In this document: positions 1 through 64,000 of the stretch, piece after piece
Layout of the letters: every line of letters begins with the position of its first letter
How positions within the stretch are numbered: position 1 is the first letter of the stretch
Assembly: GCF_004684245.1 (NCBI RefSeq)
Contig: NZ_CP038452.1
Coordinates: forward strand, 558,001-622,000
Length of the DNA: 64,000 nt
Origin: Thermus caldilimi
GTDB taxonomy: Bacteria; Deinococcota; Deinococci; Deinococcales; Thermaceae
Reading direction: 5' to 3'
Notes under the pieces: generated by a model
Told to the model about the DNA's origin: nothing
The model's database searches: none
The model's input: only the letters and a program-made list of their open reading frames with translations
Position numbers and translations under genes: made by a program

Positions 1-1323
1 CGGAGAGGGTGATCTCGGAAAAGGCCAAGGGGAATATGAGAAAAACCCCGGCGTAGAGGGAAGGAAGGAGCAGGGGATACCCGAGCCGCCACCAGGCCCG
101 CCCCGGGGAGAGGCCGTGCACCCTTCCCGCCAGGACCGCGCCCTCCACGGCGGGTCCCCCCTCAAGGGCCCTCAACGCCAGGGCGGCGAAGTGGAGCAGG
201 TAGGCGAGGAGGAGGAGCCAGGGGGTCCCGTAGAGGGGGGTGGGGGCCAGGAGGAGGATGAGGCTCACCCCCAGGAGGGTCCCCGGGAGGAGGTAGTGGA
301 TGTCCAGCACCCCACGTATCCCCTTCAGGAGGCGGGGAGAGGGCCTCAGGGTCAGGGCCAGGAGGAGGAGCAGGCCCGTGGCCCCCAGGGCCAGGAGAAG
401 GGAGTTCCGTAGCCCCTTCTGCACCAGGGGCAGGCCCAGGGCCTGGGTGAAGGCGGGGTCCCACCGACCCGTGTAGGGGTTCTGCAGGGCTTCCCGCAGG
501 AGGCCCAGGAGCACCAGGGCCAGGGCGGTGAGGGCGTAGAGGGCGAAGAGAAGCCGGTAGAGGGGCTTGGGCGGGGGCAAGAGGGGTTTCCTGGCCTCCA
601 GGAGGGCGCTACGCGCCAGGAGCACAGCGGGCAGGGCCAGGAGCGCCAGCCATAGGCCCAGGGCGGCCGCCTCCCCTAGGGGGTCCTGGGCCACAGGGCT
701 CAGCAGGCGGGCGTAGGCCAGGGTGGGAAGCACGTACACCCGTTCGGGTAGCCCCAGGACCGCCGGTACCCCGAAGTTCCCCAAGAGGGCGAGGTACAGG
801 GTGCCCCCTGCCACCAGGAGGGGTGGGAAGAGGGGTGGGAGGAAGGCCTTCAGGGACCGGATGCCCGTGGCCCCGTGGACCCGGGCCGTGGCCAGGAGCC
901 CCAGGGCGAGGCCCACCTGGGGCTTGAGGAGGAGGTAGGCCAAGGGGGCGTAGTGGAGGGTCCAGGCCAGGAGGATTCCCGGCACCCCCTGGATCCGCAC
1001 CCCCAGGGCCCCCAGGCTGAAGAGCAGCCCCATCCCGGTCACGAAGGGGGGACCAGGTACCCCAAAAGGAGAAGGGCCTCCCATCCCCCCACCACCCTCC
1101 CCGCCAGGCCCAGCACGGCCAGGGTCAGGGCCAGGAACAGGGTAAGGAGGGTTCCCAGGCCTGCCAGGACCAGGCTGAAAAGGATTACGTCCAGGTCGCG
1201 CCCGGTGCTGGGGAAATGAGGCAACCCCCGGACGAAGAGCACCAGGAAGGGGAGGGCAAGGGCCAGGGCCAGGGGAAGGTGCCAGGGGAAGGAGAGGGGG
1301 CGGGAAAACCCGGGTCCTGTCAT
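1..1323 (-). pseudogene. Binding-protein-dependent ABC permease, frameshifted, 3' end beyond window
   Basis: Membrane permease of the two-domain Fe3+/phosphonate type that would import the ligand of the adjacent binding protein. Its ATG overlaps that gene's stop by 4 nt (ATGA). The first ~94 codons encode two or more hydrophobic helices and end at a TGA just after the motif GYLVPP. Adding one base to the G6 run (plus strand 1046-1051) restores a reading frame that stays open to base 1 and keeps encoding transmembrane segments and a typical permease loop. So this is either a recent pseudogene or a homopolymer error. The gene continues off the left edge. Pho-type control of the upstream gene argues for a phosphorus-containing substrate rather than iron, but the family alone cannot decide this. 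Confidence 0.7.
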
Positions 1324-2264
1324 CGCCTGAGCCCGAAAAGGGCGTTAAACCGGGACAGGGTTTCGGAGTCGGCAAAGCGGGCCCGGATGCCCACCACCTG
1401 GGCCGGGCTTCCCTTGGGCTTGGGGGCGCCGGGCATCACCGGATAGTACCCCCTTTCCGCAAAGAGGCGCTGGGCCTCCGGGGAGAGGAGGAAGAGGAGG
1501 AAGCGGGTGGCCAGCTCCGGATTTTTGCTCCAGGAGGTGACGGCGATGGGGGTGGGCACCAGGATGGCCCCATCCCGGGGGTATACGGTGGCCAGGGGCG
1601 CTCCCTTGGCCACTTCCTGGCGCACCCCGAAGTCCGTGGTGATGGCGAGGCCGTACTCGCCGCGGGCCAGTTTCTGCTGCAGGACGGGGTTGGACTGCTC
1701 GATGCGCATGCCTCCCGCCTTCAGGGCCTCGAAAAAGCCGAAGCCCAGACGCTGGGAAAGGGTTCCAAGGGTGGCCAGGGCCGCCCCGGAGAAGTTGGGG
1801 TCGGGCATGGCCAGGAGGCCCGGGAAGGGGGGCTTTAGGAGATCCCTCCAGGAAGTGGGGGCTTCCCGCACCCGCTGGGTGTTCACGGCGATCACGTTGT
1901 AGAGGAGGCGCACCTCGTAGTAGAGGCCGCCCCCGTGGGCATACTGCACAGGATATCCCGGCACCGTGGGGGGAATGCGGCGCAAAAGACCCTTGCCCGC
2001 CAGCTCCCGGAGGAAGTCCTCGTTGGCGAACCAGAGCAGGTCCGGCTGGGGGTTTCCCGCCTCCAGCTCCGCCCGGAGCTTGGCCACCACCTCCCCGGTG
2101 CCCGAGCGGAACACCTGGACCTGCACCCCTGGGTTCTGGGCCCGGAAAGCCTCCACCAGGGCGTTCACGTCCGCCAGGATCTCGGAGGTGTAGAGGGTGA
2201 GGGTACCCCCCTGGGCCAGTCCCACGCTTAGAGCCATACCCGCCAGGATCAGGAGCCTCTTCAT
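1320..2264 (-). CDS. Extracellular solute-binding protein, family 1 (AfuA/FbpA or phosphonate-type)
   Basis: Secreted ligand-binding subunit, 314 aa. Residues 1-19 form a signal peptide (KR, then a hydrophobic core ending GLAQ), followed by TLTLYTSE, the usual first strand of ferric-iron and 2-aminoethylphosphonate binders. Internal motifs such as DLLWFANEDFL and YNVIAVN fit the type II periplasmic binding fold. It is followed with a 4-nt overlap by its permease. The gene has its own Pho-type promoter (2274-2306), which suggests an organophosphorus ligand; iron is the main alternative because both subfamilies look alike. Confidence 0.75.
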   Translation of the reverse strand: MKRLLILAGMALSVGLAQGGTLTLYTSEILADVNALVEAFRAQNPGVQVQVFRSGTGEVVAKLRAELEAGNPQPDLLWFANEDFLRELAGKGLLRRIPPTVPGYPVQYAHGGGLYYEVRLLYNVIAVNTQRVREAPTSWRDLLKPPFPGLLAMPDPNFSGAALATLGTLSQRLGFGFFEALKAGGMRIEQSNPVLQQKLARGEYGLAITTDFGVRQEVAKGAPLATVYPRDGAILVPTPIAVTSWSKNPELATRFLLFLLSPEAQRLFAERGYYPVMPGAPKPKGSPAQVVGIRARFADSETLSRFNALFGLRR

Positions 2265-2273
2265 GGCACCCTG

Positions 2274-2306
2274 ACCCTAAGGGGCCCAGGTCAGGAAAAG
2301 GTCAAG
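2274..2306 (-). promoter_or_regulatory. Pho box plus -10 for the binding-protein operon
   Basis: Minus strand reads CTTGACC-TTTT-CCTGACC, two 7-bp direct repeats 11 bp apart (2289-2306), then 9 bp, then TAGGGT (2274-2279), then 9 bp to the ATG. The repeats occupy the -35 region, as in PhoB-activated promoters. Five other promoters here have the same spacing. Confidence 0.75.
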
Positions 2307-2326
2307 GGAGGCCCAGTGGGCCTCCC
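2306..2326 (-). terminator. Hairpin terminator after the first ugp-like operon
   Basis: GGGAGGCC / GGCCTCCC stem with a 5-nt loop, 17 bp past the stop of the binding protein that ends at 2344. There is only a short T tract, so termination may be partial. Confidence 0.5.
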
Positions 2327-2343
2327 AAAGACCCACGCAGGGA

Positions 2344-3627
2344 TCACCTGCAGAAGGGCTTCAGGGCCTCGTCCACCCGGCGCTGGGCCTCGCGGGTGGC
2401 CTCCCGCACCTCCTTGCGGCCCAGGACCACCGCCTGCTCCGCCTCGGCGATGATGTCCTTCACCTGTTGCAGGTTATAGACGGGAAGCTCCGCCTTGGCG
2501 TAGGCCAGCTGCTCCCGGGCGGTGAGGGCCTGGGGCCACTGCCGCACGTAATCCCGCATGAGGGGCAGGTTCCAGCTGGACCTCCGGGCCGCCACATACC
2601 CCGAGTCAATGGACCAGCGGGCCTGGAGCTCGGGGCTGGTCATGAACTTGATGAAGCGCAGGGTGGCCTCCCGCTTGGCGAGGTCCGAGCCCTTGAAGAG
2701 GTAGAAGTTGGCCCCTCCGGTGGGCACCCCGTAGCGCACCAGCTTGGGCTGGAAGGCGGTGCCGAAGGCGAAGCGGGCGTTGGTGCGGATGAAGCCCAAG
2801 GACCCCGTGGAGTGGTAGATCATGGCCACCTTGCCGGCGGCGAAGTCCCCGGGGGTGGTACCCCAGGCGATGACCCCTTCCGGGCTCACCCCGTGCTTCC
2901 TCGCCAGGTCCGCCTTGAACTGCATGGCCTTCCGCACGGGCTCGGTGTCCACCAGGACCTTGCACCCCTTGCCGGCTGGGTCGTAGAGGAGGCCTCCCGC
3001 CTGGATGACCAACCCCTCCAGCAACCACGTGGAGCGGTCCTCCGTGGGGATGGCCACCCCGTAGCGGACCACCCGGCCCTGGGCGTCCCGCTTGGTGAGG
3101 CGCTTGGCGTACTCCACCAGCTCCTCCCAGGTGATGGGGGGCTTTTCCGGGTCCAGACCGGCCTCCCGGAAGGCCTCCTTGTTGTAGTAGAGAATCGGGG
3201 TGGAGCGCTGGAAGGGGAGGCTCCAGACCTTACCGTCCAGGGTGGAGTTCATCACGAAGGCGGGAAAGAAGTCCTGAACCGCCTTTTTCAGCTCGGGATC
3301 CCGGGCGATATAGGGGTCGAAGGACTCGATGGCGTCCATGGCCAGGAGGGTGTGGAGCTGCTGGGAAAGGAGGATGGCGGTGTCCGGGGGGTTCCCCGCC
3401 CGGATGGCCGCCACCACCTTGGCCTGGTTCTCCTCGTAGTTGCCCCCGAAGACAGTGTTCACCCGTATCTGGGGGTTCTGCTTCTCGAAGTCGCTGACGT
3501 AGCTTTCGATGAACCGGGCCAAGGGACCCGCCACACCCACCGGGTAATAGAAGGTGATGGTGGTCTGCTGGCCGAGACCCAGACCTAGGAGCGCCAACAA
3601 TCCGATGCCGATCCTCTTCATGTTCAT
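2344..3627 (-). CDS. Sugar/glycerol-phosphate ABC binding protein (UgpB-like)
   Basis: Secreted solute-binding protein of 427 aa, COG1653 type. A short signal peptide (residues 1-20, ending GLGQ) is followed by TITFYYPV and the typical FEKQNP motif. The central region has ILYYNKEAF and TWEELVEYAKRLT, conserved in UgpB/MalE-like proteins. It is last in an operon permease-permease-binding protein whose promoter carries a Pho box, so glycerol-3-phosphate or a glycerophosphodiester is the likely ligand. GGAGG precedes the ATG. A second, distinct system of the same kind lies at 8958-12008. Confidence 0.8.
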   Translation of the reverse strand: MNMKRIGIGLLALLGLGLGQQTTITFYYPVGVAGPLARFIESYVSDFEKQNPQIRVNTVFGGNYEENQAKVVAAIRAGNPPDTAILLSQQLHTLLAMDAIESFDPYIARDPELKKAVQDFFPAFVMNSTLDGKVWSLPFQRSTPILYYNKEAFREAGLDPEKPPITWEELVEYAKRLTKRDAQGRVVRYGVAIPTEDRSTWLLEGLVIQAGGLLYDPAGKGCKVLVDTEPVRKAMQFKADLARKHGVSPEGVIAWGTTPGDFAAGKVAMIYHSTGSLGFIRTNARFAFGTAFQPKLVRYGVPTGGANFYLFKGSDLAKREATLRFIKFMTSPELQARWSIDSGYVAARRSSWNLPLMRDYVRQWPQALTAREQLAYAKAELPVYNLQQVKDIIAEAEQAVVLGRKEVREATREAQRRVDEALKPFCR

Positions 3628-3641
3628 GCGACCTCACCTCC

Positions 3642-4499
3642 TTAGCCTTTCAACCCGCTTCGGGTGAAGGCCTCCACGAAACCCCTCTGGAAGAGGAGGA
3701 ATCCGAGGACCATGGGCAGGGCCACCAGAATGGCACCGGCGGCGATAAGGCCCCACTCCATACCGCTTTCCGCTGAGCGGGCGAAGCTGGCGAAGCCCAG
3801 GGAAAGCACCCGCTTTTCCGGGCTCTGGATCACCACCAGGGGCCAGAGGAACTCGTTCCAGTGGTAGACCAGGCTCACCAGGGAGAAGGCGGCCAGGTGG
3901 GGCCGGACCAGGGGCAGAAGGACCCTCCACAGGATCTGCCAGGAGGTGGCCCCGTCCACCTGGGCTGCCTCGATGAGCTCCCTGGGGATCTGCAGGAATC
4001 CCTGGCGGAGAAGGAAGGCTCCTGTGGCCGAGGCCACGTAGGGCAGGGCCAGGGCGGTAAGGGTATCGCTGAGCCCCAGCTTGTGGATGAGGATGTAGTT
4101 GAGGAGGATCAGGGCGGAGGCGGGCAGGAAAAGCTGGGCCAGGACTAGGTAGAAGGGGCCATTCCTTCCCCGGGCCTTCAGCTGGGCTAGGGCGAAGCCC
4201 GCCGTGGTGACCGTGACGAGCTGGACGAGGAGAAGCCCAAAGGTAAACAACACCGTGTTCCCGTAGAGCCGGGGAAAGTCCGCCGCCTGCCAGGCCAGGC
4301 GGAAGTTTTCCAGGGTAAGGGTGCCCAGCTGGCCCCGGTTGAGGTCGGCGGTGGGGGTGAAGGCGGCGATCAGGGTAAAGGTGGCGATGAGGAGGAAGGG
4401 CAAGGACACGATAAGGGCAGGCACCTCCCGGAGGAAGGAGGCGGCCTTGGCCAGCCGCTTCCTGGTCCTGGCCAGGGGCAGGGCTTGCCTACCCGTCAT
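3642..4499 (-). CDS. ABC importer permease, UgpE/MalG type
   Basis: Second permease of the first Ugp-like importer, 285 aa with about six membrane helices. The cytoplasmic loop EAAQVDGATSWQILWRVLLP (about residues 177-196) is the EAA motif that docks the ATPase. The start overlaps the upstream permease by 11 nt and the stop lies 14 nt before the binding-protein gene, so the three are co-transcribed. No ATPase gene is present; a shared MalK/UgpC-type ATPase elsewhere must energise it. Confidence 0.85.
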   Translation of the reverse strand: MTGRQALPLARTRKRLAKAASFLREVPALIVSLPFLLIATFTLIAAFTPTADLNRGQLGTLTLENFRLAWQAADFPRLYGNTVLFTFGLLLVQLVTVTTAGFALAQLKARGRNGPFYLVLAQLFLPASALILLNYILIHKLGLSDTLTALALPYVASATGAFLLRQGFLQIPRELIEAAQVDGATSWQILWRVLLPLVRPHLAAFSLVSLVYHWNEFLWPLVVIQSPEKRVLSLGFASFARSAESGMEWGLIAAGAILVALPMVLGFLLFQRGFVEAFTRSGLKG

Positions 4500-5292
4500 A
4501 GTGCACCCCCCTTTCCAGCCTGGGCAGGGCCAGAAGGGCCAGGGCGGTTAGGGCCGTGAGCAGGACCAGGGTCAAGGCCCCCGCCTGCGGGAAGTCGAAG
4601 TACTCGAAGCCCAGGGTGTAGACCCGGTAGAGGAGGTGGTCCGTGGCCCCCACCGGTCCCCCCTTGGTGAGGATGAAGATGTGGTCGACGTTGCGGAGGG
4701 CCCCCAGGGTGGCCATGATCCCCACGAAGAAGGTGGTGGGGGAGAGCAAGGGCAGGGTGATTCGGAAGAAGGTGGCCAGGCGGCCTGCCCCGTCCACCCG
4801 GGCCGCCTCGAGGACCTCCTTGGGCAGGGCCTGGAGGCCGGCCAGGTAGTAGAGCATGTACAGGCCGGCATCCTTCAGCACGCCCACCAGGACCACGGCG
4901 AGAAAGGCCCCCATGGGGTCCCCCAAGGGGTTTTGCAGGCCCAGCCAGCGGAGAAGGCCCTGGAGGGGGCCCAGGGGGTTCAGGAGGTAGAGGAAGACCG
5001 CGGCGAAGGCCACCGTGGGCAGGATCACCGGGTGGAAGATCAGGGCTCTGGCCAGAAGCCGGAGCCGGGAGGTCCCCTCCACGGCCACGGCCGCCAGGAG
5101 GCCCAGGCCCACGGATAGGGGCACGGCCAGCAGGGTGTAGAGGGCGGTAACCCGCAAGGCGTTGAGGTTTTCCCGTTGGAAAAGGGATCCTAAAGCGCTG
5201 ATCCCCTCCAGGGCCGCGACCCCAAAGGGCAGATAGGTGAAGGCCACCAGGAAGACCAGGGTGGGAAGGAGGAAGATCCCGACGCTCCGCAT
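4489..5292 (-). CDS. ABC importer permease, UgpA/MalF type
   Basis: First gene of the operon, 267 aa, six predicted helices. The EAA-type loop reads EAARVDGAGRLATFFRITLP (about residues 162-181). The ATG lies only 8 nt after the -10 box of the Pho-type promoter, so the mRNA is leaderless or nearly so. It pairs with the overlapping downstream permease. Confidence 0.85.
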   Translation of the reverse strand: MRSVGIFLLPTLVFLVAFTYLPFGVAALEGISALGSLFQRENLNALRVTALYTLLAVPLSVGLGLLAAVAVEGTSRLRLLARALIFHPVILPTVAFAAVFLYLLNPLGPLQGLLRWLGLQNPLGDPMGAFLAVVLVGVLKDAGLYMLYYLAGLQALPKEVLEAARVDGAGRLATFFRITLPLLSPTTFFVGIMATLGALRNVDHIFILTKGGPVGATDHLLYRVYTLGFEYFDFPQAGALTLVLLTALTALALLALPRLERGVHYDG

Positions 5293-5300
5293 CCAGGCTG

Positions 5301-5333
5301 AAGCTAACCGGGGCCAGTCAGGTAAAAGTCAAG
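5301..5333 (-). promoter_or_regulatory. Pho box plus -10 for the first ugp-like operon
   Basis: Minus strand CTTGACT-TTTA-CCTGACT (5316-5333), the closest match in the window to the classical PhoB direct repeat. It is followed by 9 bp and the -10 TAGCTT (5301-5306); the ATG comes 8 nt later. Confidence 0.8.
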
Positions 5334-5422
5334 GGCAAGGCTCGGGGGCAAGAATGGCAAGCCTCTTACCTTGGCCTAGCGGGTGAGTGTCTCCTGCCTG
5401 AGGAACCCGGTTGGCGAGAACA

Positions 5423-5456
5423 AGGGCGCCCTGGGCCCTTTGAGCCAGGGCGCCCT
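5423..5456 (-). terminator. Strong hairpin terminator after the phytase-like remnant
   Basis: Perfect 12-bp inverted repeat AGGGCGCCCTGG / CCAGGGCGCCCT with a 10-nt loop, followed on the minus strand by TTGTTCTC. It lies 11 bp past the stop of the remnant ending at 5468. Confidence 0.7.
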
Positions 5457-5467
5457 GTGGCCTGCGC

Positions 5468-5715
5468 CTAGCGCAGGGCTTGCGGGAGAAGGACCAGCCA
5501 GAGGCGGCTGGGTCCTTCTTTGCCGGTGATGGCGAAGTCGTTATCGTCGGCAATGGCCAGGGTGCGTCCGTCTTCCAACAGGGTCAGGCCTTCCAGCTTG
5601 TTCGTATCGAACTCGGGCAGCTTCCAGGTTTCCAGAACCAGGTTGCGCTGGGGAAGGCGGATCCCCAAGGCCCCGAAGTCCGTCCCCACCTTGTCCAGCT
5701 CCGGGCCAGGCGGGG
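5468..5715 (-). pseudogene. 3' remnant of an esterase-like/phytase-family gene
   Basis: About 80 codons that read like the C-terminus of the 'esterase-like activity of phytase' family: LEGLTLLEDGRTLAIADDND near the start and RLWLVLL near the end. These proteins are normally several hundred residues; the 5' part is missing and is replaced by the region in front of the divergent metal-binding-protein gene. The terminator is retained. A phosphate-ester hydrolase remnant fits the surrounding Pho island. The family call rests on this motif only. Confidence 0.55.
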
Positions 5716-5743
5716 GGGTGAGGTGCTGGGAGGGGATTCGTAG

Positions 5744-5771
5744 TTGCAAATGCAATATCGCTATCATTAAT
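5744..5771 (+). promoter_or_regulatory. AT-rich upstream element of the metal-binding-protein gene
   Basis: The sequence TTGCAAATGCAATATCGCTA and the following TCATTAAT stand out in GC-rich DNA. They contain an imperfect palindrome centred on ATAtCGcTAT and the near-repeat TTGCAAATGCAA. A Zur/Mur-type operator is possible; no known consensus is matched exactly. Confidence 0.35.
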
Positions 5772-5814
5772 CTGCCCCTCCCGGCCCAGGGAGGGGAGAG
5801 GCAAGGAGGTAAGG

Positions 5815-6654
5815 ATGAAGCGCTTTCTAACCCTGGCCCTCTTCATCGTGTTGGCGGCTTTGGCCGAGAAGCCGGTGTTCGTAGCCACCCTTAAGCCCTA
5901 TGGCCTCCTCCTGTCCCAGCTGGTGGGGGAAACAGGGGAGGTGGTGGTGCTGGTGCCCCCTTCCGCCAACCCCCATGTGTACGAGCCCACGCCTTCTCAG
6001 GTGCGGTTGGTGGCCCAAGCCAGGTTGGTGGTGGCCAACGGTGCTCACCCGGACGGCTGGGTGGTGGAGAAGCTGATCCGGCCCAACGCCTTGGCCACGC
6101 CGGTCCTTTGGGTGGCCGATACCGTGCAGGAGGAGCTCATTCCCACCCCCACCGGGCCCGATCCGCACGTATGGGTGGATCCCCTGCTGATGGCCAAGGC
6201 GGTGCCCGCCCTGGTGGCGGCTTTGGAAAGGGTTGATCCCGCCCACGGGGTCCTATACCGAACCCGCGGGCATTGGCTTCAGGCGGAACTGCTGAAGCTG
6301 GACCGGGAGGTGCGCGCTCTCCTTGGCGAGCGGACCAGGCCCGGAGTCTTGGCCTTAAGGAACCCGGTTCGTTACTTTGCCCGGCGGTACAGCATTCCCA
6401 TTCTTTACACCGTGGTCCCCAACCCCGAGGCCCCTGAGGCCAGCGCCAGGGCGGTGGCCGAGGCCCGGAGGATCGCACAGGAGAAGCAGATCCGCTACCT
6501 GCTGGCGCCCTTAGCCACCCGCACTCAAGCCCTACCCCTGGGCAGGAACCTTGGCCTCGAGGTGATCTTCCTGGACATCCTGGGGGAGGAGGCCTCCAGC
6601 TACCCGGGGTTGGTGCGCCAGATAGCCACCGGGTTTGCCCAGGCCCTGCGCTAG
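5815..6654 (+). CDS. ZnuA/TroA-family metal-binding lipoprotein-like ABC substrate protein
   Basis: Secreted binding protein of 279 aa (cluster A-I) for Zn2+ or Mn2+. There is a signal peptide to about residue 18, then PVFVATLKPYGLLLSQLVG. Metal ligand candidates are His54 in SANPHVYEPTP and the histidine in GPDPHVWVDPL (about 123); no long His-rich loop separates them, unlike E. coli ZnuA. It is the only plus-strand gene in the island and is monocistronic: a strong terminator follows and no permease or ATPase is adjacent. The AT-rich upstream stretch 5744-5771 may hold a metalloregulator site. Confidence 0.8.
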   Translation: MKRFLTLALFIVLAALAEKPVFVATLKPYGLLLSQLVGETGEVVVLVPPSANPHVYEPTPSQVRLVAQARLVVANGAHPDGWVVEKLIRPNALATPVLWVADTVQEELIPTPTGPDPHVWVDPLLMAKAVPALVAALERVDPAHGVLYRTRGHWLQAELLKLDREVRALLGERTRPGVLALRNPVRYFARRYSIPILYTVVPNPEAPEASARAVAEARRIAQEKQIRYLLAPLATRTQALPLGRNLGLEVIFLDILGEEASSYPGLVRQIATGFAQALR

Positions 6655-6692
6655 AGAGAGCACAAACCGAACGAACGGGCGAGTTAAGGCAA

Positions 6693-6722
6693 ATCCCCTA
6701 CCCCAGGGCCGGGGTAGGGGAT
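6693..6722. terminator. Bidirectional hairpin terminator
   Basis: Perfect 12-bp inverted repeat ATCCCCTACCCC / GGGGTAGGGGAT with a 6-nt loop. It lies between the plus-strand metal-binding-protein gene and the minus-strand secreted protein gene that converges on it. Confidence 0.75.
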
Positions 6723-6736
6723 GGCTTTAGGGGGCC

Positions 6737-7344
6737 TTAGAGGGAACGCTTCAGGAGGGTTTCCCAGGTGGGATTGGGGGTGAGTTTCACCAGCCCCTCG
6801 GCGTTCACCTGACGGCCTTCCGTCACGGCCACCCGCCATACCTGGACCACGTTGGCCTGGGGGTCAATAGGTGGCGGAAAAGAGGTTTTTCTTCTGCTGT
6901 AGATACCGGGCGATGGCCGAATCCTCCTGGGCGGCCTTGGCCACCATGCCCGGTCCCCACCAGGGCCTTCAGGGCGTTTTTGGTAAGGCCGTAGTTCACC
7001 TCGGGGGTCGCCTGTCCCCCGAAGATCAGGGCCACGGCCTCCTCCTGCGGCTTCAAGGGAGGCACTTCCTCGGGGGCGACGAAGGTGGTCACCTTGAGCT
7101 GGCGCTGGCCCTCGAGGTCCAGGTAGCTGGCCCCCATGGCTCCCACCAGGCCAGCACGGATGCTGGTGTTGTTGGTGAGGATGTGCAGGCTCTTAAGCCC
7201 CAGGTTCTGGGCCAGCACCTGGCCAAAGGCCTTTCCCGTGCAGCCCCGGAGCACCAGGTGCTCACCCAAACTCAGGCTCTGCGCCATACCTCCCCCTACA
7301 GCGGCCAGAAACAGGATGCCCGAAATCAAAAAGCGCTTGTTCAT
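6737..7344 (-). pseudogene. Secreted protein of unknown function, two frameshifts
   Basis: The ATG at 7344 gives a signal peptide (MNKRF, hydrophobic core, GGGMAQ). A soluble region follows in which one cysteine (RGCTGKAFG) and NYGLTKNALKALVG can be read. Around 6951 the frame must shift to continue as MVAKAAQEDSAIARYL, and at 6866-6867 it must shift again to reach LTPNPTWETLLKRSL and a stop at 6737. With both corrections a protein of about 200 aa results. I do not recognise the family; it is not a clear PstS. The terminator at 6693-6722 follows. Confidence 0.5.
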
Positions 7345-7385
7345 ACTGGCCCTCCCGTGGGGGCTTTTTTCATGCCTCATTTACC

Positions 7386-8141
7386 TTACCCAGGTGATGT
7401 ATGACCGAAGGTGAACATTGGCACACTTCCATCCTCCGCGCCTTCCAGGGCCAGCATCAGGTGGTCCTTAAGCCTTAAGGGTGGAAGCCCGTGCTTCTGC
7501 CGAAACCGCTCGAGGAAGAACCGGCGCTCATCCCGGCGGTTGCCGTGGCTTTGGTTGGCGCCGTGCACCCCGATGCTCACCCCCCTTCCCTTCAGGTATC
7601 GGAAGGGAACCCCCTTGCGATAGGCCCTGAGCCAGAGGTCCCAGTCCCAGTAGTCCCCCACCTCCGGGTCCAGGCCCCCGAGCTCCCTTACAAGCCGGAG
7701 GGGAAGGGCCGTGCCCGAGGCCAGGATGCGGTTATCCACCAGGATCCAGTCCCCAGGCTCGCCGGGGCGGAAGGGTATCTCCCACGAGCCCAGGTTCAGC
7801 ACCCCCTCCCCGTAGACCAGGGCCTCCTCCCTGGGCAGAATGCGCCATACCCGGTACAGGTAAGCGGGGTCCAGGAGAAGGTCGTCGTCGTCCAGGAAGA
7901 GAACCACCTCTCCCCGGGCCTGGGCCAGGGCCTGCATACGGGCCTCCACCTGGCCCCGACCCGGGTTAGGAAGGGCCCGGAGCCGCGGATCTGCCAGGCC
8001 AGCCACCACTTCCATCCCCTCGCCCTCCCCGTCGTCCACCACCACCGCCTCAAACCGGGTAAAGGTCTGCCGGAGAAGGGAGGCCAGGGCTTGGCGCAGG
8101 GCGTCCGGCCGGCTCCGGGTGGGGATGAGGACGCTAATCAT
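7386..8141 (-). CDS. Family 2 glycosyltransferase
   Basis: 251-aa cytoplasmic GT-A enzyme that would transfer a sugar from a nucleotide-sugar. It starts [19 protein letters not shown], the usual first strand and helix of GT2. The metal-binding DxD is in FLDDDDLL (about residues 96-103) and a later [13 protein letters not shown] fits the acceptor region. The ATG overlaps the surE stop by 8 nt, so it is translationally coupled to surE and falls under the same Pho-type promoter. A role in phosphate-sparing glycolipid or glycan synthesis is an inference from that context only. Confidence 0.75.
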
Positions 8142-8868
8142 GGGCCAGGGCCGGTTGGAGGCGGGCCTCGTCGGTGAGGTCCAGCCTGAGGGGGGTGGCG
8201 GCGATAAACCCCTGCTCCACCGCCCAGCGGTCCGTGCCCTCCTCCGCTTCCTTAAGGGGTTTGGCGGCGAACCAGTAAAGGGGTCTTCCCATGGGATCTT
8301 CCCCTTCCACCACCACCCCCTCATAGGCCCGCACGGATTGCCGGGTCCAGAGGAACCCCTTGGGCCGGTGAGGCAGGTTGATGTTGACCAAAAAGGGCTT
8401 TTCCAGCCGGAGAAGGTTCTCCAGCACCCGTTCCACCCAGGGCCGCAAGGCGGCGAAGTCCGGTCCGCTTCCGTTCATGGGGGTGCTGAAGGCGGCCGCG
8501 GAGATCCCGAAGAGGCGGCCCTGCTTGGCCGCGGCCACGGTGCCCGAGTGCCAGATCTCGTGGCCCAGGTTGCTCCCCAGGTTGATGCCGGAAAGGACCA
8601 GATCCACAGGCCCGAAGAGGTGGAGCCCCAGGGCCACGCAGTCGGCGGGGGTGCCCCGCACCCGGTAGGAGGGGAAGTGGGGAGCGGGCAGGGGGGAGGG
8701 ATGGGGGAAGGCCCGCACGGGGTGGGCGATGGTGATGGCGTGGCCCACCCCGCTCTGCTCCACGTCAGGGGCCACCACGAAGACCTCGCCAAAGGGGCTT
8801 GCGGCCTCGGCCAGCGCCCAAAGCCCTGGGCTGAAGACGCCGTCGTCGTTGGTCACCAGGATCCGCAT
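8134..8868 (-). CDS. surE: 5'/3'-nucleotidase SurE
   Basis: Metal-dependent nucleoside monophosphate phosphatase, 244 aa. The N-terminus [15 protein letters not shown] contains the metal-binding Asp8-Asp9, and [15 protein letters not shown] contains the conserved Ser-Gly phosphate loop. [12 protein letters not shown] supplies the conserved Asn of the active site. Its own Pho-type promoter lies directly upstream with 6 nt between -10 and ATG. Release of phosphate from nucleotides fits the island. Confidence 0.95.
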
Positions 8869-8874
8869 GCCCCT

Positions 8875-8907
8875 ACCCTAAGGGGCCAATGTCAGCTCAA
8901 GATCAGC
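8875..8907 (-). promoter_or_regulatory. Pho box plus -10 for surE
   Basis: Minus strand GCTGATC-TTGA-GCTGACA (8890-8907), then 9 bp, then TAGGGT (8875-8880), with the ATG 6 nt further on. The repeats are less perfect than the other five but the spacing is identical. Confidence 0.65.
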
Positions 8908-8915
8908 GGCAAAAA

Positions 8916-8938
8916 CCGCTGGGGGACACCCCCAGCGG
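8916..8938 (-). terminator. Rho-independent terminator of the second ugp-like operon
   Basis: CCGCTGGGGG / CCCCCAGCGG stem with a 3-nt loop, followed on the minus strand by five T. It lies 19 bp past the binding-protein stop and just in front of the surE Pho box. Confidence 0.85.
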
Positions 8939-8957
8939 GAAGGAGGAGCCTGGTGGG

Positions 8958-10280
8958 TCAGGGTTGGGCCACGCTCCGGTTGTAGCGCTCCAGGGCCTGG
9001 TCTGCCCGGGCCTTGGCCTCCCTCAGGGCCTCGAGGGCAGGCTTCCCCTTCAGGGTTTCTTCCCAGGCGGTCTGCACGTACTGGCGTATTTCGGGGAAGG
9101 CCCCCATCAGGCAACCGGCGCTGGAGGGGTTAACCTTGCTGGTGGCTAGCTGCTGGATGGCGGTGGTGTAGTTGGGCTGCTTCACGTGGGCCTGGCGTAC
9201 CTGGGGAAGCTCGGTCACGCCCCGCACTATGGGGAAGTAACCGGTGGCCAGGTGCCAGCGGGCCTGGGTTTCCGGCTCCAGGAGGAAGCGCACGAACTCC
9301 CAGGCCGCCTGGACCTGTTCCTCGGGGAAGCCCTTCAGCACGTAGAGGGCAGCGCCCCCGATGGCTACCCCATTCCGCTCCCGGAGGAAGGGGTAGAAGG
9401 CAGTGCGCAAGGGAAAGCGGTTCCCCACCTGCCGCAGCACCCCCGTGAGGCTGGCCGTGGAGTAGGCGGCGATGGCCGCCTGGCCCTGGGCGAAGAGGCT
9501 TTGCGAGTCGGCCCAGTTGCGCCCGGTGTTGGCGGCCACCCCCTCCCGCACCAAACGGGCGTACATGTCCAGGAAGGCCGCGGCGGCCGGGTTGCCAAAG
9601 GTGACCGCGGTGGCCCTGGCCTTGCGGCCGTTCTCGTTGTTGCAGAAGTATTCCCCGGAGTTATAGGAGATCTGCTCCACGAACCAGGAATCGATGGGAA
9701 TGGAAAGCCCGTAGCGTACGGTACGGCCCTGGGCGTCCTTCTTGGTGAGCTTGCGGGCGGCTTCCTCCAGGTCCTTAAGGCTCCAGGTCGGCTTGAAGGG
9801 GATCCCCGCCTCCTGGAAGGCGGCCATGTTGAGGTAGAGGATGGGGTTCGAGGAGTTAAAGGGAAGCCCGTAGAGCTTCCCCTCCACCGTGTAGTAGTTG
9901 CGGGGCTGGGGGAGGAAGCGACCCAGGTCAAACCCGCTCTTCCGGGCCAGGTCCTCGAGGGGCACCACCGCCCCGGAGTCTGCCATGATCCGGGCCCCGA
10001 TGTCGTAGACCTGGATCACGTGGGGGTAACCCCGGCCCGCGCGCAAGGCGGCGAGAAGCTTGTTGATGCCGTCATCGTAGCTGCCCACGTACTGGCTTTT
10101 CACCTGAATCCGGTCCTGGCTTTTGTTGAAGTCCTGCACCAGCTTTTCCGTGGCTTCCCCCAGAACCCCACCCATGGAGTGCCAGAACTCCAGGGTGACC
10201 CTTTGGGCCTGAGCGCCGCCCAAAAGGAGCAGGGTGCTGAGGATGGCCTGTGCCCAAACCCGTCTCGTCCACATGCGCAT
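8958..10280 (-). CDS. Second UgpB-like ABC substrate-binding protein
   Basis: 440-aa secreted binding protein. The signal peptide covers about residues 1-25 (ending GGAQAQ), then VTLEFWHSMGG, the classic start of UgpB. PILYLNMAAFQEAGI and SLKDLEEAARKLTKKDAQG are shared with the first system (2344-3627), but overall the two are clearly diverged, so they probably bind different phosphate esters. It is last in the operon 12771-8958, 11 nt after the second permease, and ends at a strong terminator. Confidence 0.85.
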   Translation of the reverse strand: MRMWTRRVWAQAILSTLLLLGGAQAQRVTLEFWHSMGGVLGEATEKLVQDFNKSQDRIQVKSQYVGSYDDGINKLLAALRAGRGYPHVIQVYDIGARIMADSGAVVPLEDLARKSGFDLGRFLPQPRNYYTVEGKLYGLPFNSSNPILYLNMAAFQEAGIPFKPTWSLKDLEEAARKLTKKDAQGRTVRYGLSIPIDSWFVEQISYNSGEYFCNNENGRKARATAVTFGNPAAAAFLDMYARLVREGVAANTGRNWADSQSLFAQGQAAIAAYSTASLTGVLRQVGNRFPLRTAFYPFLRERNGVAIGGAALYVLKGFPEEQVQAAWEFVRFLLEPETQARWHLATGYFPIVRGVTELPQVRQAHVKQPNYTTAIQQLATSKVNPSSAGCLMGAFPEIRQYVQTAWEETLKGKPALEALREAKARADQALERYNRSVAQP

Positions 10281-10291
10281 ACCTATACCTC

Positions 10292-11107
10292 CTATCCCTT
10301 CAGCCCGCCCATGGCGATGCCCCGGACAAAGGCCCGCTGGGCGAGCAGGAAGGCCAAAAGGCTGGGGAGGAGCACCAGGATGGCCGCAGCGGCCACCACG
10401 TTCCAGCGGGCTACTTCCTCGTTGAGGATGAAGTTCACGGCGATCTGGGCCGTTTGCATCTCCCGGCTTTTGGTCACCACCAGGGGCCAGAGGTACATGT
10501 TCCAGGCCCCGATGAAGGTGAGGGCCGCCAGGGCCCCCAGGGCGGGGGCCGAAAGGGGCAGGGCCACGTGGCGGAGCATCTGCCAGTGGTTGGCCCCGTC
10601 GATCCGGGCGGCATCGAAGTAGTCCTCAGGGATGGTGCGCAGGAACTGCCTGAGGAGAAAAACCCCCAGGGGGCTTGCCAGGAAGGGAACCGTGAGGGCC
10701 AGATAGGAGTCCAGCCAGCCCAGGCGGTCCACCAGGAGGTAAAGGGGCAGGAAGGTGACCTCCCCAGGCACCAGAAGGAGGGCCACCGCCAACCCGAAGA
10801 GGGCCTCCCTTCCAAGGAAGCGGAGCCGGGCGAGGGCGTAGGCGGCCAGGAAGCTGGTGGTGAGTACGCCCAGGGTGATGAGGCTGGACACCAGGAGGCT
10901 ATTCAATAGGAACCGCCCCAGGGGGAACTTGGTGAGGGCCTCCTGGTAGGCCTCGAGGCTGGGCCGCGGGGGGAGGAGGCCCGGGGCGTAGAGGTCCCCC
11001 TCCGGGCGGAGGCTTGCGGAGAGGAGGGTGAGGAGGGGGAGGAGAAGGAGAAGGGCATACCCCCCGGCCAGGAGGTAGGTGGGCCAGAGCCTTCGCCGCC
11101 TACCCAT
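10292..11107 (-). CDS. ABC importer permease, UgpE type (second system)
   Basis: 271 aa, about six helices. The start MGRRRRLWPTYLLAGG overlaps the upstream permease stop by 8 nt. The EAA-like loop reads DAARIDGANHWQMLRHVALP (about residues 178-197). The sequence upstream of this ATG in the same frame is out-of-frame translation of the neighbouring permease and was not used. As in the first system, no ATPase gene accompanies it. Confidence 0.85.
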   Translation of the reverse strand: MGRRRRLWPTYLLAGGYALLLLLPLLTLLSASLRPEGDLYAPGLLPPRPSLEAYQEALTKFPLGRFLLNSLLVSSLITLGVLTTSFLAAYALARLRFLGREALFGLAVALLLVPGEVTFLPLYLLVDRLGWLDSYLALTVPFLASPLGVFLLRQFLRTIPEDYFDAARIDGANHWQMLRHVALPLSAPALGALAALTFIGAWNMYLWPLVVTKSREMQTAQIAVNFILNEEVARWNVVAAAAILVLLPSLLAFLLAQRAFVRGIAMGGLKG

Positions 11108-12008
11108 AGTGCACCCTCCGACCGAGAAGCCAAAACTGCAAGGCCGCCAGGAGCAGGAGCACCACGAAAAGCAACAAGGCCTCGGCGGCGGCCAGGGGCA
11201 CCCGGAAGTTGAAGAAGGCATCCTGGTACACCCGGTAGATCCAGACCATGGAGCTTTCCGCCGGCCCCCCGCGGGTGAGGAGGTGGATCTGCCCAAAGGC
11301 GGTGAGGCTCTTCAACACCACCAGGAGGCCCACCAGGAAGAGGGTGGGGGAGAGGAGGGGCAGGGTGATCCTCCAGAAGCGGGTCCAGGGGCCGGCCCCG
11401 TCCACCTCCACCGCCTCCAGGATCTCCGCAGGGATGTTCTGCAGGCCTGCGGTGAGGAGGACCGCGGTGAACCCCACCCCGGCCCAGGCGGTGATCACCG
11501 CCAGGGTGGGCAGGGCTAGCTCCGGGCTGGTGAGCCAGGGCTGGGGCGGCAGGCCCAAGGAGGCCAGGAGGCGGTTGGCAAGGCCCCCCACGGGATGCAG
11601 GAACCAACCCCAGGCCACCGCCGCCACCGCGGTGGGCACCGCCGTGGTGAGGAAGAAGAGGGTGCGGAAGAGGGCCACCCCCGGGTAGGGCCGGTAGACC
11701 AAGAGGGCCGCCAGGAGCCCCAGAAGGAGCTCCAGGGGCGCGGTGATCAGGGCGAACTTCAGGGTGAGCCAGGCGCTTTTCCAGAACTCCGGGCGGCTTA
11801 CGGCCTCCTGGTAGTTGGCAAGCCCGGTCCAGACCCGTCCCCGGCCGAAGAGATCCTCCTGGTGCAGGGAAAGCCAAAGGGCCTCGAGGAGGGGCAGGAC
11901 CAGGAAGAGGAGGAAAAGGGCGTAGGCGGGTAGCAGGAAGATCAAAGCCTCCCCCTGGCCCCTCAGGTGTCTTTGGAGGCGCTGGGCCCGGCTGAGGGTG
12001 GCGTACAT
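11100..12008 (-). CDS. ABC importer permease, UgpA type (second system)
   Basis: 302 aa, six helices after a basic N-terminal stretch. The docking loop EAVEVDGAGPWTRFWRITLP (about residues 202-221) is typical. A Pho box and -10 lie inside the 3' end of the upstream TIM-barrel gene, so the transporter can be transcribed independently of that gene. Confidence 0.85.
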   Translation of the reverse strand: MYATLSRAQRLQRHLRGQGEALIFLLPAYALFLLFLVLPLLEALWLSLHQEDLFGRGRVWTGLANYQEAVSRPEFWKSAWLTLKFALITAPLELLLGLLAALLVYRPYPGVALFRTLFFLTTAVPTAVAAVAWGWFLHPVGGLANRLLASLGLPPQPWLTSPELALPTLAVITAWAGVGFTAVLLTAGLQNIPAEILEAVEVDGAGPWTRFWRITLPLLSPTLFLVGLLVVLKSLTAFGQIHLLTRGGPAESSMVWIYRVYQDAFFNFRVPLAAAEALLLFVVLLLLAALQFWLLGRRVHYG

Positions 12009-12018
12009 GTCCGGGATA

Positions 12019-12051
12019 AGGCTAGGCCCCTCCGGTCAGGGCTCGGTCAGG
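12019..12051 (-). promoter_or_regulatory. Internal Pho box plus -10 for the second ugp-like transporter
   Basis: Minus strand CCTGACC-GAGC-CCTGACC (12034-12051), a perfect 7-bp repeat, then 9 bp, then TAGCCT (12019-12024). It overlaps the last codons of the TIM-barrel gene, so it also encodes protein. Confidence 0.7.
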
Positions 12052-12771
12052 GAGGCTTTCCCGCAGGCTTCTCAGGAAGGCGATGGAAGGGGCCGGGTCA
12101 ACCCGCACCTCCAGGACCAAGGTGCGGTCCAGGTAGGGACCAAGCCAGGTCCGGTGGCCGAGGACCCCGGTTCCCAGGTTCCAGTGCCGGTCGTAGAGGC
12201 CGTCTGTGTCGTTCAGGTGGAGGTGGTCGGGCTCCAAGGCCAGCCAGGGCCCTGGTTCCGGCACCCGGCTGAAAACCCGGGCATGGGCGGCGTCGAAGCA
12301 AAATCCCACCTCGGGGTAGGCCTCCAGGATGGGGGCCAGGGCCCTGGGCTCCGGCTCGTGGGTGTTCTCCAGGACCAGCTCCACCCCCAAGGTCCCGGCC
12401 CGCCGCACCACCGGCTTCAGGGCCTGGATGAGCCGGTCCGCCCGGTCCAGGGCCTCCTCCAGGGTGCGGCCGTGGGGGATGCCCGAGTGGAAGACCGCCC
12501 GGTCCGCCCCGAGCTCCGCCGCCCGGTCCAAGCCCAGGAGAAGCCGCCTGAGGGTGAGGTTGCGCACCTCCGGGTCCGGGGAGACCAGGTCCAGGTTCCA
12601 GAAGGGGAGGTGAACGGAGAGAGTTCCCTCGTAGCCGGTGGCCAGTTTGGCGAAGAGGGCGTCCTCCTCCAGGAGGGCGGGCTCCAGGTAGACCTCGAGG
12701 CCCAGCCAGGGATCCTCAGGCGCCGAAAATCTTAGAGCTTCCTCTAGGCCCATGGCGATGCGCAGGTCCAT
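12022..12771 (-). CDS. Sugar-phosphate isomerase/epimerase-like TIM-barrel protein
   Basis: 249 aa, xylose-isomerase-like (AP endonuclease 2) barrel. Probable divalent-metal ligands are the Glu in VLENTHE (about 129), Asp and His in CFDAAHA (about 153-156), His in DHLHLND (about 178) and Glu in LEVRV (about 220). It lacks the HRG/E motif of UgpQ glycerophosphodiesterases, so it is not that enzyme. As first gene of a Pho-controlled operon with a Ugp-like importer it probably acts on the imported ligand. The start is leaderless (-10 TACGGT, 6 nt, ATG). Confidence 0.7.
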   Translation of the reverse strand: MDLRIAMGLEEALRFSAPEDPWLGLEVYLEPALLEEDALFAKLATGYEGTLSVHLPFWNLDLVSPDPEVRNLTLRRLLLGLDRAAELGADRAVFHSGIPHGRTLEEALDRADRLIQALKPVVRRAGTLGVELVLENTHEPEPRALAPILEAYPEVGFCFDAAHARVFSRVPEPGPWLALEPDHLHLNDTDGLYDRHWNLGTGVLGHRTWLGPYLDRTLVLEVRVDPAPSIAFLRSLRESLPDRALTGGA

Positions 12772-12777
12772 GGGTTC

Positions 12778-12810
12778 ACCGTAAGCCCCTTGGGTCAGAG
12801 CGCGGTCAGG
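12778..12810 (-). promoter_or_regulatory. Pho box plus -10 for the TIM-barrel/second ugp operon
   Basis: Minus strand CCTGACC-GCGC-TCTGACC (12793-12810), 9 bp, TACGGT (12778-12783), then 6 nt to the ATG. Confidence 0.75.
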
Positions 12811-12876
12811 GTCCTTTCCATAAGGGTCGCTGGCGGCCCATCAAGGAGTTTGCCAGCGAGAAGGGCATGCTCCTCC

Positions 12877-14076
12877 CTAGAGGTACTCGAGGGGGCTTTC
12901 CCGCATGGCCTGAAACGCAGGGGGCAGGGCCGCCAGGATGCCCAGGGGCAGCAGGGCGAAGGCCCGGGCCAGGAGGTCCAGGCTAAGTTTCGGAGGGGGG
13001 AGGTAGAAGCCAAGCCGCTCCCCCAAGGCCCCGGAGCCGGCGGCGGCGAGCCCCCAGCCCAAGAGGACGCCGAGAAGGATCCCGAGCCCCACCTCGAGGG
13101 TCGTCTCCCACAGCAACACCGAAAACACCAGCCCCCGCGGTGCTCCCAGGGCCCGCAGGAGGGCGTTGTGGCGGCGGCGCTCGAGGCCCTGGGCATAGAT
13201 TCCTTGCCAGATGAGGAGGGCGGCCAGAAAGAGCACCAGGAGGGACAAGGCCCCGTAGGCGGACTGCCCCTGGAGCATCGCCTCCCTCAGCTGGGCAAAG
13301 ACCTGGCCGGGCAGGACCGCCTGGGCTTCCGGGCTCCGGTTAACCTCCTGGGCCACCTGGTACACATCGGAGAGGCGCCGGCCTGTGAAGAGCACGGCGG
13401 TAACTTCCCGCTTCCCCTCACCTTCCCCGTGGACCTCCCAGTAGGCCTCTATGGGCACCAGGATGGCCCGGTCCCAGGGGCCTCCCGTGGGCTCGAGGAT
13501 CCCCACCACCCGGTACTTTTCCTCCTGGTGGTGGGCAAGGGCGCTGGCAGCCTCCGCTTGGCTGGCGAAAAACCCGTGGTCGCTCAGAAACTCGGCGCCC
13601 ACCTTCAGGCCCGTTTCCCGTGCGGCCCTAGCCCCCAGCACCGCCTCGTACGTGTGGAGGAAGGGCCGCCCCTGCTTCAGGCGGAAATACGGCGGATCCG
13701 TGGGCGTAAGCCTGAGCTCAAAGACCTGGGTACTGGTCCCTATGAGCGGAAAGCCCCGATAGCTGTCCCCAAAGGCCAGGGGGACCACCCGCCTTGCTCT
13801 GGGGTCACGGGCCAGTCGCTCGTAGGTGGCGTAGGGCAGGTTGGCGATGGGGGGTTGCAGGAGATACAGGCTCGAAAGCACGGCCTGGGTAGGGCTACCT
13901 TTGGCGGCGATGAGGAGGTCGAAGACCTGGGCGGCATTGGCCGCCCCTCTTTCCAGGGACTGGAGCACCAGGGGAACCACCAAGGCCATGGCCGTGGCCA
14001 GGGCTATCCCCAGAAGGGTGAGGAAAGTGGAAAAGGCCCTCACCCTTAGGTTTCTGACGACGATCCACAGGGTCAT
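12877..14076 (-). CDS. FtsX/MacB-type ABC transporter permease
   Basis: 399-aa inner-membrane permease: one N-terminal helix (FSTFLTLLGIALATAMALVV), a large extracytoplasmic domain, and three C-terminal helices. This is the LolC/MacB topology that moves lipoproteins or other substrates out of the membrane using mechanical force. The start at 14076 has GGAGG 6 nt upstream and follows the ATPase stop by 20 nt; the longer reading from 14136 overlaps the ATPase and is less likely. It is the last gene of the phoA cluster. Confidence 0.75.
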   Translation of the reverse strand: MTLWIVVRNLRVRAFSTFLTLLGIALATAMALVVPLVLQSLERGAANAAQVFDLLIAAKGSPTQAVLSSLYLLQPPIANLPYATYERLARDPRARRVVPLAFGDSYRGFPLIGTSTQVFELRLTPTDPPYFRLKQGRPFLHTYEAVLGARAARETGLKVGAEFLSDHGFFASQAEAASALAHHQEEKYRVVGILEPTGGPWDRAILVPIEAYWEVHGEGEGKREVTAVLFTGRRLSDVYQVAQEVNRSPEAQAVLPGQVFAQLREAMLQGQSAYGALSLLVLFLAALLIWQGIYAQGLERRRHNALLRALGAPRGLVFSVLLWETTLEVGLGILLGVLLGWGLAAAGSGALGERLGFYLPPPKLSLDLLARAFALLPLGILAALPPAFQAMRESPLEYL

Positions 14077-14096
14077 GGACGCCTCCAAGCGGGAGA

Positions 14097-14735
14097 CTAA
14101 AGCTCCACCTGGCGGGGGAAATGGCCCACCACCCACGGGTCGTGGGTGGCCAGCACCAGGGTGGCCTTAAGGCCGATGGCCGTGTGGATCAAGAGCTCCA
14201 GGGCCACCTTTGCCCTGGAACGATCCAGGTGGGCCGTGGGCTCATCGGCCAGGAGGAGGCTTGGCCGGTGGGCCACCGCCCGGGCCAGGGCCACCCGTTG
14301 CCGCTCCCCAGTGGAAAGGCGTTTGGGAGTGTGCCCCAGACGGTGTTCCAGACCCAGGGTCTTAAGGACCTCCTTGGCACGGTTTTCCGCCACCCTCCCC
14401 CTTATGCCCGCAAGGCCCAACCCCAGGAGCACGTTCTCCAGCACGGTATAGCCTTCGGCCAGGTAAAAGTCCTGGAAGAGATAGCCCACCTTTCCTCTCC
14501 GATAGGCATCCCGCTGGGATTCGTTCAAGGCAGCCAGGTTCATCCCGGCAACCCAGACCTCTCCCTCGCTAGGCACCAACAGGCCAGCGAGGAGGTGTAA
14601 AAGGGTGGTTTTCCCGCTCCCGGAGGGACCCAGCAGGACCACCTGTTCCCCGGCGGCCAGCTCCAGGTCCGGCAACGTCACGGCCACCTCCTCCCCGTAG
14701 CGCACCACCACCCCCTTGAGGCACACCTCCCCCAT
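14097..14735 (-). CDS. ABC transporter ATP-binding protein, LolD/MacB type
   Basis: 212 aa nucleotide-binding domain. Walker A is GPSGSGKTT (about residues 35-43), the signature is RLSTGERQRVALARA, Walker B is SLLLADEPT, and the H-loop is ATHDP. It partners the FtsX-like permease just downstream and overlaps the upstream secreted-protein gene by 1 nt. Confidence 0.85.
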   Translation of the reverse strand: MGEVCLKGVVVRYGEEVAVTLPDLELAAGEQVVLLGPSGSGKTTLLHLLAGLLVPSEGEVWVAGMNLAALNESQRDAYRRGKVGYLFQDFYLAEGYTVLENVLLGLGLAGIRGRVAENRAKEVLKTLGLEHRLGHTPKRLSTGERQRVALARAVAHRPSLLLADEPTAHLDRSRAKVALELLIHTAIGLKATLVLATHDPWVVGHFPRQVEL

Positions 14736-15202
14736 CAGGGCACCTCCTCCACCCGGTCCGCGTAGATCCGCACCAGGCTCACGAACCCGGTCTGGGAATC
14801 TTCCTTAACCCCGATATCCAGGCGCCCCGTTACCCGGATGCGGCGGGTGGTGGGCTTGGCCTCCTGACCTTTAGGCATGATCACCAGCACGATATCCGGG
14901 GGCCAGTCGGCGGCCGTGGAGCAGAAGGGGCAGGTGGCCAGGGGGACCTTGGTCAGAACAAAGAAGTCCAGCTTGGGTTTGAGGGGTGGGGCCATCCAGC
15001 CCGTCATGCTCACCCGCTGACCGTTAAGGGCTTTCAACCGGGGTGAAAACTCGATTCCCCTTACGGTCACCCGGCTGTAAAGGTCGGCAAAGTCCAGGGT
15101 GACCTGGGCGAGCCCTCCCCCGCCCAACCAAAACCCCAGCAAGAGGACCCAGATCGCGGGATTCCAGGGCAAGGGGTTTGAGGTCGGGCGGGGAAGGCTC
15201 AT
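14735..15202 (-). CDS. Secreted CPFC-motif protein linked to the LolCD/MacB-type exporter
   Basis: 155 aa. An N-terminal hydrophobic segment (about residues 13-32) is a signal peptide or anchor, followed by about 120 extracytoplasmic residues. LNGQRVSMTGWMAPPLKP and LATCPFCSTAADWPPD are the striking motifs; the CxxC pair may bind metal or be redox-active. The protein resembles small proteins of the DUF3299 kind, but I am not sure. It lies 27 nt after phoA and overlaps the ATPase gene, so it belongs to the same unit. Confidence 0.6.
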   Translation of the reverse strand: MSLPRPTSNPLPWNPAIWVLLLGFWLGGGGLAQVTLDFADLYSRVTVRGIEFSPRLKALNGQRVSMTGWMAPPLKPKLDFFVLTKVPLATCPFCSTAADWPPDIVLVIMPKGQEAKPTTRRIRVTGRLDIGVKEDSQTGFVSLVRIYADRVEEVP

Positions 15203-15229
15203 GGGGTATGACCCTCTTTAGAAAACGGG

Positions 15230-16984
15230 CTAGCGGCCCAGGTAGGGGTTGAGACCCAGGGCCTGGGCCATGCGGAAGAAGATCTCCGTTTGGTCAATCA
15301 GGCCGTTGAAGAGCTGGGATCCGGCGCCGAAGGCAAAGAGGGGGAGTGGATCGGCGGTGTGCACCCCCTGGCTGGAGTTGACGGGGAGGTTGCCGGTGCG
15401 AAGGTAGGCGCCGGGTTCCTTGCACACCTCCGGGTTGGCCACGTAGCCGCCCTTGCCGTCGGAAATGGTGGGGTCCTTGTACACTTCCCGGCCCCGGAAG
15501 GTTTCGCAGTAGTCAGGGGTGGCGGCAAAGCCCACCGCAATACCCCAGCTGGTTTCGGGCAGGGGGAACCCGTTGGCGTCCTTCCGATCACCGTAGGTGG
15601 GGAACTTCGCGTTTTGATAGACCCCGACACCCTCGCGACCCTGCTTGGAGTAGTCGTAGCCGCCGAAGACGGAGATGGAGTGCCCGTGGTCGGCGGTCAC
15701 GATGACCAGGGTATCGGGGTGCTCGGCAGCGTACTGCTTGGCCCAGGCCACTGCCCGGTCCAGCTCTAGCACATCCCACAGGGCCCGTTGCCAGTCCAGG
15801 GGGTGTTCGTACTTGTCCACCATTCCCGCTTCCACCAGCAGAAAGAACCCGTTGGGGTTTTGGGAGAGGGTTTCCACGGCCTTCTGGGTCATTTCCCACA
15901 GGTAGGGCATGTCGGTGAAGCTACCCAGCATCTCAGGCCGCTTCCAAACCGCCCGGTCCAGATAGCTGGGGAAGTTGTCCAGGTGGAAGAGGCCAAAGAG
16001 CTTCCCCTGGGGTTTGGCGGCCAGGAGCTCGGTGCGGGTGCTGACGAAGGTATAGCCCATCTTTTGGGCCTCGCTGATCCAGTCGGTATCGTCCTTGCGG
16101 CGGGAGCCCGGTGCGCTTTTGGGGATGAAGTCGCGGGAACCCCCGAAGAGCATGACGTCCAGGGGAATGCCGAATCCCCCGCGCCCGAAGTACTGGTCGG
16201 CGATGGCCTGGTAATCGCTACGCCGGCGGGTGTGGGCGTTGACCGAGGCCGGGGTGGCGTCCGTACCGAAGGTGGTGGTGACCACGCCGAGGCTGGCCCC
16301 GCGCACCCGCTTCATCATCTCGGCCAGGGTTTCCACCCGGGGGTGGGCCAGGGTGTCCTTGAGGTTGGCCGGGCCGGCGTTGAGGGCGTTAACCGGCAGC
16401 TTAAGCCCCGACATGATGGAGGAAGCTGAGTTTGCGGAATCGACAATGAAGCTGTCGAGGCTGCTGGTCACCACCGTGGCCATGCCGCCATAGCCGGTTT
16501 CGATCTCGAGGAATCCCTTAGGTATCCCGTTTTCCGGGTTGTACCCTTTGGCGATGATGCGGGCGGCGTTAAGGGTGTTCCAGCCCATCCCGTCGCCGAT
16601 AAAGAGGATGACGTTCTTGGCTGGACGGAGAGGACGGGGGTACTGCCTTGCCTCCCAACGCACGATCCTTTGGGTTTCGCCGGCTTCGTCCTTGACCTTC
16701 ACCTCGAGGGTGTGGCTGCCTGGACGCAAGGAGAGGCCACGGAGGGTCCACTCGGCCGTTCCCGTTGCCTGGGAGGTCTGTTCCAAGCCCGTTAGCGGTA
16801 CCCCATCCAGGGTGATGTGGTAATCCTTTAGCGCACCGTTTAACTCCGAGGCCTCCACCCGGAGGTCGAAGCGTTGGCCAGCCAGCAGGGCCGCCCCGTC
16901 GTAGGGAAAAACGGCCAGCTTAGCTGCCCACGCCGAACCCAAGGCTAAGGCCAGTCCCAATAGAACCCGGAAGGTCTTCCTCAT
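15230..16984 (-). CDS. phoA: Alkaline phosphatase, PhoA family, with N-terminal extension
   Basis: Secreted phosphomonoesterase of about 584 aa. After the signal peptide (to about residue 20) comes a roughly 90-aa Ig-like region, then the catalytic domain. [12 protein letters not shown] holds the first metal-binding Asp, [14 protein letters not shown] holds the nucleophilic Ser (SAS), and [10 protein letters not shown] holds the late Asp-His pair. The ATG at 16984 was chosen because GGGAGG precedes it; a GTG at 17005 lies inside the promoter region. Expression from the Pho-type promoter at 17004-17036 is expected. Confidence 0.92.
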
Positions 16985-17003
16985 AGCCTTACCTCCCGAT
17001 CGC

Positions 17004-17036
17004 ACCCTAAGGGAGACGGGTCATGGGAATGTCATC
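17004..17036 (-). promoter_or_regulatory. Pho box plus -10 for phoA
   Basis: Minus strand GATGACA-TTCC-CATGACC (17019-17036), 9 bp, then TAGGGT (17004-17009). Unlike the other five, it has a leader with a Shine-Dalgarno sequence before the ATG. Confidence 0.75.
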
Positions 17037-17455
17037 CCTTGCCCCCAGAGCCCTCCCCACCGGGATCGAAAGTTTTGTTGAGCCTCTAATAGGCTCAGGA
17101 GGTCAGAAGAGCCTTTCCTAGAAGCTCTGCTCTGCGCCTTACCTGGGTGGACTGTTAACCCGACGTTGCCGGGACCCGTTAATCCTCAGACAGAAACAGG
17201 TTGTGATCCATCAACTCATCATGTGGGAGGAAGCGATGGCCCGGCAAGACCGGAAAAGGTTGTCCAGAGCAAGATCCTCAGCAGCTAGAAGCAAGAGCGA
17301 GTGCCCCACCCTACCCGGTTACCCTTAGGTATGGGTGAGGCCACCGCTTGGGCTGGGCGGACGAAAGTATTCAGGATCTCTTTCCGTTGCGGTTCTCGGA
17401 TGGAGGGAACCCCGCTTGCCTGTCGTGCACGCACAAGGCGAGCCCGGGAGGGGGG
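17037..17455. other. Intergenic region without a supported gene
   Basis: About 420 bp between the divergent phoA promoter and the DsrE promoter, of mixed, somewhat lower GC. I see no ORF with gene-like features and no clear RNA gene. Confidence 0.5.
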
Positions 17456-17484
17456 TTGACGGTTTCCAGAGGGTCCGATAAACT
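17456..17484 (+). promoter_or_regulatory. Sigma-70-type promoter of the DsrE-family gene
   Basis: TTGACG (17456-17461), 17-bp spacer, TAAACT (17479-17484). Confidence 0.7.
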
Positions 17485-17508
17485 CTCGCGGCGTAAAGGG
17501 GGTGAGGG

Positions 17509-17862
17509 ATGAGGGTACTCTTCATCATCAACGACGCTCCTTACGGATCTGAAAAGGCGTACAACGCCTTGCGAATGGCCATGACGCTGCAGAAGCAACA
17601 CCCAGATGTAGAAATTTCCATCTTTCTGTTGGCGGATGCGGTCATCTGCGCTCTACCCAATCAAACAACGCCCCAGGGGTACTACAACATTGAGCGGATG
17701 CTGAGGGCAGTTATCAGCAAAGGTGGGAGAGTGAAGGCTTGTGGGACTTGTTCGGAAGCTCGGGGGATAAAGGGCCTTCCCTTGATTGAAGGGGTCGAAA
17801 TCGGCACAATGGCCGATTTAGCACAGTGGACTGTCGAAGCGGATAAGGTGCTTGTGTTTTGA
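17509..17862 (+). CDS. DsrE/DsrF-family sulfur-relay-like protein
   Basis: 117 aa cytoplasmic protein of the DsrE/YchN fold. MRVLFIINDAPYGSEKAYNA is the characteristic first strand and loop. The conserved cysteine region near the end of the fold reads KACGTCSEARGI (Cys78 and Cys81), where sulfur-carrying members hold persulfide. The GC content is lower than in its neighbours, it has its own promoter, and it stands alone between two unrelated operons, so acquisition is possible. The sulfur-transfer role is by family only. Confidence 0.8.
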   Translation: MRVLFIINDAPYGSEKAYNALRMAMTLQKQHPDVEISIFLLADAVICALPNQTTPQGYYNIERMLRAVISKGGRVKACGTCSEARGIKGLPLIEGVEIGTMADLAQWTVEADKVLVF

Positions 17863-18212
17863 ACGGCGAGCCGAGGGTGGGGTCGTGAGGCTCAGACACA
17901 AGTTCCCACCAGGGTCAGCCTGGCCCCTTCTGCGGAAATAGGCCCCGGCGTTTAGGGATCTCCTTCATCTTGTCAACAGGTGGCACCCCTCAAATCGTTG
18001 CAACTGGCGTCGTGGAGGAGCCGTAGGGGAGTTCGTGTTGGAGGTGTTCACCCCCTTTCCGAGCCTATCATCAAGGGCCAGGCCCAGGGTCTGGAAGTCT
18101 TACCCGGTGCCACCGTCCCCTTCTCCATCGCGCTTGAAGGTGAGGGGTTTCCCGCCGTTTGATCCCTCTCGGCTACCGGTGCTGGGCAGGAGCTGACTCG
18201 CCCCCCATCGTC
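17863..18212. other. Intergenic region without a supported gene
   Basis: About 350 bp between the convergent DsrE gene and amino-acid ABC operon. I find no ORF, RNA gene or mobile-element end that I can defend. Confidence 0.45.
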
Positions 18213-18947
18213 CTAATGGTGCAAGACCCGTTGCAGGAAGGCCCGGGTCCTCTCCTCCCTGGGGGAGGAGAAGATCCCCTCCGGCCTCCCCTCCTCCACA
18301 ATCTGACCCCCGTCCATGAAGATCACCCGGTCCGCCACCTCCCGGGCAAACCCCATCTCGTGGGTCACCACCAGCATGGTCATACCCCCTCGGGCCAGGT
18401 CCCGCATCACGTCCAACACCTCCCCCACCATCTCCGGGTCCAACGCACTGGTGGGCTCGTCAAACAGCATCACCTTGGGCTCCATGGCCAAGGCCCGGGC
18501 TATGGCCACCCGCTGCTGCTGGCCCCCGGATAGCTGCCCCGGGTACTTCCTCGCCTGGTCCAGGATCCCCACCCGCTCCAAAAGCTCCAAGGCCTTCCGC
18601 TCCGCCCGCTCCCGGGACCAGCCCCTCACCCGCATGGGGGCCAGGGTGATGTTCTCCAGCACCGTCATGTGGGGGAAGAGGTTGAACTGCTGGAAGACCA
18701 TCCCCACCTCCCGCCGCACCTCCTTGAGGGCCCGCTCCTCCTTCACGTTGTGGCCGTCCACCACCACCTCCCCCTCCTGGAAGTCCTCCAGGCGGTTGAT
18801 GCAGCGGATCAGGGTGCTCTTCCCCGAGCCCGAGGGACCGATGATCACCAGCTTCTCCCCAGGGGCCACCTCCAAATGGATCCCCTTGAGCACGTGCAGG
18901 GTACCAAACCACTTGTGCAGGTTGTGGATGCGGATGATGGGGTCCAT
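18213..18947 (-). CDS. Polar amino-acid ABC transporter ATPase (GlnQ/AapP type)
   Basis: 244 aa. Walker [11 protein letters not shown]-loop [16 protein letters not shown] (a hallmark of amino-acid importers), signature [14 protein letters not shown], Walker [15 protein letters not shown]-loop VTHEMGFA. Last gene of the operon that begins at 22042; it follows the second permease by 3 nt. Confidence 0.92.
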
Positions 18948-18950
18948 CCT

Positions 18951-19913
18951 CTACCTCACGCCGAGTCCCATGCGCCGTTCCACCAGCCTTCCCACGTAGG
19001 AGAAGGCGCCCGACACCACCAGGTAGACCACTGCCAGAAACAGGTAAACCTCCCGCTCCAGACCCACGTTTCTCGGATTGGCCAGCACCGCCCTGGCCAC
19101 CCCCATGAGGTCCAGGATGCCGATGAGGGCCACCAGGGAGGTGTCCTTGAAGAGGGAGATGAACTGGCCCACCAGGGCGGGGACCACCGCCCTGAGGGCC
19201 TGGGGCAGGACCACGTAAAGGGCCGCCTGGAAGGAGCTCAGGCCCAGGCTGTGGGCCGCCTCCCACTGCCCCTTGGGCACCGCTTGCAGACCGCCCCGCA
19301 CGTTTTCCGCCAGGTAGGCGGCGGCGAAGAGGGTAAAGGCCAGGAGGGCCCTGACCACCTGGGGAAGCCGGAAGTCCTCGGGAAGGAAGAGGGGGAGGGT
19401 CACGAAGGCCAGGAAGAGAAGGGAAACCAGGGGTACCCCCCTCACGGCCTCGATGTAGGCGATGGCCAGGAGCCGAAGCCCCACGAGCCGGCTTTGCCGG
19501 GCAAAGGCCAGGGCCACCCCCAAGGGGAAGGCCAGGGCCATGGCGCTGAGGGAGAGGAGGAGGGAGAGAAAAAGCCCGCTCCATAGGGTTACGGGGAGGG
19601 GCAGGGCCAGAATTCCCGCTCCTATCCCTACCACCAGCACCCAGCCCGCCTTGGGCAGGGGCAGGATCCCCAGCCTTCCCAGCCATCCCGCCAGGGCAAC
19701 AAGCCCGGCCAGCAGGGTAACCCAGGCCCTCCAGGTGAGCTCGGGGGGCATCTGACCCACGAACAAGTAGCGGAGGTTTTCCGTCACCACCCACCACTGG
19801 GCCCCCAGGGCCCAAAGGAGAAGGGCCTTGCCCAAGGCGTACAGGAGAGCCAGCAGAAGAAGGGTGAGGAGGGCGTTGCCGGGGGAACCGAAAAGGGCGC
19901 GGATGAGCCTCAT
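18951..19913 (-). CDS. Polar amino-acid ABC permease, AapM/HisM type
   Basis: 320 aa. The N-terminal part has several helices (AapM-like), then the conserved permease half with RGVPLVSLLFLAF and the EAA-type loop EAAHSLGLSSFQAALYVVLP. The ATG at 19913 overlaps the stop of the first permease (ATGA). The longer frame to 20438 is a shadow of that neighbour. Confidence 0.88.
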   Translation of the reverse strand: MRLIRALFGSPGNALLTLLLLALLYALGKALLLWALGAQWWVVTENLRYLFVGQMPPELTWRAWVTLLAGLVALAGWLGRLGILPLPKAGWVLVVGIGAGILALPLPVTLWSGLFLSLLLSLSAMALAFPLGVALAFARQSRLVGLRLLAIAYIEAVRGVPLVSLLFLAFVTLPLFLPEDFRLPQVVRALLAFTLFAAAYLAENVRGGLQAVPKGQWEAAHSLGLSSFQAALYVVLPQALRAVVPALVGQFISLFKDTSLVALIGILDLMGVARAVLANPRNVGLEREVYLFLAVVYLVVSGAFSYVGRLVERRMGLGVR

Positions 19914-21013
19914 AGCTTCCACCTCAGGGCCACGCGGCGGTTGTAGACGTTGACCAGGGCACTGATGCCCAGGCTCAGGCTCAGGTACACCCCCATGACC
20001 AGGAGGATGGCCTCGAGGCTCCTCCCGGACTGGTTGGCCACCGTGGAGTAGACGGAGAAGAGGTCGGGATACCCCACCCCCACCCCCAGGGAGGTGTTCT
20101 TGGCCAGGTTCAGGTACTGGTTGGCCAGGGGGGGAACGGCGATGCGCACCGCCTGGGGGAGGATCACGAGGAAGAAGGTATCCCTGGGGGAAAGCCCCAG
20201 GCTTAAACCCGCCTCCCACTGCCCCCTGGGCACCGCCAGGATGGCCCCGCGGATCACCTCGGCGATGAAGGCCGAGGTGTACACCGTGAGGCCAAAGAGG
20301 AGGGCGGCGAACTCCGGGGTCAGGGAGGTCCCACCCCTGGGGCCAAAGGGCCCCACCTCCACCGGGACGAGCCGGATGGGCGGCCCCAGGACCAGCCAGG
20401 CCGCAACAAGGGCCAGGAGGGGCCCGATCCATGCCCACCTCCCGGCCTTGCGCAGGGCATACCCCAAGAGGACGGCCCCGAGGAGCCCCAGGGCTCCGGG
20501 AGCCAGGGTAACTTCAGGCAGAACCAAGCCCCGCTGGGATAGATAGGCCCCCCCGAGGGCCAGCCCCTTCTCCCAAGGGGGAAGCTTGAGGAGGAGGCCG
20601 AAGTACCACACAAAAAGCTGGAGGAGAAGCGGGGTGTTGCGCACCAGCTCCACGTAGCCGAAGGCCAGTCCCCGGGCCAAGGGATTGCCGGATAAGCGGC
20701 CCATGGCCACCAGGAGGCCCAGGAGGCTTGCGGCCACAAGCCCCAGAACCGTTACCCTAAGGGTGTTGAAAAAGCCCGCCAGCAAGGCCTGCCAGTAGGT
20801 GTCCGAGGGGTAGTAGGGCCTAAGGCCCTCGCCCTGCGACCAGGTGACCCCCTCGGAGAGGGAGAAGCCCGCCTCCTGGGAGAGGAAGGCGAAGCTGAAA
20901 GGGATGCCCTGGGCGGCCATGCGGGCCTTGGCCGTCCCCACCAGGTAAGCCAGCCCCCAGGCCACCAGCCCGAAGACCAGTGCCTGGAGGACCAGGTCCC
21001 TTAGGCGAGGCAT
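19910..21013 (-). CDS. Polar amino-acid ABC permease, AapQ type
   Basis: 367 aa, longer than the usual ~220-aa HisQ because of an N-terminal segment and an inserted region, as in general amino-acid (Aap/Bzt) systems. Conserved features are ELVRNTPLLLQLFVWYF and the loop EAGLSLGLSPRDTFFLVILP. It begins 3 nt after the binding-protein gene. Confidence 0.88.
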   Translation of the reverse strand: MPRLRDLVLQALVFGLVAWGLAYLVGTAKARMAAQGIPFSFAFLSQEAGFSLSEGVTWSQGEGLRPYYPSDTYWQALLAGFFNTLRVTVLGLVAASLLGLLVAMGRLSGNPLARGLAFGYVELVRNTPLLLQLFVWYFGLLLKLPPWEKGLALGGAYLSQRGLVLPEVTLAPGALGLLGAVLLGYALRKAGRWAWIGPLLALVAAWLVLGPPIRLVPVEVGPFGPRGGTSLTPEFAALLFGLTVYTSAFIAEVIRGAILAVPRGQWEAGLSLGLSPRDTFFLVILPQAVRIAVPPLANQYLNLAKNTSLGVGVGYPDLFSVYSTVANQSGRSLEAILLVMGVYLSLSLGISALVNVYNRRVALRWKL

Positions 21014-21016
21014 GCT

Positions 21017-22042
21017 TTAGCGGAAGGGAGGGCTGTACATGAGGCCGCCAAAGCGCTGCAGGGCGTTCAGGGTGCCGGTGCGCGGTATGTGGAAGGGGCT
21101 CTTGGCACCGAAGAACCGGTCGTAGATCTCCCCGTAGTTGCCCACGGCCCGGATCACCCGCACGGTGAAGTCCTTAGGGAGGCCGAGGTCCTGGCCCAAG
21201 GTCCCCTCGAGGCCCAGGAACCGCCGGATCTCGGGCACATCGGATTTCAAGAAACTATCCAGGTTCTTGCTGGTGATGCCGTATTCCTCCGCCTGAATGG
21301 TGGCGTACACAATCCAGGCGAGGGCATCCCGCCAACGGGAGTCGTTCTCGCGCACGAACCCCGCCAAGGGCTCCTTGGAGATGGTTTCCTTGAGGATGAC
21401 CAGCTCCTCGGGGTTGGGGGCCGTGGCCCGGAACCCCACCAGCTGCGACTTGTCGGCGGTAAAGGCGTCGCACCTGCCCTGGAGGAAAGCGGCCATCACC
21501 TTGGCCCCGTCCTCAAAGGTGAGCAGCTTGGTGTTCCGCCAACGCTTGGCCCGGATGTAGTCGGAGATGTTCTTCTCGTTGGTGGTGCCCTGGGTGGTGC
21601 AGAAGGTGGCCCCTTCCAGCTCCCTCAGGCTGTTGGCCCGGCCCTTGCGCACCATTACGCCCTGGCCGTCGTAGAAGGTGACGGGGAGGAAGTCCACCCC
21701 CAGGGCCCCGTCCCGGTTGGCGGTGACGGTGGTGTTGCGGAAGGCCACGTCCACCTCACCGTTCTGGACCGCCTGGAAGCGGACGCGGGCGTCCAAGGGA
21801 ACGTAATCCACCTTGTCCGGGTCCCCGAAGATGGCGGCGGCCACCGCCCGGCAAAACTCCACGTCAAAGCCTGTGTACTTGCCGGTTTTCTGGTCCAGGA
21901 AGCCGAACCCGGGCAGTACGGCGTTCACGCCGCAGATGAGCTTTCCCCGGGACTTGACCAGATCCATGCGGGATTGCTGGGCCCAGGATGGGGCCATGGC
22001 CAGGATGGCTAGAACCAACAAACCAACCAACCAACGCTTCAT
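21017..22042 (-). CDS. General amino-acid ABC binding protein (AapJ/BztA type)
   Basis: 341 aa secreted binding protein: signal peptide to about residue 21 (SWAQQ), then LICGVNAVLPGFGFLDQKTG and YTGFDVEFCRAVAAAIFGDP, the two signature blocks of family 3 solute-binding proteins of the Aap/Bzt branch. First gene of a four-gene importer with its ATPase present, unlike the Ugp-like systems here. AGGAGG lies 8 nt before the ATG. Confidence 0.92.
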   Translation of the reverse strand: MKRWLVGLLVLAILAMAPSWAQQSRMDLVKSRGKLICGVNAVLPGFGFLDQKTGKYTGFDVEFCRAVAAAIFGDPDKVDYVPLDARVRFQAVQNGEVDVAFRNTTVTANRDGALGVDFLPVTFYDGQGVMVRKGRANSLRELEGATFCTTQGTTNEKNISDYIRAKRWRNTKLLTFEDGAKVMAAFLQGRCDAFTADKSQLVGFRATAPNPEELVILKETISKEPLAGFVRENDSRWRDALAWIVYATIQAEEYGITSKNLDSFLKSDVPEIRRFLGLEGTLGQDLGLPKDFTVRVIRAVGNYGEIYDRFFGAKSPFHIPRTGTLNALQRFGGLMYSPPFR

Positions 22043-22069
22043 GCCAAAACCTCCTTCTGGTTCCGCGAC

Positions 22070-22099
22070 AAGATATCACCCTGTGTTTGGCCCTGTCAA
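22070..22099 (-). promoter_or_regulatory. Promoter of the amino-acid importer operon
   Basis: Minus strand TTGACA (22094-22099), 18-bp spacer, TATCTT (22070-22075), then the Shine-Dalgarno AGGAGG and ATG. Confidence 0.7.
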
Positions 22100-23031
22100 C
22101 GGGGGCTTGGGGCTCTCGGGGATGGGAGTTCGCACCCGGTTTTGCCGCAGGAAGTTTGTGGTTGATCCGGGAACGAAATAGGGGTAGCTCCCGAACCTGC
22201 CCAAGCGCTGGAGTACCGGCCAAGGTCCACCCTCACCAGTCCCCAGCTCTGGCGGAACCCGTAGAGACGGTCCGTGAGCGCCCCGAGTAGGCCCGCGCCT
22301 TCGCTGGCTGTGCCGCGAAGCACCAGGTGCCCCTGGGCGGTGGAACTCCAGGCCAGTGCCCAGGTTCCCCCAAGTTCCATGCCCGGGTCGGGGGCAGGCC
22401 AGGTCCAGAACCCGCTCGCCAGGTAAGGGCGTCCTTCCATGAACCCAGGCTGGCTGGCGTTGAGGGGACTGAGCAGGAGGGCGTCCCGGAACAGGGGGAT
22501 GGAGCCTTGGTCCACGTCGGTGCGTGCGTCTAAGAAGACGAAGTCCCATGCCTCGCCTCTCGCAATCCGGCCCAAGGCCCAGGTTTCCAAAAGGCCAAAG
22601 CGGGCACCGGGTTCCAGCCAGACCCTTGTTCGTTGTTCCAGGGCTGCTCGGGGGAACAGGATGGAGAGCCCCGGGTAGAACTCCAATTCGCTTTCCTGGG
22701 CGGCTTGGATCACCACCTCTTGACGCGCAAGTCCTGGATGGACCTTCCCTGCGGATTGGTTCACCAAAAGCGCCTTGGCTCCTGGCCCCAGGTGCACCTC
22801 GATGCGGAAAAGGTCGCCGTCCAGGAGGCCAGGGCCCAGGGTGATGAGCTGAAGAAGGATCCTGTCCCCTAGGTCGAAGGGGCGGAGGATGCGGAGGGCT
22901 CCTGAGGAATGGGCCCGTTGCACCAGGGTCCTTCCACCACGGTAGACCAGATGGATCTCGAGGGAGTGGACCCTCTTAGGCTCAGGCCTCTTCAAAAAGG
23001 ACCTCTCGGCGAATCCAAGCCAGGATTTCAT
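22096..23031 (-). CDS. ureD: Urease accessory protein UreD
   Basis: About 311 aa, the scaffold that with UreF and UreG loads nickel into urease. Recognisable blocks are [29 protein letters not shown] and [22 protein letters not shown]. The start is uncertain: ATG 23031 overlaps ureG by 50 nt, and a TTG at 22995 is possible. The last ~35 residues (after [10 protein letters not shown]) look unlike UreD ends, so a late frameshift is possible. It is the last gene of the urea operon. Confidence 0.85.
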
Positions 23032-23599
23032 CCAGTCCCTTTCCCGTTTGGAGGTTGGTGAAAACGAAGGGACGCTCTCCCCGCTGCCTCTTGGCATCCC
23101 GTGCCATCACGCTGAGATCGGCCCCCACGAAGGGGGCAAGGTCGATTTTGTTGATGACCAAGAGGTCGCTGCGCACGATGCCGGGACCTCCCTTGCGCGG
23201 GATCTTATCCCCCCCGGCCACATCGATCACATAGATGAACACATCCACAAGCTCGGGGCTGAAGGCGGCGGCGAGGTTGTCCCCGCCGGATTCCAGGAAC
23301 AGAATGTCCAGGTCGGGGAAGCGGGTCAGCATTTCCTCCACCGCTTCCTGGTTGACGGAGGGGTCCTCGCGGATGGCCGTGTGGGGGCAGCCACCCGTCT
23401 GGACGCCTTTGATGCGTTCGGGCGGTAGGGCGCCTGAACGCACCAGGAACTCCGCGTCCTCGTACGTGTAGATGTCATTGGTGATGACCGCCAGGGAGTA
23501 ACGGTCCCGCATGGCCTTGCACAAACGGTCGATCAAGGCGGTTTTCCCTGATCCCACAGGGCCAGCGACGCCAATCTTCACCGGTCGCACGCATCTCAC
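22982..23599 (-). CDS. ureG: Urease accessory GTPase UreG
   Basis: 205 aa SIMIBI-class GTPase. The P-loop is [10 protein letters not shown] (residues 13-22). The nickel-binding CPH motif is in [32 protein letters not shown] is Walker B-like, and NKIDLAP is the guanine specificity motif. It follows ureF by 4 nt. Confidence 0.97.
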
Positions 23600-23603
23600 C
23601 TCC

Positions 23604-24260
23604 TCACGACAAGAAGAGACGGGTTTCCAAATGGGGTTGCACCGCCGCCCAGAAATCCCAACCCGGTGTGGCCGTGTGGAAGTGGCCGTCAGGGTCTTTG
23701 AGGATGGCCATGGCCTTGGTTGCGATGTGTGGCTGAAGCTGGGTAAGGATTTCTTGGGCGGCTTCGGGTGAAAGGGCCATGCTCCGTATGGCTGCGGCCA
23801 ATAAGGCCATCAGGCTGCTTTGCAGGTATAGGGGCAAGGCGAGGGATAGGGGCAAGCCCAACCGGGCGAGGGCCCAGCCTGTGACCAGGGATTGGTGGGG
23901 AGGAACGGAAGAGGGCCAGGCCAAACCGTAGAGGCGGCTGAGAATGCGGAGGAGTCGTCCACCTAGCCGCAAGCTGGTTTCCCTGGGGCCCGCTATGGGT
24001 GTCCAAGCTGCGAGCTGGTGGGCAAGCTCCAATAGCTCTTTGGGACGACCTGCTCGGGAGTGGGCCAGGGCGCAAGCCGCCCCCTCGAGGCCCACGCTGC
24101 CTTGGGTTAAGCTGGCATAGAGAAGGTCATATAGGGCCCGTTGGGACAGGTTTCCCCCTTGAGCGTAGGCCTCCAGACCCCACGAGTGGGCGAAAGCTCC
24201 GATGGGGAACTGGGAGTCAAGGATCTGCTGCAAGCGCAGGAGCAAGAGCGTTCCCCCCAT
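23604..24260 (-). CDS. ureF: Urease accessory protein UreF
   Basis: 218 aa all-helical protein that gates UreG. The N-terminus [20 protein letters not shown] contains the conserved DSQFPIGxFxHSxG block, and [20 protein letters not shown] is typical of the middle. It starts 8 nt after ureE. Confidence 0.95.
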
Positions 24261-24268
24261 ACCTCCTC

Positions 24269-24712
24269 CTAGTGGGCGTGCTCCCCTGGGGCGTTCCCCA
24301 CGAATGGCCCTTGGACCCGCTCGACCGCAAAGCCCTTTTGCCTAAGCCGATGGTAAAGGCCTTCGTCCCAGAGGGCGTAGATAAACCTTCCTTCCGCAAC
24401 CATGTCCCTGTGGAGGTTGCCCAAGAGGTGGCCTACCTGGGCGGCCTCCCTAAGGGTTCGTGGCCTGACCCGGAGGAGATCCTCTTCCGCCGCCGTTACC
24501 ATATACGCTTTGCCCCCACCAGCCCAGAGCACGGTGCCTGGGCGCAACACGGTTCCCGTCGGCAGGGCGAGGTAGAAGGCCTGACCGTCCGGAGCGGTCA
24601 GGAGACGGCGTACCCTTCTGCGGTCGGCTGCGGTCAAGGGAATCGGTACGGTTTCAAGGCCTTGCTCACGGTTGCCGGCATCGGGTAGCGTTGTGATTAG
24701 AATCGGTTCCAT
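24269..24712 (-). CDS. ureE: Urease accessory nickel metallochaperone UreE
   Basis: 147 aa. It has the N-terminal peptide-binding domain and the C-terminal metal-binding domain with VGHLLGNLHRDM (conserved GNxH). The C-terminus is only GEHAH, a minimal version of the His-rich tail seen in some UreE, so nickel storage capacity is low. Confidence 0.9.
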   Translation of the reverse strand: MEPILITTLPDAGNREQGLETVPIPLTAADRRRVRRLLTAPDGQAFYLALPTGTVLRPGTVLWAGGGKAYMVTAAEEDLLRVRPRTLREAAQVGHLLGNLHRDMVAEGRFIYALWDEGLYHRLRQKGFAVERVQGPFVGNAPGEHAH

Positions 24713-24721
24713 GACATCCTC

Positions 24722-26428
24722 CTAAAAGAGAAAGTAGCGCTGGGCCAAGGGTAGACGCCCGGCCGGATGGCTGGTAATGGGTTGGCCGTCCACCCGCACC
24801 TCGTAGGTTTCCGGATCCACCTCGATGGAGGGGAGAACGTCGTTTAATCGCATGTCCCTTTTGCTAAGGTTTCGGACGCCCCCCACAGGAAGGAGCCTGC
24901 GCCGCAGGCGTGCCGGCAGGTTCCCTGATTCCAAGGAGGCCCTGGACACGAAGGTGAAGGCCACCTCTTCCAAGGCCCGACCAAAGGCGGCGAACATGGG
25001 CCGGTAGTAAACCGGTTCCGGGGTGGGGATGGAGGCGTTGGGATCCCCCATAGGGGCGGCCACAATAAAGCCCGCCTTAATGACGAGATCGGGTTTTACC
25101 CCGAAAAAACGGGGATCCCAGAGGACGAGGTCGGCGTACTTGCCGGGTTCCACAGAACCCACGTACTGTGCGATCCCGTGAGCGATCGCTGGGTTGATGG
25201 TGTACTTGGCCAGGTAGCGCCGGATGCGGAAATTGTCGTTCCTCTCCGAGTCCTCCGGCAAGGAACCACGTTCCTCCTTCATCTTGTGGGCTGTTTGCCA
25301 GGTGCGGAGGATGGTTTCCCCCACACGCCCCATGGCCTGGGAATCGCTGGACATCATGCTGATGGCGCCTATGTCGTGCAGGACGTCCTCGGCCGCCATG
25401 GTTTCTGGCCGTATGCGGGACTCGGCAAAGGCCACGTCCTCGGGGATCCGGGGGGAGAGGTGATGGCAGACCATCAGCATGTCCAGGTGCTCCGCCAGGG
25501 TGTTCTCCGTGTAGGGCATGGTGGGGTTGGTGCTGGAAGGAAGCACGTTGGCGTGGCCTACCACCTTCAGGATGTCCGGAGCATGCCCGCCGCCTGCCCC
25601 CTCGGAGTGGTAAGCGTGGATAGTGCGGCCGCCGATGGCCCTCAGGGTGTCTTCGACAAAGCCGCTTTCGTTCAAGGTGTCGGTGTGGATGGCCACCTGT
25701 ACGTCGTAGAGGTCCGCAACCCGCAATGCGACGTCGATGACCGCGGGTGTGGCGCCCCAGTCCTCGTGGATCTTCAATCCGATGGCCCCGGCGAGGATCT
25801 GTTCCTCCAGTGCGCCTACTAGGGAAGCGTTGCCTTTACCCAGGAGCCCGAAGTTGACGGGTAGCCCCTCGAGGGCTTCCAGCATGCGGTGGAGATTCCA
25901 GGGGCCTGGGGTGCAGGTGGTGGCCTTGGTCCCCTCCGCAGGACCGGTACCCCCGCCGATCATTGTGGTGATGCCGCTGTAAAGGGCTTCCCATGCCTGT
26001 TGAGGGGAGACGAAGTGGATATGGGCGTCGATTCCGCCGGCCGTGAGGATCTTTCCTTCCCCGGATATCACCTCGGTGCCGGGACCGATGACTAGACCGG
26101 GGGTTACGCCCTCCTGGACATCGGGATTGCCCGCCTTACCCAGGGCCACGATGCGGCCATCCTTGATCCCCACATCCGCTTTGACCACGCCCCAGTAATC
26201 CAGGACGATCACGTTGGTGATCACCAAATCCAGGGCTCCTTGCTCCCGGCTCAGCTGGGACTGGCCCATCCCATCCCTAATCACCTTGCCCCCGCCGAAG
26301 ACCACCTCTTCCCCCGGAACAGTCCGGTCCTCCTCGATTTCCAGCAGGAGGTTGGTATCCCCCAGTCTTATGCGGTCACCCTTGGTAGGGCCGTAAAGCC
26401 TGGCATAGTCTTCTCTCCGGAGCCTCAT
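24722..26428 (-). CDS. ureC: Urease alpha subunit
   Basis: 568 aa, standard length; the catalytic subunit that hydrolyses urea to ammonia and carbamate. Nickel ligands are in [14 protein letters not shown], the carbamylated lysine is in GLKIHEDWG, the flap cysteine is in MVCHHLSP, and the active-site Asp is in [12 protein letters not shown]. The start overlaps ureB by 4 nt. Confidence 0.98.
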
Positions 26429-26781
26429 AGGAACCCCCTCTCATGGGCTTTCCTTAGAGCCACTCCTCGGTTTTCCTCCAACGATCCCGTAACCAGGGCA
26501 TTCATGCCGAAAACCGTTCGCTTACCTCCCAATTCGACCAGCTCCACTTCTCGCGTTTCCCCAGGTTCAAACCGCACCGCCGTGCCAGCAGGGATGTTGA
26601 GCCGGAACCCGTAGGCTTTCTCCCGATCGAACCAAAGGGCCCGGTTCACCTCGAAGAAATGGGCATGGGAACCTACCTGGACGGGCCGGTCCCCCGTGTT
26701 GGCCACCAGGATGCGGATAACCCTGCGGCCTGAGTTGATTTCTATGGGTGTCTCCTCCAACATGTACTCTCCCGGGATCAT
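26425..26781 (-). CDS. ureB: Urease beta subunit
   Basis: 118 aa. It begins [19 protein letters not shown], the typical UreB start, and contains [13 protein letters not shown] and [15 protein letters not shown]. The ATG overlaps the ureH stop (ATGA). UreA, B and C are separate polypeptides as in most bacteria. Confidence 0.97.
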
Positions 26782-27407
26782 GCTCCCCCCCGTAAAAAGT
26801 CCCACACGATGGCCGAGGCCACAGCCAGACTGCCGAGGGCAACCCCTACCGAGGCCAGGCGTTGCAGGTACCGGACCCGTCCCGCCACCAGCACAAAGGG
26901 CGCCCCCACGGCCAGGCTCATAAGGAACATTCCCAACAGGGCACCTGCGCCGAAGACGAGCACATAGAGGAAGGCCCAAAGAGGGCTGGGCATTTGGCTG
27001 GAAGCCAGGAGAACCAAAGCGGCCGAACCGGACAGGCCGTGGATAACCCCCCAGAAGGTGGGGGAGAGTAGGGGGCTTCTTGGAGAACGACCCACAAAGG
27101 AGCTCCGCTTCCAGGTTCTCAAGGTTCCCAGGCCTAGCCAGGCTAGAGCCAGAGCCACTATGAGCTCCATGGCTGCCGAGATTCCCCGGGGTAGGGGCAG
27201 GTGCAAGGCAAGGATCACGCCCCCTACCGCCGCCAGGGTCAGGAGGTGCCCCAGGCCCCAAAGGGCGCCGACCCCTGCTGCTTTCCAGGGGTTGTTTTGC
27301 TGGGTCACCAGGTTGACCACCGCTGCCACGTGGTCGGGTTCCAAGGCATGGCGCAGGCCTAAAAGCACCCCCACGGCTAAGAGGGAAAGGAACGATCCAG
27401 CGTCCAC
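26778..27407 (-). CDS. ureH: Nickel permease, UreH type
   Basis: 209 aa, six predicted helices. [17 protein letters not shown] carries the HxxxxDH metal signature of nickel/cobalt transporters, and [17 protein letters not shown] matches the second conserved histidine block of the UreH subgroup. It sits between ureA and ureB, overlapping ureB, so it almost certainly supplies nickel for urease. Confidence 0.88.
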
Positions 27408-27529
27408 GAGCTACCTCCTCAGGAAAGGCTTGGTTGCCTGTGCGTGGGCTAGCGGGTCTGGCCTGCTAGAGACTACGAAAATCAGAAGCCGTCTTTCCAC
27501 TTGCATCCCGGGCCTCCTTGCTCTGCCTC

Positions 27530-27832
27530 CTATCGGATGGGGTTGTGGATGGTGACCAGCTTGGTGCCATCCGGAAAAGTGCCCTCCACCTGGATCTCCT
27601 GGATCATCTCCGCAACCCCCTCCATCACCTCGTCGCGCGTGAGGACCTGTGTCCCAAGCTCCATTAGCTCGGCAACGCTCTTTCCATCCCTTATTCCCTC
27701 CAGGATCTCGGCTGTAATCAAGGCCACCGCCTCGGGGTAGTTAAGCTTTAAGCCGCGGGCTCGGCGCCGGCGGGCCACTTCTCCCGCCAGGAAAATCAGG
27801 AGCTTATCTATCTCCCGTGGGGTAAGGCGCAT
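27530..27832 (-). CDS. ureA: Urease gamma subunit
   Basis: 100 aa, full length: [20 protein letters not shown] at the N-terminus, [10 protein letters not shown] in the middle, and [17 protein letters not shown] near the C-terminus. The internal ATG at 27832 with a Shine-Dalgarno sequence (GGAGGTGG) is the start; the longer frame is a shadow of urtE. It is separated from ureH by about 120 bp, the widest gap in the operon. Confidence 0.97.
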
Positions 27833-27843
27833 CTTCCCACCTC

Positions 27844-28551
27844 CTAGAGGCTCACCATCTGGGCCACGGTTTCCGGATTGGCCTCCCGGACCTTGCCACC
27901 CATGACCACTTGGCCCCGATCCATGACGTAGAAGCGTTGGGCAAAGCCCCAAACGAAGTCCAGGTTTTGCTCCACAACCAGGAGGGCGATGCGCAGCTCG
28001 CTACGGATCCAGAGCAAAGCCTCCTGGATCTTCTCCACCACAGAGGGCTGGATGCCCTCCGTGGGTTCGTCGAGCAGAAGCAGATCGGGAAGGCCCACGA
28101 GGGCCCGGGCGATGGCCAGCTGCTGCTGCTGGCCTCCGGAGAGGGCACCCGCCCTCTTAGCCCGCAGCTCCCAGAGGATGGGGAATAGTTCGAATACCGC
28201 CTCGGGTATCCGCTGGGCCCGCGGATGAAGGCGGCCCGCTAGGGCTGCCAAACCCGTCTTAAGGTTCTCCTCCACCGTGAGGAAGGGGAAGATACCCCGT
28301 CCTTGGGGCACGTACCCTATACCCAGCCGTGCGCGGTGGTGGGGGGCTAAGCGGGTGATGTCCCGACCCCTGTACACCACGCGGCCCGATTTCAGGGGAA
28401 GATGGCCGAGAACGGTTTTCAGAAGCGTGGTTTTCCCCACCCCATTGCGCCCCAGGAGGGCTACCGCCTCTGCCCGGTCCACAGCTAGGCTCACGCCCCA
28501 GAGGACCTGGCCATCGCCGTAGCCTGTCTCCACGTCCAGGACTTCAAGCAT
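27844..28551 (-). CDS. urtE: Urea ABC transporter ATPase UrtE
   Basis: 235 aa, LivF-like. Walker [10 protein letters not shown], signature [15 protein letters not shown], Walker [18 protein letters not shown]; the EGIQPS version is typical of UrtE. The ATG at 28551 overlaps urtD by 8 nt. The C-terminus AQMVSL matches the family. Confidence 0.92.
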
Positions 28552-29290
28552 AGGCCCTCCCCAGGTAAACTGCCCGTACTTCGGGATCCTGGCGCACTTC
28601 CTCAAAGGTTCCTTCCCGAAGCACCTTGCCCAAATGCAGGACCGTAACGCTTGCTGCGAGTTTCCCCACGAAGTTCATGTCGTGCTCCACCACTACCACG
28701 GTTTTTGCACCCCTTAAGCGGTTCAAAAGGTCGGCGACGGCCTCCGTTTCGCTCCGGGTCAGACCAGCGGTGGGTTCGTCCAGAAGTAGGAGCTCCGCTC
28801 CGGTGGAGAGCACCATGGCCAGCTCGAGCCGCTGGCGTTCCCCGTGGCTGAGGGCGGCAGCCTTCACGTACCGCTTATCCTGTAGCCCCACGAGCCCTAG
28901 GGTGCTCTCCAATACCTCCCATTCCTCGGCGCTAAGGCCTGGTCCTAGGGATGTGAGGAGCCCTTTTCGCCTGCGGGTGGCCACCACGAGGTTTTCCAAC
29001 ACCGTAAGCCCGTTGAGGACTCCTGGGTTCTGGAACTTGCGTCCCACTCCCTTCCAGGCCAGGACGTGTTCGGGGGTTCCCCCGATTTCCTTTCCCCTGA
29101 ACAGGATGCGTCCGCGGGATGGGCGCACCCTTCCACTTATGGCGTCCAAAAGGGTGGTCTTTCCTGCACCGTTGGGACCGAGGAGGACCCTAAGCTCTCC
29201 CTTCGTAACCTTCAGGTCCACCCCGTCCAGGGCTTTAAATCCGCCTTCGTAGGTTACCTCAAGCCCTTCTACCCTGAGGAAGTCTTCCAT
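28544..29290 (-). CDS. urtD: Urea ABC transporter ATPase UrtD
   Basis: 248 aa, LivG-like. Walker A GPNGAGKTT, the motif GVGRKFQNPGVLNGLTVLEN, signature LSHGERQRLELAMVL, Walker [18 protein letters not shown]. It overlaps urtC by about 32 nt. Confidence 0.92.
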   Translation of the reverse strand: MEDFLRVEGLEVTYEGGFKALDGVDLKVTKGELRVLLGPNGAGKTTLLDAISGRVRPSRGRILFRGKEIGGTPEHVLAWKGVGRKFQNPGVLNGLTVLENLVVATRRRKGLLTSLGPGLSAEEWEVLESTLGLVGLQDKRYVKAAALSHGERQRLELAMVLSTGAELLLLDEPTAGLTRSETEAVADLLNRLRGAKTVVVVEHDMNFVGKLAASVTVLHLGKVLREGTFEEVRQDPEVRAVYLGRAYA

Positions 29291-30302
29291 GGCCTTGCAC
29301 CCCTTTTGCCCCTTTCCTGTAGGTGGACCGGAGGGCCGGAAGTAGGACCACCAACACGAAGAGCCCTCCCACCAGGTAGAGCCAAAGATCGGGGAAGAGG
29401 CTGCTTACCCGATCCCGTACAAATCCTCCTAGCAAGGAGGCCAACACCGCTCCGAAGAAGCTCTCCTTACCCCCCAAGACCGTCCAGATGACGAATTCGA
29501 TGGAGGGCTGGACCCCCACGAAGGCCGGGGAGACCACACCCGCATGCAGGGTGAAGAGGGCTCCCCCAAGACCCGCTAGAAAGCCTGCCAGGGAAAAGGC
29601 CGCCGCCTTGTAGAGGGCCACGTCGTAACCCAGGAAGCGGGTGCGGTTTTCTCCTTCCCGAAGGGCACGAAGTACCAAGCCAAAGTGGGTGGACCGGAGG
29701 GCTAGGGAGCTCCCTATAGCCAGCAGGACCAGGAGGGCCGTGGCCCAGTAGAGGCCCCGCTGGAAAATGGGGTCGGCGAAGGACTGCCCGAGGAAGGAGG
29801 CGAAGTTGGTTAAGCCGTTGAATCCTCCTGTCAGACCCTGCTGGCTTATCAGCAGCGTGGAAAAGGCTAGGGCTAGGGCCTGGGTGATCAGGGAGAAGTA
29901 CACCCCGGTTACCCGTCGGCGGAAGAGGAGAATACCCAGGGTAAAGGCTAGGGTGGCAGGCAGCAGGACAGCCATCGACATGGCAAAGGCCGGATTCCTG
30001 AAGGGAGCCCACCACCAGGGTAGGGCCTCGATGCCGTTCCAGACCATAAAGTCAGGGAGCTCCCCAGGGGAGAGGGCACTCAGTTTCAGGTGCATGGCGA
30101 TGGCGTACCCTCCGAGTCCGAAGAAAATGCCCTGGCCCAGGCTTAGGATCCCTGCGTACCCCCAGGCCCAAACCAGGCCGAGAGCAACCAAACCCACCGC
30201 CAGAAATCTGCCCATGAGGGAGAGGTCGTAAGGGGTCACCAGGAAGGGTAAAACGGTAAGTACCACCGCCATGAGCAGGAGGGCCACAAGGCTTCTCTGC
30301 AT
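29259..30302 (-). CDS. urtC: Urea ABC transporter permease UrtC
   Basis: 347 aa, LivM-like, about ten helices. WGYAGILSLGQGIFFGLGGYAIAMHL and GVQPSIEFVIWTVLGGKESF are characteristic of UrtC. It follows urtB by 1 nt. Confidence 0.92.
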   Translation of the reverse strand: MQRSLVALLLMAVVLTVLPFLVTPYDLSLMGRFLAVGLVALGLVWAWGYAGILSLGQGIFFGLGGYAIAMHLKLSALSPGELPDFMVWNGIEALPWWWAPFRNPAFAMSMAVLLPATLAFTLGILLFRRRVTGVYFSLITQALALAFSTLLISQQGLTGGFNGLTNFASFLGQSFADPIFQRGLYWATALLVLLAIGSSLALRSTHFGLVLRALREGENRTRFLGYDVALYKAAAFSLAGFLAGLGGALFTLHAGVVSPAFVGVQPSIEFVIWTVLGGKESFFGAVLASLLGGFVRDRVSSLFPDLWLYLVGGLFVLVVLLPALRSTYRKGAKGVQGHGRLPQGRRA

Positions 30303-30303
30303 G

Positions 30304-31230
30304 TCACACCTCCTCGAGGGCCCGCGTGCGCGAGGGTAGGAGCCCCCGGGGCCTGAGCTGTAGGAAGAGGACCACGAGGAAAAGGAGAATAACCTTGGCC
30401 AAGCTCACGCTGGTCAGCCCTTGCAAGGTGGCCGAGGTTAACCCCAGGAGGAGGGCAGCCAAGGCGGCGCCGCCCAGACTGCCCACACCCCCGAGGATGA
30501 CCACCAGGAAGGCATCCACAATGTAGCTTTGCCCCACGGTGGGGGTTACCGGGGCGATCAAGGCCAGCGCTGCCCCGGCCAGTCCTGCCAGTCCTCCTCC
30601 CAGGGCAAAGGCCACGGCGTCCACCCCCCGGGTGTGGATGCCCAGGGAAGCAGCCATTTCCCGGTTCTGACTCACGGCCCTTAGCTGTAGGCCTAGGGTG
30701 GTGTGGCGCAGGAAAGCGGCGAGGCCCATAAGGGCAGCCGCGGCCAGACCGATGACAAAGAGCCGTACCCACGGGAGGCTTATCTCGCCTAGGAGGCTTA
30801 TCTCGCCTAGGTGGATCGTTCCAGCCAGCCAAGTGGGTGCGGCCACCTCCACCCCCACAGGGCCGAAGGCGTTCCGTGCGGCTTGTTGAAGGATGAGGGA
30901 TACACCCCAGGTGGCCAGGAGGGTCTCTAGGGGCCGCCCATACAGGTGGCGTATCACGGCAACCTCCAGCAGCAGGGCGGCAAGGGCTCCTACAACGAAG
31001 CCAAGGGGTAACGCTGCCAGGAGGTAAAGGGGGAGGGGCAGGACCTGGTGCGCCAGGTAGGCCATATAACCCCCTAGCATCAGCCATTCCCCATGGGCCA
31101 TATTGATGACCCGTTGGAGCCCAAAGCTCATGGCCAGACCCACCGCCACCAGGGCTAGAATGGAGGCGACGCTAAGCCCGTTAAAGGTTTGGTTTGCAAA
31201 AAACGCCCACTCCCCCATGATGTCGTTCAC
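30304..31230 (-). CDS. urtB: Urea ABC transporter permease UrtB
   Basis: 308 aa, LivH-like. GLQRVINMAHGEWLMLGGY and GGVGSLGGAALAALLLG are diagnostic. It holds an 18-bp in-frame tandem duplication that repeats the residues LGEISL near position 145-158, in an extracytoplasmic loop (see the repeat at 30776-30811). Confidence 0.92.
   Translation of the reverse strand: MNDIMGEWAFFANQTFNGLSVASILALVAVGLAMSFGLQRVINMAHGEWLMLGGYMAYLAHQVLPLPLYLLAALPLGFVVGALAALLLEVAVIRHLYGRPLETLLATWGVSLILQQAARNAFGPVGVEVAAPTWLAGTIHLGEISLLGEISLPWVRLFVIGLAAAALMGLAAFLRHTTLGLQLRAVSQNREMAASLGIHTRGVDAVAFALGGGLAGLAGAALALIAPVTPTVGQSYIVDAFLVVILGGVGSLGGAALAALLLGLTSATLQGLTSVSLAKVILLFLVVLFLQLRPRGLLPSRTRALEEV
30776..30811. repeat. 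18-bp tandem duplication inside urtB
   Basis: The unit AGGCTTATCTCGCCTAGG occurs twice head-to-tail. It adds six codons without breaking the frame. Perfect identity of the copies suggests a recent slippage event. Confidence 0.85.
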
Positions 31231-31233
31231 CTC

Positions 31234-32430
31234 CTAATGGAGCTTGCAGGTCTTGCCTGGGAAGGCCAGCGGGTCGTAGGGTTCCGGCTTAATGGGTTCC
31301 TTGGAGGCCCAGAGAATCTTGAACTGGCCGTTGTCCTGTAGCTCTCCCACGTAGGCGGTTTGGTAGAGGCTCTGGTTGACATCCAGGCGCACACGCCCCA
31401 GTGGGGTTTCCACCCAACCCATGGAAACAGCCGCCTTGCGGACCTTGTCGACGTCAAAGGACCCGGCTTTTTCCACCGCCGCCTTCCACAGGTAGACCCC
31501 CACGTACCCGTGGACCATGGGATCCGTCACCACCGCCTCCTTGCCATACCGGGCCTGGTAGGCCTGTAGAAACCGCCTATTCGCCGGTGAATCCAAGGTC
31601 ATGAAGTAGTTCCACGTGGCCAGGCTTCCCTTGAGAAGAGAGGGGCCTATGGCTTTGGCCTCCTGCTCTGCGATGCTGAAGGACATGACCGGAAGCTTCG
31701 CTGGCGGAAGGCCGGAGGCAGCCATCTGCTTGAAGAAAGCCACGTTGGAATCCCCGTTAATGGTGTTCAGAACGATGTCCGCACCCGAAGCCTTGATTTT
31801 GGTTACCACGCTGCTGAAGTCTGTGCCGCCCAGGGGAACGTATTCTTCCCCCACGGCCTCCCCCTTCCGGCTTTCGATGTGCTTTTTCAGGATTAGGTTG
31901 GCGGTGCGCGGAAAGACATAGTCCGACCCCACTAGGAAATAGCGCCGGTATCCCTTGCTCCAGGCCCACTCCAGGGCGGGGAGGATCTGTTGGTTGGGCT
32001 GGGCGCCAGTGTACATGATGTTCGGGGAACATTCGTTGCCCTCGAACTGAACTGGATACCAAAGGAGGCCTCCCAGCCGCTCAAAGACCGGAAGCATGGC
32101 CTTACGGCTTGCCGAAGTCCAGCCTCCGAAAACGGTAGCCACCTTGTCCTGTTGCAGGAGCTTTTGGGCCTTCTGGGCGAAAACGGCAGGATCCGAGGCG
32201 CCGTCCTCCACGATCGGCGTGACCTTGCGTCCCAAAACACCGCCTTTGGCGTTGATCTCCTCAATGGCCAGGAGCGTGGCGTTCTTCACGGTCACCTCGC
32301 TAATGGCCATGGTGCCGGAAAGGGAGTGAAGGACGCCCACCCTAACCGTTTCTTCTGCATAAGCATGCAGAAAGGTCGCAAGTCCTGCGAGGGCAAGCCA
32401 TAGCCTTGATCTTTTTAGGGCCTTCAACAT
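31234..32430 (-). CDS. urtA: Urea ABC transporter substrate-binding protein UrtA
   Basis: 398 aa. Signal peptide to about residue 26, then ETVRVGVLHSLSGTMAISE, the UrtA/AmiC-type start. EGNECSPNIMYTGAQPNQQI and VGSDYVFPRTANLI are strongly conserved in UrtA. First gene of the 13-gene urea uptake and hydrolysis operon. Confidence 0.95.
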   Translation of the reverse strand: MLKALKRSRLWLALAGLATFLHAYAEETVRVGVLHSLSGTMAISEVTVKNATLLAIEEINAKGGVLGRKVTPIVEDGASDPAVFAQKAQKLLQQDKVATVFGGWTSASRKAMLPVFERLGGLLWYPVQFEGNECSPNIMYTGAQPNQQILPALEWAWSKGYRRYFLVGSDYVFPRTANLILKKHIESRKGEAVGEEYVPLGGTDFSSVVTKIKASGADIVLNTINGDSNVAFFKQMAASGLPPAKLPVMSFSIAEQEAKAIGPSLLKGSLATWNYFMTLDSPANRRFLQAYQARYGKEAVVTDPMVHGYVGVYLWKAAVEKAGSFDVDKVRKAAVSMGWVETPLGRVRLDVNQSLYQTAYVGELQDNGQFKILWASKEPIKPEPYDPLAFPGKTCKLH

Positions 32431-32451
32431 GGTTCACCTCCCATGGCGGTC

Positions 32452-32465
32452 GGGTGGGCCCACCC
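32452..32465. promoter_or_regulatory. Perfect palindrome in the urt leader
   Basis: GGGTGGGCCCACCC, a 14-bp perfect palindrome between the urt -10 box and the urtA ATG. It could be an operator; no regulator is known from the sequence. Confidence 0.4.
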
Positions 32466-32475
32466 TTGGGCAAGC

Positions 32476-32504
32476 AGTATAAATGTGCGTAAGCAGAATG
32501 TCAA
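32476..32504 (-). promoter_or_regulatory. Promoter of the urt-ure operon
   Basis: Minus strand TTGACA (32499-32504), 17-bp spacer, TATACT (32476-32481): five or six of six matches at both boxes. This is the strongest sigma-70-type promoter seen here. Confidence 0.85.
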
Positions 32505-32599
32505 GTAAGGAATGGACTGGTGAAGCATATAACGTTAACGACATGTATGAGATGCTCAACTTTAGATACTTATTGTGGTGGTAGTAAAGGCCTAGTGTT

Positions 32600-32730
32600 A
32601 ACCAACTAGCTAACAAGACGCATGATCTGACCTGCCTGCACCCCAATCCACCAGAGGTTGTGGAAGTAGGCAAGGCATCGATCAAGGAGCCGGGGTTCCA
32701 GGAAGGGAGTTCAGGCTAGACTACCCATTA
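32600..32730 (+). pseudogene. Possible 3' remnant of an IS200/IS605 tnpB gene
   Basis: A frame running into the TAG near 32719 reads EVVEVGKASIKEPGFQEGSS, the low-complexity V-E-x-G...K-E-P style seen at many TnpB C-termini. No catalytic RuvC or zinc-finger part remains upstream; the DNA before it is AT-richer and uninterpretable. Low confidence without a search. Confidence 0.35.
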
Positions 32731-32923
32731 GGAGCGGGATCGCCCCACGTACCGGCCACGCGGTCCCCCGAGGGTAGGAAGGGTGTACCGCAACGGGGCA
32801 CCAGGGGAACACCGGCTGGGTCCTTGCGGTCACGCGAAAACCTTAATGTACCTGGCAAGGTTACCAGGCCTCGTAGATCCCTGCCCGTCAGGAGACGGGA
32901 GGCCTATGCCGATAGGGCTTCAC
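32731..32923 (+). ncRNA. Candidate omega-RNA / IS605-type right end
   Basis: GC-rich block with successive short hairpins: CCTGG / CCAGG around 32850-32868, CCCGTC / GACGGG around 32884-32898, and finally CCTAT-GCCG-ATAGG (32903-32916) followed by GCTTCAC. A terminal hairpin followed by TTCA(C/A) is the arrangement at TnpB omega-RNA/right-end junctions. Its position directly after the tnpB-like remnant supports the idea, but no covariance model was run. Confidence 0.35.
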
Positions 32924-33339
32924 AGAAGGTAACGGAGCCCCACCCAGGCGAGATAACCTGCAAGGACAAGCGAAAGGGCTAGAATCACGGCGGCCGCTAG
33001 CCGGCTTTGTGGAAGAGAATCTAACTTTTCGGCCTTCTCCCTGGCCTCTCGCAGAATTTCCTCGGGAATAAGGCGGAGTACCAGGGCAACTCCAAGGGGG
33101 ATCAGCACAAGGTCGTCGAGGTGGCCTAGGATGGGCACAAAGTCAGGGATCAGGTCAACGGGGCTCAGGGCGTAAGCCACCACCAAAGAGGCCAGGAGAC
33201 GAGCATGCCAGGGTAGCCGGGGATGGTGAAGGGCCAAGTAGAGAGCGCTAACTTCCCGTTTAAATGCCCTGGCCCTGGTCTTCCAGCCACTGATGAGGCG
33301 GTGTATCGCCCACGGGTCTTCTCCGAGGAACCTGGGCAC
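32920..33339 (-). CDS. DUF1232 (YkvA-family) membrane protein
   Basis: 139 aa. The conserved core reads LSPVDLIPDFVPILGHLDDL (about residues 70-89), diagnostic of DUF1232, followed by two hydrophobic helices. A GTG at 33339 lies 7 nt after a TATACT box, suggesting a leaderless start; an upstream ATG at 33486 would add 49 unconserved residues. Function unknown. Divergent from the sigma-factor operon. Confidence 0.75.
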   Translation of the reverse strand: MPRFLGEDPWAIHRLISGWKTRARAFKREVSALYLALHHPRLPWHARLLASLVVAYALSPVDLIPDFVPILGHLDDLVLIPLGVALVLRLIPEEILREAREKAEKLDSLPQSRLAAAVILALSLVLAGYLAWVGLRYLL

Positions 33340-33512
33340 GAGGTGAAGTATAAAGCTACGCCTGCCAGCCGTGAGGCTGGGGTCCTGAAGGGGGCAACCC
33401 TGGCGGCGCCTAAACCCCTGGCGGCTGAAAGGGGCGTGGCATTCAGCGGAAGGCACTGTCCGGAAAAGGGTGGGAACGACATCCAAGGTACTGAAAGAAG
33501 GGGTATACCTAG

Positions 33513-34034
33513 ATGATGGGGGATACCGAGGACGCGGAGCTCCTCCGGCAGGTGACCCTGGGGAACGAGGAGGCCCTGCTGGCCCTGTACCGCCGCCATG
33601 CCTCTTATGTGCACGCTTTGGCCAGGCGGATCCTTAGGGATAAAGACGAGGCTAAAAACGTCGTCCAGGAAACGTTCTTGCGCATCTGGCACAAGGCCGA
33701 GTACTTTGACCCCGAGTTGGGAACGCCCCGCACTTGGATCCTCACCATCGCTCACCGCTTGGCCCTGAAGGCCCTGAAGCGGCGCCCGGATACCCTTCCC
33801 CTCGAGGACTGGGATGCTCCTGTGGAGAGCGTGGGCACGGAGGAACACCTTGACCGAATCCGGGTGGCTAGGGCCCTGGAGGCTCTGGATGGCGAGGAGC
33901 GGAGGCTCTTGGAGCTGGCCTACTTCTACGGCTACAGCCACAGCGATCTGGCCCTGATCCTGGGCTGGCCCCTGGGCACGGTGAAAAGCCGCCTGCGGCG
34001 GGCCTTGAAAAAGCTGGAGGTGGAGTTGAGATGA
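33513..34034 (+). CDS. ECF-type RNA polymerase sigma factor
   Basis: 173 aa. Region 2: LYRRHASYVHALARRILRDK and the region 2.4 segment VVQETFLRIWHKAEYFDPEL. Region 4: ALEALDGEERRLLELAYFYG then GWPLGTVKSRLRRALKKLE. It overlaps the downstream anti-sigma gene by 4 nt (ATGA). It probably directs the operon 33513-37309 and may autoregulate. Confidence 0.93.
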   Translation: MMGDTEDAELLRQVTLGNEEALLALYRRHASYVHALARRILRDKDEAKNVVQETFLRIWHKAEYFDPELGTPRTWILTIAHRLALKALKRRPDTLPLEDWDAPVESVGTEEHLDRIRVARALEALDGEERRLLELAYFYGYSHSDLALILGWPLGTVKSRLRRALKKLEVELR

Positions 34035-34696
34035 TCCATCCGGACCCGGATAGCTTGATTGCCCTGGCCCTGGATACCCTTCCCGAAGCTCAGCGGAAGA
34101 ACCTTATGGCTCATATCCGGCGGTGCTCTTCTTGCCGCGAGACCTACCGGCGCCACCTCGAGGCCCTCGCCCACCTGGCCCAGTCCCAGGAACCCTTGCC
34201 TGTACCGGTGGAATGGGAGCAGGAGCTCAAGGAATGCCTCAGGACATCCGCTCCACCATCGTTGCCTTCCCGTTTCCGTGCGCAACGCCGCGCCTTCCTG
34301 CTGGTCTTAGGAGGAGCCCTTCTGGGTCTGGTAGCCCTTTGGGCGTATCCCAAGTACCAAGACATCCTGGCCTGGAGGCGTTTCATGGCCCTTTCTTCCC
34401 AACCCGGGGCAAGGCTTATGCCCCTGGTGGATCCCGCAGGGTACCAGACGGGATGGGCCTTGCGCACTGCGGACGGGGGAGTGGTGCTCTACCTTAAGAA
34501 ACCGCCTCCTCCGGGCCGGGTGTATCAGGCGTGGTGGATCCAGGGGGAGGGACGCAAGAGCCTGGGAACCACGCCGGGCCGGATGCTGGAGGTTGGGGTT
34601 CCTCTGCCGGAAGGCAGCTGGCTGGGCGTTTCCGTGGAACCCCCAGGTGGAAGCCCATCACCCACCACCCCATCGGTGGGGAGGGCTCAACTTTAA
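34031..34696 (+). CDS. Membrane anti-sigma factor (zinc anti-sigma domain plus RskA-like domain)
   Basis: 221 aa. The N-terminal ZAS motif is HIRRCSSCRETYRRH (HxxxCxxC). One transmembrane helix follows (FLLVLGGALLGLVALWA, about residues 91-107). The external C-terminal domain has VYQAWWIQGEGRKSLGT, typical of RskA/anti-sigma-K. It would hold the sigma factor at the membrane until an envelope signal arrives. Confidence 0.85.
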   Translation: MIHPDPDSLIALALDTLPEAQRKNLMAHIRRCSSCRETYRRHLEALAHLAQSQEPLPVPVEWEQELKECLRTSAPPSLPSRFRAQRRAFLLVLGGALLGLVALWAYPKYQDILAWRRFMALSSQPGARLMPLVDPAGYQTGWALRTADGGVVLYLKKPPPPGRVYQAWWIQGEGRKSLGTTPGRMLEVGVPLPEGSWLGVSVEPPGGSPSPTTPSVGRAQL

Positions 34697-34724
34697 CTTT
34701 TTGGGGGAGGGAGGAGGGCGGAAG

Positions 34725-36134
34725 ATGGTTGGGAAGGACGTGGTCCGGGGTGCCTTGACGGGAGCAGGACTGGCGGCCATCGGCTGGGGTTTGTACCAGG
34801 GGTGGGGTCTGAGCCATCCCTTGCTCAACCTCTACGGCTGGATCACCTTCTGGCTTGGGGTCCCGAGCGTGTTCCAGTTCGCTCACAGGGTCTTCGGCTA
34901 CGGGAGTTGGGCAAGAACCTGGCCTTTTTCGGCACGGTGGGGCTCTGGCTTTTCCTGCACATGGCCTTGACCTGGCTTTGGCGGACTCGGGGCCCTGTGG
35001 CCCTCCCGACCGCCCTGGTGCTCTACCTCCTGCTGAGCGGATGGCTTGCCGGACTGATCTACACGGGTCTGCTGGCGCTCTTTTGGTGGAGGAAGCGAGG
35101 CCGAACCCACTTTAGAGCCGCAGGGGGCAGGGAAGGGGTTAGCCGCCGAAAGCTCTTGGCGGTGCTGGGCGTGCTGGCTACCAGGAACGGGAGACAAGGG
35201 GCCAAGGCCCAGTCTGCTACACCCTCTAGGATCGCGTGGGACAGGGTTCCCGGCCTCTCCCTGGAGGTTACGCCCCAGGGAAAACTCTACATCGTGTCCA
35301 AAAATCCCGCCATCTTCGACCCCAACCTTAAGGGGAGGCCCTACAGCCTAGAGGTGGGCGGACTTGTGGAAAAGCCCCTTAAGCTCGGCCTGGAGGAGCT
35401 AAAGGCCCTGCCTGCCAGCCACCTTTGGAACACCCTGGTCTGCATCTCCAACCCAGTTGGGGGTGATCTCATCGGTTGCGCCCGGTGGACGGGGGTGCCC
35501 CTAAAGTTCCTGCTGGACAGGGCTGGTATGAAGCCTCAGGCCAGATGGCTGGTCTTTGAGGCTGCGGATGGGTACCGGGAATCCCTGCCCCTAGCGGAGC
35601 TTCCCGCTCAGGCCCTGATCGCCTACGCCATCAACGGTGAGGAGCTTGAGCCCCGCCATGGCTACCCGACGCGCCTGATCCTGCCTGGCCGGTATGGGAT
35701 GAAACAACCCAAGTGGCTTACGCGTATCCTGGTGCTGGAGAGGGAAGAGGTGGGCTACTGGGCCCAGCGGGGTTGGAGCCGGGAAGCAGTGATCCGCACC
35801 CTAAGCCGGATCGACGTCCCCAGACCTGGCGTGCAACTGAAGGAAGGGGAAGAGGTGCTTGTCGCCGGGGTGGCCTATGCGGGCGGGCGTCCGCTGGAAC
35901 GGGTAGAGATCTCCACGGATAGAGGGCCTTACGTGGCAAAGGGCCGAGCTCAAGCCACCCCGCGGCCAGTTTGCCTGGCAGCTATGGGCTTTGCCCTGGA
36001 GGCCCCTCCAGGGCAACTACACCCTAAAGGTGCGGGCGGTGGAGGTGGGTGGACGGGTCCAGGATCCCGTGGACCGGGAACCCTTGCCCGAGGGGGCGAG
36101 CGGCTACCACACGGTTCGGGTGAGGGTCAGGTAG
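34725..36134 (+). pseudogene. Membrane-anchored molybdopterin-dependent oxidoreductase (sulfite-oxidase fold), two frameshifts
   Basis: An N-terminal domain of about four helices (from MVGKDVVRGALTGAG) leads to SRRKLLAVLGVLA, a Tat-like or anchor segment. The catalytic domain has LWNTLVCISNPVGGDLIG (candidate Mo-binding Cys), GYPTRLILPGRYGMKQPKW, and a C-terminal dimerisation domain. Two single-base changes are needed: one missing G near 34902-34904 and one extra G at 35924-35926. After correction the protein ends HTVRVRVR at 36134. It is probably functional or only recently broken, since flanking operon genes are intact. Confidence 0.8.
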
Positions 36135-36191
36135 GGGGCCAGGAATCCAAACGACCCCAATAGGGGATATACCCAGGTGGGAGGTTACGAT

Positions 36192-36962
36192 ATGAGGCGA
36201 AGGGAAGCGTTAAGGGTGGTGGGCGGCACGGCGCTTTGGATCCTGGGCCGCGGCCTGGCCCTGGGCCGGGCTACTGGGGAGCCCATCTTCCGGCGTTATC
36301 CGGAACTTGCAGCGGACGTAGCGGTTGCCCCGGATCGCCCCTTTGTGGTCAAGGGTTTGGGGGAAACCCCCTTGGGCACTTCGGTTCTAATCCGCACCCG
36401 CACGGAACAACCCCTCCATTACCACCGGGAGAGGCTGGAGGTGGCCCTGGTGCTCCAGGGGGAGGGACGTCTCGTGGTGGGAGGCAGGGAGGCCACCCTT
36501 CGTCCCGGCCAACTGGTGGTGATACCCCCTATGACCGCCCACGCCTTCGTGGGGCAGATGGACATCCTCTCCCGTTTCAGCCCAAAGCTCATGGGGGATG
36601 TGGTCTTTGTTCAGGCAGGCTCCGGCCCCAACGAGGGCACGCCTCTGGTTCTGGGATATCGGGCCCCGGAGATCCCGCAGGACCGCCCTTTTGCTGCCAC
36701 TCCCTTGGCCAATGCTCCCCTGGGAACCGTGGTGGCGGTGGCCACGCGCCTGGGCCAGCCCTGGCACTACCACCGGTCCAAGGATGAGCAGATTTATGTG
36801 GTGGCCGGGGAGGGAGTGGCTCAGATGGAGTTAACCCGTGAGAAGGTAGGACCGGGGAGCCTGGTCCTGGTACCCGCCGGGGCCATCCACCAGTTCCAGG
36901 GAAGCCTTCAGTTTGTCTCCGTGTTCGGGCCTGCCCTCATGGGTGATGTGGTCTTTTTATGA
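36192..36962 (+). CDS. Secreted bicupin protein
   Basis: 256 aa. MRRREALRVVGG looks like a Tat signal. Two cupin domains follow. In each a histidine pair (LHYHRERLEVALVLQGEG; WHYHRSKDEQIYVVAGEG) and a later histidine (PPMTAHAF; PAGAIHQF) could bind a metal. Both halves end with FS/FGPxLMGDVVF, showing internal duplication. GGGAGG precedes the ATG at 36192. The stop overlaps the cupredoxin start. Confidence 0.8.
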   Translation: MRRREALRVVGGTALWILGRGLALGRATGEPIFRRYPELAADVAVAPDRPFVVKGLGETPLGTSVLIRTRTEQPLHYHRERLEVALVLQGEGRLVVGGREATLRPGQLVVIPPMTAHAFVGQMDILSRFSPKLMGDVVFVQAGSGPNEGTPLVLGYRAPEIPQDRPFAATPLANAPLGTVVAVATRLGQPWHYHRSKDEQIYVVAGEGVAQMELTREKVGPGSLVLVPAGAIHQFQGSLQFVSVFGPALMGDVVFL

Positions 36963-37309
36963 GGTTGGCGGTTCTAGGCCTCGCCCTTGTTCTGGCAGGC
37001 TGCTTTCCCCGGGAAGGAGTGCCCTCAGCGGACTTGGAGCCTCATGCCGCTCCCTCTCGGGAGGTGGTGGTATCGATGAAGGATTTCACCTTTCGGCCGG
37101 ACACCCTCCGGATTCCTCCGGGAACCGCCGTGGTCTTTGCCAATCAGGGCCGGTATCCCCATACCGCCACGGAGAGCGGGGGCCTCTTCGATAGCGGGGT
37201 CTTAGCCCCGGGTGAGCGTTTCCGTTACACCTTTACCCTCCCTCGGGAATATTCGGTTTACTGCAAACTCCATCCCTACATGGTGCTCCACATTATGGTC
37301 GGCCCTTGA
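36959..37309 (+). CDS. Cupredoxin-type lipoprotein
   Basis: 116 aa. The lipobox LAGC (Cys15) anchors it in the membrane. The type-1 copper ligands are the His in RYPHTATE, the Cys and His in YSVYCKLHPYM, and the Met of that loop. A probable electron carrier for the molybdopterin oxidoreductase encoded upstream; the 4-nt overlap supports co-translation. Confidence 0.88.
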   Translation: MRLAVLGLALVLAGCFPREGVPSADLEPHAAPSREVVVSMKDFTFRPDTLRIPPGTAVVFANQGRYPHTATESGGLFDSGVLAPGERFRYTFTLPREYSVYCKLHPYMVLHIMVGP

Positions 37310-37784
37310 AAAAAGGATAGGCGGCCCTGCACCTTCAACATCCCGCGCTTGACCTTTTGGCCTGAAGTCAGGTCTGGTGAACCGAGGCTGGGAGTTCCAT
37401 GGGGAAGGGCACTGGTAGCAGCTTGTACCTGACCCTTTTGTCCCATGGCAGTGTTGAGGTTAACGAGAAATTCAGGCCACAGGGACAGTGCGTCTGCCTC
37501 CCTCTGCTAGGGGGTTGGTTGGATGGGCTGAGGCTACAGGGTGGGGGATTCCCAAGGGGGGCCGAGGGATCGTGAAGGAAGAGCTAGAAGGACATAAGGC
37601 TCGGGTCGGAAATTACGAAGCGTGCCGCGGAGTCGTCCGTGCCCGCGGTTGCACGCTTGCACAAGGGAGCTAGTTCAGAACAGCGTTTACCGGGGGACTC
37701 GGGCAAAGCCCTGTTCCAGCATCCTGGGCTCTGGCGGAAATGGGTAGGGGCTTGGGCTAGAATACTATCGAAGGAGCAAGTCAC
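37310..37784. other. Intergenic region without a supported gene
   Basis: About 475 bp between the sigma-factor operon and the Nudix gene. Short frames exist but none looks coding. A box like TAGAAT-ACTATC with AAGGAGC precedes the Nudix ATG. Confidence 0.45.
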
Positions 37785-38222
37785 ATGGCGAGCAAACCCG
37801 TCCGGCATAGCATAGAGTGCTGGATCATTTGTCGCAGGGTGGGTGCAGAGGATGCCGTTCTTCTCTTACACGTGGTGGAGGAGCCTGATATCCCGGGCGG
37901 CTTCTGGCAACCTATTACGGGAGGAATCAAGGAGGGTGAAGCCTCGCACGAAGCTTGCGTTCGGGAGATCTATGAGGAAACATCCCTGAGAGTACGGGCT
38001 GAGGATCTCCACCAGGTTCCCGGGCACTGGGAGTTTCAGCTACCCCATCAGGTCATCCGGAAAGATCTGTATTGGGTGGAGGTTTCTGAAACCGCCATTC
38101 GTATTGCCCCTGAGGAGCATGACGACTGGAAGTGGGTGCCCATCTCCGCCGTGGAGTCGGAGCTCCACTGGGAATCCAATCGCCGCACGTGGAAGGCAGT
38201 GCTCAGCTGCCTCCGATTATAA
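37785..38222 (+). CDS. Nudix hydrolase
   Basis: 145 aa. The Nudix box GGIKEGEASHEACVREIYEE is complete (GxxxxxExxxxxxxREuxEE) at about residues 46-65, so pyrophosphohydrolase activity is likely. The substrate cannot be told. GC is lower than in the core genes and it begins the accessory zone, so horizontal origin is likely. AAGGAGC lies upstream of the ATG. Confidence 0.88.
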   Translation: MASKPVRHSIECWIICRRVGAEDAVLLLHVVEEPDIPGGFWQPITGGIKEGEASHEACVREIYEETSLRVRAEDLHQVPGHWEFQLPHQVIRKDLYWVEVSETAIRIAPEEHDDWKWVPISAVESELHWESNRRTWKAVLSCLRL

Positions 38223-38245
38223 GTTAGAAAGTAGGGTCACTGGGC

Positions 38246-38470
38246 TTACGCCCCCGATTTTGTACTCTGCCCTTCTCCTCCATGTGAGGCTTTTCCAGCC
38301 TCCGCTAAGGCCTCCTTTCTCCTCCCTGGTGACGGGCGTAGCCGGTACCTTGCCTCGCGGCAAAGAACGGCTCCATCACCGGGTTCCCCCGAGGACCTGT
38401 CAGGCTGTCCGCTTCCTTGAGGGGGCGTGTTCTGGAAACCCTCTGGCGATCCAGAAGAAGCAACTCTCGT
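38246..38470 (-). repeat. Diverged dispersed repeat, copy A
   Basis: Shares long stretches with copy B (40571-40930): CTCCATGTGAGGCT, the GACGGGCGTAG...GTACCTTGCC block, CATCACCGGG, and TTCTGGAAACCCTCTGGC. On the minus strand it ends in a hairpin GGGGGC-GTAA-GCCC with a GNRA-type loop. The matching parts are non-coding or degenerate. Possibly an IS200/IS605-type end or a structured RNA remnant. Confidence 0.6.
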
Positions 38471-38789
38471 TCCCCGACGGTAGTGCCGCGGCATTGCTCA
38501 GCTAGCGTCAACCTGTAGGAGGCTCACGGCCCTCAGGTTGCCTCGGGTAGGACGCAACCAAGAAGGAAAGGGAAAGAGGCCTCGAGGACCCCAGGTTCAA
38601 CCCTGGCCGCCCGGAGGCCGTGCCACCTCGACCGGAAGGCTTTCAGGCCTTCCACTTGGTGTTGACGGACCTTTGACGGATCACGAGGCACGCTGGTTCT
38701 GGAGGTGAAGAAGCTGCATAGGAAAGACCATTTGACGCAGGTTGGGGCGTTTTTTAGGCGCGCTGCGGGTGCTTCTAAGTGGGTGGCCC
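38471..38789. other. Intergenic region without a supported gene
   Basis: It contains one conspicuous stem (CCAGG-TTCAAC-CCTGG near 38602) that resembles a tRNA T-arm, but no cloverleaf can be completed around it. Confidence 0.4.
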
Positions 38790-39038
38790 GTCTCCGTTTC
38801 CTACCGGCGGGACCCGGGAGCCCTGCAACTATTGCGGGAGGTTAAAAGCAACGTGCGCAAGACCTTTAATTTCGTAGAACCCCTCCGTGGCCTGGGCGAG
38901 GAGGTCTATTGGGTGGATCACTTTCGCCTCTACGTTTGGGTCAAGGGCGGGCTCCTCGTCATCGACCATGGGTTCACGGCTAACCAGAAGGAGCTGTCCA
39001 TGCACCTAGCGAAGCTGGCAATGGGGCGGATCCGCTAA
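38790..39038 (+). pseudogene. Truncated tandem copy of the following secreted protein
   Basis: The frame reads SVSYRRDPGALQLLRE and later YVWVKGGLLVIDHGFTANQK, ending LAKLAMGRIR. The next gene has FVCKFKGGLLMISVQNKD and LAKKALGRIK in the same order. The N-terminal half with signal peptide and CDLVTKEEV motif is missing, so it is a 5'-truncated paralogue. Confidence 0.65.
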
Positions 39039-39146
39039 GGGGGTGGTGGATGGGAAGGTCTGAGGCGTTGGCTTTCTGGCTTTGGATCACCACTGTGCGG
39101 GTTTTTAGGAGCGTGCTCCGGTCTGGGATAACGGGAGGTGCGAAGC

Positions 39147-39596
39147 ATGAAAGGAAAGCTCGTGGTCGTTTTGGCGGTAGCCCTGTGCCCGGTGCTCTTG
39201 CCTTTCGGCAAAGCCGGTAGCGGGGGCAATGCCTGTGATCTTGTGACCAAGGAGGAGGTGGAGGAAATCATCGGACAAAAGATCAATACCGTGGAGGTGC
39301 AGCCAGGGTACGGGAACTGCATCTACTCTACTAAGGAGAAATTCCTTAACGAGACCTTGAAGATTCCGGTCGTTACCATTGGTTACACTCGGAGCGACGT
39401 TCAGGAACGGTGGAACTCCTGGTCCTCCATGCCGAAGAGCGAAACCATCAAGGGACTTGGCGATGGGGCCGTTTGGTCCCCCACCTACGGATTTTTCGTC
39501 TGCAAATTCAAGGGAGGGCTCCTGATGATCTCGGTACAAAACAAGGATATGGCCATTAAGCTTGCGAAGAAGGCTCTGGGACGCATAAAACCGTGA
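39147..39596 (+). CDS. Secreted protein with CDLVTKEEVEEIIG motif, unknown function
   Basis: About 149 aa from the ATG at 39147 (GGGAGG upstream). Signal peptide to about residue 23, then NACDLVTKEEVEEIIGQ, a motif type shared by DUF3558-like exported proteins, a second cysteine in YGNCIYS and a third in FFVCKFKG. The function is unknown. A truncated copy precedes it. GC is lower than in the core genome. Confidence 0.65.
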   Translation: MKGKLVVVLAVALCPVLLPFGKAGSGGNACDLVTKEEVEEIIGQKINTVEVQPGYGNCIYSTKEKFLNETLKIPVVTIGYTRSDVQERWNSWSSMPKSETIKGLGDGAVWSPTYGFFVCKFKGGLLMISVQNKDMAIKLAKKALGRIKP

Positions 39597-39639
39597 CGTG
39601 CGTGGGTTCGGAGACACAGCCACCCGGCTTATCTGTCGC

Positions 39640-39989
39640 TGGAGGGGCCCATTCAACGGGCGTTCCTGGCGGACCGTATCCGCAGGGGCAAGGCCCTTGC
39701 GGCAACATCCCATGGGGCGGCTTCAGGGATACTGCCTAACAGGAGCCGCCTGGTGGGCCGGGCAAGCCTCCCCGAGGCACTGGACACTGGAAGGGCGGTC
39801 GAAGTCCCTGGCGGTGGTCTGGACCTGGAGGAGGCGGGAATCGGTAGGACCGCCCTAGCCCGCCACTTCCTGGAGGGTAAGCCCCACGCTCTCCTTGCGG
39901 CACACCCGGAAGATGCCAACATCCCCTACACTTCCGTGGTCCGCTGGCTGGGCTTTAACCCTGGGCAGCCTGAAGAGGATTGGGCTTAG
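39640..39989 (+). pseudogene. Fragment of a BTAD/AAA transcriptional regulator (ATPase part)
   Basis: In one frame SRLVGRASLPEALDTGRA and EEAGIGRTALARHFLEGKPH read like the start of the AAA_16 domain that follows the BTAD domain in SARP-type regulators. The Walker A is degraded (EAGIGRTAL, Lys replaced by Arg). It ends after VVRWLGFNPGQPEEDWA with a stop. Both ends of the original gene are missing. Confidence 0.55.
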
Positions 39990-40468
39990 ACGCTGAGCCC
40001 GTACTTCTGGAACAGGGCTTCCATGAGGTCCATAAGCTCCTCCTCCCTTTCCTCCCGATAGAGGCGGCGGATCCTTTCCACCTCTTCCTGGGGCAGCACC
40101 TCCATGAGGAGGTAGGAGCTGGCCTCGGCGGTGCGGGACACCGCATAGGCGAGGAGGGCCTCGAGGGCCTCGGCCCGGGCTCCTCCAAAGGAGTCTTCGG
40201 TGTAAACCAGCGCCTCCACGGTACGGCCCCCTAGGGGTCCCCGGCCCAGATCCCTCAACACCACCCCCACCCCGGAAACGGGGCCGCCCAGAGGAATCTG
40301 CTCGATGAACTCCCCGAAGGCGGCGGGCTCGTGGGGGTTGCGCGCCCGGTACTTGTTGGTGTACCGGGCCAGATTCTCCATGGGGACCCGGAACCCCAGG
40401 CCCAGCACCGGGCCGGAGACCTCCAGCATCACCCTCTTGCCCACGGTTTGGTCTGGCAACTTGTACAT
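39986..40468 (-). CDS. Conserved-looking protein of unknown function
   Basis: 160 aa, no signal peptide or membrane segment, rich in Glu and Arg at the C-terminus (EEVERIRRLYREEREEEL, likely coiled coil). No frameshift and normal host-like GC, which sets it apart from the debris around it. I do not recognise a family. It converges with the AAA fragment and overlaps its stop by 4 nt. Confidence 0.6.
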   Translation of the reverse strand: MYKLPDQTVGKRVMLEVSGPVLGLGFRVPMENLARYTNKYRARNPHEPAAFGEFIEQIPLGGPVSGVGVVLRDLGRGPLGGRTVEALVYTEDSFGGARAEALEALLAYAVSRTAEASSYLLMEVLPQEEVERIRRLYREEREEELMDLMEALFQKYGLSV

Positions 40469-40570
40469 TTCCTACCCCGGTATGCAGTCATCTTAGCACA
40501 CACCCGATACGGACCAGGGCCAGGTCCAGAAGTTGGTCAATCTCTCTCCTGGGCTCTTCGCCCCTTAGGG

Positions 40571-40930
40571 GCTTGCGCCCCCAATCTTGTACTCTCTAGC
40601 CCCCTCCTCCATGTGAGGCTCTACGAGCCTCTGCTAAGGCTTTCCTGGGTGTCCGGTACCCCAGCCCAGAGTGGAGCCGCTTTGCGACCCCCACCCCAAG
40701 TGAACCGTCCCTCATGGTAGCCGCAACCTCTCCGCTATCACCTCCTTCAGCTCCGTCAGGTCCTTCGCCTCCAAGAAGAGGTCCCGGTTCTCCCCCTTGG
40801 TCACGGGCGTAGTCCGTACCTTGCCCCGCGAGAAAAGCGACTACATCACCGGGTACCCCCGAGGTCCCCTTAGGCTGTCTGCGTCCTTAAGGGGACACGT
40901 TCTGGAAACCCTCTGGCCGTCTCCAAGAAG
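40571..40930 (-). repeat. Diverged dispersed repeat, copy B
   Basis: Matches copy A (38246-38470) at both ends, with about 150 bp extra in the middle. The extra part on the minus strand reads ENRDLFLEAKDLTELKEVIA before a stop, so copy B may keep the 3' end of a lost gene. On the minus strand it ends in hairpin GGGGGC-GCAA-GCCCC, a GNRA loop like copy A. Confidence 0.6.
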
Positions 40931-41182
40931 CGACTGCCCCATCCACTCGTGGCTCAAGTCAGCCGTCAGGCTAGGTTTCCTGGCTCCCCTCTGGTCGTGG
41001 TAAAATGATGGCTTGCGGTAATCCTCCCCTCAGCTCTTGGATAGCAACCTTTGCCCGCTTCCGTACCTCCAAGCCGCCTCGGGGAAAGCGGAACACCGCC
41101 CAGGCCAGCATCAGCCTTGAGCTAGCTTGCAGACACTCGGCATTCTGAGTAGGGGAGTCAAACCCCTGGCCAGGGCAGGAAC

Positions 41183-41308
41183 CTAGCCTTGGGGCTGACG
41201 CCTGGCCAAAGCGATGCACTCCCCAAGAGACATTTTGGCTAGCTCCCCTGCCTTAGCATCACGCAAAGGGTAGAGGTTGCCTTTTAGGAGGGCGATTGCC
41301 ACTTCCTC
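41183..41308 (-). pseudogene. Possible UPF0175-type antitoxin remnant
   Basis: About 41 codons: EEVAIALLKGNLYPLRDAKA followed by GELAKMSLGECIALARRQ and a stop. The AKxGELAxMSLxE pattern is that of UPF0175 proteins. The 5' part is lost. Confidence 0.4.
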
Positions 41309-41349
41309 CTTGCCAATGGGTTGTTTCGAGCTCCCATATCATATCTTCT

Positions 41350-41585
41350 TCGCGTACTCCTTCGCCAGGGTGTTGTCCGAGAAGCAGGAGGCCCGCCAGC
41401 TCAGCAACTCAACAAGCTACGGGCTCCGCCCGTGGTCCCGGTACTTCCACAGTGTGTTGGAATTAATACCGTAGGCACAGGCGATCTCTACCGCTCTCTT
41501 CTCGCCTTTGACGGCCTCCACAGCGATCTGGAACTTCACCTAGGGTGGAAGGGACTCGGCCTTTTTCGCTTTTCTTTCCCTTCCC
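41350..41585 (-). pseudogene. IS3-family transposase OrfA remnant
   Basis: Minus strand reads KFQIAVEAVKGEKRAVEIAC then AYGINSNTLWKYRD, the helix-turn-helix of IS3/IS911 OrfA. A shifted KRKRPSPFHP block just before it matches the usual N-terminus. Stops and frameshifts break it, and no OrfB or inverted repeats are seen. Confidence 0.7.
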
Positions 41586-41830
41586 TCGATGCTAAGCGTA
41601 TGGCCTAAGAGTCGCGTGTCCCCTTAGGCCTACCCTGCACTGTGTTCCAGCACTTCTTTTGAGCCCACCTGGCGCGCCTGGGGGTGCACGTGGCGGTTCT
41701 CAACCTGAATCGCCACCACGGGGGGTGGCACGGCTACAGGGGTGGGACTACATCACCTCCCTGACTGAAAGAGGCGCGGACGTGAGCGTAAAGTTTAAAC
41801 CATCGGAACCGCCCGGCCTCGACCTAGGCC

Positions 41831-41936
41831 GCCCAACAGCTGGAGCATCACAGCTTCCACTCTCCTGGAACAATAAGGGCACGGTAACACGGTCTTTTCC
41901 TCGGCTAAGAGGGTTGGCTCCAGAGAGTTGTTGGGC
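41831..41936 (-). other. attC recombination site of the GNAT cassette
   Basis: On the minus strand it begins GCCCAAC (R'', RYYYAAC) and ends GTTGGGC (R', GTTRRRY), perfect complements 106 bp apart. The inner arms GGAGC (L'') and GCTCC (L') also pair, with extra bases between R'' and L'', as expected for extrahelical bases. It lies just downstream of the GNAT stop, the normal place for an integron attC. Confidence 0.75.
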
Positions 41937-42779
41937 CCGCCTCATAATTCTTGTGCCTCCTGTGGTGAAGGAAAGATATACCATCGGTAACGAGCAATCT
42001 CCCGAAAGCCGATCCGCCGATATACGGTTTCGCCCATCGGAGTTGCTTGAAGGGAGGCCAGCCGAGCTCCGCGGTCGAAGCCGGCGGATATAACAGCGCG
42101 GGTGACCAACTCACCGAGGCCTCGCCTCCGATACGCCGGGCTTACACCGACGTGGATTACCTCGGCGACCCCATGGCTCACGTACACCATCGCACCTGCC
42201 ACTGGGCTGCGCTCGAGATAGGCAACAATGGCCACGATATGTGGCGCCGATAGGCTTCTCACGTCTGGATACGCCGCCCACCAAGTGTCGGCCCGTACCC
42301 CCAACTCCCGAAAGCCGCTGGAGACCGCGGTGAGGAAGTCCTCCCGCTGCTCATCGGTGTTGACCTCCTGCATCGTGACGCCAGGAAGAACCGGGGGCGG
42401 CTGGATGGGGGCTTCGAGAACCATCTGGGGGCTGTCGCTATCAGCCTTGCGGCCGATGGATTTCATGGTCGCATCTACATCGGGATCCAGCGGCCCCATC
42501 GCATGCAGAGTAAAGCCGCGCCCTCTTTCCTCGAAGAACCTCCGCGCCCGGCTGACAACCTCCTTTGCCGGAAGGCCGGGATGCACCCTTAGGGCGCCGT
42601 TCCATAGGGCAGGGTCCAGCGGCGCGCCCGCATAGAGGAGCAAGCCGCCCTCCTCGTGCACCACACCGCGGGACCGCCGTGTAATTTCACGAATGGTCTC
42701 GGCGAGATTCTGATGGACCAGCTCGACTATATCGGCTTGGTACATCTTGTGTGGGTGTAACAGACCGGCCGAGGCCTAA
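41837..42779 (-). mobile_element. Integron gene cassette carrying a GNAT acetyltransferase
   Basis: Bounded by the G/TTRRRY cut points of two attC-like sites (42774-42841 upstream, 41831-41936 downstream). It holds one ORF in the standard orientation, starting within 40 bp of the upstream core site GTTAGGC and ending a few bp before the downstream attC. About 943 bp, typical cassette size. No integron integrase lies in the window, so this is an orphan (CALIN-like) insertion. Confidence 0.7.
41942..42745 (-). CDS. GNAT-family N-acetyltransferase (cassette gene)
   Basis: 267 aa. The acetyl-CoA-binding motif A is in EVIHVGVSPAYRRRGLGELV (RRRGLG, about residues 212-217), and YRRIGFREIARY is motif B near the C-terminus. 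The N-terminal 120 residues are a diverged partner domain. Codon use and GC (clearly lower than in neighbours) differ from the host. Substrate unknown. Acetyltransferases are common in integron cassettes. Transcription may come from the promoter at 42929-42958. Confidence 0.85.
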   Translation of the reverse strand: MYQADIVELVHQNLAETIREITRRSRGVVHEEGGLLLYAGAPLDPALWNGALRVHPGLPAKEVVSRARRFFEERGRGFTLHAMGPLDPDVDATMKSIGRKADSDSPQMVLEAPIQPPPVLPGVTMQEVNTDEQREDFLTAVSSGFRELGVRADTWWAAYPDVRSLSAPHIVAIVAYLERSPVAGAMVYVSHGVAEVIHVGVSPAYRRRGLGELVTRAVISAGFDRGARLASLQATPMGETVYRRIGFREIARYRWYIFPSPQEAQEL

Positions 42780-42841
42780 CGACCCGCGTTTCAGCAGCGG
42801 CCAAGGGTAGCGAAGCCGTCCGCTAGAAACGCAAGCTGGGC
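42774..42841 (-). other. Second attC-like site, upstream of the GNAT gene
   Basis: 68 bp on the minus strand: GCCCAGC (R'', one mismatch to RYYYAAC) to GTTAGGC (R', perfect GTTRRRY). Inside, GCGTTTC...AGCGG pairs with CCGCT...GAAACGC with unpaired bases. It should be the attC of a preceding cassette whose gene is largely gone; a short frame ending LADGFATLGRC runs into it. Confidence 0.65.
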
Positions 42842-42928
42842 GCATGCGCATGCCGCCACAAGACCGCTCAGCTTCACGCGCCGTCCTCCGCCGCAGGCAA
42901 GTCACAAACGATAGAAGCACGTACAAAC

Positions 42929-42958
42929 ATTATACGTGCAGCCGCAGGCAAAAGACAA
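42929..42958 (-). promoter_or_regulatory. Promoter facing the GNAT cassette
   Basis: Minus strand TTGTCT (42953-42958), 18-bp spacer, TATAAT (42929-42934). It fires through the upstream attC into the GNAT gene, the role a Pc or cassette-borne promoter plays in integrons. Confidence 0.6.
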
Positions 42959-42980
42959 CAGCCGGTGATTGGCCCACACT

Positions 42981-43160
42981 CTACCCCGCCATCCTTAAGA
43001 AGACAAGGCTACGGATGAGGTTGTGCGCCAGGAGAGTGAGGTTAACCCAGGCCACCAGTCCCCAGTAGGACCGCGGCGCCAACCGGTGCAACCCAAAAGA
43101 CTGCGCTATCGCGCCAAAACGTGTCTCAATCGAGTTCCGCACTTTTTCTAAGACCCTAGT
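42981..43160 (-). pseudogene. C-terminal fragment of an IS982-like transposase
   Basis: Minus strand reads VLEKVRNSIETRFGAIAQSF, then GLHRLAPRSYWGLVAWV and LLAHNLIRSL before a TAG. The 'xxxIETxFxxLxxxF-L-R-RS-WGL' pattern is the DDE transposase C-terminus of IS982-type elements. The rest of the gene and the inverted repeats are absent. Confidence 0.6.
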
Positions 43161-43836
43161 CGTATGGCTGACCCTTCCTTGCTACCTCCTGGAAACCACT
43201 ACCCCCACAGGTGCGAATGGCCAGCGTCGGCACCCCCTCCAGCCAGCGGAGGCCCTGGTCTAACAACACCGGACCCAGCCCTTCCACCCCTACTACCAAC
43301 TCCCTTGCCCAGGCTGCCCGGCTTTTGGGGTCCTTTGGCGTGAGCGAGGACCTGGCCCTGGGGCGAGGACCTGGCCCTGGGGCTGGGCTGGGCCTATTTG
43401 GATGCCCAGGAGCCCCAGTCTGTTTTGGGGGTTCTGAACGAGCACCCAGGTGAGCACCTGAGGCGGGCCCATGCCTGCTTGGGCCTAGCCTATCGCAGCC
43501 AGGCTCTCCTAGCCTTGGGCCGGGAGGAGGCTACCTACCAAGCCCTGACGGAGGCCCTGGCCCAGGTGGCCGTGGCGGCCTTGCGGCTCGGGGAGGCGGC
43601 GTAGGCCCTCTTGGAGCGGATTCCCCTCGAGGCCTTGAGTCCTGGCGACCACAGAGGCCACGAGGAGGTTGGCTTCGCCCTCGGCCTTGGGTCCCCCCAA
43701 ACCTGTCATCCTCCAGTCATCTTGGGCTACCTAGTCTAGTTTTACCCGGCTGGGTTTACCGCTGGGTAGGGCATGGAGGGAAGAAAAAGGGGCACATCAC
43801 TGAATTTGTCGGGCAAGTTTAGCCTAAGGAGATACC
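43161..43836 (+). pseudogene. Decayed TPR-repeat protein, C-terminal part of a regulator
   Basis: From about 43370 one frame reads LGWAYLDAQEPQSVLGVLNE and AHACLGLAYRSQALLALG, Ala/Leu-rich helical repeats of TPR type, with a stop at 43604. The earlier part has several frameshifts and a 19-bp tandem duplication. It may be the 3' end of the same class of SARP/BTAD regulator as the fragments at 39640 and 59515. Confidence 0.45.
43343..43381. repeat. 19-bp tandem duplication
   Basis: The unit CGAGGACCTGGCCCTGGGG occurs twice in tandem in the decayed TPR gene. Its length is not a multiple of three, so it shifts the frame. Confidence 0.75.
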
Positions 43837-44579
43837 ATGAAAGGGAAATTCGAGAAGATCACGGGCAAGAGCTTTGATAATCCAGATGAAACGCGGCGAC
43901 CGTTCGAAAAAGGCAAGATTGACGTGATCACTGTCGGGGGGCTGCCATTCTACCGTGAAACCCTTGCGCCGGGGTGGCAGTGGTCCAAGCACGTCAAGCC
44001 GGTCGTGGGTGGCAACAGCTGCCAGCGGTTCCATGTGAAGATCTTTCTCGCAGGACGGCAACGGGTCCGGATGGATGACGGTACCGAGATGGAATTCGGT
44101 CCGGGGGACGTGGCGGTCATGCATCCTGGGCATGACGCCTGGGTAGTGGGTGATGAAGCGAACGTGTTGATCGAGCTGGCAGATATCGTCAAGATGCCTG
44201 CCGACGTGCCCGAAGAAACGCTGACAAAAATCACCCTCGAAGCGGTTCGGCGCTTCAACGAGGCCATCAACAGGCATGATGTTGATGCGGTGATGGCAGC
44301 CATGACCGAGGACTGTGTGTTCGAAAACACCTACCCGCCCCGGATGGCGCACGTTATGAGGGCCAGGCGGCCGTCCGATCTGTGTGGGAGCGATTCTTTG
44401 TGGCCAACCCAGATGCGCACTTTGAGGTTGAAGAGATGTTTGCTGTTGCTGATCGCTGTGTTGTTCGATGGATTTACAGAAAGACGAAAGAAGGAAGGCC
44501 CTGGTATCTGCGCGGCGTGGATGTGTTTCGTGTGCGGGACGGGAAGGTAGCGGAGAAGTTCTCCTACGTCAAAGGTTAG
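43837..44579 (+). pseudogene. Cupin plus SnoaL-like two-domain protein, one frameshift
   Basis: Residues 1-125 are a cupin: RFHVKIFLAGRQRVRMDDG and FGPGDVAVMHPGHDAWVVGD. From about residue 128 a SnoaL/NTF2-like domain follows (AVRRFNEAINRHDVDAVMAA, MTEDCVFENTYPP). The second half continues only after adding one base in the C4 run at 44338-44341, giving AVRSVWERFFVANPDAHFEV to VFRVRDGKVAEKFSYVKG. About 55% GC and atypical codons point to recent acquisition; function unknown. AAGGAG lies before the ATG. Confidence 0.7.
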
Positions 44580-44979
44580 GTTGGTGACTCCTTCAGATGG
44601 TCCTCCGCATGGCCTAAGCCGAGGATGCCATTCGATGAACAGCGTTGCTCAATACGCGACGTCGCCCCGGTGCGCTTTGCGGCGCAGTCGGGTGCGGATA
44701 GGGGTGCGTAACAAGATTCCTAAAGTGGCGACTTGATCTTCGATAGAGCGACCATGGGTGCAGGTTCGGCGTAATGCGCCTTGGCCGCCCTTTTGAGCGG
44801 GGATTGGGGCTGGACGGTTCCGTTTCTCAAAGCTGGGGCGGCCCGGTTTACCCGGCGGAGGCCAAACCCCTGGCTGAAGTGCGCATCGGAGCACAGGGGG
44901 TGCGGTATTGGTCCAGATATGTTGCCAAAAGGGCACGCATGGATGCTAAGGAGTCAATCCGTTCAGAAGCCCCTCGAAC
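44580..44979. other. Region without a supported gene
   Basis: About 400 bp of mixed GC. Frames on both strands lack recognisable motifs. Confidence 0.4.
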
Positions 44980-45339
44980 CCGTTCCCGTCACGCTTCGGT
45001 CATTATGCCCTTGTACCGGGCATGGGTGAGCACTGGGCTCAGCCGCAAAACCTTCCCTTCGGACCTATCTTTGGGGTCATGAAGGAGAAGGTGGTGTTCG
45101 TGGAGATCATGGTTTCCCAGGCCGACTTTGCCGCTGGCAAATCCTGGACCGAGGCGCTGAAGCCCTTGACGGGCCATGCTGTAGACCATGTGGACCTGGA
45201 GTTCTTGCCCAAGGGCCATGAGGGCTACGAGGTCCCGCACTACGACATCCATGCCTACTTCGTGTCCCACCAGGAGCACCTGGGGAACTGCCCTGCCCCC
45301 AAGCCCGCCCCCAAAGGAGTGCCCCACATGAAAGAGTGA
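44980..45339 (+). pseudogene. 3' part of a DUF5602-like exported protein gene
   Basis: The frame reads ALVPGMGEHWAQPQNLPFGP, then HVDLEFLPKGHEGYEVPHYD and IHAYFVSHQEHL, resembling histidine-rich DUF5602-type proteins. The N-terminus with signal peptide is missing, and no start signal is seen before 45022. The stretch is host-like in GC. Confidence 0.5.
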
Positions 45340-45539
45340 GGGAGCCGCTGGGTGACAATCATCGCCCACTGGGGCTTTGAGCGCTTTGTGCGGGGCTATA
45401 AGCTGGCCGGCGGAGTGGAGGGTTCTGCCTCCTTCCGCCGGCCCGCCTACCCCTGGCGAAATGAGGCGGGCTACGAAGGTTGCCCGGATCTATACCATCG
45501 AGTTTGTAGGGCTGCCCTTCGGATGAGGAGGTAGGATAT

Positions 45540-45676
45540 CGCAACCCCAAACGACATTTCACGCTGGTCTTGCCCGCCCCGTTGGGTCCCACTAGGATGA
45601 GAGCCTCGCCTCTCTCCACAGTGAAAGAGATTCCATCTGCTCCTGTGGGTAGGGAAGGAAAAGGGCCTCTAGCCAC
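45540..45676 (-). pseudogene. Fragment of an ABC transporter ATPase
   Basis: Minus strand reads ISFTVERGEALILVGPNGAG followed by KTS: the strand before Walker A and the Walker A itself of an ABC ATPase. The Q-loop, signature and Walker B are gone. Confidence 0.6.
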
Positions 45677-45940
45677 TCCTATTCCCAGCGCTCTCCCGGT
45701 CAGGAGAGCAGGCCTACCACGCAGGGCTTCCCTCGAGGCACCCGGGGTGTGAACCCGGTAAGGGAACCCGGGACTAAGGGAGTTTGAAGACCGTTCGTTA
45801 TCAGCTCGTGAAAAAGAACCGTGGGAGCGCCCTGCGGGGCAATGCCTGAGTGAAGCCCGGATCGTCCTTTGGCTTCAGTCCAACACGCTTTCATTTGGCC
45901 TTCAGGGGCCAGGGTTAAAGTAGGCAATAGGAGGCAGAAC
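45677..45940. other. GC-rich structured intergenic block
   Basis: Several short self-complementary stretches (for example CCCGGG...CCCGG and GCCC-TGC-GGGC) but no gene before the DUF1800 start. It could be another mobile-element end; I could not assign it. Confidence 0.35.
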
Positions 45941-47140
45941 ATGTCCCGGCCCCTCTCCTTATCGGACGCCCAGCACCTATTGCGCCGGGTAGCGGCCCGG
46001 GGGACCCGGGAGGAGGCGGAGGAGCTTTCGGCCATGGGCCTCGAGGAGGCGGTGGATCGTCTCCTTAGGGACCCTGCCCCAGCACCCCCCTACGCCACCC
46101 GCTTCGCCCGCAACCAGCGGGCCCAGCAACACCGCGAGATCAGCCTGCTCTGGATCGAGCACTGGCTCACCACCCCCACCCCGGCTGCGGAACGGCTTGT
46201 GCTCTTTTGGCACGGCCATTTCACCTCCGCCTTCCAAGCCACCATGGGGGCCCAGGGCGTTGACTTTTGGAATCAGTTTGCGATGTTCCGCCGGCTAGGG
46301 TACGGGACTTTTGGCGACTTCCTTAAGGCGGTGGCCCGGGATCCCGTCATGCTCCTATATCTGAACAATGCGGAAAGCCGCAAGGAGCACCCGAACCAGA
46401 ACTGGGCCCGCGAGCTTCTGGAGCTCTACACCCTGGGCCCCGGCCACTATTCCGAGGCGGACATCCTAGAGGCGGCCCGGGCCTTTACCGGCTGGACTGT
46501 ACGCCTGAAGGGGGGCCTGAACCCGCGCGAGGCCGACGCTAACGTGCCGTGGGAGTTCACCTTCCGGCCCGCCTGGCACGACCCGGGGCCGAAAACCTTC
46601 CTGGGCCAGAGGGTTGAGGGTGGGGAAGAGGTGCTGGAGGTGCTTATCGCCCACCCTCAGACCTACCGCTTCCTCTCCCGAAAGCTTCTCCGGTTTTATC
46701 TTTCCCCGGAGCCTCCGGAGGCTATGGTGGAGGAGGGGGCGAGGGTTCTGCGATCGGAAGGAACGAGGGGTTTCCTGCGATGGCTTTTCACCCACGAGGC
46801 CTTTTACCATCCTTCGTTCCGGAATAGCTTGATCAAAGGCCCTCTGGAATACCTGGTGGGGCTCCTTTACGCTGCCGGGATCAGGGAATTACCCGCGGAC
46901 TCCTCGTTAGGGAAGGGGGTGTACCAGGCCCTGGCTGCCATGAGCCAGATACCCTTCGATCCCCCCACGGTGGCGGGGTGGGAGGGGGGCCCCACCTGGC
47001 TGGCGGAAACGCCCTATTTGGCACGGCTGAACCTGATCACCGCGGTGGCAAACCAGGGGAAGAGCCTGGATCTTTTCGTCTTCATGGAAGGCGGAAAGGC
47101 GCTGGCGGATCTGGTGAAGCCGGAAGCCCAGCTCTTGTAG
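45941..47140 (+). CDS. DUF1800 family protein
   Basis: 399 aa. MSRPLSLSDAQHLLRRVAAR is the typical start, then LVLFWHGHFTSAF and LNNAESRKEHPNQNWARELLELYTLG, all signature blocks of DUF1800. The ATG has GGAGG 7 nt upstream. No signal peptide was seen. DUF1800 proteins are almost always paired with DUF1501 proteins; this one is followed 9 nt later by such a gene. The biochemical role is unknown. Confidence 0.92.
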   Translation: MSRPLSLSDAQHLLRRVAARGTREEAEELSAMGLEEAVDRLLRDPAPAPPYATRFARNQRAQQHREISLLWIEHWLTTPTPAAERLVLFWHGHFTSAFQATMGAQGVDFWNQFAMFRRLGYGTFGDFLKAVARDPVMLLYLNNAESRKEHPNQNWARELLELYTLGPGHYSEADILEAARAFTGWTVRLKGGLNPREADANVPWEFTFRPAWHDPGPKTFLGQRVEGGEEVLEVLIAHPQTYRFLSRKLLRFYLSPEPPEAMVEEGARVLRSEGTRGFLRWLFTHEAFYHPSFRNSLIKGPLEYLVGLLYAAGIRELPADSSLGKGVYQALAAMSQIPFDPPTVAGWEGGPTWLAETPYLARLNLITAVANQGKSLDLFVFMEGGKALADLVKPEAQLL

Positions 47141-47149
47141 AGGTGGAGG

Positions 47150-48337
47150 ATGGATCGGCGCGAGTTTTTGCAAAAATCCCTGCTTGCCCTGGCTCTGGGC
47201 CAAGGGGCACCCTCCCTGTTGGTGCGTACTGCCCTGGCCGCCAAAACCCGGGGAAGGATCCTGGTGGTGGTCAACCTCTTCGGGGGCAACGACCAGCTCA
47301 ACACCCTGGTGCCCTACCGCAACGAGCTCTACCATCGCCTCAGGCCCAACCTGGCCCTGAAGGGGAAAGAGGTGCTGGATCTCGGGGTGCGGGGCAAGTG
47401 GTTGGGCCTGCACCCGGCCTTGCGACCCCTGATGGCCATGTGGGAAAAGGGGGAGCTGGCCCTCATTCCCCAGGTGGGGTACCCCAACCCCAACCGCAGC
47501 CACTTCATCTCCACGGCCATCTGGCACACCGCTGACCCTGATCGGCGGGCCCAGACCGGCTGGCTGGGCCGCTGGGCGGATGGGCAGGAGGACCCTTTCT
47601 GCGAAACCTTCCTGGGGGGTGCTGCCCCCCTGGCCCTCAGGGGCGAGCGGCGCACCGCCCCGGCCATCGCCAGCATCGATGCCTTCACCCTCCGGCTCAC
47701 CCCGGCCCTCCAGCGTGCCTTTGAGGAGGAGGCCCGCCACCCGCGCCAGGGCACGGCGGAGGAGATTCGGCGGGCGATGCTTTCCCTCCGGGGGGCGCTA
47801 GACCGCGTGGGCCGGCTGCGCACGGTGAAGAACCGGGCCCAGTACCCGGAGGGCGCCTTCGGCCGGAGCCTGGCGGACATCGCCCGGATGATCGCAGGGG
47901 GCCTGGAGAGCAGCGTCTACTACACCACCCTGGGCGGATGGGACACCCATGCCAACCAGCCACCCCGCCATGAGGAGCTTCTGGGGCAGTTGGCCCAAGG
48001 GCTGGCGGCCTTGCGGGAAGACCTCCGGGCCATAGGACGGGACGGGGACGTGCTGATCCTGATCTTCAGCGAGTTCGGCCGCCAGGTGGCCGAGAACGCC
48101 TCCCTGGGCACGGACCACGGCGAAGGAGGGCTGATGCTGGCCCTGGGGCCCGGGGTAAACGGGGGGCTCTACGGCGACGAACCGGACCTCGAGGACCTCA
48201 GCCTGAATGCCCTCAAGTACCGAACAGACTTCCGCCATGTGTACGCCACGGCCCTGCAGTGGATTGGCGCCGACCCCAAGGCCGTGCTGGGGGCGGAGTT
48301 TACCCCGATGGGGCTCCTGCGGAACGCAGGGTCGTGA
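47150..48337 (+). CDS. DUF1501 family exported protein
   Basis: 395 aa. MDRREFLQKSLLALALGQGA is a Tat-like signal. NLFGGNDQLNTLVPY, HFISTAIWHTADP, LGGWDTHANQP and FSEFGRQVAENASLGTDHG are conserved DUF1501 blocks; the last resembles alkaline-phosphatase-superfamily metal sites (a sulfatase-like fold). Co-transcribed with the DUF1800 gene. Confidence 0.92.
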   Translation: MDRREFLQKSLLALALGQGAPSLLVRTALAAKTRGRILVVVNLFGGNDQLNTLVPYRNELYHRLRPNLALKGKEVLDLGVRGKWLGLHPALRPLMAMWEKGELALIPQVGYPNPNRSHFISTAIWHTADPDRRAQTGWLGRWADGQEDPFCETFLGGAAPLALRGERRTAPAIASIDAFTLRLTPALQRAFEEEARHPRQGTAEEIRRAMLSLRGALDRVGRLRTVKNRAQYPEGAFGRSLADIARMIAGGLESSVYYTTLGGWDTHANQPPRHEELLGQLAQGLAALREDLRAIGRDGDVLILIFSEFGRQVAENASLGTDHGEGGLMLALGPGVNGGLYGDEPDLEDLSLNALKYRTDFRHVYATALQWIGADPKAVLGAEFTPMGLLRNAGS

Positions 48338-48381
48338 TCCGGGATGACACTTCGCAGGGCGATAAGGTTGATTAGTGTGTT

Positions 48382-48401
48382 CGCGAAAGGTACATTTCGC
48401 G
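48382..48401. promoter_or_regulatory. Perfect inverted repeat before the recombinase gene
   Basis: CGCGAAA-GGTACA-TTTCGCG: 7-bp arms and 6-bp spacer. Extending to 11-bp arms keeps 9 of 11 pairs. The 11-6-11 layout is that of Xer/dif sites, but the arms match the dif consensus only partly. It could equally be an operator of the recombinase promoter (TATACT at 48409-48414). Confidence 0.5.
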
Positions 48402-48404
48402 CAT

Positions 48405-49334
48405 ATGTTATACTACCCCGTGGAACCCGGTCTTATTTGGAAATCCATCGGCATTAAAAAGCCTGAGAAGGCCCTTCAACCCCTGGCCCCCTATGCCGAA
48501 TACCTCCTTTTGGAGCGGGGATACTCCTCCAGGGGGGTGCGCCGCTACCTCCAGGACCTGGCCCTCTGGTTTCGCTTCCTCCAGGAAGAGGGTTTCACCC
48601 CGGGCCCTGAGGCGGTCCGGGCGCTCCTCCTCAAGGAGCGTTGGGCCCCAAGAAGGGTGCAGGGGTTCTTGGCGGCCCTCCGCAGCTATTACCGCTACCT
48701 GGCCCAGGTCAAGGGAGAGGCCGTGTCCGATCCCACGGAGGGCATCGGCCGCCCCAAGGCCGGGCGCAGGCTTCCCTTGCACCCCGCTCCCGAGGAGCTC
48801 AGGCGTTTCCTCGAGGCCCTGGAAACCGAAAGGGAGGCCCAGCTCCTCAGCCGCCTGGCCCGGTTCCTCTACGGCACAGGGCTTCGCATCTCCGAAGCCC
48901 TTTCCCTGAAGGGGCGGAACGTGATCCTCGAGGGCTCGGTTCCCGTGGCCATCCGGGTGGTGGGCAAGGGCAACAAGGAAAGGCTGGTGCCCCTTTCCAG
49001 GACCGCCCAGGAGGTGCTTTTGGAGCTGGGGCCGCCCCAGGGTAATGTGAGTATTTTCACGTTTGCTCAGGGAAGGCACCGGGGCAGGGTCCCTTCCGCC
49101 CGGTACGTGGAGGCCAAGTTCCGGGAAGCGGCCCTGACGGCGGGCCTGGATCCAAGGCGCTTCACCCCGCACAAGCTCCGCCACGCCTACGCCACCTTGC
49201 TGGTGGAAAACGGCGTGGAGCTGGATGCCGTAAAGGACCTTCTGGGCCACGAGTCCATCGCCACCACCCAGATCTACCTGCACGCCTCGAGGGAGCGGCT
49301 CAGGGAGGCGGCCTCGAGGTTGCCCGAGCTTTAA
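48405..49334 (+). CDS. Tyrosine recombinase, XerC/XerD type
   Basis: About 309 aa. N-terminal SAM-like core-binding domain (YLLLERGYSSRGVRRYLQDL), then the catalytic domain with Arg in GTGLRISEALSL, Lys in GKGNKERLVPL, HxxR in HKLRHAYATLL, His in LLGHESIATTQ and the Tyr nucleophile in IYLHAS. It lacks the extra patch expected in integron integrases. Start uncertain: ATG 48405, or GTG 48420 if the TATACT box at 48409-48414 is the -10. The longer frame from 48375 crosses the inverted repeat. Confidence 0.88.
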   Translation: MLYYPVEPGLIWKSIGIKKPEKALQPLAPYAEYLLLERGYSSRGVRRYLQDLALWFRFLQEEGFTPGPEAVRALLLKERWAPRRVQGFLAALRSYYRYLAQVKGEAVSDPTEGIGRPKAGRRLPLHPAPEELRRFLEALETEREAQLLSRLARFLYGTGLRISEALSLKGRNVILEGSVPVAIRVVGKGNKERLVPLSRTAQEVLLELGPPQGNVSIFTFAQGRHRGRVPSARYVEAKFREAALTAGLDPRRFTPHKLRHAYATLLVENGVELDAVKDLLGHESIATTQIYLHASRERLREAASRLPEL

Positions 49335-49366
49335 GCCGGATACACTGGTTCCCGTAGGAGGTACCC

Positions 49367-49681
49367 ATGTTTGTGGTCATGAACCGCATCCCCGTCAAAC
49401 CCGAGTACGCCGACCAGTTCGAGGAGGCCTTCCGCACCCGGGCCCGCCTGGTGGACCGCATGCCGGGCTTCATCCGGAACCTGGTCCTTCGTCCGCAGAC
49501 CCCAGGAGACCCCTATGTGGTGATGACCTTCTGGGAAAGCGAGGCCGCCTTCCGGGCCTGGACGGAAAGCCCGGAGTTCCGCCAAGGCCACGCCCGAAGC
49601 GGCACCCTACCCAAGGAGGCCTTCCTGGGACCCAGCAAGCTGGAAACCTTCACGGCCTTTTGGGACTCGGAGGCCAGCTAG
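49367..49681 (+). CDS. Antibiotic-biosynthesis-monooxygenase (ABM) fold protein, possibly haem-degrading
   Basis: 104 aa. MFVVMNRIPVKPEYADQFEE and MPGFIRNLVLRPQ...YVVMTFWESEAAFRAW define the ABM dimeric ferredoxin-like fold. Asn6 and a later His fit IsdG/HmoB-type haem oxygenases, but the third catalytic residue is not certain. AGGAGG lies 7 nt upstream; TACACT at 49341-49346 may be its -10. Confidence 0.75.
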   Translation: MFVVMNRIPVKPEYADQFEEAFRTRARLVDRMPGFIRNLVLRPQTPGDPYVVMTFWESEAAFRAWTESPEFRQGHARSGTLPKEAFLGPSKLETFTAFWDSEAS

Positions 49682-49726
49682 GCCCTCCTTGGCCTACCGG
49701 GACCCGCAAAAGGTGATGTGGGACAC

Positions 49727-49771
49727 TTGTCCCTTCGCCTTAGGTGTGCTACCCTAACAAACGACCGTTAG
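49727..49771 (+). promoter_or_regulatory. paa promoter with PaaR-type operator
   Basis: TTGTCC (49727-49732), 17-bp spacer, TACCCT (49750-49755). The operator CAAACGACCGTTAG (49758-49771) covers the expected transcription start and fits CNAACGNNCGTTNG, the site I recall for Thermus thermophilus PaaR. The ATG of paaR follows 2 bp later, giving a very short leader. Confidence 0.8.
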
Positions 49772-49773
49772 CC

Positions 49774-50353
49774 ATGGAGCGGCGCGAGCAGATCCTCACC
49801 CTAGCAGGCCACCTCTTCAGCCAGCGGGGCTACCACGCCACCAGCATGCGGGAGCTGGCCAAGCACTTAAACCTCCAGGGGGGAAGCCTGTACGCCCACA
49901 TCACCTCCAAGGAGGAGCTCCTCCTGGAGGTGGTGCGCCAGGCCGCCGAGCGCTTCCTTAAAGTTCTGGAGGGACTTGGGGGCGATCCCGTATCCAAGCT
50001 GAAAGGCCTGGTACGGGGCCACCTTGAGGTCATCGCCCAGGAGCTACCCCGGGCCACGGTCTTCTTCCACGAGTGGAAACACCTCTCCCCTCCCCTTCTG
50101 GAGGAGGCCAAGGCCTTAAGGCGCCGCTATGAGGAAGGCGTCCAGGCGGTGATCCAGGAGGGAATGGAACAAGGGGTCTTCCGGGTGGAAAACCTCCGTC
50201 TGGCCACCCTCTTTGTCCTTTCCGCCCTGAACTGGACCTACCAGTGGTACCGGCCCGAAGGGCCCCTTTCCTTGGAAGGACTTGCGGAAGCCTATGCCAC
50301 CCTCATCCTGAGGGCCTTGGGCGTAGAGGCGAATGAGGGGAAAGGAGGCGAGG

Positions 50354-50361
<8 letters not shown>
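49774..50361 (+). CDS. paaR: TetR-family repressor of phenylacetate genes
   Basis: 195 aa. The helix-turn-helix is in [20 protein letters not shown] (about residues 21-40), followed by [12 protein letters not shown]. The C-terminal domain would bind phenylacetyl-CoA. The ATG at 49774 is chosen because the operator occupies the sequence just before it. The stop overlaps paaA by 8 nt, so repressor and catabolic genes form one autoregulated operon. Confidence 0.85.
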
Positions 50362-51325
<964 letters not shown>

Positions 51326-51334
51326 GAGGGCACC

Positions 51335-51856
51335 ATGTGGGGAACCGAGTGGCCCCGGTTTGAGGTGATCAAGCAGGACACCAAGCATGGCCCCCCGCAG
51401 ATGGTGGGTTCGGTACACGCCGCTGACCCGGAGCACGCCCTCTTGGTGGCCCGGCACGTGTTCGTGCGGCGCCCCGCCACCCTCGCCCTCTTCGTGGCCC
51501 CGGCCGAGGCCTTCTTTCACGTTTCCCAGGAGGGCCTGAAGGATCTGAAGCCCAGCCGCAAGGAGGGAGGCAGCGAGGAGCCTTACTGGGTCTTCGCCAA
51601 GCGGAGCCACCGCCGGAGCATGGTCTACGGGGACCTGGTGGGCCGCTTCCTGGCGCAGGGCCCGGAGGATGCCGTAGCCCAAGCCCTCCTACAGGCCCAG
51701 GGGGTGGCCTTCTGGGCGGTTCCCGAGCGGTTGGTGGTGGGGACCGAGTCCACGGAGGAAGTGGTGGAAAGCTGGTTTGCCCCGGCCAAGGAGAAGACCT
51801 ACCGCCTGCAAAGCTACTACGGGCTCATCACCGCCAAGGGGGTGGAGAATGCTTGA
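51335..51856 (+). CDS. paaB: Phenylacetyl-CoA epoxidase subunit PaaB, duplicated form
   Basis: 173 aa, nearly twice the ~95 aa of E. coli PaaB. The first half ([40 protein letters not shown]) is a complete PaaB. The second ([39 protein letters not shown]) repeats the same pattern at lower similarity. The stop overlaps paaC by 8 nt. Confidence 0.85.
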
Positions 51857-52606
51857 AGCCTACCTGAAGGACGCTCTGGTGGCCCGGCTCACCGCTCTTG
51901 CCGACGACGAGGTGGTCCTGGCCCAGCGGCTTTCCGAGTGGGTGGGGCACGCCCCCATCCTCGAGGAGGACATCGCCATCGCCAACCTGGCCCAGGACGA
52001 GCTGGGCCACGGCAAGGTCTGGCTGGAGCTCCGGCAGGAGCTGGACGGATCCGACCCCGACCGCCTGGTCTACTTCCGCGACCCCCTGGAGTTCCAAAAC
52101 GCCATCCTGGTGGAGCTCCCCAAGGGGGACTGGGCCTTCACCATGGTGCGGCAGTACCTCTTTGACGCCTACGAGAACCTCTGGCTCAAGGAGGCGGCGA
52201 AGAGTGCCTACCCCCCCTGGCCGAGGCAGCAAGCCGCATCCTGAAGGAGGAAAGGTTCCACCTGAAGCACACTTCCCTCTGGGTAGAGCGCCTGGGCCAG
52301 GGCACGGAGGAATCCCACCGCCGGGCGCAAGAAGCCTTGGAAACCCTCTTCCCCTACGTTCGCCAGCTCTTCCGGCCCCTCCCCGGGGACGAGGCCCTGG
52401 TGGAGGCAGGGGTGGTACCGGACTTTCGCGCCCTCGAGGCCCCTTACCTGGAGGAGGTGACCGCCCACCTGGTGCGCTCGGGCCTAAGGCCGCCCGAGGG
52501 AGGGTACGTGCCCAAAAACCGCCAGGAACACACGGAGTACCTCTGGTCCCTCCTTGCGGAGATGCAGTCCGTGGCCCGCTGGGACCCGGAGGCCAAGGCA
52601 TGGTAG
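51849..52606 (+). pseudogene. paaC: Phenylacetyl-CoA epoxidase structural subunit PaaC, one frameshift
   Basis: Expected ~252 aa. The first 120 residues are good PaaC ([55 protein letters not shown]). At the C7 run 52211-52217 the frame breaks; with one more C it continues [20 protein letters not shown] and runs to WDPEAKAW. Since the other paa genes are intact, a homopolymer error is the likeliest cause. Confidence 0.85.
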
Positions 52607-53055
52607 AGCGGTACTGGGAAGCCCTAAAAGGAGTTAAGGACCCGGAGATCCCCGTCCTCAACATCGTGGAAATGGGGATGGTCCTGGGGGTGGAGGCGGA
52701 AGGGGAAAGGGTCAGGGTGCGCTTCCGCCCCACCTTCTCCGGCTGCCCTGCCCTAAGGCTCATTCGCGAAGAGATGGAAAGGGCCCTGCGGGAGGCGGGG
52801 GCCAAGGAGGTGGAGGTGGTGGAGGCCAGGGCCCCCTGGAGCACCGAGGACATGGCCGAGGAAGCCCGAGGAAAGCTCCGGGATTACGGCGTGGCCCCAC
52901 CCCTGCCCCTCCCCCTGGCGGGGAAGGATCCCCCCTGCCCTCGGTGCGGGAGCCAGGAGGTGGTCCTCAAGAACGCCTTTGGGGCCACCCTGTGCAAAAT
53001 GCTCTACCAGTGCACCGCCTGCGGGGAGGTTTTTGAGGCCTTTAAGACCGTCTGA
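52600..53055 (+). CDS. paaD: Phenylacetate pathway Fe-S maturation protein PaaD
   Basis: 151 aa. N-terminal MIP18/DUF59 domain (KDPEIPVLNIVEMGMVLGV, FSGCPALRLIREEME with the conserved Cys). C-terminal zinc-ribbon PCPRCGSQEV...YQCTACGEVFE. It is thought to help assemble the Fe-S centre of the PaaE reductase; no paaE is present in the window. Overlaps paaC by 7 nt. Confidence 0.92.
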   Translation: MVERYWEALKGVKDPEIPVLNIVEMGMVLGVEAEGERVRVRFRPTFSGCPALRLIREEMERALREAGAKEVEVVEARAPWSTEDMAEEARGKLRDYGVAPPLPLPLAGKDPPCPRCGSQEVVLKNAFGATLCKMLYQCTACGEVFEAFKTV

Positions 53056-53147
53056 AGGGGAAACTCCAGGCCCGGGACTAGGAGGTTGTGCTGGGCCTTT
53101 GTCCTGGAGGACATGAAGGAAAATAGACCAGCTTCAAGGAGGAAGCC

Positions 53148-55151
53148 TTGAAGGTCAAAAGCTACCTCATGGGCCAATGGTTAACGGGCGCAGGAGAAGG
53201 GGTGCCGGTGCAGGATGCCGCCACCCTCGAGGTGTTGGCCCACGTGACCTCGGAGGGCCTGCCCCTCAAGGAGGCGGTGGCCTGGGGGAGGGAGGTGGGG
53301 GGGAAGGCCCTCCTTGCCCTGGGTTTCCAGGAGCGGGGCCGAAGGCTTCGGGCCCTGGCTCAGTACCTTTCCGAGCGGAAGGAGGAGCTCTATCGGCTCT
53401 ACGCCACCACCGGGGGAACCCGCCGGGATGCCTGGTACGATGTGGACGGGGGCATTGGGGCACTCTTCACCTATAGTTCCCTAGCCCGGACACTTCCCGA
53501 GGGAAACCTCCTCCCTGAGGAGGAAAGCCCTCCCTTAAGCAAGGACTTTTCCTTCCAGGGAAGGCATCTCCTGGGCCCCAAGGGCGGGATCACGGTTCAG
53601 ATCAACGCCTTCAACTTCCCGGTCTGGGGCCTTTTGGAGAAGTTCGCCCCTGCCTTCCTGGCGGGGGTGCCCACCCTGGCCAAGCCGGCCACCCCCACCG
53701 CCCACGTGGCCGAGGGGCTGGTGCGCCTCATGGTGGAGTCCGGGCTTTTGCCAGAGGGAAGCCTCCAGTTCGTGGCGGGAAGCCTGGGGGATGCCCTGGA
53801 GGCCCTACACCACCGGGATAGCGTCTACTTCACGGGCTCCAAGGCCACGGCCGACCGCTTAAGACGCCACCCCGCCTTTTGGGAACGGGGCGTCCTCTTC
53901 AATGCGGAAACCGACTCCCTAAACGCCGCCATCCTGGGGGAAAAGGCAGGGGAAGAGGAGGTGGAGAGGCTGGCCCGGGAGATCGCCCAGGAGCTTTCCA
54001 TCAAAACCGGGCAGCGGTGCACGGCCATCCGCCGGGTCCTGGCACCCCAAGGCCGCCTCGAGGCTCTCCTCGAGGCCACCCGCAGGCACCTGGAAGGCCT
54101 CCGGCTGGGCGATCCCCGGGAGGAGGGGGTGGACCTGGGCCCCCTGGCCTCTCTGGGGCAGAAGGAGGAGGTGGAAAGGGCCGTGGAAGCCCTCCTGGCC
54201 GCCGGGGCCAGGGTGTACTGGCAACACCCAGGCAGGCGGGATGGCGCCTTTTTTCCCCCTACCCTGCTCCTGGCGGAGGATCCCTGGGCGGAAACCCTCC
54301 ACCAGGTGGAGCCCTTCGGTCCGGTGGCCACCTTCTTCCCCTACCGGGACCGGGAGGAAGCCCTGCGCCTGGCCCGGTTAGGAGGGGGGATGCTGGCGAC
54401 CACCCTGGCCACCCCCGACCCCGAGGAGGCCCGCTTCCACCTCCTTGGGCTTTCCGGGGAGGTGGGCCGGCTCCACATCCTGAACCGCTTCAACGCCCAT
54501 AGCTCCACGGGCCACGGCTCCCCCTTGCCCCGCCTCCTCCACGGGGGACCTGGACGGGCAGGGGGCGGGGAGGAGCTGGGAGGGCTTCTTGCCGTCAAGC
54601 GGCACCTGGCCCGCCTGGCCCTCCAAGCGGATCCCCACACCCTGCAAGCCCTCACCGGGGAGTACACCAGGGGAGCGGAAAAACCCGCCAGCCTCCACCC
54701 CTTCCGCAAGTACTACGAGGAACTGGAGGTTGGGGAAACCCTCTGGACCCATCGCCGCACGGTCACGGAGGCGGACATCGCCCTCTTCGCCCACCTTTCC
54801 TGGGACCATTTCTACGCCCACACCGACGAGATCGCCGCCCAAAAGAGCCTTTTCGGGAAGCGGGTGGCCCACGGATACTTCGTCCTCTCCGCCGCCGCCG
54901 GGCTCTTCGTGGACCCGGCCCCGGGTCCGGTCCTGGCCAACTACGGCCTCGAGGGCCTGCGCTTCACCGAACCTGTGGGCATCGGGGATACCGTGCAAGC
55001 CCGGCTCACGGTGAAGGCCAAGCGGCCCAGGGACGAAAAGTCCGGGGTGGTGGAGTGGGCGGTGGAGGTGGTGAACCAGGAGGGCAAAACCGTGGCCGCC
55101 TATACCGTCCTCACCCTGGTGGCGCGAAAGCCCACGGAGGCTTCCTCCTAG
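53148..55151 (+). CDS. paaZ: Bifunctional PaaZ: oxepin-CoA hydrolase / 3-oxo-5,6-dehydrosuberyl-CoA semialdehyde dehydrogenase
   Basis: 667 aa. Residues 1-510 are an aldehyde dehydrogenase: NAFNFPVWG, FTGSKATADRL, the Glu in FNAETDSLNAA, and the Cys in IKTGQRCTAIRRVL. Residues about 525-667 are a MaoC-like hydratase with SWDHFYAHTDEIAAQ and GKRVAHGYFVLS. TTG start at 53148 with AAGGAGG 5 nt upstream. It opens the ring and oxidises the resulting aldehyde. Confidence 0.93.
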   Translation: MKVKSYLMGQWLTGAGEGVPVQDAATLEVLAHVTSEGLPLKEAVAWGREVGGKALLALGFQERGRRLRALAQYLSERKEELYRLYATTGGTRRDAWYDVDGGIGALFTYSSLARTLPEGNLLPEEESPPLSKDFSFQGRHLLGPKGGITVQINAFNFPVWGLLEKFAPAFLAGVPTLAKPATPTAHVAEGLVRLMVESGLLPEGSLQFVAGSLGDALEALHHRDSVYFTGSKATADRLRRHPAFWERGVLFNAETDSLNAAILGEKAGEEEVERLAREIAQELSIKTGQRCTAIRRVLAPQGRLEALLEATRRHLEGLRLGDPREEGVDLGPLASLGQKEEVERAVEALLAAGARVYWQHPGRRDGAFFPPTLLLAEDPWAETLHQVEPFGPVATFFPYRDREEALRLARLGGGMLATTLATPDPEEARFHLLGLSGEVGRLHILNRFNAHSSTGHGSPLPRLLHGGPGRAGGGEELGGLLAVKRHLARLALQADPHTLQALTGEYTRGAEKPASLHPFRKYYEELEVGETLWTHRRTVTEADIALFAHLSWDHFYAHTDEIAAQKSLFGKRVAHGYFVLSAAAGLFVDPAPGPVLANYGLEGLRFTEPVGIGDTVQARLTVKAKRPRDEKSGVVEWAVEVVNQEGKTVAAYTVLTLVARKPTEASS

Positions 55152-55170
55152 CCTGTGCTACCATGGGGGT

Positions 55171-55497
55171 ATGGCCGAGCACGAACCGGCCTTCTGCCCT
55201 GTCTACGCCGCCTTGAACCTCCTCCAGGAGAAGTGGACCCTGCACATCATCAGGGCTCTCCTGGAAGGTCCCAAGGGGTTTAACGAGCTGTCCCGGGCCA
55301 TTGGGGGGGTAAACCCCGCCACCCTTTCCCAACGCCTGGAGCACCTGGTGGACCTGGGCGTGGTGGAGAAGAAGGTGGAATCCTACATGCCCCCCCGCAC
55401 CCGCTACAGCCTCACCGAGGCGGGTCGGGAACTGGAGGCGGTCATCGCCGCCATCGACCGCTGGGCCCGCAGGAACCTCAAGGCCCCCGTGGGCTAA
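55171..55497 (+). CDS. HxlR-family transcriptional regulator
   Basis: 108 aa winged-helix protein: CPVYAALNLLQEKWTLHIIR and RAIGGVNPATLSQRLEHLVD then GVVEKKVESYMPPRTRYSLT. Cys9 may be a redox or electrophile sensor as in some members. The ATG lies 6 nt after TACCAT, so it is probably leaderless and independent of the paa operon. Its targets are not known. Confidence 0.88.
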   Translation: MAEHEPAFCPVYAALNLLQEKWTLHIIRALLEGPKGFNELSRAIGGVNPATLSQRLEHLVDLGVVEKKVESYMPPRTRYSLTEAGRELEAVIAAIDRWARRNLKAPVG

Positions 55498-55552
55498 GGT
55501 TTCGTGGCCGGGGCCGGTCTGGAGTATCCGTGGCCCAGGACCCCTTTAAAAC

Positions 55553-56029
55553 CTATTCCGCTTCCCCGGCCAGGTACTGGAGGTAGTTGGGCAACCCCAT
55601 CTGGTTCAAAAGTTCCCGCTGGGCCTCTAGCCAGTCCACGTGGCCTTCCTCGTCCTTGAGGATCTCCGCCACCATGTCCCGGGTGCCGTTATCCCCCAGG
55701 CTTTGGGCCAGGTTCATGGTTTCGTTGTAGCCCTTCACCGCCTGGAGTTCCCCCTCATAGTCCCGGAAAAGGATTTCCTCCACCGTTTTGCCGATCCGGA
55801 TCTCCCCGATCCGGCTCACCTCCGGAAAACCCTCCAGAAAAAGGATGCGCTCGATGTGCCTCTCCGCATGGCGCATCTCGGTGATGGCGTGGGCCTTCAG
55901 GTGGCGGGCCAGGGCCTTAAAGCCCCAGTTCTCCGCCATCTCCGCATGGACCATGTACTGCAAAATGGCAGCCAACTCCTCAGAAAGCCGTTCTTGCAGG
56001 CTTTGGATCACGTCTGGATGGCCTTTCAT
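55553..56029 (-). CDS. bfr: Bacterioferritin
   Basis: 158 aa, standard length. Ferroxidase ligands Glu18, Glu51, His54, Glu94, Glu127 and His130 are all present (EEL; TEMRHAE; YEGEL; KDEEGHVDW). Met52, the haem ligand shared across the dimer interface, is also present. It stores iron in a 24-mer. It lies just 3' of nadB on the same strand, 18 bp away. Confidence 0.95.
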   Translation of the reverse strand: MKGHPDVIQSLQERLSEELAAILQYMVHAEMAENWGFKALARHLKAHAITEMRHAERHIERILFLEGFPEVSRIGEIRIGKTVEEILFRDYEGELQAVKGYNETMNLAQSLGDNGTRDMVAEILKDEEGHVDWLEAQRELLNQMGLPNYLQYLAGEAE

Positions 56030-56047
56030 AAAGAACCTCCAAGGGCA

Positions 56048-57547
56048 TTATACCCCCACCGGAACTCGGTGAAGGTAGGGGCCTTCAGCCTCCAGGTGGT
56101 AGGCTGCCCCTCCTGCCTGAGGGAAGTCCTCGCGGAAGTGGGCTCCCCGGCTTTCCTCCCGGAAGAGGGCCATCCTGAGGAGGAGCCGGGCCAGGAAGGC
56201 GAGGTTCCCCGCTTCCAAGGCCGGGCGCAGCCCCAAAGACCCCTCTTGGAGGCCCGGGACTACCTCCTTTAGCGGGAGGGCTGTCATAAAGGCCAAAGCC
56301 TCCGCCAAGTCCTCGCACCGGCGCACCACCCCGGCTGCCTGGCCCATCCGTTGGCGTAATGTTTCCAGGTAAATGGGGTCCAGAAGATAGGCGGGAAGGG
56401 GCTCCGGTGCCTTGGGGGAGGTGAGATCCTGCAGAGCCGCTTCGGCTGCCCTTTGCCCCATAACCAAGCCTTCCAGGAGGCTATTGGAGGCCAGGCGGTT
56501 TGCCCCGTGGAAACCCGTGGAGGCCACCTCCCCGGCAGCATAAAGGCCGGGGATGCCCGTAAAGCCCTGGAGGTCAGTCTTTACGCCCCCCATGGCATAG
56601 TGGGCGGCTGGGGCCACGGGCACAGGCTCCTTCAAGGGGTCCAAGCCCAAGGCCCGGGCTGCGGCCACCACCGTGGGGAAGCGGGACTCCAGGTGGGGAA
56701 TGGGCCTCAGGTCCAGGTAAACCCCGCCGGTCCTCGCCCTCTCCCGGTGCACCGCCCGGGCCACCACATCCCGGGGGGCCAGCTCCGCCAAGGGATCGTA
56801 GCGGGGCATAAACCGTTGCCCTTGGGCGTTGATCAAGATGGCCCCTTCTCCCCGGCACGCCTCGCTCACCAGGCTCCCATCGGGGAGGGCGGTGGGGTGA
56901 AACTGGACGAACTCCAGATCCCTGAGGGTGGCTCCCGCCAGATAGGCCAGGGCCATCCCGTCCCCCGTGGCCCCTTCAGGGTTGGTGGTCACCGGGAAAA
57001 GTCGCCCCAGGCCTCCCGTGGCCAAAAGGACTGCCCCGGCTCGCACCTCCTTAACCCCTTCCGGCCCCAAGGCCAAGGCCCCTGCCACCCTTTCCCCCTC
57101 CAGGAGAAGGCTTACCGCCATGTACCCCTCGAGGATCGGGCTTTTAAGCCGGGCAAGAAGCTCCCGGAGAAGAAAAAGGCCGCTTCGGTCCCCCCCCAGG
57201 TGCCGCACCCGGGCCCGGGAATGGCCTCCTTCCCGGGTGGGCTGGGGGTGGAAGGGAAGCCCCAGGGCAAGAAGCCTCTCCAAATGCCGGGGGGCTTCCT
57301 CCAGGATGGACCGGGCCACACGCTCCTCCACCAAACCCCGCCCGGCCCTAAGGGTGTCCTGAAGGTGGGCTTCCAGGTCGGCTTCATCCAAAGGGAAGGC
57401 TACCCCCCCTTGGGCCCAGGGGGTGGAACCCGAGGGCAAGGGGTCCTTGCTGAGAAGGAGGACCTTAGCTCCCCTTTCCTCCGCCGCCAAGGCGGCGTAG
57501 ACCCCTGCCACCCCGGCTCCCAAGACGAGGAGGTCTACCCTCTCCAT
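56048..57547 (-). CDS. nadB: L-aspartate oxidase NadB
   Basis: 499 aa flavoprotein, first step of de novo NAD synthesis (aspartate to iminoaspartate). FAD-binding GAGVAGVYAALAA, substrate-side FHPTALPDGSLVSEACRGEG, the active Arg region RYDPLAELAPRDVVARAV, and HYAMGGVKTDLQG are all present. Shares one nt with nadA. Confidence 0.95.
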   Translation of the reverse strand: MERVDLLVLGAGVAGVYAALAAEERGAKVLLLSKDPLPSGSTPWAQGGVAFPLDEADLEAHLQDTLRAGRGLVEERVARSILEEAPRHLERLLALGLPFHPQPTREGGHSRARVRHLGGDRSGLFLLRELLARLKSPILEGYMAVSLLLEGERVAGALALGPEGVKEVRAGAVLLATGGLGRLFPVTTNPEGATGDGMALAYLAGATLRDLEFVQFHPTALPDGSLVSEACRGEGAILINAQGQRFMPRYDPLAELAPRDVVARAVHRERARTGGVYLDLRPIPHLESRFPTVVAAARALGLDPLKEPVPVAPAAHYAMGGVKTDLQGFTGIPGLYAAGEVASTGFHGANRLASNSLLEGLVMGQRAAEAALQDLTSPKAPEPLPAYLLDPIYLETLRQRMGQAAGVVRRCEDLAEALAFMTALPLKEVVPGLQEGSLGLRPALEAGNLAFLARLLLRMALFREESRGAHFREDFPQAGGAAYHLEAEGPYLHRVPVGV

Positions 57548-58470
57548 CAGCCCACCGCCACCATGGCCTCAAGGGCCCGCCGGGCCCTGCGGGCCACCTC
57601 CTCGGGGACCTGGACCACGTGGCGCATCTCCTTAAGGGACAGGTAAACCTTCTCCAGGGTGATCCGCTTCATGTACTCGCAGATGGCATCCGGCTTCACC
57701 GGGATGAAGGCCTTGCCCGGAGCCTCCTTGGCGAGGCGGTGGAGGATCCCCACCTCCGTGGCCACCACGAACTCCTTGGCCTCCGCCTTCCTGGCGTAGC
57801 GCACCATACCCTCGGTGGAGAGCATCTTGGCGTCAGGCTTGAGGAAAAGGCAACTACTGCCGCACCCGCACTCGGGATGGATCATGAACTCCGCCCCTGG
57901 GTGCTCCTCCAAAAGGGCCTTGATGTGCTCCTCGCGGATCCCCGCGTGCACGTGGCACTCCCCGGGGAAGAGGTCCAGCTTCCTCCCCGTCACCCGGGCC
58001 ACGTGGGCCCCGAGGAACATGTCGGGCACGAAGAAGATGGGCCGGTCCTTGGGCAGGCGGGCCACCACCTCCGCCGCATTGGCGCTGGTGACGCACACGT
58101 CCGCCAAAGCCTTCACCTCGGCCTTGGTGTTCACGTAGGCCACCACGATGCCCTCGGGGTTGGCCTCCCTCCAAGCCAGGATGTCTTCGGGGCGGATGCT
58201 GTCCGCCAGGGAGCAGCCCGCCTCCAGGTCAGGAAGGAGGACGGTTTTCTCCGGGTTCAGGATGGCGGCGGTTTCCGCCATGAAGTGCACCCCGGCGAAG
58301 ACGATGACCTTCGCCTTGGTTCTTTGGGCCTCCCGGGCTAGACCCAGGGAGTCCCCCACGAAGTCCGCCACCTCCTGCACCTCGGGGAGCTGGTAGGAGT
58401 GGGCTAGGATGACCGCCTGCCGCTCCGCCTTCAGACGGAGAACCTCTTGGATGAGAAGATCCCTTTCCAT
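57547..58470 (-). CDS. nadA: Quinolinate synthase NadA
   Basis: 307 aa Fe-S enzyme condensing iminoaspartate with dihydroxyacetone phosphate. The three [4Fe-4S] cysteines are in EAGCSLADSI, ADVCVTSANAAEVV and the HPECGCGSSC region. AHSYQLPEVQEVADFVGDSL is the family N-terminal signature. It starts about 150 bp after nadC. Confidence 0.95.
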   Translation of the reverse strand: MERDLLIQEVLRLKAERQAVILAHSYQLPEVQEVADFVGDSLGLAREAQRTKAKVIVFAGVHFMAETAAILNPEKTVLLPDLEAGCSLADSIRPEDILAWREANPEGIVVAYVNTKAEVKALADVCVTSANAAEVVARLPKDRPIFFVPDMFLGAHVARVTGRKLDLFPGECHVHAGIREEHIKALLEEHPGAEFMIHPECGCGSSCLFLKPDAKMLSTEGMVRYARKAEAKEFVVATEVGILHRLAKEAPGKAFIPVKPDAICEYMKRITLEKVYLSLKEMRHVVQVPEEVARRARRALEAMVAVG

Positions 58471-58623
58471 GCTTTGCGCTTCCGCTGGAAGAACACCCCT
58501 TCCGCTGGGCCAGGACCTTCAGGCGCCGGGCCTGCACCTCTTTGGGACCCCATTCCCCCCAAATGAACCGCAGGAAGCTGCGCCTGGGTCCGCACCATGC
58601 CCCTATGGTAGCACCCTATGGCC

Positions 58624-59451
58624 TCAGGGGTGCACCACCAGGAGGGAGAGGTCTAAAGCCTTGGCGGAATGGGTTAGGGCCCCCACGCTCACGTAGTCCA
58701 CGCCTGCTTCGGCTGCGGCCCGGGCTCTTTCCAGGGTCATGTTGCCGCTAGCCTCCAAAAGTACCCGCCCCCCCACCCGGCGCACGGCCTCGCGGAGGTC
58801 CTCCATGGAGAAGTTATCCAGAAGAAGGAGGTCCGCCCCCGCTTCCAGGGCCTCCTCCAGCTCGGCCAGGCTCGTCACCTCCACCTCCACCTTCAGGTAG
58901 TGGGGAGCCCCGGCCTTGGCCCTTTTCACCGCCTCGGCCACGCCTCCCGCCGCCCGGATGTGGTTCTCCTTGATAAGGATCCCGTCGAAAAGGCCATGGC
59001 GGTGGTTCCTCCCCCCGCCCACCCGCACCGCGTACTTCTCCAGGGCCCTCAGGCCCGGGGTGGTCTTGCGGGTGTCCAGGACCTGGGCCTTGGTTCCTTT
59101 GAGGGCCTCCACGTAGGCCCGGGTGAGGGTGGCGATGCCGGATAGGCGTTGGAGGAGGTTGAGGGCAAGCCTTTCCCCAGCCAGGATGCCCCTTAAGGGC
59201 CCCTCGAGGCGGGCTACCTCTTGGCCGAGGCCCACCTTTTCTCCTTCTCCCACCAAAGCGGTGAAGGCAATGCGGGCATCCGCCAGGAAAAAAACCTCCT
59301 TGGCAACTGGCAATCCAGCGATAACGCCTTCCTCCTTGGCCAGGATGACGGCGCGGCTCCAAGGATCCTCCGGCACCGTGAGGAGGGTGGTGAGGTCCCC
59401 ATGGCCGAGGTCCTCGAGGAGCCAGGCCTTTAGGGTTTCCGAAGGCACCAT
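58624..59451 (-). CDS. nadC: Nicotinate-nucleotide pyrophosphorylase NadC
   Basis: 275 aa from ATG 59451. It converts quinolinate and PRPP to nicotinate mononucleotide. [12 protein letters not shown], the PRPP region [38 protein letters not shown] and [20 protein letters not shown] are conserved. The -10 TACAAT lies 7 nt before this ATG, so translation is probably leaderless; the in-frame ATG at 59469 lies upstream of that box. Confidence 0.95.
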
Positions 59452-59458
59452 GGCCCCC

Positions 59459-59464
59459 ATTGTA
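59459..59464 (-). promoter_or_regulatory. -10 box of nadC
   Basis: TACAAT on the minus strand, 7 nt before the nadC ATG. No clear -35 at 16-18 bp. Confidence 0.5.
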
Positions 59465-59471
59465 GACAAGG

Positions 59472-59495
59472 CAGGGTGCCTTTGGGGGCACCCTG
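59472..59495 (-). terminator. Hairpin between the BTAD gene and nadC
   Basis: CAGGGTGCC / GGCACCCTG, 9-bp stem with 6-nt loop. It lies 20 bp past the BTAD stop and directly before the nadC -10, so it probably ends the upstream transcript; it could also be an operator. Confidence 0.5.
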
Positions 59496-59514
59496 TCAGG
59501 AACGTCTAAGTCAT

Positions 59515-60258
59515 CTACGGGAGGGTAATGCTGCCAGTTCCGCTCTGTGTGTACTGGTTGGTGGCGTGGACTAAGGCAATATCGGTGATAGCGCTAAACG
59601 AAGCGGGGTTATTGCTATCCAGGCCCAAAACCGCCTGGGGAGAAAAGATGGCGCTCACGGAAACATAGACCGTGGTGGACGAGGCGAAGGGGATATAGGT
59701 AAGCTGGCTGGAAAGATCCGGTGCGGCATGTGGATGGAACTCCTCCCCGGCTCCCTCGAGGGCCAAACCCACCCCCGGTAGGGCCTGGGCTTCGTCCAAG
59801 AGGGCCTTTCCCCTTTCCGGAAGGCCCAGGAGGTAAAAAGCCCGGGCCTGGGAGGCAAAGGCCCCATGGACCTCCAGGGCGACTCGCTCCCGAGCGCTCC
59901 ACACCCACTCCTCCAGTTCCTCTCCCAAGGGAAGCTCCACCCCCTCCAGGAAGGTTCCCCGGTAAAGCCGGCGGGCTTCCTCCAGGTGACCTTCCCTCAG
60001 AGCTTGGCGGAGGGCCTCGAGGTCCGTGGAAACCCGGGCCCGGAGGATCTCGTTCCCCTCTATAGCCCCCGTGGGCTTCAGCTGGTTCAAGGCCACGGAG
60101 AGACTATTCAAGGGGTCCTGGGCCCGGGGCCAGAAGAGCTGGGCCAGGTGTCGGCGGGCCTTGGGACCCTCCAAGGCTAAATAGGCAAGCAACAAAAGGG
60201 GTTTTAAACGGTGGAAGGTATGCCCCTCCAACTCCAGCCCTCCCAGCACCCGGAGCAT
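59515..60258 (-). CDS. Chimeric or truncated SARP/BTAD-type regulator
   Basis: 247 aa. Residues 1-170 are the N-terminal half of a BTAD regulator: MLRVLGGLELEGHTFHRLKP, KARRHLAQLFWPRAQDPLNS and EARRLYRGTFLEGVELPLGE. Instead of the usual ATPase and TPR parts the frame continues, from about residue 175, into Ser/Thr-rich sequence (YIPFASSTTVYVSVSAIFSP ... YTQSGTGSITLP) that looks like the end of an exported beta-rich protein. This suggests a deletion that fused two genes. Confidence 0.65.
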   Translation of the reverse strand: MLRVLGGLELEGHTFHRLKPLLLLAYLALEGPKARRHLAQLFWPRAQDPLNSLSVALNQLKPTGAIEGNEILRARVSTDLEALRQALREGHLEEARRLYRGTFLEGVELPLGEELEEWVWSARERVALEVHGAFASQARAFYLLGLPERGKALLDEAQALPGVGLALEGAGEEFHPHAAPDLSSQLTYIPFASSTTVYVSVSAIFSPQAVLGLDSNNPASFSAITDIALVHATNQYTQSGTGSITLP

Positions 60259-60355
60259 GCCTCCATCTTAAGAGGCCTTTGCCCTTTCACCAAGGGAGTC
60301 CACGGGCCTGGTGCGCCGTGTGAGATGGCTACCTTTGCTCCCTTCCCCGACCAGC

Positions 60356-60361
60356 TAGGCT
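60356..60361 (+). promoter_or_regulatory. -10 box of the YyaL-like gene
   Basis: TAGGCT, 6 nt before the ATG at 60368; TTTGCT at 60334-60339 may be the -35. This implies a leaderless or near-leaderless mRNA. Confidence 0.5.
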
Positions 60362-60367
60362 AAGGGC

Positions 60368-62359
60368 ATGGCCAACCGCCTAAGGGGTTCTAGAAGCCCT
60401 TACCTCCTCCAGCACGCGGAAGACCCCGTGGACTGGTACCCCTTTGGAGAGGAAGCCTTTGCCACGGCTCTGCAGGAGGATAAACCCATCTTCCTCTCCG
60501 TGGGGTACAGTGCCTGTCACTGGTGCCACGTGATGCACCGGGAGTCCTTCCAAGACCCCGAGGTGGCGGGGATCCTCAACCGGCACTTCATCCCGGTGAA
60601 GGTGGATCGGGAGGAACGGCCCGATGTGGACGCCGCCTATATGCAGGCCCTCATCAGCCTCACCGGCCAGGGGGGCTGGCCCATGAGCCTCTTCCTCACC
60701 CCGGAGGGCAAACCCTTCTTCGGGGGAACGTATTTCCCCAAGGAAGACCGCGGAAGCCTTCCCTCTTTTAGACGGGTCCTCCAGGCGGTAGCCCGGGCCT
60801 GGCGGGAGGAACGGGAAGCCATCACCCAGGAGGCGGAGCGCCTTTCCCAGGCTCTTTGGCGAAGTCTGACTCCTCCTCCCGGACCTGTGCCCCAGGATGG
60901 GGAGGAAAAGGCTTTGTCGTTTCTTGCCCGCTCCTTTGACCCGGAGTGGGGTGGGCTTCTCCCCGCACCCAAGTTTCCCCAAGGGAATCTGCTCCTTTAT
61001 CTCCTGGCCCTGGCCTGGCGGGGCGAGGAGGAGGCCCGCAGGATGCTCCATAAGACCCTAAGGGCTATGGCCCTGGGTGGGATCTACGACCAGGTGGGTG
61101 GAGGGTTCCACCGCTACGCCGTGGACCGCTTCTGGTATCTCCCCCACTTTGAAAAGATGCTATACGACAACGCCCTCTTGGCCCGCGTCTACCTGGGAGC
61201 TTACCGGGTTTTCGCCGACCCCCTTTTTCTCAGGGTGGCTTGGGAAACCCTGAACTGGCTTCTTTCCATGCAAAGCCCTGGCCAAGGAGGGTTCTACACG
61301 GCTTTGGATGCGGAGAGCGGGGGGGAGGAAGGACGCTATTACACCTGGACCCCGGACGAGCTACGGGCGGCTTTAGGGGAGGATTACCCCCTAGCCCACC
61401 GCTATTTTGCCCTGGGAAAGGCCTCGCCCCTGGAGGAAGGAGAATCTCCCGCGTACGTGCTTACCGCCTGGGGTGAGGAAGAGATAACGAAGGAGCTGGG
61501 GGAAGGCTTTGCAGTCTGGCGGGAGCGCCTCCGGGCTAGGCTCCTTGCCTCGAGGCGGCGCCGTATGCCTCCCAACTTGGACGACAAGGTCTTAGCCGAC
61601 GGGTCTGCCTTGGCGGTGCGGGCTTTGGCCGAGGCGGGCAGGCTTTTAAGGGACGGCCGCTACTTGATGGCAGCCCGGCGAGGGGCCCACTTCTTGGTGG
61701 AAACCATGGGCAGGGACGGCCTTATACGCCACGTGTGGCGGGCCGGGGCCCTAGGGGAAGAGGCTTTCCTGCAAGACCAAAGCTTCACCGCCTTGGCCTT
61801 ACTGGAGCTTTACACCGCCACCGGCGAGTGGCCTTATCTGGAGAGGGCAAGGTCCTTGGCGGAGGCAGCCTGGGAGGTCTTTCGAAAGGAAGGTCTTGAA
61901 GGACCAAGTACCCGTCCCGCCCTGAACTCCCTTCCCCTTCCCGCCAGGGAAGTGGAGGAAACCACCCTTCCCTCTGGTAAAAGCGCCCTGGCCGAGGCCT
62001 TCTGGCGCTTACAGGCCGCCTTTGGCGGGGACTACCGAAGGCGGGCCCAGTTGCTTTTGGAGGAAGGGGCTCTGTGGCTTGAGCGCCATCCCCACGCCCT
62101 CCCTGGCTTGCTCCTGGTTCACCGCCTGCTTAAGGAAGGAACGGAGCTTGCCCTCCCTACGCCCTCCCCGATTCTGGAGTCGGTACGGGAACTCTATCTA
62201 CCCCTTACCCAGTTGGTGGTAGGGCCAGCGGATGCCCTTCCGGGCCTTCGCGGGAGGGAGCCCGGAAGGGCTTACCTGTGCCGGGAGGGAGCCTGCCGGC
62301 TGCCAGTTGAGGAGGCGAATAGTCTGGTGGAGGAAGTACGGGCGGTCTATGGTGGGTAA
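60368..62359 (+). CDS. YyaL/DUF255 thioredoxin-domain protein
   Basis: 663 aa. The N-terminal thioredoxin-like domain has [20 protein letters not shown] (CxxC) and [19 protein letters not shown], with [20 protein letters not shown] next. The C-terminal 400 residues form an (alpha/alpha)6-type glycosidase-like barrel ([34 protein letters not shown]). The family is common in bacteria, but its substrate is not established. Divergent from the BTAD gene. Confidence 0.92.
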
Positions 62360-62423
62360 TCCTCTTCGCTTGTGTGATTATTCACGATTAAAATAGCTTG
62401 TCCTTTTCCTCTCCTCAAAAGGA

Positions 62424-62471
62424 TTGACTTTACCTCCCGGCTCCCCTACACTGTTACCGAACGGTCGGTAA
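62424..62471 (+). promoter_or_regulatory. Thiolase promoter with TetR-type operator
   Basis: TTGACT (62424-62429), 17-bp spacer, TACACT (62447-62452). It is followed at once by TTACCGAACGGTCGGTAA (62454-62471), a palindrome with 16 of 18 positions symmetric, over the start of transcription. On the minus strand it reads TACCGACCGTTCGGTA, which fits the PfmR site I remember from T. thermophilus (TACCGACCGNTNGGTN). Confidence 0.75.
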
Positions 62472-62480
62472 GGAGGTCCC

Positions 62481-63683
62481 ATGCCCGAAGCCTGGATTGT
62501 GGAAGCCCTCAGAACCCCCATCGGCAAGCACGGGGGAGCCCTGGCCAGTGTGCGCCCCGACGATCTCTTGGCCCTCGCCCTCTCCGCCCTCATAGAACGA
62601 AGCGGGGTCCCCAAGGAGGAGGTGGAGGATGTCTACGCCGGCTGCGCCAACCAAGCCGGAGAAGACAACCGCAACGTGGCCCGCATGGCCCTCCTCCTGG
62701 CGGGTTTCCCCGTGGAAGTGGCGGGGTGCACGGTCAACCGCCTTTGTGGATCCGGCCTGGAGGCTGTGGCCCAGGCGGTACGGGCCATCTGGGCAGGGGA
62801 AGGCCAGGTCTACATCGGGAGCGGGGTGGAGTCCATGTCCCGGGCTCCCTTTGTGGTGCCCAAGGCGGAAAGGCCCTTCCCCACCGGCAACCAGGTGATG
62901 TACGACACCACCCTGGGCTGGCGCCTGATTAACCCCAAAATGCAGGCCCTTTACGGCACGGAAAGCATGGGGGAAACCGCCGAGAACCTGGCGGAGATGT
63001 ACAAGATTCCCCGGGAGGAGCAGGACCGCTTCGCCCTCCTCTCCCATCAAAAGGCCACCCGTGCCTGGGACGAGGGGCGCTTCGCCCAAGAAGTGATCCC
63101 GGTTTCCGTGAAGCGGGGGAAGGAGGAAGTCCGGGTGGAGGTGGATGAGGGGCCAAGGAGGGATACCTCCCTGGAAAAACTGGCCCAGCTCAGGCCCGTG
63201 TTCCGGGAAGGGGGCACCGTCACCGCAGGGAACTCCAGCCCCCTGAACGATGGGGCCGCCGCCGTCCTCCTGGTCTCCGATGCCTACGCCAAAACCCACG
63301 GCCTCACCCCCCTGGCCCGGGTGCGGAGCATCGCCGTGGCTGGGGTTCCCCCCAGGATCATGGGCATCGGGCCGGTGCCCGCCACCAAGAAGGCCTTGGA
63401 ACGGGCAGGGCTTACCCTGAAGGACATCGGTCTGATCGAGCTCAACGAGGCCTTCGCTGCCCAGAGCCTGGCGGTGCTCAGGGAATGGGGCCTGGACATG
63501 GAGGACCCCCGCCTGAATCCCAACGGTGGGGCCATTGCCATCGGCCACCCCCTGGGAGCCTCCGGAGCCCGCATCCTCACCACCTTGCTCCACGAAATGC
63601 GGCGAAGGAAGGTCCAGTTCGGCCTGGCTACCATGTGCATCGGCGTGGGTCAGGGAATCGCCATGGTGGTGGAAGCGGTGTGA
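62481..63683 (+). CDS. paaJ: Acetyl-CoA acyltransferase, PaaJ/PcaF-like thiolase
   Basis: 400 aa. The N-terminal half has GCANQAGEDNRNVARMA and the acyl-accepting Cys in VNRLCGSGLEAVAQA. The C-terminal half has NPNGGAIAIGHPLGASGAR (His) and TMCIGVGQGIAM (second Cys). The block GCANQAGEDNRNVARMA is typical of beta-ketoadipyl-CoA / 3-oxo-5,6-dehydrosuberyl-CoA thiolases, so it may finish phenylacetate breakdown. It is 7 kb from the paa operon and has its own operator. Confidence 0.82.
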   Translation: MPEAWIVEALRTPIGKHGGALASVRPDDLLALALSALIERSGVPKEEVEDVYAGCANQAGEDNRNVARMALLLAGFPVEVAGCTVNRLCGSGLEAVAQAVRAIWAGEGQVYIGSGVESMSRAPFVVPKAERPFPTGNQVMYDTTLGWRLINPKMQALYGTESMGETAENLAEMYKIPREEQDRFALLSHQKATRAWDEGRFAQEVIPVSVKRGKEEVRVEVDEGPRRDTSLEKLAQLRPVFREGGTVTAGNSSPLNDGAAAVLLVSDAYAKTHGLTPLARVRSIAVAGVPPRIMGIGPVPATKKALERAGLTLKDIGLIELNEAFAAQSLAVLREWGLDMEDPRLNPNGGAIAIGHPLGASGARILTTLLHEMRRRKVQFGLATMCIGVGQGIAMVVEAV

Positions 63684-63691
63684 GGCTTCCC

Positions 63692-64000
63692 CTAGTCTTC
63701 CCAGGCGAAGACTGAAGACATGTGCTGCTTTTCACGATTGAATCTGCTCGTGAACGTCAGCTCCGCTCCCGGCCAAACCTGGCCAAGAATCCAAAAATCC
63801 CCAGGATGAACCCTGGCAGGCTTGGCGTAGCCCCCAAGGCTCCCCTTGTCCACCAAAAGCACCAGGGGGCGCCCGGAAGGCGGCACCTGGATACCTCCCA
63901 AGGGCGTAGCTTCGGAAAGCCCTTCCCCCCCGGGCACTTCCGGCCCCACGAGTTCCACGCCCATCCGGTCCGCCCGCACCACCCGGAAAGAGGCGGAAAC
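63692..64000 (-). CDS. pxpC: Biotin-dependent carboxyltransferase / 5-oxoprolinase subunit C (3' end only)
   Basis: Only the last ~100 residues are in the window; the gene starts beyond 64000. RADRMGVELVGPEVPGGEGL, EATPLGGIQVPPSGRPLVLL and GGYAKPARVHPGDFWILGQV are conserved in the KipA/PxpC family. A short hairpin (AGTCTTC / GAAGACT, 63694-63713) overlaps its last codons. Confidence 0.85.
   Translation of the reverse strand, partial: VSASFRVVRADRMGVELVGPEVPGGEGLSEATPLGGIQVPPSGRPLVLLVDKGSLGGYAKPARVHPGDFWILGQVWPGAELTFTSRFNREKQHMSSVFAWED

Follow-up and report, generated by a model that had tools for sequence, protein, structure and literature searches.

Putative Pho boxes in the window and the genes behind them

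Six sites on the minus strand of the window (the whole 64,000-nucleotide stretch analysed here, C1:558001-622000 of a 2,447,659-bp genome) are very probably Pho boxes of the Thermus PhoB, which would switch on the genes behind them at low phosphate. A search with the relaxed pattern TGAY-N7-TGAC-N10-TANNNT confirmed the six sites that had been proposed, all on the minus strand, with half-sites 11 bp apart and a TAnnnT -10 element, and returned these six exact matches and no others in the window:

2274..2304, minus strand: putative Pho box and -10, TGACC N6 TGACC N9 TAGGGT; -10 to start codon 9 nt
5301..5331, minus strand: putative Pho box and -10, TGACT N6 TGACT N9 TAGCTT; -10 to start codon 8 nt
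8875..8905, minus strand: putative Pho box and -10, TGATC N6 TGACA N9 TAGGGT; -10 to start codon 6 nt
12019..12049, minus strand: putative Pho box and -10, TGACC N6 TGACC N9 TAGCCT; -10 to start codon 10 nt
12778..12808, minus strand: putative Pho box and -10, TGACC N6 TGACC N9 TACGGT; -10 to start codon 6 nt
17004..17034, minus strand: putative Pho box and -10, TGACA N6 TGACC N9 TAGGGT; -10 to ATG 16 nt with GGAGG between (Shine-Dalgarno-led)

The first half-site reads TGACC three times and TGACT, TGATC and TGACA once each; the second reads TGACC four times and TGACT and TGACA once each; and the -10 is TAGGGT in three boxes and TAGCTT, TAGCCT and TACGGT in the others. Identical spacing had been argued to be beyond chance, and our controls bear this out: 100 dinucleotide shuffles of the window gave a mean of 0.00 matches, and 200 order-3 Markov windows never yielded more than 1 match for any one spacing combination. 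In a grid with the first gap varied over 3-13 and the second over 5-15, the observed combination accounted for 6 matches and all others together for 1.

The genes behind these boxes are:

1320..2264, minus strand: ABC solute-binding protein; nearest NCBIfam model the 2-aminoethylphosphonate-type phnS2, below its cut-off
2344..5292, minus strand: first Ugp-like transporter (permeases 4489-5292 and 3642-4499, binding protein 2344-3627)
8134..8868, minus strand: surE, 5'/3'-nucleotidase (TIGR00087 above cut-off)
8958..12008, minus strand: second Ugp-like transporter (permease 11100-12008, second permease in frame 10292-11296, binding protein 8958-10280)
12022..12771, minus strand: xylose-isomerase-like TIM-barrel protein (PF01261)
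15230..16987, minus strand: phoA-type alkaline phosphatase (PF00245; start taken as the ATG at 16987)

The best NCBIfam models for the first Ugp-like transporter are UgpA and UgpB, both below cut-off; because the curated UgpB, UgpA and PhnS models all score below their cut-offs, the substrates of the transporters are uncertain. The box at 12019..12049, ahead of the permease gene starting at 12008, overlaps the 3' end of the TIM-barrel gene. Xylose-isomerase-like TIM-barrel genes adjoin two separate sugar/Ugp-type transporter operons (window 12022-12771 and L069:4117-4929). Elsewhere in the window, a ZnuA-type zinc-binding protein gene lies at 5815-6654 on the plus strand, with an AT-rich, palindrome-like stretch upstream (5740-5775) that we take to resemble a Zur site. 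At 6823-7380 on the minus strand, the frame, which seems disrupted around 6870-6960, could be a broken gene, with a secreted-protein start still readable.

Further boxes in the same genome

Across the whole genome, the relaxed pattern has 7 exact matches, all within about 18 kb (C1:556920-575034); the seventh (C1:556920-556950) lies 1.1 kb left of the window, upstream of a third Ugp-like binding-protein gene. When one-mismatch matches are included, the count rises to 17, vs 3 for the pattern read backwards. The double repeat without a -10 (HTGACM-N5-HTGACM) occurs 12 times, vs 3 in the reversed control, and nine of these 12 lie upstream of genes, namely phoB, four in the window, an ArsC-type gene, pstS, a small ORF (<=67 aa) and ushA. 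The other three (C1:250110, 1197500 and 1374168) were set aside as background-like, as they lack a promoter setting and equal in number the reversed-control count (3). Two of the boxed loci outside the window are:

C1:2131-1418: phoB, followed by a HisKA/HATPase kinase gene and a PhoU-domain gene spanning the origin of the record
C1:1668691: arsenate-reductase-type gene (arsC, LMWPc family) with a box

The phoB-phoR-phoU operon of this genome has a box of its own, pstS (with pstC downstream) and ushA are also boxed, and the expectation that a genome scan would hit pst, phoBR and similar genes was borne out at phoB-phoR-phoU and pstS. The original prediction of a compact regulon was not, however, since phoB, pstS, ushA and arsC lie scattered, far from the window cluster. 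At two loci with PhoU-domain transporter-sized frames (L030, L031), a box was looked for and none was found.

Conservation across Thermus and beyond

The strict pattern TGAYM-N6-TGACM-N9-TANNNT matched 76 times, with matches in every one of the 27 Thermus genomes; the reversed pattern gave 0. For phoB and pstS, conservation was examined starting from the genes rather than the sites, so these tests are not circular. An 11-bp double repeat lies upstream of phoB in 27/27 Thermus genomes, always at one fixed distance, with 10 bp to a TANACT -10 and 6 nt from there to the start, and none of the three paralogous Thermus regulators examined has a double repeat. A close pstS (E <= 1e-60, a threshold that leaves room for more distant PstS) was found in 9/27 Thermus genomes and not in the other 18; all nine carry the double repeat upstream of it, with a weaker -10, mostly NAnnGT-like rather than TAnnnT. 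In the sister genus, whose PhoB is 68-71% identical, the double repeat is present at 16/16 phoB orthologs and 0/3 paralogs, and in another family 7/7 strict-match loci have pstS (6) or phoB (1) downstream.

We assigned 110 of 120 deduplicated Thermus sites (all strict N9 loci plus a selection of the other matches listed) to gene families, an assignment that is partly circular because some reference proteins came from the matches themselves. These 110 sites comprise surE (13), arsC (11), phoB (11), ushA (11), a second PhoA type (10), the second-ugpA type (8), the type of the binding protein at 1320-2264 (8), ppk (6), the TIM barrel (6) and a phytase-like enzyme (5), the remainder consisting chiefly of binding proteins (Ugp-type and others) and of single cases. 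Ten of the 120 sites are without a family, five of them preceding the small ORF. The strict pattern also finds sites without a clear phosphate gene, more so outside Thermus, where the 31 sites in the 30 loci examined yielded 10 assignments by tblastn and 2 by eye (pstS; phytase/phosphatase-like).

Two kinds of small gene also stand behind such boxes. An unannotated protein of 63-67 aa with a Pho-type box and an apparently leaderless start occurs in the source genome (L073:4220-4420, minus strand) and at L034, L050, L061, L094 and L109; its resemblance to MinE is sub-threshold only. A hydrophobic peptide of about 28-40 aa, probably a single-helix membrane peptide, lies downstream of strict boxes in two further genera of this family (L169, L170, L174, L175, L176, L180 and L182).

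Box geometry and start codons

Geometry was counted over 148 rows among the matches listed of a loosened genus search, after two secondary readings of counted sites had been removed. The 11-bp repeat step is rigid (123/148 rows among the matches listed), and of those 123 rows, 60 have a gap of 9 before the -10, 53 a gap of 10, 6 a gap of 11 and 4 a gap of 8. The spacing of exactly 9 bp originally described therefore holds for the six window sites and fails as a rule for the genus, where 9 or 10 is common and the range is 8-11. Across the 120-site set, the gap is 9 for the surE, binding-protein, ugpA, TIM and PhoA types, 10 for phoB and 10/11 ushA sites, 11 for ppk and 8 to 10 for arsC. The -10 is 9-10 bp from one half-site and 20-21 bp from the other, and a canonical -35 is absent. 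The genus half-site is TGAC(C/A), and the columns that the pattern leaves unfixed repeat the motif: of 70 sites, 53 have C at position -2 and 52 have it in the equivalent column ahead of the second half-site, and pyrimidines adjoin most TGACs. A gap-4 class (17/148 rows among the matches listed) was rejected as a Pho box, being a conserved TTGACA-N17-TAAAGT promoter; this promoter is itself conserved across the genus (e.g., G000:C1:1407517).

Five of the six window promoters look leaderless, with the start codon 6-10 nt past the -10; the exception is phoA (16 nt, with GGAGG). At all 47 genus sites assigned to the surE, phoB, ppk, arsC and TIM families, the start lies 6-9 nt past the -10. A TANNNT about 12 bp ahead of the start is reported to mark leaderless genes, a class common in Deinococcus-Thermus (PMC3160421), and we find 12 bp from its first T to the start codon at surE, the TIM gene and phoB, in agreement with that class. 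Unlike those promoters as described there, the Thermus -10 is tied to an activator box at a fixed distance.

Like the E. coli Pho boxes at phoA and pstS, the boxes consist of two half-sites on the coding strand with an 11-bp step and take the place of the -35, and the two systems share PhoB, PhoR, pst, phoA and ugp-type targets. They differ in the half-site, which is TGTCA in E. coli vs TGAC(C/A) in Thermus, and in the leaderless appearance of most Thermus starts, unlike the E. coli Pho promoters. The E. coli phoA and pstS sequences read TGTCA-N6-TGTCA-N11-TATA; given this gap of 11, as against mostly 9-10, the -10 lies 1-2 bp nearer in most Thermus promoters. Since the Pho box consensus is reported to vary between species (PMC4415409), the mismatch to TGTCA bars a box of the E. 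coli type, not a Pho regulon as a kind. The box reported for Streptomyces PhoP, GTTCACC-N4-GTTCACC (PMC4832192, PMC4415409), is likewise a direct repeat of 7-mers with a 4-nt spacer, ending in ACC, from a high-GC genome, although its core is TCACC vs TGACC in Thermus.

The regulator and a possible shift in specificity

The candidate PhoB is an OmpR-family regulator with a phospho-acceptor aspartate, encoded in an operon with a phoR-type kinase and phoU. Its best model is TIGR02154 (PhoB), at 202.5 bits vs a curated cut-off of 296.2 and so below it; that cut-off is a threshold of a naming model, not a biological requirement for a Pho regulon. Its best sequence match in the PDB is the mycobacterial RegX3. 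The base contacts reported for E. coli PhoB are T194, V197, R201 and R219 (PMC3264566). On alignment to E. coli PhoB, D53, T194, R203, T217 and R219 are kept in 26/26 Thermus and 16/16 sister-genus PhoBs, whereas V197 and R201 are both replaced by Gln in all 26 and all 16; in three paralogs, V197 is retained and position 201 is G or A. The change of two of four base contacts alongside the change of half-site fits a shifted specificity, a link that we infer from the sequences. The recognition helix is unlike those of seven other domains in the same genome and of the paralogs; in two genera, this helix and the box are conserved together.

Proposed mechanism and alternative explanations

At low phosphate, PhoR would phosphorylate PhoB, which has the aspartate that aligns with E. 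coli D53. Two PhoB molecules would then bind head-to-tail at the pair of TGAC(C/A) half-sites, which are separated by roughly one helical turn, as OmpR/PhoB-type regulators are reported to form head-to-tail dimers on 7+4 bp direct repeats (PMC4832192). Bound PhoB would recruit RNA polymerase to promoters with a TAnnnT -10, which lack a normal -35 because the box occupies its position. Five of the six promoters would initiate transcription on the start codon itself or only a few bases away from it, yielding leaderless mRNAs, and the gene products would serve the import and dephosphorylation of organic phosphates. The box, its geometry, its conservation, the genes behind it and its presence at phoB itself are observed directly in the genomes; PhoB binding, phosphate dependence and leaderless initiation are what we infer from them.

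The repeats could instead be tandem sites of another OmpR-family regulator that controls phosphate genes, a reading we regard as improbable: the genome has ten Trans_reg_C matches and tandem direct repeats are reported as common to the family (PMC4832192), yet the box stands at phoB itself in 27/27 genomes and at 0/3 paralogs examined, the phoB-phoR-phoU operon is intact, and the phoB recognition helix is both distinct from the others and conserved with the box, as described above. Still less credible is that these are parts of ordinary sigma-70 promoters with a shifted -35 and no response to a regulator. TTGAC-like half-sites do resemble a -35, and the true TTGACA-N17-TAAAGT promoter matches our loosened search (the 17 rows noted above), but the half-sites here lie about 9-10 and 20-21 bp from the -10 rather than 17, the 11-bp repeat is kept in 123 of the 148 rows among the matches listed, and the genes behind the boxes are functionally coherent. 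We rejected the plain sigma-70 reading on the spacing to the -10, the 11-bp repeat and the spacing-grid controls. A chance alignment of TGAC words, finally, is refuted by the controls and can be practically dismissed, with 0 matches in 100 shuffles and 76 vs 0 reversed-control matches in 27 genomes. The geometry originally read as that of PhoB-type activation, with 11-bp repeats in place of the -35, is supported by the repeat step, the -10 distance and the boxes at phoB and pstS.

Implications

The Thermus boxes appear to represent a lineage version of the known Pho system, common to its relatives and apparently undescribed; the open-access literature searched, outside which most subscription papers fall, yielded no account of a Pho box or Pho regulon in Thermus. 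The putative target set is the familiar low-phosphate programme of organic-phosphate importers, nucleotidases, alkaline phosphatases, a phytase-like enzyme and polyphosphate kinase. Its arsC member fits because arsenate is reported to enter via phosphate transporters (PMC5658604). Its passages on the subject place arsenic genes under SmtB, with no mention of Pho control. To a specialist, the potentially new points are the link to arsC, the Gln/Gln helix and the leaderless module.

The boxes provide a ready phosphate-regulon consensus for a deep, biotechnologically used lineage and name members that include arsC and small unannotated genes. The two changed PhoB residues and the changed half-site form a natural pairing, and because box, -10 and start codon lie so close together, the promoters offer a simple test of activators on leaderless genes. 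More tentatively, we suggest a Thermus-lineage Pho system in which a Gln/Gln helix may read TGAC(C/A), and box, -10 and start codon may form a rigid module of about 50 bp for leaderless mRNAs; arsC would be a core target, so that arsenate defence would rise with phosphate uptake, and in the many species without a close PstS the phosphate signal would reach PhoR by another route.

Follow-up and report, generated by a model that had tools for sequence, protein, structure and literature searches.

The window (the whole 64-kb stretch of Thermus DNA analysed herein, from genome G000) carries on its minus strand a gene for a GNAT-family N-acetyltransferase, which is flanked by two inverted-repeat sites, site A directly behind the stop codon and site B just upstream of the gene. 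A preliminary description had read both as attC sites enclosing an integron cassette without a local intI, and both motifs lie where it had placed them. The features of the locus and its immediate surroundings are as follows:

40518..43649, strand not given: 3.1-kb mosaic block that holds the probable array fragment and is missing from T. thermophilus TTHNAR1 plasmid 4, which is collinear on both sides
41204..41567, strand not given: remnant of a dispersed repeat, probably an IS, beyond the site A end of the probable array fragment, with matches elsewhere in G000 (1295843, 1309195) and in other Thermus-group genomes
41831..41936, minus: site A, which may be the attC of the GNAT cassette in degenerate form (R'' GCCCAAC at 41930-41936, R' GTTGGGC at 41831-41837)
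41837..42779, minus: predicted GNAT cassette (943 bp), running from the R' crossover of site B to R' of site A
41942..42745, minus: GNAT-family N-acetyltransferase, cassette cargo, 267 aa (Pfam Acetyltransf_1, 33.6 bits, over the cut-off)
42774..42841, minus: site B, attC of the cassette upstream (R' GTTAGGC at 42774-42780, R'' GCCCAGC at 42835-42841)
42842..42965, minus: 3' tail of an upstream cassette that is truncated; its homologue is the first cassette of an integron in genome G059
42929..42958, minus, towards the GNAT gene: sigma-70-like promoter TTGTCT-N18-TATAAT (consensus scan 10/12)
42979..43142, strand not given: remnant of a dispersed repeat, probably an IS, that cuts the upstream cassette short, with 70-80% matches in tens of Thermaceae genomes

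The search for GNAT homologues proposed in the preliminary description yielded distant relatives only, the best at about 30% identity (E 1e-17), and no close relative was found in the 111 genomes of the phylum, the plasmids, the genome contigs (pattern scan) or the viral contigs. A blastn search of plasmids with sites A and B gave no match either, and AlphaFold, run on the protein without relatives, returned a pLDDT of 43.5. No second copy of the GNAT cassette was found, and mobility of the cassette is putative. The lower GC content noted earlier proved to be slight (61.8% in the GNAT gene vs. 64.0% in the window). As for the inward-facing TATAAT promoter, the sequence TTGTCT-18-TATAAT is present, but it sits in the upstream cassette remnant, and the single promoter-like match compares with about 0.4 expected by chance. 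The GNAT gene may be transcribed from this promoter-like sequence, although its expression is a conjecture, because the promoter lies in the cassette remnant and has no conserved copy in L043, the G059 integron described below.

The two sites flanking the GNAT gene

Three attC covariance models were built for the analysis: R1 from 34 attCs that lie upstream of intI in named genomes outside Thermaceae, R2 from 25 attC sites from Thermaceae and Pyrinomonas, and R3 from 150 attC sites, with the window and the homologue of B left out. The 17 pairs of R1 covary (88% of cells paired vs. 75% in shuffles and 20–45% in slid controls), and on attC-bearing loci R2 places the sites at 23–65 bits in consistent orientation. 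Site B, a 68-bp imperfect stem, is the top attC match in the 64-kb window with all three models, scoring 14.5 bits with R1 (E 0.14), 35.2 bits with R2 (whose 25 training rows contain the homologue of B) and 27.3 bits with R3 (E 1.2e-4). Searched with R2 across all 2.45 Mb of the genome, it is the sole attC match, at E=1.7e-5. The site has an L''/L' stem with extrahelical bases and a significant covariance score (R3, R2). Its R' box (GTTAGGC) fits GTTRRRY exactly, whilst R'' (GCCCAGC) shows one departure from RYYYAAC, an A-to-G change where the homologue in L043 has GCCCAAC. With R3, B scores below that homologue (27.3 vs. 44.7 bits). Site B is a genuine attC, slightly decayed.

Site A is different in kind. 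It spans 106 bp, begins 5 nt past the GNAT stop and has fully complementary R''/R' boxes (7/7), but its scores with R1, R2 and R3 (10.3, 11.6 and 9.3 bits; E 1.5, 0.83 and 4) are at noise level. The register in which its arms pair is asymmetric, with spacers of 6 and 2, and neither an L''/L' stem in the canonical register nor a significant score was found with the three attC models. In shuffled sequence, perfect R''/R' inverted repeats are expected at ~0.18 per strand per 64 kb; because such pairs are this rare, the placement of A behind the stop is unlikely to be accidental, and simple arithmetic from the shuffle rate puts the chance of a perfect pair starting within 10 nt of the GNAT stop at roughly 3e-5. 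At best, A is a degenerate or atypical attC. The earlier claim of two attC sites, and the covariance-model check suggested for it, was thus borne out for B, by model scores and homology, but not for A.

Among the remaining matches, a weak one at 47344-47407 was set aside as chance, as it scores on both strands and lies inside a coding region. An Rfam scan of the window matched no attC family, and its only match was the 5' ureB sRNA (RF02514, 76.9 bits), located at 25993-26274 on the plus strand in the urease region.

The integron crossover rule is G^TTRRRY (PMC12901181), and within R' of site B the crossover is placed between 42780 and 42779. The upstream boundary of the predicted cassette is marked by the R' of B, which ends 28 nt before the GNAT ATG, and by a break in homology at the crossover (see below). 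At the downstream boundary, R boxes lie directly behind the stop, in a site that reaches no more than 9–12 bits with the attC models; since A fails every one of these models and is without canonical L boxes, the 3' end of the GNAT cassette is set by the identity and position of its R boxes alone.

Homology to a Meiothermus-type integron

The segment 42773-42899, which comprises site B and the tail upstream of it, is 74% identical to positions 1829-1945 of L043 (blastn E 3.5e-17, about 1e-17), a locus on contig 19 of G059, in the same genus group as G056 (Meiothermus luteus, NZ_QWKZ01000144). The counterpart of B there is the attC at 1830-1886, and gapped alignment extends the similarity to about 42965. 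No other long match to 42773-42899 was found in the 111 genomes of the phylum, which held one further match of 32 bp only. L043 encodes an integron integrase (414 bits with TIGR02249) whose ORF stops short at 321 aa and leaves the final 26 positions of the model uncovered, and it carries two attCs in the same orientation (44.7 and 35.2 bits) as well as an attI whose sequence also occurs in Pyrinomonas and several Meiothermus-type genomes, as far as the base at which the cassettes diverge. The relatives of this integron are found in M. luteus KCTC 52599, G061, G067 and G069, and it is shared with Pyrinomonas methylaliphatogenes K22.

In L043 the match covers the 3' end of the first cassette together with its attC, and the similarity ends exactly at the attC crossover base (core site): from there, local alignment scores 68 towards the attC and 7 towards the cassette (shuffles mean 9.0). 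The two loci thus agree in an attC with its upstream tail (B and 42842-42965 in the window), in the same orientation and in the same place relative to the next cassette. They differ in that L043 has intI, attI and, at the position of the GNAT gene, a cassette with a short-chain dehydrogenase (SDR)-like ORF, whereas the window has neither intI nor attI. Such a break at the crossover is the signature of cassette joining by an integrase: two different cassettes stand behind the same attC, joined at the crossover base, as integron integrases join them, and this is accounted for neither by an IS nor by a hairpin formed by chance. Together with the attC score of B and its homology to a cassette end in a sister genus, this upholds the earlier reading of a cassette without a local intI.

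Two other explanations bear on these observations. That the sites are chance hairpins of a GC-rich genome, with no integron origin, would agree with their simple energy folding, which gave nothing out of the ordinary (z −0.61 to −1.49, flanks included), yet this explanation is contradicted by the attC model scores and by the similarity of B and its tail to the end of a cassette linked to intI, and we regard it as scarcely credible. A less extreme possibility is that B is a real attC remnant to which the GNAT gene does not belong as the neighbouring cassette, A being an unrelated inverted repeat and the adjacency a product of chance or of IS rearrangement. Dispersed repeats are indeed abundant in the region and A scores at chance level with the attC models, whereas the homology ends exactly at the crossover base, the ATG follows 28 nt past R' with the gene in cassette orientation, and perfect R boxes lie 5 nt behind the stop; taken together, these make a fortuitous neighbour unlikely.

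Surroundings and proposed origin of the probable array fragment

Neither of the further components of a complete integron was found. No intI in G000 or in 26 other Thermus-group genomes scores above the TIGR02249 cut-off, and a blastn comparison of 40500-45000 with the Meiothermus-type attI loci matched only the attC end of L043/L027. The genome-wide search for intI and further attC sites that had been suggested as a check gave no intI over the cut-off and B as the sole attC (R2). The nearest tyrosine recombinase, a XerD-like protein encoded at 48375-49334 (6 kb away), was rejected as the integrase of the array, being far below the IntI cut-off and kept in all Thermus-group genomes.

Dispersed repeats lie on both sides of the fragment (41204-41567 and 42979-43142) and are probably IS remnants, although a transposase was found in neither. 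At a larger scale, blastn shows window positions 34000-40517 and 43650-45867 to be adjacent in L187: both flanks match T. thermophilus TTHNAR1 plasmid 4 collinearly at 89–97%; since this plasmid is without 40518-43649, the fragment lies in a mosaic block that was either gained here or lost there.

The locus is a real integron remnant, CALIN-like, and with a probability of about 0.86 we consider it a fragment of an integron cassette array, the integrase gene of whose source integron is gone. In the mechanism that we propose, an integron integrase, present in a past host or supplied in trans, would have recombined at the R' box in the attC of an older cassette (site B) and in this way placed the GNAT cassette behind it, the source presumably being a Thermales integron. 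intI, attI and most of the older cassette would later have been lost, truncated by IS activity or left behind on transfer, and the leftovers in Thermus would be the 3' tail of the older cassette with attC B, the 943-bp GNAT cassette and the degenerate attC A. Such an array fragment would have no integrase of its own for mobilisation. In having an attC and a cassette without intI, the window resembles a CALIN (cluster of attC sites lacking integron-integrase), for which the IntegronFinder 2 definition asks for at least two attC sites by default (PMC9024848); it differs in that only one of its attC sites passes the models, A offering R boxes only. The better description is an array cut short, consisting of the tail of one cassette and the GNAT cassette, stranded among IS-like remnants.

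Several further observations concern the wider neighbourhood. Window positions 25500-45867, ~20 kb with urease, urea transport, molybdopterin oxidoreductase and cupin genes, are collinear at about 95% with TTHNAR1 plasmid 4 and here lie within a 2.45-Mb contig. The cupin/SnoaL gene region at 43650-44392 is 92% identical to M. luteus (G056:C192:27253-27997), and this similarity begins at 43650, the same base at which the T. thermophilus plasmid resumes; a recent exchange between the genera Thermus and Meiothermus would account for the region, of which G000 has a second copy (80–82%) at 248433. Two ORFs at 38742-39038 and 39138-39596 have no Pfam match and are alike in their C-terminal parts (KGGLL..., ...AKLAMGRIR / ...AKKALGRIKP), and are probably a diverged tandem pair.

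Integrons and intI-less cassettes in Thermaceae and Pyrinomonas

Our literature search found no attC-type integron for this phylum, and the one "super-integron" claimed in Thermus is, by its own description, a phage region that has attL and attR (PMC5529391); as far as the literature searched goes, an integron remnant in Thermus is unreported, and with the present locus Thermus joins the organisms that carry integron cassettes. Seven genomes of the order, six from the family of Thermus, score above the cut-off of TIGR02249, and the Meiothermus-type genomes carry intI-bearing integrons along with scattered attCs. In addition, two other Thermus-group genomes, G001 and G007, have strong single-attC cassettes (49 and 44 bits with R2) and no intI over the cut-off, and hence integron cassettes without intI recur in the Thermus group:

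L182 (G001:C13:13500-20500), ORF 1148-3652, attC 3661-3732: fused type II methylase/restriction enzyme (PADLOC MTase_II, E 1.5e-267), attC 49 bits
L153 (G007:C1:274000-283000), ORF 3794-4213, attC 4247-4315: SgcJ/EcaC-family gene near lepA, attC 44 bits

Both resemble the window in combining one gene and one attC in a genome without intI over the cut-off, and differ in having canonical 3' attCs, with no upstream attC found at either. The G001 pair would represent a restriction-modification system as an integron cassette, and the G007 cassette at lepA is a candidate for an attG-type insertion. The latter raises the question of whether the GNAT cassette, too, was put directly into the chromosome as an orphan by an integrase acting at a non-classical attG, without ever having been in an array here. 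Single intI-less cassettes beside ordinary genes, such as that at lepA, would fit, and insertion at attG is described in work cited in PMC12901181. We nevertheless judge this very unlikely, given that upstream of the crossover lies a full attC with a cassette tail like that of an integron cassette, not host sequence, and that the T. thermophilus allele is without the 3.1-kb mosaic block, not without the 943-bp cassette.

The statement that such a cassette would be unusual for the lineage needs amending, given the intI-bearing integrons within the family and the single-attC cassettes of G001 and G007. Because thermophiles carry intI-bearing integrons and appear to exchange them, an orphan cassette in Thermus is less surprising, and better explained, than had been held. 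The finding also points to the intI-bearing integrons of the sister genus Meiothermus and of the hot-spring acidobacterium Pyrinomonas, which make integron-borne gene exchange among thermophiles directly testable. Its main interest, more than the GNAT cassette itself, is an integron lineage in Thermales whose cassettes reach Thermus. On balance we lean slightly towards the view that an integron lineage has long been resident in Thermaceae and is native to them (with its own intI clade and attI, shared with a thermophilic acidobacterium), whose cassettes, including restriction-modification genes, intI-less Thermus would repeatedly receive as stranded cargo. In the IntI tree the Thermaceae integrases group together (95/84), with the bootstrap not settled and the Pyrinomonas row unusable, as its span is not in one frame.

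The Pyrinomonas integrase (L059, P. methylaliphatogenes K22) is 98% identical to the Thermaceae query over a match span of 944 bases that is not in one frame, and Pyrinomonas and G067 (L039) have attI and a first cassette (an N6-methylase gene) in common, at 79% DNA identity over 638 bp. Thermophiles of different phyla thus appear to exchange such elements, and transfer of the integron between the acidobacterium and a Meiothermus-type genome appears to have been recent.
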